This document shows, in pieces, positions 1 through 34,303 of a stretch of 34,303 nt of DNA. Origin of the DNA: a virus. Location: IMG/VR virus record IMGVR_UViG_3300036985_006530, positions 1-34,303 of that record; one strand, 5' to 3'. A program made the translations under genes and the position numbers. Under the pieces are notes generated by a model. That model was given only the letters and a program-made list of their open reading frames with translations. It had not been told where the DNA came from and ran no database searches. The number at the start of each line of letters is the position of its first letter. Position 1 is the stretch's first letter.

Positions 1-45
1 TGTTGGTATGAGGCTATGCTTTGTAGTTCAGACGGAAGATTCTAA
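1..45 (+). CDS. possible 3' end of an upstream gene (partial)
   Basis: Frame 1 is open from the window edge to a TAA at 43-45, giving a 14-residue tail (CWYEAMLCSSDGRF). A rho-independent terminator follows 29 bases later, as expected after a gene end. The stretch is too short to identify or to prove coding. A different frame stays open past the terminator and two tRNA genes and is therefore less credible. Confidence 0.2.
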   Translation, partial: CWYEAMLCSSDGRF

Positions 46-74
46 AATAATCCTGATGTATATTCATATACAGA

Positions 75-109
75 CCCTGAACGACAGAAATGAAGTTCGG
101 GGTTTTTTT
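75..109 (+). terminator. rho-independent terminator before the tRNA array
   Basis: CCCTGAAC at 75-82 pairs with GTTCGGGG at 95-102 (one T-G wobble), followed by seven T's at 103-109. It separates the upstream transcript from the tRNA operon, whose promoter begins just after it. Confidence 0.7.
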
Positions 110-112
110 ATT

Positions 113-144
113 TTTGGCTCTTTGAAATATTGGTTGTATCTTTG
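113..144 (+). promoter_or_regulatory. Bacteroidetes-type promoter of the tRNA array
   Basis: TTTG at 113-116, a 20-base spacer, then TATCTTTG at 137-144. This matches the Bacteroidetes housekeeping consensus TTTG-N19-21-TAnnTTTG. The first tRNA begins 10 bases later. Four more promoters in the window share this layout. Confidence 0.75.
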
Positions 145-154
145 TGAAACAAAT

Positions 155-228
155 GTCGCGTTGGACAAATTGGTTAAGTCGTCACCCTTTCACGGTGAAG
201 ATTACGGGTTCGAACCCCGTACGCGATA
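155..228 (+). tRNA. tRNA-Glu(UUC)
   Basis: Full cloverleaf: acceptor GTCGCGT/ACGCGAT (one G-U), anticodon stem TCACC/GGTGA with loop CTTTCAC (anticodon TTC), T arm ACGGG-TTCGAAC-CCCGT. CCA is not encoded. Confidence 0.95.
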
Positions 229-233
229 CATTC

Positions 234-306
234 AGTCTCTTAGCTCAGTTGGAAGAGCACTTGCCTTACATGCAAGGTGTCGTAGGTTCGATTCCTACAG
301 GGACTA
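234..306 (+). tRNA. tRNA-Val(UAC)
   Basis: Acceptor AGTCTCT/AGGGACT, D stem GCTC/GAGC, anticodon stem CTTGC/GCAAG with loop CTTACAT (anticodon TAC), T arm GTAGG-TTCGATT-CCTAC. CCA is not encoded. It begins five bases after tRNA-Glu. Confidence 0.95.
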
Positions 307-316
307 CAAAAAATGA

Positions 317-375
317 CAAAGTCGGAAGTGAAACCCGTCCAAAGTCGGAAGTAAAAACAAGACAAAATCGGAAGT
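317..375 (+). repeat. three 13-bp direct repeats with a 23-bp period
   Basis: CAAAGTCGGAAGT at 317-329 recurs at 340-352 and, with one change (CAAAATCGGAAGT), at 363-375. The starts are exactly 23 bp apart. The third copy ends one base before the ATG of the next gene, so the repeats form that gene's entire upstream region. Confidence 0.8.
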
Positions 376-376
376 T

Positions 377-592
377 ATGAAATATATTTTTAGAGGACAT
401 ACTGTGTTTGAGTACAAACCAGATGATAAGTTTGATAAGGTAGTACAAGGTCAAATTCATGGTGCAATTCCTGCTTTTGACTTTTGTAAGATGATTGACG
501 AAGACTATAAATTGTTAGGAGAATTTTTCAACACAGTTTATAGGCATACTCAGGGAGAAGATGTACCTTTGGAAGATATTGAAGTGAATTAA
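377..592 (+). CDS. small hypothetical protein (71 aa)
   Basis: Not recognised. A soluble, mildly acidic 71-residue protein beginning MKYIFRGHTV, with no signal peptide or membrane segment. The ATG at 377 directly follows the third 23-bp-period repeat, and the stop codon overlaps the first bases of a strong hairpin element (591-658). It sits between tRNA-Val and tRNA-Phe, a usual place for small cargo genes in phage tRNA arrays. A real gene is likely because the frame fills the gap between two RNA features exactly. Confidence 0.6.
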   Translation: MKYIFRGHTVFEYKPDDKFDKVVQGQIHGAIPAFDFCKMIDEDYKLLGEFFNTVYRHTQGEDVPLEDIEVN

Positions 593-658
593 AGTTGAGG
601 GGATGTCGAAGGTGACCGAAAGGTCCCGCCCCGAACAAGTGTGGGCGACCTCAACTTT
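591..658 (+). ncRNA. unidentified structured RNA element A in the tRNA array
   Basis: A perfect 10-bp closing helix (AAAGTTGAGG at 591-600 with CCTCAACTTT at 649-658) encloses two hairpins. One is GACC-GAAA-GGTC at 614-625, with a GNRA tetraloop; the other is CGCCC/GGGCG at 627-631 and 643-647. The result is a compact three-way junction of 68 nt. It is not a tRNA (no T loop), and no T-run follows, so a terminator is unlikely. T4 also carries small stable RNAs of unknown role within its tRNA cluster. Confidence 0.5.
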
Positions 659-664
659 ATATTT

Positions 665-737
665 GGTGACGTAGCTCAGTTGGTAGAGCACTTGCCTGAA
701 GAGCAAGGTGTCGTCAGTTCGATTCTGACCGTTACCA
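665..737 (+). tRNA. tRNA-Phe(GAA)
   Basis: Acceptor GGTGACG/CGTTACC, D stem GCTC/GAGC, anticodon stem CTTGC/GCAAG with loop CTGAAGA (anticodon GAA), T arm GTCAG-TTCGATT-CTGAC. CCA is not encoded. Confidence 0.95.
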
Positions 738-752
738 CAAAAAACATATATT

Positions 753-986
753 ATGAAAGCAATACTTGAATTTAATTTACCCGATGACCAACAAGATTTT
801 GATTTGGCAACTAAAGGTCTGAAATTTTGGTCAGTGTTATGGGAATTGGACCAATCTTTGAGGGCTAAAACAAAATACGCACCTGATAGCTTACCGCAAG
901 ATAAGTATGATGCGTATCAGGAAATAAGAGATGAACTGCGTGAACTGATGATAGATAATAATCTCAGTTTTGACATGGTTCGATAA
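753..986 (+). CDS. small conserved phage hypothetical protein (77 aa)
   Basis: Begins MKAILEFNLPDDQ and is rich in acidic and aromatic residues (WSVLWELDQSLR). Small proteins with this opening and a LDQxLR-type core are common in unrelated tailed phages; their function is unknown. No signal peptide, metal motif or membrane segment is visible. The ATG is 15 bases after tRNA-Phe in an A-rich context. The next gene begins 14 bases after its stop, so the two probably share a transcript. Confidence 0.75.
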   Translation: MKAILEFNLPDDQQDFDLATKGLKFWSVLWELDQSLRAKTKYAPDSLPQDKYDAYQEIRDELRELMIDNNLSFDMVR

Positions 987-999
987 AAAAATAGATATT

Positions 1000-1206
1000 A
1001 TGGAAAAGTTAGTACAAGACCTTGTTGAAGAAACGGGAACATTATTGGTGGCTCGTTCAGAAGATATTGGTTATTATGGTGATATGAGTGATTTTGGGAA
1101 TGAAATTGGAATTGTGGTAGGTCAATTCTTCAAGTCAAAGGAGGACATCGAAGATTTTATCACAGGAATAAGACATGGGATTTCATTAACAAATGGAACC
1201 CATTAA
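1000..1206 (+). CDS. small hypothetical protein (68 aa)
   Basis: An acidic 68-residue protein beginning MEKLVQDLVEETG. Not recognised. It reads as one soluble alpha/beta domain (VVGQFFKSKEDIEDFITGIRHG). The ATG at 1000 is preferred over a TTG at 970, because the TTG lies inside the previous gene and the ATG has the A-rich upstream bases seen at other starts here. tRNA-Cys begins five bases after the stop. Confidence 0.6.
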   Translation: MEKLVQDLVEETGTLLVARSEDIGYYGDMSDFGNEIGIVVGQFFKSKEDIEDFITGIRHGISLTNGTH

Positions 1207-1211
1207 AATAA

Positions 1212-1283
1212 GGTCAGTTGGCCGAGTGGCTTAGGCGGTAGTCTGCAAAACTATTCACACAGGTTCAAATCCTGTACTGACCT
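1212..1283 (+). tRNA. tRNA-Cys(GCA)
   Basis: Acceptor GGTCAGT/ACTGACC with discriminator T (U73, the Cys identity base), anticodon stem GTAGT/ACTAT with loop CTGCAAA (anticodon GCA), T arm ACAGG-TTCAAAT-CCTGT. Confidence 0.93.
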
Positions 1284-1289
1284 CAAAAT

Positions 1290-1362
1290 GCGTGTGTAGC
1301 TCAATTGGTAGAGTACTAGTCTCCAAAACTAGGAGTTTCAGGTTCGAGTCCTGACATGCGTG
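1290..1362 (+). tRNA. tRNA-Trp(CCA), intact copy
   Basis: Anticodon stem CTAGT/ACTAG (perfect) with loop CTCCAAA (anticodon CCA), T arm TCAGG-TTCGAGT-CCTGA, discriminator G (Trp identity). The acceptor GCGTGTG/CATGCGT is weak, with three G-U pairs. A near-identical second copy lies 347 bp downstream. Confidence 0.9.
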
Positions 1363-1377
1363 CAAAGGTTGATTGGG
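1290..1377 (+). repeat. 88-bp direct repeat, copy 1 (tRNA-Trp plus 15-bp tail)
   Basis: Bases 1290-1377 match 1637-1724 at 85 of 88 positions. The identity runs 15 bases past the tRNA 3' end (CAAAGGTTGATTGGG), so the duplicated unit is larger than the tRNA. The PQ-loop gene lies between the two copies. Confidence 0.9.
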
Positions 1378-1398
1378 AAAAATTATAAAATTAAAGTT

Positions 1399-1701
1399 AT
1401 GTCTACAATTGGATTATTTGGAAGTTTATTATTGACGTTCTGTGCAATTCCAGAACTCTATAGAACCATAAAGGATAAAAAATGTCATATAGGTTGGGGA
1501 TTTTTACTTATGTGGTTTTTTGGGGAAGTATTTTGTTTGTTCTATGGTTTTGAATTGGGTCAAATACCTTTAATAATAAACTACGGATTTAATCTTATTG
1601 TTGCGGGAACAATGTTATTTTATAAAATAAAAACAAGCGTGTGTGGCTCAATTGGTAGAGTAATAGTCTCCAAAACTAAGAGTTTCAGGTTCGAGTCCTG
1701 A
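1399..1701 (+). CDS. PQ-loop / SemiSWEET-like small membrane protein
   Basis: A 100-residue protein with three hydrophobic segments (about residues 4-16, 33-48 and 52-72) and a PQ-loop-like motif, CAIPELYRTIKDKK, at the end of segment 1 (PE replaces PQ). Three helices with one PQ motif is the layout of SemiSWEET sugar transporters, which work as dimers. The start chosen is the ATG at 1399; an upstream reading begins inside tRNA-Trp. The last 24 or so residues are encoded by the second tRNA-Trp copy, and the stop is the TGA at 1699-1701 inside that copy's T arm. The native C-terminus was therefore probably replaced when the tRNA duplicated. Transport function is inferred from topology only. 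Confidence 0.6.
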   Translation: MSTIGLFGSLLLTFCAIPELYRTIKDKKCHIGWGFLLMWFFGEVFCLFYGFELGQIPLIINYGFNLIVAGTMLFYKIKTSVCGSIGRVIVSKTKSFRFES

Positions 1702-1709
1702 CATGCGTG
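1637..1709 (+). tRNA. second tRNA-Trp(CCA)-like copy, probably decaying
   Basis: Differs from the first copy by A-to-G at position 9 (base 1645), C-to-A at 27 (base 1663) and G-to-A at 43 (base 1679). The last two turn the outermost C-G pair of the anticodon stem into A-A, leaving four pairs. The loop CTCCAAA and T arm are unchanged. It also overlaps the 3' end of the PQ-loop reading frame. It could still fold, but it looks like a pseudogene in progress. Confidence 0.6.
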
Positions 1710-1724
1710 CAAAGGTTGATTGGG
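1637..1724 (+). repeat. 88-bp direct repeat, copy 2
   Basis: Partner of 1290-1377 with three mismatches, all within the tRNA part; the 15-bp tail is identical. It forms the right border of the PQ-loop cassette. Confidence 0.9.
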
Positions 1725-1728
1725 GAAT

Positions 1729-1846
1729 GATACAGGTTAGCCTGTTGGTGGCGCTCAAAAAGCATTGGCCGACTGTATCGGAGTTGAAACCAACGTTAGT
1801 AATGCCAATCATAAAAGGAGTTGTCCACTCGACCATCTTCTCCTTT
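1729..1846 (+). ncRNA. unidentified structured RNA element B in the tRNA array
   Basis: GATACAG at 1729-1735 pairs with CTGTATC at 1773-1779. ATTGGC at 1764-1769, inside that helix, can pair with GCCAAT at 1804-1809 outside it, which would make a pseudoknot. A last hairpin, AAAGGAG at 1814-1820 with CTCCTTT at 1840-1846, sits four bases before a T-run and may act as a terminator. No convincing ORF covers this stretch. No tRNA T loop is present. The family is unknown to me. Confidence 0.35.
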
Positions 1847-1856
1847 CCTGTTTTTT

Positions 1857-1939
1857 GGGAGTGTTGTCAATGCGGTAATTGGCACCTGACTGTAAATCAG
1901 GAGTCTTAGACTTCGGCGGTTCGAATCCGTCCACTCTCA
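1857..1939 (+). tRNA. tRNA-Tyr(GUA)
   Basis: Type II tRNA: acceptor GGGAGTG/CACTCTC, anticodon stem CCTGA/TCAGG with loop CTGTAAA (anticodon GTA), long variable arm containing AGTC-TTA-GACT, T arm GGCGG-TTCGAAT-CCGTC. Confidence 0.95.
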
Positions 1940-1946
1940 CAATCTT

Positions 1947-2020
1947 GGACTTGTAGCTCATTCGGTTAGAGCGGCACACTCATAATGTGAAGGTAGTAGG
2001 TTCGATTCCTACCTGGTCCA
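1947..2020 (+). tRNA. tRNA with CAU anticodon (elongator Met or Ile2)
   Basis: Acceptor GGACTTG/CTGGTCC with one T-T mismatch, loop CTCATAA (anticodon CAT), T arm GTAGG-TTCGATT-CCTAC. The G1-C72 pair argues against an initiator tRNA. Sequence alone does not separate Met from Ile(k2C-AU). Confidence 0.88.
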
Positions 2021-2025
2021 CATAT

Positions 2026-2096
2026 TGTCCGATGGTGTAACGGTAACACTACAGTTTTTGGTACTGTCATTTCTGGTTCGAATCCAGGTCGGATAA
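2026..2096 (+). tRNA. tRNA-Gln(UUG)
   Basis: Acceptor TGTCCGA/TCGGATA with the U1-A72 pair typical of Gln, anticodon stem ACAGT/ACTGT with loop TTTTGGT (anticodon TTG), T arm TCTGG-TTCGAAT-CCAGG. Confidence 0.93.
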
Positions 2097-2100
2097 CATT

Positions 2101-2172
2101 GGTTCCATAGTTTAATGGAAAAACATTTCGCTACGGACGAAAAGAGTTGGGGTTCGAATCCCTATGGGACCT
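2101..2172 (+). tRNA. tRNA-Arg(ACG)
   Basis: Acceptor GGTTCCA/TGGGACC, anticodon stem TTTCG/CGAAA with loop CTACGGA (anticodon ACG; A34 would need deamination to inosine), T arm TGGGG-TTCGAAT-CCCTA. The discriminator is T, unusual for Arg. Confidence 0.9.
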
Positions 2173-2178
2173 CAAAAT

Positions 2179-2250
2179 TGCGGTGTAGTTCAGTGGTAGA
2201 ACACTTGATTCATATCCAAGTCGTCAGAAGTTCAATTCTTCTCACCGCAA
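2179..2250 (+). tRNA. second tRNA with CAU anticodon (Met or Ile2)
   Basis: Perfect acceptor TGCGGTG/CACCGCA, T arm AGAAG-TTCAATT-CTTCT, loop TTCATAT (anticodon CAT). The anticodon stem CTTGA/CCAAG has an A-C mismatch at the loop end. The U1-A72 pair and the lack of three G-C pairs next to the loop argue against an ordinary initiator. Confidence 0.85.
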
Positions 2251-2255
2251 CACAC

Positions 2256-2327
2256 GGTGGCTATAGCCTAATGGTAGGGCGGAAGCTTGTGGCGCTTCAT
2301 GTGAGAGTTCGATTCTCTCTAGTCACA
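2256..2327 (+). tRNA. tRNA-His(GUG)
   Basis: Acceptor GTGGCTA/TAGTCAC with an extra G at -1 (2256), as histidine tRNAs have; base 73 is A rather than the usual C. Anticodon stem GAAGC/GCTTC with loop TTGTGGC (anticodon GTG), T arm GAGAG-TTCGATT-CTCTC. Confidence 0.92.
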
Positions 2328-2328
2328 C

Positions 2329-2455
2329 AATGAGGTAGAGAAGGATTCAGTAGAAACTGATGCGGCCGTCGCACAATATCGGGGTTGGAGCACAGGGCTC
2401 CTATACGTGATGTAACCCGAGGCCAAACCCCTGCTTTGGGTGCTTCTACCTCATT
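2329..2455 (+). ncRNA. unidentified structured RNA element C in the tRNA array (127 nt)
   Basis: A perfect 11-bp closing helix, AATGAGGTAGA at 2329-2339 with TCTACCTCATT at 2445-2455, encloses at least four hairpins: TCAGT-AGAA-ACTGA (2347-2360), TGCG/CGCA (2361-2373), a TCGGGGTT/AACCCGA arm (2379-2386 with 2414-2420, one bulge) capped by GGAGC/GCTCC (2387-2401), and ACCC/GGGT (2427-2441). It fills the gap between tRNA-His and tRNA-Ile with one base on the left and four on the right. GC content is clearly above the surroundings. It is not a tRNA, RNase P RNA or group I intron by its motifs. Confidence 0.65.
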
Positions 2456-2459
2456 TTAT

Positions 2460-2533
2460 TGGAGTATAGCTCAGTTGGTTAGAGCGTCATCCTGATACGG
2501 TGAATGTCGGTGGTTCGAGCCCACCTACTCCAA
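2460..2533 (+). tRNA. tRNA-Ile(GAU)
   Basis: Perfect acceptor TGGAGTA/TACTCCA, D stem GCTC/GAGC, anticodon stem TCATC/GGTGA with loop CTGATAC (anticodon GAT), T arm GGTGG-TTCGAGC-CCACC. Confidence 0.95.
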
Positions 2534-2537
2534 CAAT

Positions 2538-2625
2538 GGAGAGTTGGGAGAGTGGTTTAATCCAACAGTTTGCTAAACTGTCGTACTCCTAAAGGGTACC
2601 GCTGGTTCAAATCCAGCACTCTCCG
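2538..2625 (+). tRNA. tRNA-Ser(GCU)
   Basis: Type II tRNA with perfect acceptor GGAGAGT/ACTCTCC and discriminator G (Ser identity), anticodon stem ACAGT/ACTGT with loop TTGCTAA (anticodon GCT), a long variable arm and T arm GCTGG-TTCAAAT-CCAGC. Last tRNA of the array. Confidence 0.95.
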
Positions 2626-2670
2626 CAAAATAAATTAATTAAAAATTGACATAACCAATATAGTCTCGTA

Positions 2671-2678
2671 TATTTATA
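2671..2678 (+). promoter_or_regulatory. TATTTATA motif upstream of the lipoprotein gene
   Basis: TATTTATA lies 44 bases before the ATG at 2723, the widest gap of any copy. The intervening bases are A-rich. Confidence 0.3.
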
Positions 2679-2722
2679 GTCTATTAAGTTAATCAAAACA
2701 TTAAATTAAAAAACAAAAAAAC

Positions 2723-2896
2723 ATGAAAAAAATCGTAGCATTATTTGCAATCGTAGCATTAGCATCTTGCGGAACTGGAACATCAACTGAAGTAAAATCT
2801 GATTCAACTGCTGTAGTAGTAGATTCAACTAAGACAGATTCGACAGTTGTATCTGTAGATTCTGTAAAGGCTGAAGCACCAGCAGAAGTTAAATAA
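2723..2896 (+). CDS. small phage lipoprotein (57 aa)
   Basis: Begins MKKIVALFAIVALASC: two lysines, a hydrophobic stretch and a lipobox L13-A14-S15-C16, so signal peptidase II should cut before Cys16 and leave a 42-residue lipid-anchored peptide. The mature part is Ser/Thr/Asp/Val-rich with imperfect DSTxxDST-like repeats and no Cys beyond the anchor, which suggests an unstructured surface peptide. A strong terminator follows the stop, so it is a single-gene unit. Some phages make short lipoproteins that block receptors against superinfection (T5 Llp); that role here is only an analogy. Confidence 0.85.
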   Translation: MKKIVALFAIVALASCGTGTSTEVKSDSTAVVVDSTKTDSTVVSVDSVKAEAPAEVK

Positions 2897-2920
2897 TATA
2901 ACTTTCTGTAAAGAAACTAA

Positions 2921-2951
2921 CCCTCAATATTTGATATGTTGAGGGTTTTTT
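2921..2951 (+). terminator. rho-independent terminator after the lipoprotein gene
   Basis: CCCTCAA at 2921-2927 pairs with TTGAGGG at 2939-2945, followed by six T's. Confidence 0.8.
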
Positions 2952-2974
2952 ATTAAATTTAAAAAAAAAGAATT

Positions 2975-3598
2975 ATGAACATTATAGAAAAATTAGGTTG
3001 GAGATATGCAACCAAAAAATTCAATTCAGGTGTAAATCTTTCAGATAGTAAAATGGAAATCTTAAAACAGGCTATTCAGTTTGCACCAACATCTTATGGG
3101 TTACAACCATTCCAAGTTGTTTTTGTGAAAAATCCTGAAGTTAGAGAAAAATTAAAAGCAGCATCTTGGGGACAATCTCAAATTACTGACTCATCAATAC
3201 TTGCAGTTTTCACAAGAAAAAAAGAAATAAACGAATCTGAGGTAGACTTATTCATTGAAAACATTATGAATACAAGAGGTATTCCAAAAGAATTGTTATT
3301 ACAATATGAATCAATGATGAAAGGTACTATCAACTCTTTAGACGATAATCAAAAATCTTCTTGGATTGATAAACAAATCTACATTGCATTAGGGTTCCTA
3401 TTGAACACAGCTGCGGTAATTGATGTTGATACTTGTCCTATGGAAGGTTTCGATAGAACTCAATATGATGAAATTTTAGGTTTGACCGATACAACTTCTG
3501 TTGTTATTTGTGCCTTAGGGTATAGAGATGAAACAGATGATTATCAAAATTATAAAAAAGTAAGAAAGACACAAGACGAATTATTTGTGAATATCTAA
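2975..3598 (+). CDS. nitroreductase family NAD(P)H-dependent flavin oxidoreductase
   Basis: At 207 residues it has the usual length for this family. It opens with WRYATKKF (residues 9-16), the FMN-phosphate-binding start, followed by APTSYGLQPFQVVFV (about 37-51), the conserved flavin-pocket segment. The C-terminal part has ALGFLLNTAAVIDVDTCPMEGFD (about 137-159) and ALGYRDETD (about 186-194), typical of NfsB-like enzymes. These enzymes hold FMN as homodimers and reduce quinones or nitro compounds with NAD(P)H. The gene stands between two terminators, so it is transcribed alone. It is probably an auxiliary metabolic gene taken from a host; its substrate cannot be read from sequence. Confidence 0.92.
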   Translation: MNIIEKLGWRYATKKFNSGVNLSDSKMEILKQAIQFAPTSYGLQPFQVVFVKNPEVREKLKAASWGQSQITDSSILAVFTRKKEINESEVDLFIENIMNTRGIPKELLLQYESMMKGTINSLDDNQKSSWIDKQIYIALGFLLNTAAVIDVDTCPMEGFDRTQYDEILGLTDTTSVVICALGYRDETDDYQNYKKVRKTQDELFVNI

Positions 3599-3602
3599 AA
3601 AG

Positions 3603-3630
3603 AAAAACCCATCTAAATGATGGGTTTTTT
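3603..3630. terminator. bidirectional terminator between convergent genes
   Basis: CCCATC at 3608-3613 pairs with GATGGG at 3619-3624, flanked by an A-run on the left and a T-run on the right. It serves the nitroreductase (+) and the M23 peptidase (-), which converge here. Confidence 0.8.
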
Positions 3631-3631
3631 A

Positions 3632-5530
3632 TTATAATAACTTTTTAATTCTTTCTATGTTTTCGTTAACTTTTTTTCCACTCAGTCCATATTTGTCAAA
3701 GAAATTTGAAATTTTTGGTTCACCACCTTTACTGATTGACGGCATTTTTTCTTTTACTTTGTTAAAGAACCATATTGCGTAAGGGTCGTAATATTCTTTT
3801 TCTTTTTTATCATCCTTATCTTTGTCTTTGTCCTTGTCTTTATTATCATTACTTTTATTTACAACCTTATTTACAGGCGGTTTTTGGTCAGTTTCTTTAT
3901 TTAACATTTTTTCTATGTTAATTCTTTCCCACCCTTTATTGTATACTGAAACAATAACGTCTGATGATGTATTGCCTAAAACCGTACCTTTTAATACTCT
4001 TTGACCATCTCTAACTTCAGGTTCAGTTATTCCACAAAATTGTAGATAGTATGAATGACCTTCGAAATTATGTTGAATGGCGATTTGATTAGGACAAGAA
4101 CGGTCTGAATGATAGTTATTGACAGTTCCATTAACAGGAGATTTTATTTTACTATTACTAGTACTTGGGATGGTAATTCTACCAAAAGAACTAGATGTTC
4201 TATTTCCTAATTTTGAATAAAGTTTTTCTTCTTTCAATCCAAGTTGTGATGCAATACCCTTAATGAATTTAGTTTCAATATCATCTTCCTCAGGTTTTTT
4301 AATTATGTCTGATGTTGTATTGTCGGAGTCTGATGTTGTATTGTCGGAGTCTGATGTTGATTGCACTGGTTCAGACACATCACCTGAAATTCTTCCTCCA
4401 CATTTCAAAGTCCCATCTGCATTTAAAAATTCTTTGATATTATGTCCTGATTCAACACCGATGTGTAAATGGTCATAACTACTACCAGGAAAATCCATAA
4501 CATATCCTAACAAGTCACCACACTTAATACTGTCTCCTTTCTTAACTTTACAATCTTTCAAGTGGGTGTAATAAACATCAGGTAGACCGTCACTACTATC
4601 AACAGTGAATCCGGCACCAAATAAAGTTTTATTATTTTTACGAATTGGTGTTGGACCATAATCAGTAAAAGTTACAACAACTCCATCTGCAACCGCATAT
4701 ACAGGAGAACCAATCGGTGTTGGAATATCCCATGCGTTATTACTTTGCCATCCTGATTGACCCTTATGTGCTCCATCAGAAGGGATTTTTACCGAAGAAC
4801 CACCAAATAAAGAACTACTTGTTGCAGATACTTCATCTATAAACATTTTATTCTCATTAAGAATTAAGTCGAAAGACTTAAGTATGTCATTATCTTCTTT
4901 TAATCCAAGTTGTCCTGCAATACCCTTAAGAAATTTAGTTTCAATATCATCTTCCTCAGGTTTTGTTGTTGTAGTTGTTCCTGATGTTGTATTATCAGTT
5001 GCATCATCGGTTGTTGTGTCATTATGGGTTGTCGATTGAGGAACACTACCTGTCATGACTACACCAGTCTTATTGATATAATCCATTGGGTCAACTATTT
5101 TACCGTCTTTTCTAAGTGTGAAGTGTAAATGTCTGCCATCACTTCTACCACGGCCAACATCACCCTTACCGCCTCCACTAATACCTATAACCTCTCCTTG
5201 TTTAACGTTATCACCTGGCTTTACAATAATCTTCTGCATGTGACAAAAACCTGTTTTGTATCCACCTGCATGACTAATAACAATTGTACCACCACATGAA
5301 TCATTTTTAATGGCACCAATTTCCACAATACCATCTGCCGGTGATTTAATCTCTATTGCATTGGCTGCTAAGTCAACTCCATTGTGTAGTCTTCCCCACC
5401 TTTGGCCAAATCCTGAATTAACTGATGTTTTGTCTACTGGTGAAATAAGTGCTACTTCATTAACAACCGATTTTTTGTTATTAAGCATTAAATCAAACGA
5501 TTGAATTATATCTTTAATATCCTTATTCAT
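3632..5530 (-). CDS. three-domain M23 (LytM-like) peptidase, probable virion lysin
   Basis: A 632-residue protein with three M23-like modules. Module 1 (about 35-155) has a full zinc site: H49-x3-D53, H97 and HLH at 134-136. Module 2 (about 245-375) keeps H323 and HLH at 354-356, but the first ligand is N264 (NNAWD instead of HxxxD). Module 3 (about 440-545) keeps only the fold pattern and no HxH. Modules are joined by Thr/Asp-rich linkers and repeated segments (KPEEDDIETKF, then GLKE; SFDLMLN / SFDLILN). A Lys/Asp stretch precedes a final helical domain (about 582-632). There is no signal peptide, so release by lysis or packaging in the virion is likely. M23 enzymes cut peptidoglycan cross-bridges. 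Confidence 0.88.
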   Translation of the reverse strand: MNKDIKDIIQSFDLMLNNKKSVVNEVALISPVDKTSVNSGFGQRWGRLHNGVDLAANAIEIKSPADGIVEIGAIKNDSCGGTIVISHAGGYKTGFCHMQKIIVKPGDNVKQGEVIGISGGGKGDVGRGRSDGRHLHFTLRKDGKIVDPMDYINKTGVVMTGSVPQSTTHNDTTTDDATDNTTSGTTTTTKPEEDDIETKFLKGIAGQLGLKEDNDILKSFDLILNENKMFIDEVSATSSSLFGGSSVKIPSDGAHKGQSGWQSNNAWDIPTPIGSPVYAVADGVVVTFTDYGPTPIRKNNKTLFGAGFTVDSSDGLPDVYYTHLKDCKVKKGDSIKCGDLLGYVMDFPGSSYDHLHIGVESGHNIKEFLNADGTLKCGGRISGDVSEPVQSTSDSDNTTSDSDNTTSDIIKKPEEDDIETKFIKGIASQLGLKEEKLYSKLGNRTSSSFGRITIPSTSNSKIKSPVNGTVNNYHSDRSCPNQIAIQHNFEGHSYYLQFCGITEPEVRDGQRVLKGTVLGNTSSDVIVSVYNKGWERINIEKMLNKETDQKPPVNKVVNKSNDNKDKDKDKDKDDKKEKEYYDPYAIWFFNKVKEKMPSISKGGEPKISNFFDKYGLSGKKVNENIERIKKLL

Positions 5531-5536
5531 GTAATT

Positions 5537-5544
5537 GATAAATA
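5537..5544 (-). promoter_or_regulatory. TATTTATC motif before the M23 peptidase gene
   Basis: Read on the minus strand, TATTTATC ends six bases before the ATG at 5530. It is the only candidate promoter between this gene and the terminator of the previous one. Confidence 0.45.
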
Positions 5545-5559
5545 GTTTATAAAATAAAA

Positions 5560-5578
5560 AAACCGAGATGACTCGGTT
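5560..5578 (-). terminator. terminator after the DUF2061 gene
   Basis: AACCGAG at 5561-5567 pairs with CTCGGTT at 5572-5578. On the minus strand it is followed by a T-run and overlaps the gene's stop codon. Confidence 0.75.
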
Positions 5579-5916
5579 TATCTATTTGAACTATAATTTA
5601 ATACTTTTTTTCCTGTTGTTGGTGGAGTTTGAGTGGATTCTTTAATGATTGGTTCTGATTGAACTTCGTTTAATTGAATTTTTTTAGGTTTTAATTTCTT
5701 GTCTTCAACCAACCCAAACTTAATAAATCTATACCATACTCTTTCGTGAATATAATATTGGATAGGTTTGTAAATCAATTCAGCTACACCAAATGCTGCA
5801 CCAAATCTAATATCTCCTGTTGCCCACCACATAATTGCAAAACCAATTCCTGTACTGACAACTCTATAACTAACTGTTTTAGCTAAATGTCTTTTTGGTG
5901 ATACTTTATAACTCAT
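5578..5916 (-). CDS. DUF2061 membrane protein
   Basis: A 112-residue protein matching the DUF2061 pattern: a basic start SPKRHLAKTVSYRVVSTG, two hydrophobic segments (about 20-35 and 38-52) and the hallmark YYIHERVWYRF (about residues 54-64). DUF2061 proteins are small inner-membrane proteins of unknown function. The tail beyond residue 75 is polar and Thr/Pro-rich. The ATG at 5916 overlaps the end of the HAD gene by 11 bases, so it is the last gene of the pspC-HAD-DUF2061 operon. An in-frame GTG at 5940 is less likely. Confidence 0.82.
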   Translation of the reverse strand: MSYKVSPKRHLAKTVSYRVVSTGIGFAIMWWATGDIRFGAAFGVAELIYKPIQYYIHERVWYRFIKFGLVEDKKLKPKKIQLNEVQSEPIIKESTQTPPTTGKKVLNYSSNR

Positions 5917-6292
5917 ATGATTTAATATTGGGGATTCCACCTATCGGTTCGAATCCACCATCTCTAATAAAGTTTATTCCAACAGCCCTTTCAATCGGAT
6001 TCTCAGGGTCCATATCGTTTAAAACGACTCTTGTACCTCTTCCACAATCCATTACAATTTGATGATACTTAACACCTAACTTTTCAAGCTCTTGTTTGGT
6101 CATCAACTCATAACTCGAAGGACGTGCTGTAGTAATAATTATCACGGAACCTGAATTATAATGGTCATTAACATAATCAATTACATCTTGGATAGGTGTT
6201 AAAACGGCTGTGGCTAATTCATTAAATTTGCGGTACTTTACAATTGTACCGTCTATGTCCACAAATAAGGTGGGGTTTTTTGTTACTTTCAT
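5906..6292 (-). CDS. HAD-like phosphatase
   Basis: A 128-residue HAD-fold protein. Motif I is FVDIDGTI (about residues 10-17, the Asp nucleophile and the acid/base Asp), motif II is IITTARPSS (about 51-59), and a late segment ends GTRVVLNDMDP (motif III/IV region). It is about the size of a capless HAD; 3'-phosphatases and sugar-phosphatases have this shape. The ATG at 6292 overlaps the pspC stop (ATGA), implying coupled translation. Another ATG at 6319 would overlap pspC by 31 bases. Confidence 0.82.
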   Translation of the reverse strand: MKVTKNPTLFVDIDGTIVKYRKFNELATAVLTPIQDVIDYVNDHYNSGSVIIITTARPSSYELMTKQELEKLGVKYHQIVMDCGRGTRVVLNDMDPENPIERAVGINFIRDGGFEPIGGIPNIKSYEL

Positions 6293-6471
6293 ATTTTTTC
6301 TGATGGGGTTATAATCCATGCAAGGATGTATATTGTGATAATTGGGAATGGGGTAAAAATTAACCCCGCAAATAACAATCTAATGATTGTTTTGTCGATG
6401 TCAGTAAAATTGGCAATACCACTACAAACACCACCAATCATGTTACTGCTTTGTCTGTATAATCTTTTCAT
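6289..6471 (-). CDS. PspC-domain membrane protein
   Basis: A 60-residue protein that is almost a bare PspC domain: LYRQSSNMIGGVCSGIA, then the DIDKTIIRLLF segment, then a hydrophobic helix and a W-I-I-T-P ending. In bacteria PspC is an inner-membrane part of the phage-shock envelope-stress system. Here it opens a three-gene operon with a HAD protein and DUF2061. A paired RNA element lies just upstream. Phage use might be to protect or alter the host inner membrane; that is inference. Confidence 0.85.
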   Translation of the reverse strand: MKRLYRQSSNMIGGVCSGIANFTDIDKTIIRLLFAGLIFTPFPIITIYILAWIITPSEKI

Positions 6472-6485
6472 AATAATTTTAATGT

Positions 6486-6558
6486 GGTCAGAGGTTGGTG
6501 GGTTTGACCTAAGAGCTAGCTTCCGTTCACCACTGCAGATGGTTACACCAACTTGACC
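6486..6558. ncRNA. unidentified structured element D upstream of pspC
   Basis: Two nested closing helices, GGTCA/TGACC (6486-6490 with 6554-6558) and GTTGGTG/CACCAAC (6494-6500 with 6546-6552), enclose a hairpin ACCA-CTGCAGA-TGGT (6529-6543) and a self-complementary AGCTAGCT. GC content is above the flanks and no gene covers it. On the minus strand it lies in the 5' region of pspC, 15 bases before its ATG, so it could be a cis-regulatory leader. On the plus strand it is followed by GTTTTTG. It lacks a T loop, so it is not a normal tRNA. Confidence 0.4.
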
Positions 6559-6569
6559 GTTTTTGAAAC

Positions 6570-6761
6570 TTAAGACTTTTTACTTTCCTCAATCTCAATT
6601 CTGTTATTTAAATCTAATTCAATTATATTATTTTTCCACTCTTTCCAAATTTCAAAATTTTCTAAATCTTGAATTGTCTTTTCATGGAGTAAAACAAACC
6701 CCTCAGGAGCAACTCCTAAGTATCTATTTTCAATTATCTCCCTTGTTGTTATCTTGGCCAT
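6570..6761 (-). CDS. small hypothetical protein (63 aa)
   Basis: Begins MAKITTREIIENRYLG and ends in a Glu/Lys-rich helix. Not recognised. It overlaps the 3' end of the upstream HAD gene by 32 bases on the same strand, which favours a true co-transcribed gene. No signal peptide or membrane segment. Confidence 0.55.
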   Translation of the reverse strand: MAKITTREIIENRYLGVAPEGFVLLHEKTIQDLENFEIWKEWKNNIIELDLNNRIEIEESKKS

Positions 6762-7245
6762 CGTTTAATATTTTTATTATTTTATCTTTCAAACCTGTTT
6801 GTTTTAATCCTTCAGAATCCTTTGTTCTAAAAAAATTTGGTCCCAAACTACTCAAATTCATATCATCAAGAGCCACCCATTTTTCAGGGTTATTAAACTT
6901 AACCCATTCGTTGATTTGATAAACCCTATCATCTTCCAAATCAGAACTCATTTTTCTTTTATTCTTTATGGTACCAAATATTGGTGATTTTTTAACTCCA
7001 TTGGATTTAAAGATTTTATCCAACTCATCCAAATCCCAATGAAATCTCCAATCTGAACTAATAACAATCTCGGCGTTAGTGGAGTCCAATATTTCATTAA
7101 AGACATCAACGCATCCTTTATTCCATCCATAAGGGACTCGTAACTCCTTAGCCCACAGATATTTCTCTCTGAACTTAGTTCTGTTTGTTGCAAATTCTTT
7201 ATTTGTTGCCAATACACCATCTATGTCTAAAAATATGATTTTCAT
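6730..7245 (-). CDS. HAD-fold protein, Swiss-army-knife RNA-repair type
   Basis: A 171-residue HAD protein starting MKIIFLDIDGVL (motif I, D6 and D8), with VISSDWR (motif II, about residues 58-64) and WVALDDM (motif IV, about 122-128). The SSDWR/LDDM pairing is typical of the HAD domain found in RNA-repair Swiss-army-knife proteins, so RNA-end phosphatase activity is plausible next to a tRNA-rich phage. The start at 7245 is preferred because a host-type promoter lies six bases upstream; an upstream non-ATG start would fall inside that promoter. Confidence 0.8.
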   Translation of the reverse strand: MKIIFLDIDGVLATNKEFATNRTKFREKYLWAKELRVPYGWNKGCVDVFNEILDSTNAEIVISSDWRFHWDLDELDKIFKSNGVKKSPIFGTIKNKRKMSSDLEDDRVYQINEWVKFNNPEKWVALDDMNLSSLGPNFFRTKDSEGLKQTGLKDKIIKILNDGQDNNKGDN

Positions 7246-7251
7246 AGAACA

Positions 7252-7283
7252 CAAAGATAAATTATTTACCTTTCATATCCAAA
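7252..7283 (-). promoter_or_regulatory. Bacteroidetes-type promoter of the HAD gene
   Basis: On the minus strand: TTTG (7280-7283), a 20-base spacer, TATCTTTG (7252-7259). Only six bases separate it from the ATG at 7245, so the mRNA should have almost no leader. The promoter lies across the 3' end of the sulfotransferase gene. Confidence 0.75.
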
Positions 7284-7874
7284 TAAATCAAAATGGTCTG
7301 AAGACAAGTTATGTATGATTTCTTTGATATTTGGTGTTAGATATTCTTCAGGATTAAGTTGGTGATAACTTTTGTTTATTTTTCTTTCACAAAAGTTTTT
7401 TAAAACACCAGAACTGTTTAAGTCAGAATTTTTAATAAACGGTATTTTTAATATGTCTTCACATAGATTTTCAGTTCTGATTAAATAGTCGGGACTTCTA
7501 TCTTTAAAAGACGATGAGAATTTAAACCAAGGTGAGTGGTGTAAATTAACTCGCTCGTCTATAAATTTTTTAAAATCATCAACACTTGGGTTCTCTGCAA
7601 GACTTTGATACAGAGATAGTACTCTACTGTAAGGATGTCTTATCGCACAGATAAATAATAATTCCTCATGATTTGGTGGTAAAATTGTGCTATGTCCAAA
7701 ATGAGTTGATATATTTGTTCTTATTTTATTAATTTGATTAGTTTCAGTATTCAGTGCAATGGACGAAAATTCAAAATATGCTAATACCCATGAAATAAAA
7801 TTACTTGCGCATTTAGGGGGTAGCCATACAAATGCTTTATGTTTTTCTGAAATTGTGTAAGTTTCTATTTTCAT
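7266..7874 (-). CDS. sulfotransferase family protein
   Basis: A 202-residue protein with both PAPS-binding signatures of the family: WLPPKCASNFIS (residues 17-28, the 5'-phosphosulfate loop, where most members have PKxxST) and AIRHPYSRVLSLY (77-89, the 3'-phosphate motif). YLIRTENLCEDI is the later conserved segment. These enzymes move sulfate from PAPS to sugars or proteins. A phage copy could modify host surface glycans or a virion glycan. No signal peptide or membrane helix, so it should act in the cytoplasm. The 3' end carries the promoter of the next gene. Confidence 0.8.
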   Translation of the reverse strand: MKIETYTISEKHKAFVWLPPKCASNFISWVLAYFEFSSIALNTETNQINKIRTNISTHFGHSTILPPNHEELLFICAIRHPYSRVLSLYQSLAENPSVDDFKKFIDERVNLHHSPWFKFSSSFKDRSPDYLIRTENLCEDILKIPFIKNSDLNSSGVLKNFCERKINKSYHQLNPEEYLTPNIKEIIHNLSSDHFDLFGYER

Positions 7875-7896
7875 TTAAGTATATTGTTTTAAAAAT

Positions 7897-9432
7897 TTAA
7901 AGTGCTTTAAGTTCACCGGATTTAAAAGCATCAAAATTAGGTCCTTTGATTAAGAAAAAATCTTTACCAACTTTTCTGTAATTTAAAATTCCTGCCATTT
8001 TTGCTGAGGCAAAGAAAGATGAGAATTGGCCTCTGAATTGTGTGGATGGATAGTATTGGTCACCGCTACTATGAGCATACATTTTCTTACCGTTAACTAT
8101 TTTAGATTTTAGTTTTCCAAGAGATTCTAAAAAATCTAATTTAGTTCCAATTTCACCATTATCTAAATAATCAACTAATCTTTTAATAAGACCTTTATTC
8201 TTACCAAAAGTATAACCGTAATTTGCTCTGTCGGCTCTCCAAACTCTACCAGACCCTATAAGTTTTTGTTGAAGTCTTATGTTATTTTTAACGTGGTCCA
8301 TAACTTTACTTGCAATGTAATTTCTAACACTTTCTGCAATAATTTGTGGTTCACCAACGATTAAGAATTTTGATTCAAATTCCCAACCCTCTAAACCTAA
8401 ATCAATAAGTTCTTTTTCCTTATTATTTCCCCACGAATTGAACCCTTCACCCAAACTGTCTAAAACTACAATTGTTGAAAAAGATTTGTTATCTTCCATG
8501 GAGAATCTTACTATGAAAGAATATTGGTCAATCAATTTATTATCAAGTGAGATATTGATGTAACCTTGAGATTTACCAGGTTCACCATAACTATCAAGTG
8601 TTACTAATATTTTTGATAGAAGGTCAAATGCTCTTACGGAAACGTTTAGAGTTGAATTAGTTCCCAAGAAATTCTTTTCTGTTCTTGTGGTTATTCCTTT
8701 GTTGTCAAAAATCGGATTTAATATCCTATACTTGTTACTTTTTGAAATTTCTTTAAAATCAGTTCCGATTGCGTCAATAATTTCAGGATATGCATATTTG
8801 AGGATATTAACTTCTCTATCAGACATTATTTTGTCTTGTGAGTCCCAAAAAGTGGGTTCTCCAACTTGGTTAAAATGAACCGCAACTTTCGAATAGTTTT
8901 TGTCTGTTGAATTAACTTTGTTGATGATGAAATATAATTCTTGACCACCTGAGGTATATCTATCAAAATGACCCGTTCCTTTCGAGGTTACACACCATGT
9001 TGTATTAGAACCATATTTACAAGACGCTTGTTCAGTTTTCGGTTTTACAACTACGAATTTGTTATCCTCATAGATTTTTTCAACTTTCTTTTCTTCTTCT
9101 TTATCTTTGTTTTTTCCTCTAATATAAAGAATTACTTTTTCAAGTTCATTTAATGATACGTACTGATTTATATCTTTTTTAGGAAGTTGAGATTGATACT
9201 TATCAAAATCTTTTATAAGACCTACAAAGTGTTCTAATTCATCAGTATCCAATTCACCATCACCATCCGTATTTTTTAATACAAAATCAGTGTATTTGTG
9301 GTTAAAGTCTACCAAATCAGAAATATTCAAAATAAAGTCTAAGTCTTGTTCGTTGAACTTAGTCGAATATTTTTTCTTTAAATCTTCTTTTCTACCTTCC
9401 CTTAATAAGATACCCATGAATTTCATATTCAT
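7897..9432 (-). CDS. large phage protein with YGxNTxWC motif, paralogue 1 (511 aa)
   Basis: Homologous by eye to the 604-residue protein at 10696-12510. Both have an opening like ILLREGRKEDL / ILIEGKKEDV, then IYEDNKFVVVKP and SCKYGSNTTWCVTSKG (about residues 137-152), then HFDRY and ELYFIINK. The invariant C, YG, NT and WC residues look like an active or metal site, but I cannot name the family. An EF-hand-like NTDGDGELDTDELE lies near residue 54-67. The L-x-E at the start (LLRE) could be a T4-type prohead-processing site. A TATTTATG motif overlaps the first ATG, so the ATG at 9426 (residue 3) is an alternative start. Confidence 0.75.
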   Translation of the reverse strand: MNMKFMGILLREGRKEDLKKKYSTKFNEQDLDFILNISDLVDFNHKYTDFVLKNTDGDGELDTDELEHFVGLIKDFDKYQSQLPKKDINQYVSLNELEKVILYIRGKNKDKEEEKKVEKIYEDNKFVVVKPKTEQASCKYGSNTTWCVTSKGTGHFDRYTSGGQELYFIINKVNSTDKNYSKVAVHFNQVGEPTFWDSQDKIMSDREVNILKYAYPEIIDAIGTDFKEISKSNKYRILNPIFDNKGITTRTEKNFLGTNSTLNVSVRAFDLLSKILVTLDSYGEPGKSQGYINISLDNKLIDQYSFIVRFSMEDNKSFSTIVVLDSLGEGFNSWGNNKEKELIDLGLEGWEFESKFLIVGEPQIIAESVRNYIASKVMDHVKNNIRLQQKLIGSGRVWRADRANYGYTFGKNKGLIKRLVDYLDNGEIGTKLDFLESLGKLKSKIVNGKKMYAHSSGDQYYPSTQFRGQFSSFFASAKMAGILNYRKVGKDFFLIKGPNFDAFKSGELKAL

Positions 9433-9437
9433 AAATA
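9430..9437 (-). promoter_or_regulatory. TATTTATG motif at the start of paralogue 1
   Basis: On the minus strand TATTTATG ends within the first ATG (9432-9430), three bases before the next in-frame ATG at 9426. If it is a promoter, the second ATG is the real start. Confidence 0.4.
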
Positions 9438-9441
9438 CCTT

Positions 9442-9792
9442 TTATTTCCAAAACAATTGGATTCCAAGAATAACAAAACTTAATAAAAGACAAACTGATG
9501 TTTTAACAGTAACAGGTTCTTTTAACATGAACCAAGACATGATACTAAAAACAATAACTCCGAGACAAAACCCGATAATTCTATTAGGCCAAGTTTGACC
9601 ATCCCATAGGTCAACCATATGTCTACTTGCCAAGATAACTAAGTATCCAATTGGAATACCAAATAAAGTCATTAAGAATGGATTATCTTTAATCCATTTA
9701 TTCCATAAATGTCCCTGTAATTGGTAAAAAGTGAAAATTTGGGATACTGTGTATATTACAAAAATAAATAACCCTATTAAAATCTTGTTCAT
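9442..9792 (-). CDS. four-helix membrane protein, DMT/SMR-like
   Basis: A 116-residue protein with four hydrophobic segments at about 4-22, 40-58, 72-90 and 96-114. The later half (PNRIIGFCLGVIVFSIMSWFMLKEP, then a last helix) resembles the helix-EP-helix pattern of small DMT/SMR transporters, but the first helix lacks a membrane-embedded Glu. Transport is therefore only a guess. Its stop is nine bases from the ATG of the YGxNTxWC gene downstream, so the two are probably co-transcribed. Confidence 0.6.
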   Translation of the reverse strand: MNKILIGLFIFVIYTVSQIFTFYQLQGHLWNKWIKDNPFLMTLFGIPIGYLVILASRHMVDLWDGQTWPNRIIGFCLGVIVFSIMSWFMLKEPVTVKTSVCLLLSFVILGIQLFWK

Positions 9793-9832
9793 TATAACAA
9801 TAATAGAAAAAATTTGTTACAAAAAATATAGT

Positions 9833-10216
9833 TTATGTATTTTGGGTTAAATATTCACACTCATAATTTCTACAAGTTTGAGGTCTAATGTCGTATATTC
9901 CACAAGCTTTTATCTTTGTGTTATAGAATATACAAGGTTTTCTTGGATTGAAAAAATCAACTCTAAATGCCGGATATGAATCTGGATTTTGCCAAGTAGA
10001 TTTGTCAGGAAAAAGATTTTTACCTTCTTCAAACTCAACAAATATTTCTTCTCTTTCAATTTCCCTACCTAATTTTTTAGATAAAGTTTCCATAAATTCA
10101 TCGGCATCAGGATGAGGACCGATGATATAATTTCTATCTTCAATCGTACAACAACTACCGTGATGTCCTGGTATTCCAAAACATTTGTTACTACATATAT
10201 TACAATCAGTACCCAT
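9833..10216 (-). CDS. YkgJ-like cysteine-cluster (metal-binding) protein
   Basis: A 127-residue protein with CNICSNKCFG and GSCC near the N-terminus and PCIFYNTKIKACGIYDIRPQTCRNYEC near the C-terminus. The C-terminal C-x(n)-C-x-IYxxRPxxCRxYxC pattern is the hallmark of the YkgJ family (CxxCxxCC, predicted zinc or iron chelator). Its biochemical role is unknown. It begins 10 bases after the tmRNA 3' end on the same strand, so it may be read from the tmRNA promoter. Confidence 0.8.
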   Translation of the reverse strand: MGTDCNICSNKCFGIPGHHGSCCTIEDRNYIIGPHPDADEFMETLSKKLGREIEREEIFVEFEEGKNLFPDKSTWQNPDSYPAFRVDFFNPRKPCIFYNTKIKACGIYDIRPQTCRNYECEYLTQNT

Positions 10217-10225
10217 ATAAAAAAG

Positions 10226-10624
10226 TGGTGGAGGTGAAGGGAATCGAACCCTTGTCTTACAATATCAACATAAACAGACTACACGTTTAGTACAACATCG
10301 GTTCTCAATGTTACGAAATATCAGGTTTGATGTATGTGAGAAACCTACCTGTAAACAACTTGGTCTCAGAGTTATTTTAAACGAGCTCTGACCTGTGACC
10401 CGTATATTGGACTTCTGTTCCTAGGTTATATGTCCTAACCGACCCGAACGCTGTTCTGTACTAATTAAGCACCAACAACAACAGCTTCTCTAGTTAAACC
10501 TAAAGTAGCCATTTTAGCAAAAGTATTGCCATTTGAAATTTTTCACCGTGGATTTAAGTCATAGATGAATTCTGACTACGTGCCTGCGTACCCTAATTAT
10601 TGCAATCAAATCCAGGGCACCCCC
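10226..10624 (-). ncRNA. ssrA: transfer-messenger RNA (tmRNA)
   Basis: 399-nt one-piece tmRNA. The ends form a tRNA-like domain: 5' GGGGGTG pairs with 3' CACCTCC (one G-U), and the T arm is AAGGG-TTCGATT-CCCTT. ACCA is encoded at the 3' end (10226-10229). The tag frame is 10530-10465: 21 codons starting GGC AAT ACT and ending GGT GCT TAA, giving GNTFAKMATL...REAVVVGA. It frees stalled ribosomes and tags the nascent chain for proteolysis. The tag is long and lacks the usual C-terminal LAA. A host-type promoter lies 19 bases upstream. Two YGxNTxWC paralogues lie on either side. Confidence 0.93.
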
Positions 10625-10643
10625 ATATTTTAAAGAACTTAAA

Positions 10644-10674
10644 CAAAGATAACGATAAATATTGAAATTACAAA
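10644..10674 (-). promoter_or_regulatory. Bacteroidetes-type promoter of the tmRNA
   Basis: On the minus strand: TTTG (10671-10674), a 19-base spacer, TATCTTTG (10644-10651). The mature tmRNA 5' end is 19 bases downstream, which leaves a short leader for 5' processing. Confidence 0.75.
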
Positions 10675-10683
10675 CAAAAATTA

Positions 10684-10691
10684 TATTTATG
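10684..10691 (+). promoter_or_regulatory. TATTTATG motif before paralogue 2
   Basis: TATTTATG ends four bases before the ATG at 10696. It faces away from the tmRNA promoter ten bases to its left. Confidence 0.4.
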
Positions 10692-10695
10692 TTAG

Positions 10696-12510
10696 ATGTC
10701 GAAGATAATACTAATAGAAGGTAAGAAGGAGGATGTTGCCAAAAAACTCAAAAGTAAATTTGTGTTTGATGGTCCTTTTATTGACCGAATTTTGAATGTT
10801 GACCCTACGGGGTACAAGTATGTTGATTATATTGCTCGTCAAGTAGAGAAGATTATTCCTGAATTAAGTGGACCTAATGGCGGATTAAATTACGACCAAT
10901 CTACAGCAATATACGATGTCTTTTATCAAATAATTCCTTGGTTTCATAATAACTTTAGTAAGATAACTTCTGATGATATTTGGAAGACTGAAACCAAATA
11001 TCGTGCAAGACATGGTGTTTTCGACAACATTAATAATCTTGCTGATAATCCTAAAGATATTAATCAGTATACTAATCCCGCTTTTTTGGAAGAGTTGATG
11101 GATGTGGTTGATAATAGAAAAACCAAAAGTGAGATTGAAAAGGAACTAAAAAATCAGTCTGAAAAATTATATGAGGATGATGATGTTTTGGTGGTTAAAC
11201 CAAACACATATGCCGCGTCTTGTTATTATGGTGCCAATACAAAATGGTGTACGACAACAAAAGATTCATCACATTATTTTAGACAATATGTTGAGAAAGG
11301 AAGTTTATATTATTTCTTAAATAAAAAGACTGGTTTAAAACTTGCTTTACACATAAATAAAAATGATGGAGAAAAGTTAGTTTATGATTCCGCCGATAAA
11401 GAAATGACAATTGAAACTTTAAGAGAATCATTCCCTAATCAGGATGATTTGATTGATGAATTGGTGGGTGCTGGTAAGTTTTTGAAAACATTAAGAGATT
11501 TTGTTAGGGGTAAAGTTTCATCCAGAGATTTAGAAGATTCTGATGATGGAATATTGAATGTTAATGATGGAAATCCATTAGGTCAAAGTATTATTACCAT
11601 AGATTTTGGTAGTGATGAAAAAGTTTATAATGCAATGGATTTAAGCGAAGATGACATTTGGTTTTTGAATGCAATGAACAGCTATTACTCGGATTATAAT
11701 TTTATGGATTCATATCAAATTGAGAGTGATTTCAAAGATGGGTATACCGTATATCAGGATTTAGATGAAGAAAATAGAGAGAAAATAAAACAAATTGCAT
11801 CGATTATTATACCTAACAAAGAATATGATATAGAGGGTGAGGATTATAGAATAGAACTGTCTAAAACATTATTAGATTTATTCGAAAAACAAATGGATTA
11901 CATATTAGGTGAATATCATAGTGAAAAAGAAAATGAAATGCAGACCACAGCTAAAGAAACTATTTCTAAAGATATGGAAGACTTTTTTGAGTCAATTGGA
12001 TTTTCAGTTAAAAGAAAGTATGACGAACTAAATACTACAGCTGCAAATCTATTAATGTGGGCTGCAAGGTTGGATATTCAAAAAATAGATGCAATATCTC
12101 TGTTCAATAGAATTGTAGACTTTAATGGAACAGGAAGATTGGGTGCATGGTATGAAAACACTTATGAATTCCAAGATGATAAAAATTTTGATAGTATATC
12201 TTTTAATAGAAGGGCATCTAATGAATTAGATAATATTATAGAAAAAATGGAATCGGACAATAATATTCAAGATTTTCTTGATTTTAGAAAAAGAATAGAA
12301 TCTAAGTATAAAATGAATACTTGGTATGAGTTACCAAAAAACAAAGAGATTAAATTTAAAGTTTTTGGTTTTGATAGAGAAAATATGAAAGTTGATGTTC
12401 AAATTACAGCAAACTTTAAAGGGTCTAAATCATTTAGTCTTAGTGAGGAAGGTTTCCAAAACCTTTTGTATCAACCAGAACTTTTTGATTTATTTGGCGA
12501 TTTGGAATAA
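10696..12510 (+). CDS. large phage protein with YGxNTxWC motif, paralogue 2 (604 aa)
   Basis: Shares with the 511-residue protein at 7897-9432 the opening ILIEGKKEDV, LYEDDDVLVVKP and the core SCYYGANTKWCTTTKD (about residues 174-189), then HYF, QY and LYYFLNKK. The remaining 400 or so residues are acidic, mostly helical and do not obviously match the paralogue. No membrane segment or signal peptide. L-I-E at residues 6-8 could be a prohead-protease site. Internal (injected) virion protein is my best guess; the catalytic role is unknown. Confidence 0.75.
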   Translation: MSKIILIEGKKEDVAKKLKSKFVFDGPFIDRILNVDPTGYKYVDYIARQVEKIIPELSGPNGGLNYDQSTAIYDVFYQIIPWFHNNFSKITSDDIWKTETKYRARHGVFDNINNLADNPKDINQYTNPAFLEELMDVVDNRKTKSEIEKELKNQSEKLYEDDDVLVVKPNTYAASCYYGANTKWCTTTKDSSHYFRQYVEKGSLYYFLNKKTGLKLALHINKNDGEKLVYDSADKEMTIETLRESFPNQDDLIDELVGAGKFLKTLRDFVRGKVSSRDLEDSDDGILNVNDGNPLGQSIITIDFGSDEKVYNAMDLSEDDIWFLNAMNSYYSDYNFMDSYQIESDFKDGYTVYQDLDEENREKIKQIASIIIPNKEYDIEGEDYRIELSKTLLDLFEKQMDYILGEYHSEKENEMQTTAKETISKDMEDFFESIGFSVKRKYDELNTTAANLLMWAARLDIQKIDAISLFNRIVDFNGTGRLGAWYENTYEFQDDKNFDSISFNRRASNELDNIIEKMESDNNIQDFLDFRKRIESKYKMNTWYELPKNKEIKFKVFGFDRENMKVDVQITANFKGSKSFSLSEEGFQNLLYQPELFDLFGDLE

Positions 12511-12524
12511 TATCACTATCTTTG
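12493..12524 (+). promoter_or_regulatory. Bacteroidetes-type promoter of the M20 peptidase gene
   Basis: TTTG (12493-12496), a 20-base spacer, TATCTTTG (12517-12524). It straddles the end of paralogue 2. The ATG at 12529 is only four bases after the -7 box, so transcription should begin at or next to the start codon. Confidence 0.75.
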
Positions 12525-12528
12525 TGGT

Positions 12529-13371
12529 ATGACACAAAATCTAGAATTACTTAAAGAAGTTTTGAGTGTACCAACCAAAACATACCAAGAGGACTTAATG
12601 GTCCAATATCTTGTTAGTTGGTTAACTGAAAACAATATTGAACACTTTGTTGATGAGCATAAAAATGTTTATGCAATTAAACAAGAATCTCCATTAATTG
12701 CTCCCGACTTTTATTTTCCATGCGTAATTGCTCACACTGATACAGTGCATAATATCGACACGATTAACATTCGTGAAGAAATGTTACCAAACACTCAGGG
12801 AGAAGTTAAATTATCTTACAAGGCGTATAATGATTCAGGATTACCAACAGGAATTGGTGGCGATGATAAGGCAGGTGTTTTTGCGTGTCTTACTTTATTA
12901 AAAGAATTACCTTATTTGAAAGCAGCATTTTTTGTTTCTGAAGAAACAGGATGTCACGGCTCAATGAAAGCAAAAGAAGAATTTTTTACAAACGTTGGAT
13001 ATGGCATTCAATTTGACGCACCTGAAAACTGGATGATTACTGAAAAATGTTTTGGACAAGTTTTATTTGACCGAGACTCTGAATTCTTTAAAAAAATTGA
13101 CCAAGTATTAACTGAAGGAATGGTAAATGAAGATATGCAATATATGGTTCATCCTTATACTGACGTATATGCCTTAAGAGGAAAATTTGATTTCCAATGT
13201 ATTAATTTTTCAATTGGATATTATAACTACCATACTGCAAATGAATATGTTGTTATTGATGACGTATTCAATGGGATTGAAATGGGTAGAAAAATGATTG
13301 AAAGTCTTGAGTATAAATTACATTATAAAAAAGCCGTACAATACGATTGGAGAAGTAGGAGAGTATTCTAA
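12529..13371 (+). CDS. M20-family zinc peptidase (PepT-like)
   Basis: A 280-residue protein with the di-zinc signatures of M20 peptidases: IAHTDTVH (H69, D71), TGIGGDDKAG (bridging Asp at 112-113), FVSEETGCHGS (E138 base and E139 ligand) and a late YHTANEYV (about 234-241, His ligand). It is shorter than bacterial PepT (about 400 residues), and the dimerisation lid seems much reduced. Likely a cytoplasmic di- or tripeptidase. Its last four bases overlap the convergent metalloprotease gene. Such an enzyme could recycle peptides made by Clp-type proteolysis; that link is inferred. Confidence 0.85.
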   Translation: MTQNLELLKEVLSVPTKTYQEDLMVQYLVSWLTENNIEHFVDEHKNVYAIKQESPLIAPDFYFPCVIAHTDTVHNIDTINIREEMLPNTQGEVKLSYKAYNDSGLPTGIGGDDKAGVFACLTLLKELPYLKAAFFVSEETGCHGSMKAKEEFFTNVGYGIQFDAPENWMITEKCFGQVLFDRDSEFFKKIDQVLTEGMVNEDMQYMVHPYTDVYALRGKFDFQCINFSIGYYNYHTANEYVVIDDVFNGIEMGRKMIESLEYKLHYKKAVQYDWRSRRVF

Positions 13372-14126
13372 ATAAATCTCTCTAAATCTTTTAAATGTTT
13401 TTTAACCATCGGGTGGTCTTGAATATCTGTAAATTCTCCACCCGATTTTTTTATTTCTTTTATTTCGTTAACAATTGCACGTAAAGACATCCCAACCATT
13501 TTTGACATAGAAGGATATTCCTTAATATAAGAAGATAATCCGAATTCTCTTTTAGCAAAATCTATTGGTATGTCTAATTTAATTATTAGTTCGGCAATCA
13601 TATGTTTTGCAAAGCTATCGGCATCCAATTCCATCTCCCAATATTTTTGATATAACTTTTCAAAGTCATCCAAATCATATTCCGCTAATGGATTACCCAT
13701 CTTAATATCACGGATTTGGTGTTCGTGTCTTATTTCGTGAAATATTGTATACAGGAAATCTCCTATAGTTCCCATATTCATTGGAGAACAAATAATTACT
13801 TGGTCCTTTGTCCTAACTCCTGAAAAACCTGTTCTACACGAATGTAAGAATTTTACAACTATATTATTTGAATTGATATAATCCTCAATAAATTCTTGAA
13901 TAATATCAGCCTTATCTTTTTCTGATTCAGGAAAATTCTTTTTAAAGTGGTCTAATAATCGGACAAAATTTGATTTTTTTGGGGTATTGTCATGACCGCA
14001 GTTATGACAGATATATTTGTCATCACCAGCATCCGAGAGATTCCATCCCCACCCACAGTCATCACAAACGACAGAACCGCCGTACACAATTTCTTCAGAT
14101 AGTATTTTTTTAATTAAATCTCTCAT
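13368..14126 (-). CDS. zinc-ribbon metalloprotease (HExxH)
   Basis: A 252-residue protein. An N-terminal zinc ribbon (CDDCGWGWNLSDAGDDKYICHNCG, residues 21-44 in two CxxC halves) is followed by a protease core with HEIRHEHQ (HExxH, about 132-139) and ELDADSFAKHMI (about 166-177), where the Glu/Asp likely give the third ligand as in ImmA/IrrE-type gluzincins. The start is the ATG at 14126, four bases after a TATTTATA motif; a longer reading would run through the clp terminator. It begins MRDLIKKILSEE, a short amphipathic helix with L-S-E, like a T4 capsid-targeting peptide. Confidence 0.8.
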   Translation of the reverse strand: MRDLIKKILSEEIVYGGSVVCDDCGWGWNLSDAGDDKYICHNCGHDNTPKKSNFVRLLDHFKKNFPESEKDKADIIQEFIEDYINSNNIVVKFLHSCRTGFSGVRTKDQVIICSPMNMGTIGDFLYTIFHEIRHEHQIRDIKMGNPLAEYDLDDFEKLYQKYWEMELDADSFAKHMIAELIIKLDIPIDFAKREFGLSSYIKEYPSMSKMVGMSLRAIVNEIKEIKKSGGEFTDIQDHPMVKKHLKDLERFI

Positions 14127-14130
14127 TAAG

Positions 14131-14138
14131 TATAAATA
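14131..14138 (-). promoter_or_regulatory. TATTTATA motif before the zinc-ribbon protease
   Basis: On the minus strand TATTTATA ends four bases before the ATG at 14126. It sits between this gene and the clp terminator, so it decides the start. Confidence 0.5.
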
Positions 14139-14142
14139 CAAC

Positions 14143-14168
14143 AAACCCCCACATTTCTGTGAGGGTTT
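14143..14168 (-). terminator. terminator after the clpC-like gene
   Basis: AAACCC-x2-ACA at 14143-14153 pairs with TGT-x2-GGGTTT at 14158-14168; on the minus strand the only imperfect pair is a G-U wobble. It lies just after the clpC-like stop. Confidence 0.65.
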
Positions 14169-14172
14169 AGTT

Positions 14173-16185
14173 TTACTTTCCTTTCTTGGTAACCTTAATC
14201 TCTTCATTGTCTACTTTAATGAAGTAAGATTTACCTTCAACCATCTTACCTGTTAAGACTTCTTCAGATAACAAGTCCTCGACTTTGTCTTGGATTGCTC
14301 TCTTCAGTGGTCTTGCTCCGTACATTTCATCAAATCCTACTTTAGCCAAATAATCAACTAAAGTGTCGTCATAAGTAATTTTGTATTTGATATCACTTAA
14401 ACGGTTCACCAATTTCTTTAATTCAATTTCGGTGATTTTTTTGATGTCTTCAGGAGTTAACGAATTGAAGACAATAGTGTCATCAATACGATTTAGGAAC
14501 TCAGGAGAGAAGAAATTTTTCATTTCCTTCATCAATACTTGTTTCTTAGCTTCTTCGTTAGCGTAGGTGTTGTTTGAGAATCCAATACCTGTACCGAAGT
14601 CTTGTAATTTCTTAACACCCAAGTTTGAGGTTAAGATAATTAAGGTATTTTTAAAGTTAATCTTTCTACCTAAACTATCGGTTGCGTAACCATCATCTAA
14701 GATTTGAAGTAAGATGGTGAATACATCTTTGTGAGCTTTTTCCACCTCATCAAATAAGATTACAGAGTATGGTTTGTTCTTAACTTTTTCAGTTAATTGA
14801 CCACCTTCTTCGTATCCTACATAACCTGGAGGGGCTCCCACCAATTTGGAAACACTATGTTTCTCTTGGTATTCAGACATATCCACACGGATAAGTGAAT
14901 CTTCGGAGCCAAACATTTCTTTCGCTAATTGTTTGGCCAAGTGAGTCTTACCGACACCTGTTGAACCTAAGAACACGAATGAACCGATTGGACGATTTGG
15001 GTCTTTGATACCTAAACGGTTTCTCTTGATTGATTTTGCAATCTTGATAACTGCGGCGTCTTGACCGATTACCTTACCGATTAATTCTTTGTCCAAGTTG
15101 ATTAATGCTTTTGCATCATCTAAACTCATTTTGTTCACAGGGATTTTTGTCATGTTTGAAACAACATCATAGACGTTTTCAAGTGAAATCACTTTTTTGT
15201 CTTTTGCTTGTTGTTCCTCAAACTTGGATTTTTCATTCTCAAGTTTGGTTAAGACTTTCTTTTCCTTGTCACGTAATTCGGCTGCTTGCTCATAGTTTTG
15301 TTTCTTAACAACATCCAACTTTTGTTGTTTGATGTCAGCCGCAGCTTTTTTCAATGTTTCAATTGCTTCAGGAATTTTAACTTCCGTTTGCATACGAGCT
15401 CCAACTTCATCCATAATATCGAATGCTTTATCAGGGAACTCACGGTCGGTGATATATCTGTCCGCCAACTTAACACAAGTCTCGATAACCTCATCTGAGT
15501 ATGTTACTTTGTGATAAGATTCATACTTATCACGAACATTCTTTAGAATTTCGATTGTCTCTTGTACCGAAGACGGGTCAACAATTACCTTTTGGAACCT
15601 ACGTTCCAATGCTCCATCTTTCTCAATACTTTTACGGAACTCATCCAAAGTGGTTGCTCCAATACATTGAAGTTCACCACGAGATAATGCCGGTTTGAAA
15701 ATGTTGGAACCATCCATAGAACCCGAAGAGTTACCTGAACCAACAAGGGTATGGATTTCATCGATGAATACAATGATATTAGGATTTGCATGAAGTTCTT
15801 CTATAATCACTTTCATTCTTTCTTCGAATTGTCCACGGTATTTTGTACCAGCAACAACTGAAGTTAAATCAAGGTTTACGATTCTTTTATCCAAAAGATT
15901 CTTTGGACATTCTCCACTTACAATTTTCATAGCCAAACCTTCTACAAGTGCGGTCTTACCACAACCAGGTTCACCTACGATAATAGGGTTATTCTTTTTT
16001 CTACGAGATAGAATCTGAGCGATTCTTATGATTTCTCGGTCTCTACCAATGACAGGGTCTAATTTACCATCTTCAGCAAGTTTGTTTAGGTCTCTACTGA
16101 AGTTATCTAAAACTGGTGTAGAACTGTCGGATTGTTTTTGTTTCTTACTCATCATTTTGTCGTCGTCGTCCATTAAGTCGTTCAT
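14173..16185 (-). CDS. ClpC-like double AAA+ unfoldase lacking the N domain
   Basis: A 670-residue Hsp100 protein. AAA-1 has GEPGCGKT (71-78), IVFIDE (138-143) and ALERRF (arginine finger). A short middle segment with a UVR-like helix NYEQAAELRDKEKK (about 297-310) is typical of ClpC, not ClpB. AAA-2 has GSTGVGKT (407-414), VILFDE, and the GYVGYEEGG pore loop. An IGF tripeptide at 534-536 matches the ClpP-docking loop. The Clp_N repeats (about 140 residues) are missing and replaced by a 25-residue Asp/Lys/Ser leader. It probably unfolds proteins for host ClpP, independent of N-domain adaptors. The promoter is host type. Confidence 0.9.
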   Translation of the reverse strand: MNDLMDDDDKMMSKKQKQSDSSTPVLDNFSRDLNKLAEDGKLDPVIGRDREIIRIAQILSRRKKNNPIIVGEPGCGKTALVEGLAMKIVSGECPKNLLDKRIVNLDLTSVVAGTKYRGQFEERMKVIIEELHANPNIIVFIDEIHTLVGSGNSSGSMDGSNIFKPALSRGELQCIGATTLDEFRKSIEKDGALERRFQKVIVDPSSVQETIEILKNVRDKYESYHKVTYSDEVIETCVKLADRYITDREFPDKAFDIMDEVGARMQTEVKIPEAIETLKKAAADIKQQKLDVVKKQNYEQAAELRDKEKKVLTKLENEKSKFEEQQAKDKKVISLENVYDVVSNMTKIPVNKMSLDDAKALINLDKELIGKVIGQDAAVIKIAKSIKRNRLGIKDPNRPIGSFVFLGSTGVGKTHLAKQLAKEMFGSEDSLIRVDMSEYQEKHSVSKLVGAPPGYVGYEEGGQLTEKVKNKPYSVILFDEVEKAHKDVFTILLQILDDGYATDSLGRKINFKNTLIILTSNLGVKKLQDFGTGIGFSNNTYANEEAKKQVLMKEMKNFFSPEFLNRIDDTIVFNSLTPEDIKKITEIELKKLVNRLSDIKYKITYDDTLVDYLAKVGFDEMYGARPLKRAIQDKVEDLLSEEVLTGKMVEGKSYFIKVDNEEIKVTKKGK

Positions 16186-16201
16186 AGTTAATTAATTTTT
16201 A

Positions 16202-16233
16202 CAAAGATGTATCAAATTTTATACACTGCCAAA
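16202..16233 (-). promoter_or_regulatory. Bacteroidetes-type promoter of the clpC-like gene
   Basis: On the minus strand: TTTG (16230-16233), a 20-base spacer, CATCTTTG (16202-16209; one change from TAnnTTTG). The ATG at 16185 is 16 bases downstream. Confidence 0.6.
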
Positions 16234-16379
16234 TAATTTGTCATATTGTCAGTAATTATTTTTTTAACTGACATATTGTCGTTTATGTATTTAAAGAACT
16301 GAAAAAATTTCAGTGTAATTAAGTCGGCATATAAGTTGATTGTGTAAAGATAATAAAATAAATTTAAAACAAAAAAATT

Positions 16380-16766
16380 ATGATTTACAGAAACTCAAAT
16401 GATTTATTTGAAAAGTTCTTTGGTGGTACACCAACTTATCAACATTATAAAAAAACAACAGTAAAAGATGTTGACGAGAATTATGAAATAGATTACACCA
16501 AAGACGGAGCTTATCTTTTTTTTGAAGCACCAGGATTTAACAAATCAAATTTAAAAGTAGAAATGGAAGGCGGTGCTCTACACATTGAAGGAGAAAGAAC
16601 ATATAAAATGGAGGGAGAATCAAGAACCAAATCAATATCTAAGAAATTTAATATTGGTGAAGGTTATGACCCTAACTCAGTGGAGGCAACAATAGAAGAC
16701 GGTCTTTTAACCGTATTTGTTCCAAACTTCAAAAAGCAAGAAAAGAAAAGAGTAAGTCTCCTTTAA
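16380..16766 (+). CDS. Hsp20 small heat-shock protein
   Basis: A 128-residue protein with an alpha-crystallin domain at about 35-120: LFFEAPGFNKSNLKVEMEGG, then LHIEGER and EATIEDGLLTVFVPN, the usual A-x-x-x-x-G-x-L signature. The N-terminal arm is short (DLFEKFFGG). The end VSLL offers an I/V-x-I/L oligomer motif. These chaperones hold unfolding proteins for refolding or degradation. T4-like phages of other hosts also carry Hsp20 genes. It is divergent from the clpC-like gene with 194 bases between, and ends at a bidirectional terminator. Confidence 0.93.
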   Translation: MIYRNSNDLFEKFFGGTPTYQHYKKTTVKDVDENYEIDYTKDGAYLFFEAPGFNKSNLKVEMEGGALHIEGERTYKMEGESRTKSISKKFNIGEGYDPNSVEATIEDGLLTVFVPNFKKQEKKRVSLL

Positions 16767-16771
16767 AAATT

Positions 16772-16799
16772 AACCCTCACCTAATCGGTGGGGGTTTTT
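16772..16799. terminator. bidirectional terminator after hsp20
   Basis: CCCTCACC at 16774-16781 pairs with GGTGGGGG at 16787-16794 (one T-G), with AA before and a T-run after. It serves the hsp20 gene on + and the hydroxylase gene on -. Confidence 0.8.
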
Positions 16800-17326
16800 A
16801 CTTCCCAATCCATAATGATATGTACTCTATCGGTATCTCCTCCATTATAAACTGAATGTATGTGTTTATCGTTATTGATTTCCCACAACTCACCAACCTT
16901 CAAATTTTTTGATTCATCTCCAACAGTAAAAATACAATCATCATTAGTTACAACTGGAATATGGAATCTATCAAATTTGGCGGCAAATGGTAACCAATCA
17001 ACGTGAGGCATTACTTGTTTTTTTGATGGTAAATTCACAAGCATGAAAGATACAATTTTACCATCTTGATTTAACATTACTTTTAATTGTTCTTGAATTG
17101 ATAATATTTCCGATTCAAATATTGGAAAGGCATTACTTACTTTTTTTTCTTTAAATTCAAAAGTTTCATCAAAAATAATTGGTAGTGTTTTAGTGTCTGC
17201 AAAACATACAAATGTTTCTTGTCTAAAACCAAAAGAATCCCAATCTAACTCGTTTTGATTATAAATTTTAATTAGATTATCGATATTAACATTACCATAA
17301 AAATGAAACCTTTCTTTTGCATCCAT
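16781..17326 (-). CDS. aspartyl/asparaginyl beta-hydroxylase-like dioxygenase
   Basis: A 181-residue protein with an Fe(II)/2-oxoglutarate double-stranded beta-helix. MPHVDWLPF has the HxD iron pair. RFHIPVVTNDDC follows. The late segment GELWEINNDKHIHSVYNGGDTDRVHIIMDWEV supplies the distal His and the Arg for 2-oxoglutarate, as in the Asp_Arg_Hydrox family. Phage homologues are common, with unknown targets; hydroxylation of a protein side chain or of a small molecule is possible. The ATG at 17326 is preferred over a start at 17404 that would overlap the divergent gene at 17346. Confidence 0.78.
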   Translation of the reverse strand: MDAKERFHFYGNVNIDNLIKIYNQNELDWDSFGFRQETFVCFADTKTLPIIFDETFEFKEKKVSNAFPIFESEILSIQEQLKVMLNQDGKIVSFMLVNLPSKKQVMPHVDWLPFAAKFDRFHIPVVTNDDCIFTVGDESKNLKVGELWEINNDKHIHSVYNGGDTDRVHIIMDWEVKTPTD

Positions 17327-17331
17327 AACTC

Positions 17332-17339
17332 TATTTATT
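17332..17339 (+). promoter_or_regulatory. TATTTATT motif before the 111-aa gene
   Basis: TATTTATT ends six bases before the ATG at 17346. It lies in a 19-base gap between divergent start codons, so both genes have to be expressed from it or from within each other. Confidence 0.45.
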
Positions 17340-17345
17340 ATAAGT

Positions 17346-17681
17346 ATGAAACCATTTGAGAAATTTTTAGAACATTCATCATTAGTTAGAGAACTTTTGG
17401 ACAATTATCTTGAGTTAAGAACTCATTTACAAGAGGAGGGATTTAGTCAAGAAGAATTGGAAAGGGTTGTGCGTCCTACGAATAAAATGATGGAATTACG
17501 TGAAAGGTTTATTAGTAATAAAAATGCTTTATTTAAACAAATTAAGGATTATGGTTTTGAAATACATCAGGGTGAGTTAACTGAATACATTCAGCCGTTA
17601 TTAAATAAAATTGATGAAATAACCCCACTTAAAGAAAATGGCGATAACGAAAGAGATAATATCGGGAACGACGATTATTAA
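17346..17681 (+). CDS. helical hypothetical protein (111 aa)
   Basis: Not recognised. A charged, almost wholly helical 111-residue protein (MKPFEKFLEHSSLVRELLDNYLELRTHL) with likely coiled-coil content and a polar tail. The 3' end overlaps the KTSC gene by 44 bases in another frame, suggesting coupled translation. No membrane or metal motif is visible. Confidence 0.65.
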   Translation: MKPFEKFLEHSSLVRELLDNYLELRTHLQEEGFSQEELERVVRPTNKMMELRERFISNKNALFKQIKDYGFEIHQGELTEYIQPLLNKIDEITPLKENGDNERDNIGNDDY

Positions 17682-17880
17682 TGAAGTTAAATCTTCTAAC
17701 ATTACAAAGACAGAATACAATACCGACACTAAAAAATTAGTTGTTGAATTTAGTAATAAAACTAAATATGAATATTCAGAAGTTCCTCATCAAATCTACA
17801 CAAGATTCAGATTAGCTGAATCACAAGGGAAATATTTTACAACAGATATTGCAAAAAAGTATCAATACAAAAAACTATAG
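17638..17880 (+). CDS. KTSC-domain protein
   Basis: An 80-residue protein matching the KTSC pattern: SSNITKTEYNTDTKKLVVEFSNKTKYEYSEVP, then GKYFTTDIAKKYQYKK. KTSC domains are about 60-residue beta-rich modules found alone or at the ends of larger enzymes and are common in phages; a nucleic-acid-related role has been suggested. The ATG at 17638 lies within the preceding gene. The stop is 22 bases before the next ATG. Confidence 0.85.
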   Translation: MAITKEIISGTTIINEVKSSNITKTEYNTDTKKLVVEFSNKTKYEYSEVPHQIYTRFRLAESQGKYFTTDIAKKYQYKKL

Positions 17881-17890
17881 GTTATTGTAG

Positions 17891-17898
17891 TATTTATT
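17891..17898 (+). promoter_or_regulatory. TATTTATT motif before the nucleotidyltransferase-fold gene
   Basis: TATTTATT ends four bases before the ATG at 17903. This supports the ATG over a TTG at 17897 inside the motif. Confidence 0.45.
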
Positions 17899-17902
17899 GA
17901 TA

Positions 17903-18655
17903 ATGAGTAAGTACCAAAAAATACTTGATAGTTTTTCAGTTAAAGAAACTCTTAATCCAAAAGTTTGGGAGAATTTTGAAGACTTAAAAAAAGCGACTAT
18001 GGTTCCAAAAGTCAGAAAGGCTCTTATGCACATTGCTGAGGTGTTTATTGAAGATTTGGGAGATGACGTTTTTGTGGAAGACATTTATCTAATGGGGTCA
18101 TTGGCTAATTTTAATTGGTCAGAATTTTCCGATTTTGATTTACACATTATCGTGGATATGGAAAGATACGGAAAACAAGAAGAGCTTTATAAAGAACTTT
18201 TTGATTTAAAAAAGAAACTTTTCAACGACAAACATAATATAAAAATATATGGGTATGATGTTGAATTGTATGCTCAGGGTGTTAAAGATGAGGCACACAG
18301 TGATGGTGTCTATTCTGTTATGAACGATGAATGGGTTCATGTACCATCAAAAACACATAAAAACATTGACATGTCTGTTTTAACTCAGAAGATAAAAAGT
18401 TGGACAGATAAAATTGATGATACAATCAAAGATGCAAAATCTGAAGGTAATGCCGAAAAAATAAAACCTTTAAAAGATAAGTTAAAAGATTATCGACAAT
18501 CAGGATTGGATAAAGATGGTGAGTTTTCCTATGAGAACTTGGTCTTCAAATTTTTAAGAAGGTCAGGACACATTGAAAAACTTTTTGATGAAAAAACCAA
18601 AATTAAGGATAAAGAGTTATCTGTAGAAACACAAATTCAGGAAATTCATAAATAA
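17903..18655 (+). CDS. nucleotidyltransferase-fold protein
   Basis: A 250-residue protein with a Pol-beta nucleotidyltransferase signature: LMGSLANFNWSEFSDFDLHIIVD (residues 63-85), that is G-S-x9-S-D-x-D, with D77 and D79 as metal ligands and a later Asp/Glu in GYDVELYAQ. The C-terminal half is a Lys/Asp-rich helical domain. Proteins like this are frequent in large T4-like environmental phages next to head genes. Transfer of an NMP to RNA, protein or antibiotic is possible, and the target is unknown. Opens YQKILDSFSVKE. It is the last gene before the structural block. Confidence 0.8.
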   Translation: MSKYQKILDSFSVKETLNPKVWENFEDLKKATMVPKVRKALMHIAEVFIEDLGDDVFVEDIYLMGSLANFNWSEFSDFDLHIIVDMERYGKQEELYKELFDLKKKLFNDKHNIKIYGYDVELYAQGVKDEAHSDGVYSVMNDEWVHVPSKTHKNIDMSVLTQKIKSWTDKIDDTIKDAKSEGNAEKIKPLKDKLKDYRQSGLDKDGEFSYENLVFKFLRRSGHIEKLFDEKTKIKDKELSVETQIQEIHK

Positions 18656-18670
18656 TTAGGTATAATCATA

Positions 18671-18678
18671 TATTTATA
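18671..18678 (+). promoter_or_regulatory. TATTTATA motif before the Thr/Pro-repeat gene
   Basis: TATTTATA ends 12 bases before the ATG at 18691, at the head of the long rightward late block. Confidence 0.5.
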
Positions 18679-18690
18679 AAGAAAAAATAG

Positions 18691-19560
18691 ATGGCTTTAG
18701 TTACATATCTCGTAGGTGCTTGTTCTGGCGGTCCCGCCATATTGGTTGACTTTGATAGTTCATCATTGCCAGCGGTTAATGGTAATTATTATTTAACATT
18801 TACCGGTGCAACAGCTGAGGGATGTTATGACATTATTGACAATGCTGAGCCTGCAACTGGTGTTGATAAGGTATTAACATTGTCTGTCGACTATGGTGAT
18901 TGTGTGACTTGTCAAGCGGTTGTTACTCCAACACCTACAGTTACAACAACTCCAACAAGAACTCCAACACCAAGTGTTACTGCAACAAGAACTCCAACAC
19001 CAAGTGTTACTGCAACTAAAACCGCAACACCAAGTGTTACACCGACTAATACCATTACTCCAACTGTAACCGCAAGTAATACTCCAACTCCAACTCAAAC
19101 AGGAACACCAAGTGTAACTGCAACTAACACTGCAACACCAACAGTAACAACAACCAATACCTCAACTCCAACTCAAACAGGAACACCAAACGCAACTCCA
19201 AACGTTACCCCAACCAATACCTCAACTCCAACTCAAACAGGAACACCAAACGCAACTCCAACTAATACACCTTCAGTTACAACAACCAATACCTCAACTC
19301 CAACTCAAACAGGAACACCAAACGCAACTCCAACTCAAACACCAACACCAAGTCCAACTCCATTCTATACAGGTATATCAGTAAACGAACTTTATGAATA
19401 TAGTGCAGCTATATTAGGTTCATTCAGTGGAGGAACATTATCTTCAGGTACAACAGTACCTTACGCATTATATGTTTCAGACACAAATAATGGAGAGACA
19501 ATACAGGTTGTTCAATTAAACGCAATCTCACTTGGAGGTCAATACGGATTAAATAATTAA
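18691..19560 (+). CDS. Thr/Pro-repeat virion protein (mucin-like)
   Basis: A 289-residue protein in three parts. An N-terminal Cys-containing beta-rich domain (1-75, with [11 protein letters not shown] and EGCYDIID) is followed by a Thr/Pro/Asn repeat stalk (about 76-225, units such as [12 protein letters not shown]) and a small C-terminal domain (about 226-289). The stalk has almost no charge or aromatic residues, like a mucin or fibre shaft, and may be glycosylated. No signal peptide. Its position at the start of the head-gene block suggests a capsid fibre or decoration protein. The DNA repeats make its length prone to change. Confidence 0.75.
18961..19020 (+). repeat. 30-bp tandem duplication in the Thr/Pro stalk
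   Basis: Bases 18961-18990 and 18991-19020 match at 28 of 30 positions and encode [10 protein letters not shown] / [10 protein letters not shown]. Confidence 0.85.
19151..19332 (+). repeat. three identical 50-bp repeats in the Thr/Pro stalk
   Basis: Bases 19151-19200, 19211-19260 and 19283-19332 are identical and encode [16 protein letters not shown]. Spacers of 10 and 22 bases keep the frame. Perfect identity at wobble bases points to recent duplication. Confidence 0.9.
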
Positions 19561-19580
19561 AACAAATCAATACTAAAAAT

Positions 19581-20825
19581 ATGGCAGATTTAAAACCAAT
19601 AGGAAGTGAAAAACTTCAAGGTCAAGATAAGATAAAAAGAATTATGGAAATCGCTCGTTTTAATGAGGTTATTCCAACAAATATCAACGAAACATCTCGT
19701 TCAGAATATTCTATTAATTTAGTTGATGGTAATCAATATCAAATCGTTAAAGAGAAGATGGGTTACATCATTAAGAAAAATATCAATGAGTCTGACGTAG
19801 ATTATATTGAGCCAATGAAAAATAGAAAATACTATTCTTCTTATTCTCAAGCTCTTAAGAGATTAAATTTATTAACTAAAGAAGTTAATAGACTTAATGA
19901 GAATGAAGAAGGTACTTCTTTATTTGGTGAACAAAAAAAATTCACTTTAAAATTACCAAAGCCGGCACCAGCTCCTGAAGCTGAAGTTCCTGCCGCACCA
20001 CCAGCTGCACCACCAGCGGTTCCATCTCCAGAATTACCTCCATCACCTGATATGGGTGCTGATATGGGTGCTGATATGGGTGCTGATATGGGCGGTGAAG
20101 ATATGAATGTTGACATGAATGCTGAAATGGGTGGTGAAGATGTAAATGTTGATGTTAATGATGAAATGGGGGGAGGTAAAGAAGAACAAGTTACCTTCAA
20201 AACAATTCAAAAATTAACTGGTAAGTTGACTCAAAAAATTAGAGTATTAGACAACGAAGAAGGAATGACTTCTGAGAATATCAAATACGTTATCAATATG
20301 GTTTTATCATCTTTGGAGTTAAGTAACTTATCAGAAGAAGATAAAGAAGATATCTTATCTAAGTTTGAAGAGGATACAGAAAACTTAGAAGGTGATGACA
20401 TGGGTGGTGAAGATTTTACAGACGATACGGAAGTTGAAGATATTCAAGCTGATATGGATGTTCCAGTTGAAGGTGGTGAAGACATGACAGGAATGGAACC
20501 AGGTAACGGAGCAATCATGGACAGCATTTTCAAAGAATCTAAAGTAGATAAAGTAATCTCAAAATACTTTGAAGTAACAAAACAAGAAATTAGAGAGTCT
20601 GCAGAAAGAAGAGCTGAAAAACAATTAAGAATTAAATCTAAAGTTAAGAAATCAATGAATTCAGTTGTTAAAATGACTGAAACAATTGAACAAGAATTAG
20701 CTGCTAAGAAATTCTTAGAAGAAAATTATAATTACACTTTTATCGGAAAAACAAACAAGAAAAACTTGGTGTTTGAAAATAAAGGTCAACAAAAGAAAAT
20801 TTCACCAGAGGGATTAGTACTATGA
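19581..20825 (+). CDS. acidic structural-block protein with Asp/Met/Gly repeats (414 aa)
   Basis: Not recognised. Residues 1-120 form a mixed domain. A Pro/Ala linker (about 131-155) leads to an MGAD/MGGED repeat (about 156-200). Next come a helical part (about 205-260), a second acidic stretch, and a basic helical C-terminus (about 320-414). The alternation of acidic low-complexity and helical parts resembles prohead core proteins such as T4 gp22. The stop overlaps the next ATG (ATGA), so translation is coupled. Probably virion-associated. Confidence 0.75.
   Translation: MADLKPIGSEKLQGQDKIKRIMEIARFNEVIPTNINETSRSEYSINLVDGNQYQIVKEKMGYIIKKNINESDVDYIEPMKNRKYYSSYSQALKRLNLLTKEVNRLNENEEGTSLFGEQKKFTLKLPKPAPAPEAEVPAAPPAAPPAVPSPELPPSPDMGADMGADMGADMGGEDMNVDMNAEMGGEDVNVDVNDEMGGGKEEQVTFKTIQKLTGKLTQKIRVLDNEEGMTSENIKYVINMVLSSLELSNLSEEDKEDILSKFEEDTENLEGDDMGGEDFTDDTEVEDIQADMDVPVEGGEDMTGMEPGNGAIMDSIFKESKVDKVISKYFEVTKQEIRESAERRAEKQLRIKSKVKKSMNSVVKMTETIEQELAAKKFLEENYNYTFIGKTNKKNLVFENKGQQKKISPEGLVL
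20049..20096 (+). repeat. 12-bp tandem repeat (four units)
   Basis: GATATGGGTGCT occurs three times in a row at 20049-20084 and once with two changes at 20085-20096. It encodes DMGA x3 then DMGG. Confidence 0.9.
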
Positions 20826-21217
20826 GTTATTTAATCTACGTAAACGGTTTAGGACCCAATTATAAAGGGGACAATCTTTACGAGTTTATTTTCTCTGATG
20901 AAAAGGATGTTTGGGGAGAGTTTTGGGAAAGTAAACCATCGAATGGTTATCCAACTCCTCCTGAATTAAAACATATTAAGAAGGTAGGAGTTCTGAGAAA
21001 TACTGATATAAAATTGGAATTGATTCAGAACTCCGATTTTTTTTGTATGATAGATGCGATGGATGACGTTGTCGCTTTAGCCTGGGAAACCGAAGAATCT
21101 GAAGGTCAAAAAAGATTGGTTTTTAGATTTGGTGAAGAAGAACAAATAATAAAGGACAAACTCTACGAAAGAGATTTGATATTAGAATTCGAAAAGAAAG
21201 TAGTATATGAAAATTAG
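20822..21217 (+). CDS. conserved hypothetical protein in the head operon (131 aa)
   Basis: Begins MSYLIYVNGLGPNYKGDNLYEFIF. A soluble, acidic alpha/beta protein with no motif I recognise. It is coupled to the preceding gene by an ATGA overlap and to the next by an 11-base overlap, which marks it as part of the head operon. It may be a small virion or assembly factor. Confidence 0.75.
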   Translation: MSYLIYVNGLGPNYKGDNLYEFIFSDEKDVWGEFWESKPSNGYPTPPELKHIKKVGVLRNTDIKLELIQNSDFFCMIDAMDDVVALAWETEESEGQKRLVFRFGEEEQIIKDKLYERDLILEFEKKVVYEN

Positions 21218-22082
21218 TAAAAAAGCCCTCCAACTTATTGATAAAGGAATGACAGCTAAAACTGTTTCCAAATTAACTGAATCACAAATTAATACTTTAC
21301 ACAGTAAATTATTTTTATCAGAACAAGTTCAAGAAATGCCATCTAAAAAAAGTTATAAAGTTGGACAGGAGGGTGGAAATTTGCCTCCTGCACCAAAAGG
21401 ATATAATGTAAAGAAAACACCAACAGGTGATGTTGTTGCAACTCCAAATGAATCTGAATTAGAAGAAGATGTTGAAGTAACTAATGACCCAAACAAAGAA
21501 ACCGAAACTCAAGACCCACATCAAGTAGGTCCATCATCTGATGACGGATTTGGTGACGAAACTGATGGAATGGGTATGTTTGAAAGTGAAAAGAAAAACA
21601 AACCAAACCCATGGTCAATTTGCCATTCTCAAGTAGGACCTAAAAAGTCAAGAAAATGGGAGAGATGTGTAAGAGAAGTAAAAAAACAATTGGGAGAAGG
21701 AAAAAATCCCGTATCTTTGTTTCTTGAAGCTCAAATTATGAATATCGTAGAAAGAAATTTACAACCAAGAATTACTAAAGGTGATTTAGTAAAATACCTT
21801 AGTGAAAGTGAAAACTTTGCAACAAAACATTTACAAGGTTGGGGAAAGACTAAAACGGCAAAAACTGAAGTAGGAGAACAATCACCTTCAACGGCACCGG
21901 CAAAACCAAAAACGTCTCCAACAACAAAACCAGGAAAACCTGGAACAAAACCACAAAAACCACCAAGTCCATTTAAAAACCCAAATCCAAATGAGAATCC
22001 TGCTCCAAAGGCTAAAAAGATTTCTCCTGAAGATGCGAAAGATGAGGTGATTGATGTTATTATTAAATTATTAGAAAAATAA
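21207..22082 (+). CDS. hypothetical virion-associated protein (291 aa)
   Basis: Not recognised. It opens with a short basic helix (MKISKKALQLIDKG). Acidic and Pro-rich linkers follow, then a conserved-looking patch NPWSICHSQVGPKKSRKWERCVREVKK (about 132-158; two Cys), a helical part, a Lys/Pro/Thr-rich stretch (about 217-270) and a C-terminal helix. The CHSQVG...KWERCV patch resembles Cys-Trp motifs in several phage structural proteins, but I cannot name it. It overlaps the previous gene and lies four bases before the next. Confidence 0.7.
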   Translation: MKISKKALQLIDKGMTAKTVSKLTESQINTLHSKLFLSEQVQEMPSKKSYKVGQEGGNLPPAPKGYNVKKTPTGDVVATPNESELEEDVEVTNDPNKETETQDPHQVGPSSDDGFGDETDGMGMFESEKKNKPNPWSICHSQVGPKKSRKWERCVREVKKQLGEGKNPVSLFLEAQIMNIVERNLQPRITKGDLVKYLSESENFATKHLQGWGKTKTAKTEVGEQSPSTAPAKPKTSPTTKPGKPGTKPQKPPSPFKNPNPNENPAPKAKKISPEDAKDEVIDVIIKLLEK

Positions 22083-22086
22083 GGAA

Positions 22087-23409
22087 ATGGCTAAGATAAA
22101 AGAACAAATAGATTACGGTGGAAGACGTGAAAAAATGGACCCAAGTTTGGAAAGAAAATTGGCAAGTCCTGATAGTTTATATGCACAAAATCCTGCAATG
22201 AAAAAAGGGGCTGCTGATGTACAAAGATTAGTAAGTCAAAGATTTGGTAAAGTTGCTGATAAACTAAGAGCAGTCGTAGGTAACAGAAATATTAGTTCTC
22301 AACAAGTTCAAGGGATGATTTATAATGAAATGATGAATAAACTTCAAAACATTATGAGAATAGAGGCGGCTAATAGGGAGCAACTTGAACAATTAGCGGT
22401 AGAATCTTCATTAGAAGAGGCACAAGTTCCTGAAGGTCAGTTTCAAATTGTTACACAATTAGGTGAACAACCTCAAACTAATGATTTTAGATATACTCCT
22501 GACGAAGACGAAGAAGAGGAAGATGAAAAGGAAGAAAAAGATGAACTTGAAATTCCATCATTCGATGTTGAAGATTTAACAGACGAAGAGCAATTAGAAT
22601 TAGAAAAACATAAAAGAAATATTATCAACGCTATCATTCAAGGTGCAGCAAAAAAGGGACATTACCTTTTTCAAAAACCTGATGTTAAAGCGAGATTAGA
22701 TGAAATAAACCCATCTCTTTATGGAGACTATTTGGGAATTATGGCAATCAATGATTTCATGTATTTTACAATGGAACAAATGATTGAAATGATGAGTCAA
22801 ACAGGTCAAGGTGTTGCAGGTAAAGTAAAATTAAGTAATGCCGACGAAGAAGAGGGTGAAGAAGGTGGAGAAGGTGAAGAAGAGACAGGTGATTCTCCAG
22901 ATACAAAAATAACAGCAACAGGTTTGATATTCCCTATCTTATGTCACGAATTAATTAAAGGATTCGAAGAGGCAAAGGGTAGACACGGTTTACCAAAAGA
23001 TGCTGGAATGCGTAGAAAAGTACAAGGTCAAGTTGATATTTTATCAAACGAGCCAATGCAATTAAGAATAGGACCTGAAATTGTAGAAAAACTTAGAAAT
23101 GCTCTACCAGATTCAATGTTTGATGAATCAAACAAAGGTCTAATAAACTGGTTCCATATCTTGTTATACCAAATACCAGCTCAAGAATTCTTGGAAATCG
23201 TAGGAAACGCCATCGCAGAAGATGAATCCAAAGTAAAGAAAGCAACTTCAAGATTTGAAGAAATCATGAAAAAAGCTATAAGTATGAAGGATGAATTTGA
23301 AAATTATAAAGAAGAAAATGTTGATTCTGACGAAGATGACGATGATGAAGATGACGATGAAGGATTGGATGATTTCTTAGGTAGTTTGGGGATATCAAGA
23401 CCCAAATAA
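22087..23409 (+). CDS. acidic hypothetical protein upstream of terminase (440 aa)
   Basis: Not recognised. Helical N-terminal domain (1-115), a Glu/Asp-rich linker (about 137-155), a helical domain with hydrophobic patches (about 165-250), another acidic linker, a larger helical domain (about 275-410) and an Asp-rich tail (DEDDDDEDDDE). No membrane segment. It ends six bases before the terminase GTG. Position suggests a head or packaging accessory protein; a small-terminase role is possible but the size is too large for gp16. Confidence 0.7.
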   Translation: MAKIKEQIDYGGRREKMDPSLERKLASPDSLYAQNPAMKKGAADVQRLVSQRFGKVADKLRAVVGNRNISSQQVQGMIYNEMMNKLQNIMRIEAANREQLEQLAVESSLEEAQVPEGQFQIVTQLGEQPQTNDFRYTPDEDEEEEDEKEEKDELEIPSFDVEDLTDEEQLELEKHKRNIINAIIQGAAKKGHYLFQKPDVKARLDEINPSLYGDYLGIMAINDFMYFTMEQMIEMMSQTGQGVAGKVKLSNADEEEGEEGGEGEEETGDSPDTKITATGLIFPILCHELIKGFEEAKGRHGLPKDAGMRRKVQGQVDILSNEPMQLRIGPEIVEKLRNALPDSMFDESNKGLINWFHILLYQIPAQEFLEIVGNAIAEDESKVKKATSRFEEIMKKAISMKDEFENYKEENVDSDEDDDDEDDDEGLDDFLGSLGISRPK

Positions 23410-23415
23410 TAATTT

Positions 23416-25176
23416 GTGACTAAAGAACAATTAATTATAGAAGTAACGAAGTGTATGAGGAACACACCTTATGCACTTCGTACTTATTTACAGACATACG
23501 ATAATACCGTATCAAAATACGTTCCATTAGATTTATTCCCTGACCAAGTAAGTCTTATCGAAGACTACGATAACCACAATGAGAATATTGCATTGAAATA
23601 TCGTCAGGCAGGTGTATCCACAGTTACTGCTGCATGGGCGTCAAAAAAACTTGTATTTGCTAAAAAACAAAAGCCAGAAAAAATTCTAATCATTGCCAAC
23701 AAGTTAGATACATCTGTGGAGATGGCTAACAAAATTAGAAGTTTTACAGAACAATGGCCATCTTGGGTTGGTGTTGGATTTTCACCCGATAAAAACGCAC
23801 AAAGACACTTTAAACTTACTAATGATTGTGAAGTTAAAGCGGTTGCAACATCAAAGGATGCCTTGAGAGGTTATACCCCAACTATCCTTATTTTTGATGA
23901 GGCGGCGTTTATCGAGGCTGATGGGGATTTTTGGTCTGCCTGTATGGCCTCACTATCTACGGGTGGTAAGGTTATTGTTGTATCCACACCAAACGGATAC
24001 GATGCAATTTATTATGAAATTTATGACCAAGCGTTAAGAAATATGAATGATTTCAAAATTTCTGAGATGTATTGGCATCGTGACCCAAGATATACAAAAG
24101 ATTTGTATATGGTTAAAACAAATGATTTAGTTCACTTTTTGTTGAATAGAGAAGATTATCCAAAAGATATTGTGGTTGATTTATCAATTGAGAATCCATA
24201 TGAAAGAGACCACTCAATAGTAACTTCATATATTGAGCAAGGATATAAACCTTGTTCAGCTTGGTTTGAGGGAATGGTTAAAAAATTGAAGTTTGATAGA
24301 CGTAAAGTAGCTCAGGAGTTGGAATGTAACTTTTTGGGTTCGGGTGATAACGTGTTTGATTCTGAATTAATGCAGAACATATCCAAAAATCAATTAAGAG
24401 AACCAATTGCCAAAATGATGGGAGGTTCTTTATGGATTTTTAAAGAACCTGAAAATGGTCACAAGTATGTTATGGGTGTAGACGTATCCAGAGGTGATTC
24501 TGAGGACTTTAGTTGTATTCAGATAATCGACTTCGATACAAGGGAACAAGTCCTTGAATACGTCGGAAAAGTCCCACCAGACATTACTGCAGAGATTGCC
24601 TACAAGTGGGGAAGTATGTATAACGCATATTGTGTTGTGGATTTAACAGGTGGAATGGGTGTTGCAACAGCAAGAAAAATGCAAGAGTTGGGATATCAAG
24701 GTGGTATGTATGTTGATAATGTTGATACAAGTAACAAGTGGAAATACGACCCTAAGTTAAATGAAAAAATACCTGGTATTAATTTTAATAATAAGAGAGT
24801 ACAAATAATTGCATCATTAGAGGAAGCTGTAAGACATGACTTCAAAATCTATTCTCATAGATTGTATAATGAAATGAATACTTTTATTTATGTTAATGGT
24901 AGACCTGACCACCAAAAAAATCATCATGATGACTGTATTATGGGTATTTCAATGGCAATTTATGTTGCAGAAAAATCTTTCCAATCTTTAACTAAGGTTG
25001 TTAATCATACTAAAGCAATGTTAAACTCATGGGCAACAACCGTAACAGAAAATAAAAATGCCTCTGAATTCTTTAATCCTATGGTTCCTCAAATGGGTAG
25101 AGAAAGTCGACAATTTAATTCTGGCCCCTCTAAAAGGGACTATCAAGAATATGGGTGGTTATTTGGTGGTAAATAA
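23416..25176 (+). CDS. terminase large subunit (T4 gp17-like)
   Basis: A 586-residue packaging motor. The ATPase has a Walker A variant RQAGVST (63-69), Walker B ILIFDE (157-162) and coupling motif STPNG (190-194). The nuclease is RNase H-like with GVDVSRGDSED (D356), CVVDLTGG (D409) and HHDDCIMG (D505/D506). It translocates DNA into the prohead and cuts concatemers. The start is a GTG; the region before it has no ATG. Length fits gp17 (610 in T4). T4 gp17 is followed by tail genes 18-19; here the portal follows directly. Confidence 0.95.
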   Translation: MTKEQLIIEVTKCMRNTPYALRTYLQTYDNTVSKYVPLDLFPDQVSLIEDYDNHNENIALKYRQAGVSTVTAAWASKKLVFAKKQKPEKILIIANKLDTSVEMANKIRSFTEQWPSWVGVGFSPDKNAQRHFKLTNDCEVKAVATSKDALRGYTPTILIFDEAAFIEADGDFWSACMASLSTGGKVIVVSTPNGYDAIYYEIYDQALRNMNDFKISEMYWHRDPRYTKDLYMVKTNDLVHFLLNREDYPKDIVVDLSIENPYERDHSIVTSYIEQGYKPCSAWFEGMVKKLKFDRRKVAQELECNFLGSGDNVFDSELMQNISKNQLREPIAKMMGGSLWIFKEPENGHKYVMGVDVSRGDSEDFSCIQIIDFDTREQVLEYVGKVPPDITAEIAYKWGSMYNAYCVVDLTGGMGVATARKMQELGYQGGMYVDNVDTSNKWKYDPKLNEKIPGINFNNKRVQIIASLEEAVRHDFKIYSHRLYNEMNTFIYVNGRPDHQKNHHDDCIMGISMAIYVAEKSFQSLTKVVNHTKAMLNSWATTVTENKNASEFFNPMVPQMGRESRQFNSGPSKRDYQEYGWLFGGK

Positions 25177-25177
25177 C

Positions 25178-25185
25178 TATTTATA
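25178..25185 (+). promoter_or_regulatory. TATTTATA motif before the portal gene
   Basis: TATTTATA begins two bases after the terminase stop codon and 29 bases before the portal ATG at 25215. Confidence 0.45.
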
Positions 25186-25214
25186 TTATTAAAGAAACGA
25201 GTTAAAATTATACC

Positions 25215-27059
25215 ATGAGCGAACAAAATCTGACCGTTTGGCAACGTTTGTCCAAAACGTTTGGTCCAAATTCTTTACTGAATCAAGATTATCCTACTTT
25301 CAAATTTGATAAGAAGGAGTTGTTACGTACAACAAGTCGAGATGAGTACGAGAAAGAAAAGTTACAAGCACAACAAACATTTTATTTGTCAGGTCAATGG
25401 GCAAAAGTTGAGAATAACATGTATTCTCAAGCAATGTATTATGAGCCTACAAGACTTTCAGCTCAATACGATTATGAATCAATGGAGTATACTCCTGAAA
25501 TTTCTGCAGCGTTGGACATATATGCCGAAGAATCTACAACAACAAATGAAGATGGTTTTATTTTACAAATTTATTCAGAATCAAAACGTATTAAATCTGT
25601 ATTGGCGGATTTGTTTAACAATTCGTTGGATATTAACACTAACTTACCAATGTGGACAAGAAACACTTGTAAGTACGGTGATAACTTTATTTACTTAAAA
25701 CTTGACCCTGAAAAAGGAATTGTTGGCTGTCAACAATTACCAACAATTGAAATTGAAAGACATGAGGCGGGGGCAAGTGCTAAAATTACGGTTAATGTTG
25801 AAAAACCTGAAAAGCCAAAAGCGTTAGAGTTCACATGGAAGAATAAAAACATGACATTCCAATCATGGGAGATTGCTCACTTTAGATTATTAGGTGATGA
25901 CAGAAAACTTCCTTATGGTACTTCAATGTTAGAAAAAGCGAGAAGAATTTGGAAACAACTTTTGTTATCAGAAGATGCGATGTTGATTTATCGTACATCA
26001 AGAGCTCCTGAAAGAAGAATGTTCAAAGTATTCGTTGGAAATATGAACGATGATGATGTTGAGGCATATGTACAACGTGTTGCTAACAAATTTAAGAGAG
26101 AACAAATTGTTGATAGTAAGACAGGTAACGTGGATATGAGATTTAACCAAATGGCGGTTGACCAAGATTATTTCATTCCTGTTAGAGACCCAGCAGCACC
26201 CGACCCAATTACAACTTTACCAGGTGCCACAAACTTATCTGAAATTGCGGATATTGAATATATTCAAAAGAAATTATTAACGGCTCTTCGTGTACCTAAG
26301 GCTTTCTTAGGATTTGAAGAGGTGGTTGGTGATGGTAAAAATTTGTCATTACAAGATATTAGATTTGCTCGTACGATTAATAGAATCCAAAAGAGCATGA
26401 TTCAAGAACTTAATAAGATTGCTATTGTGCATTTATTCTTATTAGGATTTGAAGATGAACTTTCTAACTTTACATTAGGTTTAACAAACCCATCTACTCA
26501 AGCTGATTTATTGAAGATTGATGTATGGAAAGAAAAAGTTCTTCTTTACAAAGATTTGGTTGCAGACCCAGGAAATGGTATTCAAGCAACGTCTTCTACT
26601 TGGGCTAAGAAACATATCTTTGGTTGGTCTGATGAAGAGATTAGATTGGATTTACAACAACAAAGAATTGAAAGAGCGGTTGGTGAGGAACTTAAAGCAA
26701 CTCCAACGGTTATTACAAAAACAGGAATATTTGATAACATAGATAAGTTATATGGTTCTACTTCGGGTGGAACGGCACCTGCAGCATCTACAGCAACTCC
26801 ACCACCAGCACCAGGAGGTGATTTGGGAGGTGGTGACTTAGGGGGTGATTTGGGAGCACCTCCACCAGCACCGGCAGGAGAAGAAACAGTACCACCACTG
26901 GCAGAGGGAGGAGAAGTAACACCGGAATCAAGAATGGATAATCTTAACATTTTAGTTGAAAACAACTTAATTGAGGGTAAATTATTTCTTGATTTAGGTC
27001 AAGGACAAGATTCTTTGGGAGAAATTTCAAAAGAACTTGATAAGTTGTTAGATTCATAA
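25215..27059 (+). CDS. portal protein (T4 gp20-like)
   Basis: A 614-residue portal vertex protein. Family marks are YTPEISAALDIYAEES (about 92-107; T4-type portals have DxEISxALDIYxDE), RVPKAFLGFEEVVGDGKNLSLQDIRFARTINRIQ (about 357-390) and a conserved helical clip/wing region between. The last 110 residues are a Pro/Gly/Asp low-complexity linker and a short acidic helix, not present in T4 gp20. It forms the dodecameric DNA channel and starts prohead assembly. Follows terminase by 38 bases. Confidence 0.93.
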   Translation: MSEQNLTVWQRLSKTFGPNSLLNQDYPTFKFDKKELLRTTSRDEYEKEKLQAQQTFYLSGQWAKVENNMYSQAMYYEPTRLSAQYDYESMEYTPEISAALDIYAEESTTTNEDGFILQIYSESKRIKSVLADLFNNSLDINTNLPMWTRNTCKYGDNFIYLKLDPEKGIVGCQQLPTIEIERHEAGASAKITVNVEKPEKPKALEFTWKNKNMTFQSWEIAHFRLLGDDRKLPYGTSMLEKARRIWKQLLLSEDAMLIYRTSRAPERRMFKVFVGNMNDDDVEAYVQRVANKFKREQIVDSKTGNVDMRFNQMAVDQDYFIPVRDPAAPDPITTLPGATNLSEIADIEYIQKKLLTALRVPKAFLGFEEVVGDGKNLSLQDIRFARTINRIQKSMIQELNKIAIVHLFLLGFEDELSNFTLGLTNPSTQADLLKIDVWKEKVLLYKDLVADPGNGIQATSSTWAKKHIFGWSDEEIRLDLQQQRIERAVGEELKATPTVITKTGIFDNIDKLYGSTSGGTAPAASTATPPPAPGGDLGGGDLGGDLGAPPPAPAGEETVPPLAEGGEVTPESRMDNLNILVENNLIEGKLFLDLGQGQDSLGEISKELDKLLDS

Positions 27060-27067
27060 TATTTATA
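27060..27067 (+). promoter_or_regulatory. TATTTATA motif before the 231-aa head gene
   Basis: TATTTATA begins at the base after the portal stop codon and ends 15 bases before the ATG at 27083. Confidence 0.45.
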
Positions 27068-27082
27068 TGAAAACCATTAAAA

Positions 27083-27778
27083 ATGACTTTCGGGCAAATA
27101 AAATCCATAATTGAAAATAGTTTAATTGAATCCTATAAGAACGAGGCGGAATTCAAGAAATCTTTAAGAGAATTCAAACACAACGTATTGAGTAATAAAT
27201 CTATGTCAAAAATTTACTCATTATATGACCAATTAAGTGTACCTCAAGGATTGTCTGAGTCAGATGCTAAAGAATATTTAGAAGAAGGAGTGAATCTTAT
27301 TCAAAAATTATTAGGAAGTATTAAGATACCTAAAACACTTTCTGAATCAGTAAATGAATATTCTGACATTGATACTTTAGTTTATTTAAACAAAATTAAT
27401 TTATCTGAAAGAGTTTCTGCAAAGAAAAATATTATTAATATTTTAACTTCTGAAAAGAAAACTGTAAAAGAATCAATTAATATTCCAATTAAATCTATGG
27501 TTAATATTGCCAATCAAACTCTAAGAAACTATATTGAAAATTTAAGTGAGAATGATAAAAAAGAATTTTTCCAAATTATTTCTGAAGATACAAAAACTTT
27601 AGAAACTAAATTTGAAACTCTTAGAGAAAGTACAATTAACAAATTAAATGTTATTTTAGAAAACGAAAAAGAATTTGAGGTAAAAACAAAAATTTCAGAA
27701 ACAATTGATAGAATTAAAAATGAAAAGTTTGACCAACTTAATTTCTTAAAATTGAAAAACTTAGAGAACTCAATTTAA
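27083..27778 (+). CDS. helical protein between portal and protease, possible prohead core component
   Basis: A 231-residue, Lys/Glu/Asn-rich, almost all-helical protein (MTFGQIKSIIENSLIESYKNE). In T4 the small core proteins gp67 and gp68 lie at this place between gp20 and gp21. It has several L/I-x-E tripeptides (LSE, LIE, LRE, ILE), the T4 protease cleavage pattern, as expected for a core protein degraded on maturation. I cannot show homology. Its last nine bases overlap the convergent bS21 gene. Confidence 0.7.
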   Translation: MTFGQIKSIIENSLIESYKNEAEFKKSLREFKHNVLSNKSMSKIYSLYDQLSVPQGLSESDAKEYLEEGVNLIQKLLGSIKIPKTLSESVNEYSDIDTLVYLNKINLSERVSAKKNIINILTSEKKTVKESINIPIKSMVNIANQTLRNYIENLSENDKKEFFQIISEDTKTLETKFETLRESTINKLNVILENEKEFEVKTKISETIDRIKNEKFDQLNFLKLKNLENSI

Positions 27779-27955
27779 TTTCTTTCTTTGGATATATTTC
27801 GCTTTTAAAATTTCGGTTCTTTTTAAGACCGATTTTTTTTTGTATTCCTTTCTCTCAAATAAAATTTGATTTTGTTTTGTCTTGATAACTTTGGACTTTA
27901 ATGTCTTGAGAGATTTTTCGATGTTCTCTCCATTTTTAATTTCAACTATTAACAT
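27770..27955 (-). CDS. rpsU: ribosomal protein bS21 homologue
   Basis: A 61-residue basic protein with the bS21 pattern along its length: MLIVEIKNGENIEKSLKTLKSK, a KT pair, a Leu-Phe-Glu-Arg segment, KKKSVLKRTEILKAKYIQ. Host Bacteroidetes bS21 has the same MLIxxIKxGExI start and SVxxRxxIxKAxYIQ end. bS21 joins the 30S subunit near the 16S 3' end, and in Flavobacteriia it helps hide the anti-Shine-Dalgarno. The phage protein could replace the host copy and bias initiation toward phage mRNA. No Shine-Dalgarno precedes it. It is the only complete minus-strand gene in the 18.7-34.2 kb late block. Confidence 0.9.
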   Translation of the reverse strand: MLIVEIKNGENIEKSLKTLKSKVIKTKQNQILFERKEYKKKSVLKRTEILKAKYIQRKKLN

Positions 27956-28047
27956 ATTATAAAATATCTGCTTTTTTTAAAAAATTTTGACTATCGGATT
28001 TATATGTCTTATTTTTATAATAAATAAACCGAATAATATGAAAATTA

Positions 28048-28488
28048 ATGAAAAAAGGAAAAAGTGTAAAGTTGAATCTTTATAATCCTATTAAATCGAG
28101 CTATGGGACTGTGGATTCTAAAAACTTAAAATCTATCTACATAAACATACAATCATGGGTAACTCCTAAATTTGAACACGACAATTGGAATAGAGTCGTT
28201 TGTAATTTAAGTAGAGAAATAAAGCACTCAGTTTACAATTCAATAACGACTGAAATTTTTCAAGAAAAAAGTATCGTAGATTTAGATTTACGTACGAGTG
28301 GAATATCTCATGGAAAAAAGTCATTCTTTAACTTGGAGGTCAATCTCTATACGAATATAGAATTAGATTTTAAATCTTACGAAATTAAAGAATCCATCAA
28401 AAAAATTGTAAAAAACATCTTCAAAAATAACATTAATGAAAACAAATATTTTGATTTTTCAACATCAAAAAAAGAAACTAATCAATAA
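28048..28488 (+). CDS. hypothetical head-block protein (146 aa)
   Basis: Not recognised. A basic, mixed alpha/beta protein (KLNLYNPIKSSYGTVDSKNLKSIYINIQSW). Ends in a Lys/Asn-rich tail. The ATG at 28048 is preferred; another ATG nine bases upstream is in a different, short frame. It sits between bS21 and the prohead protease. The region 27956-28047 holds no gene, only AT-rich sequence that must carry starts for both directions. Confidence 0.65.
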   Translation: MKKGKSVKLNLYNPIKSSYGTVDSKNLKSIYINIQSWVTPKFEHDNWNRVVCNLSREIKHSVYNSITTEIFQEKSIVDLDLRTSGISHGKKSFFNLEVNLYTNIELDFKSYEIKESIKKIVKNIFKNNINENKYFDFSTSKKETNQ

Positions 28489-28504
28489 ACTATCTATTAT
28501 TGGA

Positions 28505-28512
28505 TATTTATT
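28505..28512 (+). promoter_or_regulatory. TATTTATT motif before the prohead protease
   Basis: TATTTATT ends 12 bases before the ATG at 28525. Confidence 0.45.
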
Positions 28513-28524
28513 TTAAAAACCTTG

Positions 28525-29241
28525 ATGAAAAATCTTAGAATATTAGAAGCAAGTGAGCTTGGACATGGTATCTTGGTCGAAATGGATGCAGGATATGTTT
28601 CTCCAAAAGATGAGCATAACGCAAATATCTTAAAAGAGGCATCCAATTTGGACTATAAAAATCCATTTGAATTTTACGCCGTTTTACAAAAATATGATAC
28701 TCCAAATAGAAACGGTAGATTTTACCCTAAAAGAATATTAGAAAGAGAAGCAGAAAATTATAAAAAAACAATTGCAAAAGGTTTATCTACTTCAGAGTTA
28801 AATCACCCTGAATCTTCACTTATCGATTTAGATAGAGTGTCTCATATTATAACTGACATTTGGTGGGATAAGAATATCCTAATGGGAAAACTTAAATTAT
28901 TAACATCACCAGCGTTTCACGAAAGAGGAATTGTTTCAACAAAAGGAGACATTGCTGCTAACTTAATGAGACAAGGTGTTACTATGGGAGTTTCATCAAG
29001 AGGTGTCGGTTCTCTTAAAAAAGTTGGAGAAAGAAACGAAGTACAAGATGACTTCGAGTTAATTTGTTTTGACTTAGTGTCTTCACCTTCAACACCAGGT
29101 GCTTATTTATTTTCAAACCCTGAAGATAGAAACAAGTATGAAGAAAATTTAGATGAGGAAAGAAATCGTAAAGAATCAAATCAGTTTGCTGAGAAATCAG
29201 TTGACTTAATGAAAAAATTAAACGATTTTTTAGGAAAATAA
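28525..29241 (+). CDS. prohead maturation protease (T4 gp21-like)
   Basis: A 238-residue serine protease of the herpes-assemblin/gp21 type. TPNRNGRFYPKRIL (59-72) is the family's entry motif. LNHPE (92-96) holds the catalytic His94, GVSSRG (155-160) the Ser, and ELICFDLVSSPS (178-189) follows. It cuts core and capsid proteins after L/I-x-E during head maturation. The ATG at 28525 is chosen; a TTG three bases upstream is less likely. The first residues MKNLRILE contain an I-L-E, which could be a self-processing site. Confidence 0.93.
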   Translation: MKNLRILEASELGHGILVEMDAGYVSPKDEHNANILKEASNLDYKNPFEFYAVLQKYDTPNRNGRFYPKRILEREAENYKKTIAKGLSTSELNHPESSLIDLDRVSHIITDIWWDKNILMGKLKLLTSPAFHERGIVSTKGDIAANLMRQGVTMGVSSRGVGSLKKVGERNEVQDDFELICFDLVSSPSTPGAYLFSNPEDRNKYEENLDEERNRKESNQFAEKSVDLMKKLNDFLGK

Positions 29242-29247
29242 TTAAAT

Positions 29248-29460
29248 ATGGACGAAAAGTATTTTGTAGCAAAAATTCAGTACGATTTACCTGATGAGAA
29301 TTCAGGAAAGATTAAAAAAATCAGAGAAGAAAAACTTGTTAAAGGTTTTTCGGTAACAGATGTTGAGGCGAAAGTTACAACAAAGTACGAAGGATTCACA
29401 CACGATTGGAGAATAACTTCGGTATCTGAAAGTAAAATCGATGAAGTAATTGAAAAGTAA
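29248..29460 (+). CDS. DUF4494-like small protein
   Basis: A 70-residue protein: FVAKIQYD, then KIREEKLVKGFSVTDVEAKV and DWRITSVSESKIDEVI. This follows the DUF4494 layout (xVRYExxxExGxxKKVxExYLVDAxSFTEAE), a family I know mainly from Bacteroidetes genomes. Function unknown. It follows the protease by six bases in the same operon and is ended by a strong terminator. A useful host-range hint. Confidence 0.7.
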   Translation: MDEKYFVAKIQYDLPDENSGKIKKIREEKLVKGFSVTDVEAKVTTKYEGFTHDWRITSVSESKIDEVIEK

Positions 29461-29466
29461 TTTAAT

Positions 29467-29493
29467 AAAAGTGGTCAAATGACCACTTTTTTT
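29467..29493 (+). terminator. terminator after the DUF4494-like gene
   Basis: AAAAGTGGTC at 29467-29476 pairs perfectly with GACCACTTTT at 29481-29490, loop AAAT, followed by T's. Confidence 0.85.
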
Positions 29494-29503
29494 ATTTGGT
29501 AGA

Positions 29504-29511
29504 TATTTATC
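29504..29511 (+). promoter_or_regulatory. TATTTATC motif before the 112-aa gene
   Basis: TATTTATC ends 12 bases before the ATG at 29524, directly after a terminator, so a promoter is needed here. Confidence 0.55.
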
Positions 29512-29523
29512 AAATAAAAAATC

Positions 29524-29862
29524 ATGAACTTTCAAGTCACATTCTCCGCAGGTACAGGTCCTGTTAATTCAAGTTTTAAAATAATTAACGCTTCATCATG
29601 GTCGACTTGTTTGGCTTATTGTGAAGGGACGGGCATAGATATTAGTCAGATAAGTAATTTGGCTAACACAGAAGTTGTCATTAATGATGAAACAACAACA
29701 AATTGTTTTCAAGTAACATTAAAATCTAGTACAACACAATTACAAAATACTTATATGGTTTTTGATACAAGTTATAATACTTTACAAACTTGGATTGGAG
29801 CTCAAACAAATAAAACTGTTGTTAATATTTCTTTACAACAAAAAACTTACGTTGTAGTTTAA
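29524..29862 (+). CDS. small beta-rich protein, possible capsid decoration protein
   Basis: A 112-residue Ser/Thr/Asn-rich protein (MNFQVTFSAGTGPVNSSFKII) with three Cys (C29, C33, C61) and predicted beta strands. No signal peptide. It stands alone between a terminator and the scaffold gene, so it has its own expression unit. Composition and position fit a head decoration or small virion protein, but the family is not recognised. Confidence 0.65.
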   Translation: MNFQVTFSAGTGPVNSSFKIINASSWSTCLAYCEGTGIDISQISNLANTEVVINDETTTNCFQVTLKSSTTQLQNTYMVFDTSYNTLQTWIGAQTNKTVVNISLQQKTYVVV

Positions 29863-29891
29863 TACAAAACTACTTTTTTTAGTTTTGACAC

Positions 29892-29899
29892 TATTTATT
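29892..29899 (+). promoter_or_regulatory. TATTTATT motif before the scaffold gene
   Basis: TATTTATT ends 22 bases before the ATG at 29922. Confidence 0.45.
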
Positions 29900-29921
29900 A
29901 GTTAAAATAAATAATTTTTTA

Positions 29922-31625
29922 ATGCAAGAAAATAAATCATTAGTACAAGAGGCACTTATTCAAATGAGAAATGTTGAAGAAGCTATCGCCGAAAATGCAA
30001 AAGGAATACTTCATTCTACAATGAAAGAAGAAATCAATCAATTAGTAAAAGAATCTCTTTCTGAACAAGACGAGGTTGATTTAGATGCAGACATGGAAGA
30101 TGACGTAGACACAGATGATGTGGATATGGACATTGATATGGATGTTGATAACGACACAGAAGATATGGATATGGACGTTGATACGGAAATTGACATGGAC
30201 TCTGAGGACGAAAGTCCTATAGATTTGACTGACGCATCTGACGAAGAAATTCTTAAAGTGTTCAAGGCTATGGGTGAAGAAGACGGAATCATCGTTAAAA
30301 AAGATGGTGAAGACATTCACTTAACAGACAACGACGCTGATACAGAATACTTAGTAAAGCTTGGTGAGTCTGAAGAAGATGAAATAAACATGAACGAAAC
30401 AGACGAAATTATGAACCAAACAGAAACAGACGAGTCAGTACAAGATGTAATTGACGCAATTTTCTCTAAAGACGGAGACACATCAGAAGTAGATATCGAT
30501 GATGTTGAATCAGATGATATTGATGAAGTTGTTTACGAAATTCATTTAGATGATGAAGATGAAATGATGGAATCAGACGACGAAATGATGGAATCGGATG
30601 ATGAAGAATTAGACGAATCAGACGACGAAGAGTTGGATGAATCAGATGATGAAGAATTAGACGAATCAGACGACGATGATGAAATGATGGAATCTTATCA
30701 AGATGAAGATGAAATGATGGAATCAGATGACGAAGACGAAGAGGAACTTGACGAAGACGAAGACGAAGAATCTATTGACGAAACTTATAACCACAAAAGA
30801 GCGGTTAGAGAAGGTAAATCAACAGTTAAACCTAAAGGTGTTGGAATTGGCTCAGGACCTAAATTCACTTACAAAAATAAAGCTGCAGGTGGATTTAAAG
30901 AGGACAAAAAAGAAGGTCCTAAATCAGTAGGTACTGGTAAAGCAAAATTCGAATACAAGAAAGGTGCTAACATGGAAGGAAAATCTAAAGTTGTTAAAGC
31001 TGAAACGAAAGAAAATTATGGTTCTAAAAAACATGAATTCAAACGTAAAAAAGTTGATGGCGTAGAAAAGAAAGCTGGCACGAAAGATGGTCACTACAAA
31101 GACTACGAAAAAACAGAGACTAAAGAAGCTGCAAGAACTTATGGGTTTGGTTCAAAAGAAGGTAGAGGTTTAAGAAAAGGAATAACTAACAACAGAAATT
31201 ACGTTTACGGTAAGAATGGTGTTAAAGTAGAATCTACAGAAGCAGAAGTTAGTATGTTGAGAGAAAAGAACGAAGAGTATAGAAAAGCATTAAATATTTT
31301 CAGAGAAAAATTAAATGAAGTTGCTATATTCAATTCGAACTTAGCTTACGCTACAAGATTGTTCACAGAACATTCAACAACTAAAAAAGAAAAAATAAAC
31401 ATCCTAAGAAGATTCGACGGAGTTGAGACATTAAAAGAATCAAAAAATCTTTATAAGTCAATCAAAGACGAATTATCTAACGGTGACACACAATCAATTA
31501 CTGAATCAGTTGAAACAAAATTAAACAAACAAGTTTCTACAGGTTCATCAGTTAATCTAATTGAGTCTAAGACATACGAAAATCCACAATTCTTAAGAAT
31601 TAAAGATTTAATGTCTAAGTTATAA
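29922..31625 (+). CDS. prohead scaffold/core protein (T4 gp22-like)
   Basis: A 567-residue protein in the gp22 position just before the capsid gene. Residues 1-50 are helical. About 51-290 is extremely Asp/Glu/Met-rich (DMDVD, ESDDEELDE repeats). About 290-430 is basic and Gly/Lys-rich. About 435-567 is a helical coiled-coil domain (EVSMLREKNEEYRKALNIFREKLNEVA). L/I-x-E sites (LSE at about 46-48, LKE, LIE) fit destruction by the gp21 protease. T4 gp22 is half as long (269), so the acidic and basic parts are expansions. Confidence 0.85.
   Translation: MQENKSLVQEALIQMRNVEEAIAENAKGILHSTMKEEINQLVKESLSEQDEVDLDADMEDDVDTDDVDMDIDMDVDNDTEDMDMDVDTEIDMDSEDESPIDLTDASDEEILKVFKAMGEEDGIIVKKDGEDIHLTDNDADTEYLVKLGESEEDEINMNETDEIMNQTETDESVQDVIDAIFSKDGDTSEVDIDDVESDDIDEVVYEIHLDDEDEMMESDDEMMESDDEELDESDDEELDESDDEELDESDDDDEMMESYQDEDEMMESDDEDEEELDEDEDEESIDETYNHKRAVREGKSTVKPKGVGIGSGPKFTYKNKAAGGFKEDKKEGPKSVGTGKAKFEYKKGANMEGKSKVVKAETKENYGSKKHEFKRKKVDGVEKKAGTKDGHYKDYEKTETKEAARTYGFGSKEGRGLRKGITNNRNYVYGKNGVKVESTEAEVSMLREKNEEYRKALNIFREKLNEVAIFNSNLAYATRLFTEHSTTKKEKINILRRFDGVETLKESKNLYKSIKDELSNGDTQSITESVETKLNKQVSTGSSVNLIESKTYENPQFLRIKDLMSKL
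30555..30730 (+). repeat. degenerate acidic repeat in the scaffold gene
   Basis: Repeated units encode DDEMMES and SDDEELDE at least seven times. Codons differ between copies (GAC/GAT, GAA/GAG, TTA/TTG), so the repeats are older than those in the Thr/Pro gene or held by selection on the protein. Confidence 0.8.
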
Positions 31626-31664
31626 GATTAATAAAATAAATAAAACAAAAACAAATATTTTAAA

Positions 31665-33494
31665 ATGGGAGCATTATTAGAATCAGGTCTTGTTGGTAAC
31701 ATCGGTCTTAAGCACCTTAAAGTTATCAAAGAAGATACAATCAACAAATGGGACAAATTAGGCTTTTTAGAAGGTCTTAAAGGTCACATGAGAGAAAACG
31801 TAGCTCAACTTTACGAAAACCAAGCATCATTTTTAATCAATGAAGCATCATCTACATCTGACACAGGTGCATTTGAAACAGTTGTTTTCCCTATCGTTAG
31901 AAGAGTATTCTCTAAATTATTAGCAAACGATATCGTTTCAGTACAAGCAATGAACTTACCAATCGGTAAATTATTCTACTTTGTACCTAACATTCAAGAT
32001 TATGAAGCAGGTGGCGGTGGTCAAGATGACAACACTGGTATTCACTATCCTCCTTATGGAGCACCTAACGCTGACCCGACTCAAACACCTAACAGTGGTT
32101 ACGACTACAACGTAGGTAGAGACCTTTATGACAGATTTTATGAAGGTAACGAACCAGCATTAGACCCTCCAGGTTTATATGACTATTCTAAAGGTCAGTT
32201 CTCAGCTATCACTGGTACTGCAGTAACTGCACAATGGAATAACACAACATTAAACTTAGACCCATATGCTTATGCTTTAACTGATTACAGAAAAGTATTA
32301 GTTATCATGTCAGGTTTTGCATCTGACGCAGCAGGTAAATTAATCGGTCCTGATGGTCAACCAATGGATAACGAATCTTTCTTATCAGATTTGACTCTTT
32401 ATGGTATCGGTACTAACACAACTACATCTGGTACAACTAGAGGTGGTGGTGCAGGTCCTTACTTATTCAGAGTTGTAACTCAAAGATATGGTAAAGGTAT
32501 CGTTCAATACGGTAACAACAACTCGACATTAGTATTCCCTAACTCTAAAACAGGTGGTGGTCAATATGACAACATTTGTGACGCTCAAGGATTTATCTAT
32601 TTAGAAGTTGATTTACAAGTTCCAGTATGTATTACTTGTGGTGGTTCTATGGACGGTTACACAGGTTCTACTTTCTCTTCTTCAACTGCAAACAACAACG
32701 CGTTTGTTCCAGTTTACAGAATTTACAAGAACTTAGAATTTGAAGATAGAATTGGTGAGGTTTCATTTGACTTAATGTCAGTAACAGTTTCTGTAACTGA
32801 AAGAAAATTAAGAGCACAATGGTCTCCTGAAATGGCTCAAGACGTTGCGGCATTCCACAACATCGACGCTGAAGCTGAATTAACAGCATTATTATCTGAG
32901 CAAGTTGCTGCTGAAATCGATAGAGAAATCTTGAGAGATTTAAGAAAAGGTGCAGCTTGGAACTTAAGATGGGATTACAACGGTTGGAAGAGACTAGGTA
33001 CGTCAGCAACAGCTTACACACAAAAAGACTGGAACCAAACGTTAATCACAGCAATCAACCAAATTTCTGCACAAATCCATAAGTCTACTTTAAGAGGTGG
33101 TGCTAACTGGATAGTTGTTTCTTCTGAAATCAGTGCTATCTTTGATGACTTGGAATATTTCCACGTTTCAAATGCGGCTCCTGAACAAGACCAATACAAC
33201 ATGGGTATTGAAAGAGTTGGTACATTAGCTGGTAGATACCAAGTTTACAGAGACCCTTACTTCCCACCAAACCAAGTGTTAATGGGACACAAAGGAACTT
33301 CTTTGTTAGATACAGGTTACATCTACGCACCGTACGTTCCATTACAACTTACTCCTACAATGTACAATCCGTTCAACTTCACACCAATCAAAGGTATCAT
33401 GACTAGATACGCTAAGAAGATGGTGAACAACAGATTCTACGGTAGAATTACAGTTGATGGTGTTAGAACATTCGACTTAAAAGAATTGAGATAA
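31665..33494 (+). CDS. major capsid protein (T4 gp23-like)
   Basis: A 609-residue HK97-fold capsid protein. The N-terminal prohead part (1-60) ends SFLINE followed by ASSTS; the I-N-E fits the T4 gp21 cleavage rule, and T4 gp23 is cut at the matching place (SFLTE then A). Next come PIVRRVFSKLLANDIVSVQAMNLPIGKLFYF (about 76-106), the conserved gp23 segment, and late MTRYAKKMVNNRFYGRITVDG. A Gly/Pro/Tyr-rich insertion (about 110-290) is longer than in T4 gp23 (521). The gene ends at a strong terminator. Codon use favours a few A/T-ending codons, as for a very highly expressed gene. Confidence 0.95.
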   Translation: MGALLESGLVGNIGLKHLKVIKEDTINKWDKLGFLEGLKGHMRENVAQLYENQASFLINEASSTSDTGAFETVVFPIVRRVFSKLLANDIVSVQAMNLPIGKLFYFVPNIQDYEAGGGGQDDNTGIHYPPYGAPNADPTQTPNSGYDYNVGRDLYDRFYEGNEPALDPPGLYDYSKGQFSAITGTAVTAQWNNTTLNLDPYAYALTDYRKVLVIMSGFASDAAGKLIGPDGQPMDNESFLSDLTLYGIGTNTTTSGTTRGGGAGPYLFRVVTQRYGKGIVQYGNNNSTLVFPNSKTGGGQYDNICDAQGFIYLEVDLQVPVCITCGGSMDGYTGSTFSSSTANNNAFVPVYRIYKNLEFEDRIGEVSFDLMSVTVSVTERKLRAQWSPEMAQDVAAFHNIDAEAELTALLSEQVAAEIDREILRDLRKGAAWNLRWDYNGWKRLGTSATAYTQKDWNQTLITAINQISAQIHKSTLRGGANWIVVSSEISAIFDDLEYFHVSNAAPEQDQYNMGIERVGTLAGRYQVYRDPYFPPNQVLMGHKGTSLLDTGYIYAPYVPLQLTPTMYNPFNFTPIKGIMTRYAKKMVNNRFYGRITVDGVRTFDLKELR

Positions 33495-33512
33495 TCTATT
33501 CTTTGAAAATAC

Positions 33513-33542
33513 AAAAAAGGTCCTCACAAGGGACCTTTTTTT
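33513..33542 (+). terminator. terminator after the major capsid gene
   Basis: AAAAAAGGTCC at 33513-33523 pairs with GGACCTTTTTT from 33531, loop TCACAAG. Confidence 0.85.
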
Positions 33543-33552
33543 ATTCTTGATA

Positions 33553-33560
33553 TATTTATA
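33553..33560 (+). promoter_or_regulatory. TATTTATA motif before the last complete gene
   Basis: TATTTATA ends seven bases before the ATG at 33568 (13 before an in-frame ATG at 33574), directly after the capsid terminator. Confidence 0.55.
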
Positions 33561-33567
33561 AGAAATA

Positions 33568-34185
33568 ATGAAAATGGAAAAAAATATATTAAGTGAAGTA
33601 GACCAGATAAAATATTTGTTTGGATATAAGGCAGGAAAAGTTATTAGTGAACAAGTTACAACAACAGATTCTGTATCACAACAAGGGCCTGAACAAACTA
33701 TGGTTAAAACATCTGACGGAAAAGTAATTAAATTTCCTTTTATAAAAAATCAAGAAGATTTAGATAAATTCAAATCCGTGACAAAGATGAGTCAAGTGGC
33801 CGATGCGGGATTTGATACTTTACCACAAATTTGGAGTCAAATTAAAGCAAATCATGATGAATTAAAAAATAAGGGAGATGTTCAAGGAGCCGCAAAAGTG
33901 TTATCAACATCATATGTTTCAAAAGTTATTCGAGCAATGGTTAATCTTTTAGAATTATCTGCGGTTCTTGGTATGAATGGTGATACGTTAAAAACAACTT
34001 ATGGTGATAGACTTTTATCTTTTTTGGATACTCGTACACCTTTAGATGGTTATAAATGGGCAGATGCTTTGGGAGAAGATAAAGATAAATTTATTAATTC
34101 CTATGTTAATCTTATTAATGGTCGAATAAAATCTTTTGGAGGTGACCCAACACAATTTGTTGGAACAACTAAAAAAATTGGTTAA
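33568..34185 (+). CDS. hypothetical virion-type protein with LSE/ISE N-terminus (205 aa)
   Basis: Opens MKMEKNILSEVDQIKYLFGYKAG then KVISEQV: an amphipathic helix with two L/I-x-E sites, like the capsid-targeting peptides of T4 internal proteins. The rest is a soluble helical domain (VTKMSQVADAGFDTLPQIWSQIKANHDELKN) with no motif I know. A second ATG at residue 3 is possible. It is monocistronic, between two terminators. An internal head protein is my best guess. Confidence 0.7.
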   Translation: MKMEKNILSEVDQIKYLFGYKAGKVISEQVTTTDSVSQQGPEQTMVKTSDGKVIKFPFIKNQEDLDKFKSVTKMSQVADAGFDTLPQIWSQIKANHDELKNKGDVQGAAKVLSTSYVSKVIRAMVNLLELSAVLGMNGDTLKTTYGDRLLSFLDTRTPLDGYKWADALGEDKDKFINSYVNLINGRIKSFGGDPTQFVGTTKKIG

Positions 34186-34186
34186 T

Positions 34187-34217
34187 AAAAAAAGGGAGAT
34201 AAATTCTCTCTTTTTTA
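34187..34217. terminator. bidirectional terminator at the right end
   Basis: An A-run then GGGAGA (34194-34199) pairs with TCTCTC (34205-34210, one G-T) and a T-run. It serves the 205-residue gene on + and a partial gene on -; the latter's stop codon lies in the T-run. Confidence 0.75.
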
Positions 34218-34303
34218 TTTAACGTCCACGTCAAACCATCCTTTAATTTTATTATCACTAACCCATCTACAAATTAATGTTTTATTTTTTGTATCTAAGA
34301 CAT
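34215..34303 (-). CDS. C-terminal end of a gene entering from the right (partial)
   Basis: On the minus strand a frame is open from the window edge to TAA at 34217-34215, giving 28 residues that read like a natural protein end (TLICRWVSDNKIKGWFDVDVK). A terminator overlaps its stop. Too little is present to identify it. Confidence 0.5.
   Translation of the reverse strand, partial: VLDTKNKTLICRWVSDNKIKGWFDVDVK

Follow-up and report, generated by a model that had tools for sequence, protein, structure and literature searches.

An antisense bS21 gene without a Shine-Dalgarno sequence, conserved in the head-gene block of a group of phages

The window, by which we mean the whole stretch of DNA analysed, is a linear virus record of 34,303 bases with a GC content of 33%. 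Judging from published relatives it is most likely part of a genome some 300 kb long; among the related records examined, the longest one with the gene block described here has 165,509 bases. The forward strand of this block encodes, in this order, the terminase large subunit (23416..25176), the portal protein (25215..27059; phrog_213, E=1.5e-65), a 231-aa protein of unknown function (27083..27778), predicted to be all-helical by a low-confidence model (pLDDT 66), a conserved 146-aa protein (28048..28488), a T4-type prohead protease of the Peptidase_S77 family (28522..29241) and the major head protein (31665..33494; phrog_138). The gene for ribosomal protein bS21 (27770..27955, reverse strand), flanked by the 231-aa and 146-aa genes, lies between the portal and prohead protease genes and is thus, as a preliminary description of this DNA had stated, antisense within the head-gene block. 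It is the sole credible reverse gene within 17346-34185, although about 18 forward genes are counted there and not the 16 late genes given previously. Elsewhere, the window contains 14 tRNA genes clustered at 155-2626 and encodes an Hsp20 and a ClpA/B-like ATPase.

This arrangement is strongly conserved. Among the best 80 of 583 relatives confirmed in IMG/VR, all 80 have bS21 antisense to its two neighbours, the 231-aa and 146-aa genes, and any portal, terminase, protease or head gene that was found in them is likewise on the strand opposite bS21. The stop codons of bS21 and the 231-aa gene overlap by 9 bp in the window; of 72 distinct cases, 71 show an overlap of 4-9 bp, and in the remaining one the two codons abut. 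On the other side, the 146-aa gene adjoins bS21 in all of the best 80 of 583 relatives, and it is present elsewhere without bS21. The divergent gap between these two genes is 92 bp in the window (80-102 bp in a second set of loci) and holds a Bacteroidota-type promoter-like site for the 146-aa gene, TTTG-N20/21-TATTTTTA (27986..28020, forward strand). The 146-aa protein is modelled with confidence as an alpha/beta fold (pLDDT 89) that does not clearly correspond to a known one: Foldseek gave no PDB match with E < 0.001, the best VIA match, a secretion chaperone, has a Z of 8.0 that is within the range of chance arrangements, and the sole clear structural match is an uncharacterised viral (Myoviridae) protein (TM 0.83). 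With PDB matches this weak, we rejected assigning a function to this neighbour from its fold.

The 61-aa product of the reverse gene, MLIVEIKNGENIEKSLKTLKSKVIKTKQNQILFERKEYKKKSVLKRTEILKAKYIQRKKLN, which begins at an ATG, is a genuine bS21 (rpsU-like) protein, in agreement with the preliminary description. An HMM search, named there as a possible refutation, groups it with Pfam family PF01165 (Ribosomal_S21; E=1.5e-7, 31.5 bits, cut-off 27), residues 4-55 being aligned with profile positions 2-53 of 55, and the best PDB match is the bS21 of F. johnsoniae (7JIL; E=4e-9), in a near end-to-end alignment of residues 1-59. The score for the NCBIfam equivalog TIGR00030 is under the cut-off (18.6 vs 28.95 bits), as is to be expected of a divergent bS21 copy. 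Residue 54 is a tyrosine, the aromatic residue of the Bacteroidota-type bS21 that occludes the anti-Shine-Dalgarno (anti-SD), and Tyr54 is kept in all 81 phage and all 80 host copies. Residues 19-28 are near-fixed within each group, reading LKSKVIKTKQ in the phages and YKRKFDKTGT in the hosts, and residues 21-30, SKVIKTKQNQ, constitute a phage signature. The identical protein is encoded by five phage contigs, the window included, despite synonymous divergence (dS 0.2-0.3, dN 0), and this, together with the low dN/dS, shows that it is not a chance open reading frame.

Across 85 pairs of phage bS21 genes the median dN/dS is 0.05, indicating that the gene evolves under strong purifying selection. 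The phylogeny of phage and host bS21 proposed in the preliminary description places 34 distinct phage proteins in a single clade, with support of 100/100 when set against 55 cellular copies and of 100/99 when set against 35, on alignments that are short (64 columns). We rejected the idea that the gene was acquired recently from a host because the phage proteins are at most about 55% identical to the sampled cellular copies, including those of all Bacteroidia genomes sampled.

The earlier observation that no Shine-Dalgarno (SD) sequence precedes the bS21 ATG proved to be systematic. The translation-initiation region (27956..27977, reverse strand) is A/T-rich, and when the 22 bases before the start were paired with the 16S tail of Flavobacterium, which we take to be AUCACCUCCUUUCU, the best pairing was -2.4 kcal/mol, as opposed to the extended SD with a dG below -13 kcal/mol that typifies autoregulated Flavobacteriales rpsU genes. 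None of the 80 phage bS21 genes is at or below -7 kcal/mol (median -1.1, best -6.6), whereas all 80 Flavobacteriaceae-like host rpsU genes are at or below -13 kcal/mol (median -19.8); mock windows gave values near zero, and the best pairing at 65 further phage loci, partly on the same contigs as the 80, was -5.0 kcal/mol. It should be noted that this contrast depends on the order to which the host belongs: of the 30 Bacteroidia copies most similar to the phage protein, 11 reach -13 kcal/mol and 16 are essentially devoid of an SD. The lack of an SD had also been ascribed to the phage genes of the window in general, which applies to most of them; a small number of ORFs have values of -5 to -7 kcal/mol, still a long way from the median of host rpsU. 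In the literature searched, we found no earlier report of phage bS21 genes lacking an SD as compared with host rpsU.

Being antisense, bS21 needs its own promoter. The preliminary description had gone on to suggest a timing of its own, a view contradicted by RNA data published for related phages, in which bS21 is co-transcribed with the structural genes in late infection (PMC9723584). A candidate late promoter of the phage is the element TATTTAT, which in the window precedes 8 of 20 late genes (0.8 expected) and in all representatives checked is present before the portal, 231-aa, protease and 567-aa genes, being invariant across relatives before the first three. Sites in the window with the element upstream include 18691, 25215, 27083, 28522, 29524, 29922 and 33568. 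A related sequence, GATATTT(N)TA, for which no enrichment was seen elsewhere in related contigs, directly precedes the bS21 start, the conserved ATATTT element (GATATTTTA in the window) being located at about -13 to -5; among 34 distinct relatives, GATATTT is present at this place in 25 and ATATTT in 28. If GATATTT(N)TA were a promoter, the bS21 message would, as a conjecture, be nearly leaderless. The motif GATATTTGTA was rejected as a genome-wide promoter, as it is not enriched elsewhere in related contigs.

The bS21 gene also carries, on the strand of the late genes, a terminator-like hairpin, TCGGTTCTTTTTAAGACCGA, followed by nine T (27813..27841; stem-loop 27813-27832, T9 27833-27841), which falls within bS21 codons 39-48; one such structure was found vs 0.2 expected. 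A similar hairpin with a T-tract is present at the same codons in about half of the distinct relatives (about 40 of 72), in a survey where another candidate in the window scored higher than this hairpin. Three versions of it exist (TCGGT/ACCGA, TCTGT/ACAGA and TCAGT/ACTGA; loci L006-L075, codons 39-50). In 22 of 22 rows the synonymous third base of the Ser42 codon is matched to that of codon 47, with three pair types, in a set that was selected for having the hairpin and whose registers differ between versions. Covariation within a single register was rejected, as the two main versions differ in register and the pair counts are mixed. In most hairpin-bearing clades the stems exceed those of synonymous recodings (shuffle fraction 0 to 0.03), the window's hairpin doing so marginally (0.05). 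Host rpsU genes have no T-tract at the matching site, and in the clade of 62-aa phage bS21 proteins no hairpin was found at these codons, apart from one weak case. In the clades that bear it, the hairpin may well be the terminator of the portal-231-aa transcript.

Eleven loci (L235, L243, L245, L247, L248, L253, L255, L258, L264, L267 and L270) keep the head block and the 146-aa neighbour without bS21 at the site. Their terminases, where the gene is held, are 82-86% identical, and about 137 bp separate their 231-aa and 146-aa genes; this interval holds a free-standing strong hairpin with a T-tract and the promoter-like site of the 146-aa gene. No S21 match was found in the eight records of these phages that were searched, all of them fragments. 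That bS21 and the 146-aa gene always go together, which was suggested previously (PMC9723584) if the latter corresponds to the bS21_CN gene of that study, is excluded by these loci. In a tree of the neighbour, the bS21-less loci form one group (99/98), and midpoint rooting of this outgroup-free tree favours loss of bS21 in the sister group, ancestral absence being a possible alternative. The existence of this group suggests that bS21 is dispensable in some settings.

The antisense arrangement itself was already published in 2022: Chen et al. described Bacteroidetes phages with a reverse-strand bS21 gene in their terminase/portal/protease/MCP region (PMC9723584), and the window phage belongs to that kind. 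As in their clades a-e, bS21 is antisense in this block between two flanking hypothetical families, and the likeness extends to the GC content (about 31-34% in those phages), the many tRNAs, the Hsp20 and Clp-like genes and Tyr54, which is conserved in their bS21 proteins along with a diverged N-terminal helix (PMC9723584). Their genomes measure about 293-331 kb, compared with the 34,303 bases of the window, and a Flavobacterium spacer match was reported for related phages (PMC9723584). The best terminase match among the phage records searched, from which the genomes of Chen et al. are absent, has about 29% identity. What we add to that report, in which none of them appears, are the systematic absence of an SD as opposed to host rpsU, the frequent probable terminator on the opposite strand, and the sister phages with an 86% identical terminase that lack bS21 at the site but have the 146-aa neighbour. 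The limit of bS21 was placed near 70% terminase similarity (PMC9723584). No other ribosomal protein is borne by phages nearly as often as bS21 (PMC9976891), and other examples are known (PMC6375957; the huge-phage record LR756501 and others), one of which enters E. coli ribosomes; the named phage records found are at most 57% identical to the present protein and come from different hosts or genome contexts. With the rpsU of Flavobacteriales, for which SD-based autoregulation was shown and a role of phage bS21 speculated upon (McNutt et al. 2023, PMC9976891), the phage gene shares the bS21 family, Tyr54 and the expected anti-SD occlusion, but it lacks the extended SD.

Taken as a whole, these data are probably best explained by a vertically kept, late-expressed, SD-less bS21 that enters the 30S subunits of the host. 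A large Bacteroidota myophage would carry an old antisense bS21 gene at the boundary of two late transcription units, one on the portal side and one on the protease side, and would transcribe it in late infection from its own promoter. The SD-less message would be translated like other phage and host mRNAs by replete Bacteroidota ribosomes that sequester their anti-SD, and the protein would be expected to bind the 30S subunits of the host at the bS21 site. As it retains Tyr54 and the C-terminal half, the anti-SD should stay hidden, while the changed N-terminal helix and turn (SKVIKTKQNQ for RKFDKTGTVRQ) would alter the mRNA-facing surface and may thereby favour phage mRNA; both the incorporation into ribosomes of this host and the mRNA preference are what we infer. 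If, instead, the phage copy merely topped up bS21 lost or degraded during infection and left the choice of mRNA unchanged, the strong purifying selection and the conserved Tyr54 would be accounted for, and the absence of the gene in the sister group would fit a dispensable supplement; yet a top-up would not need a near-fixed mRNA-facing segment wholly unlike that of the host, and we regard this reading as rather doubtful.

A toxic or shut-off role is conceivable because a tested phage bS21, that of a pelagiphage, entered E. coli ribosomes and left them about 5% active in vitro (Mizuno et al. 2019, PMC6375957). Phage bS21 would then poison or slow the translation of SD-less host mRNA without selecting phage mRNA. 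However, that result came from a mismatched host, the phage protein conserves Tyr54 and its C-terminal half, and phage mRNAs are SD-less like those of the host, so that a general late shut-off would harm the phage itself; we consider such a role improbable. The location among head genes and the possibility of packaging raised in PMC9723584 could point to a function outside the ribosome, either in the virion or, through RNA binding, in the assembly of the head, but there is no evidence of a virion signal, and conservation of the ribosome-contact residue Tyr54 speaks against it, making this the least credible of the alternatives, and very unlikely.

The preliminary description had further proposed that the phage copy escapes the feedback acting on host rpsU. 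The absence of an SD on which this rests holds, but the proposal is overstated, since the escape itself would apply only if the host's order has a strong rpsU SD. A tentative extension, which we rate as no likelier than the top-up, is that SD-less phage bS21, produced whatever the bS21 status of the ribosomes, fills free sites, keeps the anti-SD hidden and so shuts down host rpsU, which can be translated only by ribosomes that lack bS21; the host's own feedback would thus be turned against it. If true, the ribosome pool would drift to phage bS21 without destruction of host bS21.

In Flavobacteriales the host gene is under strong SD-dependent feedback. The SD argument was the most useful part of the preliminary description, its reach depending on which host the phage has. 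The bS21-less sister phages provide a natural comparison group, and with the SD completely lacking from the phage copies, what had been a vague "ribosome hijack" becomes testable with existing reporters.
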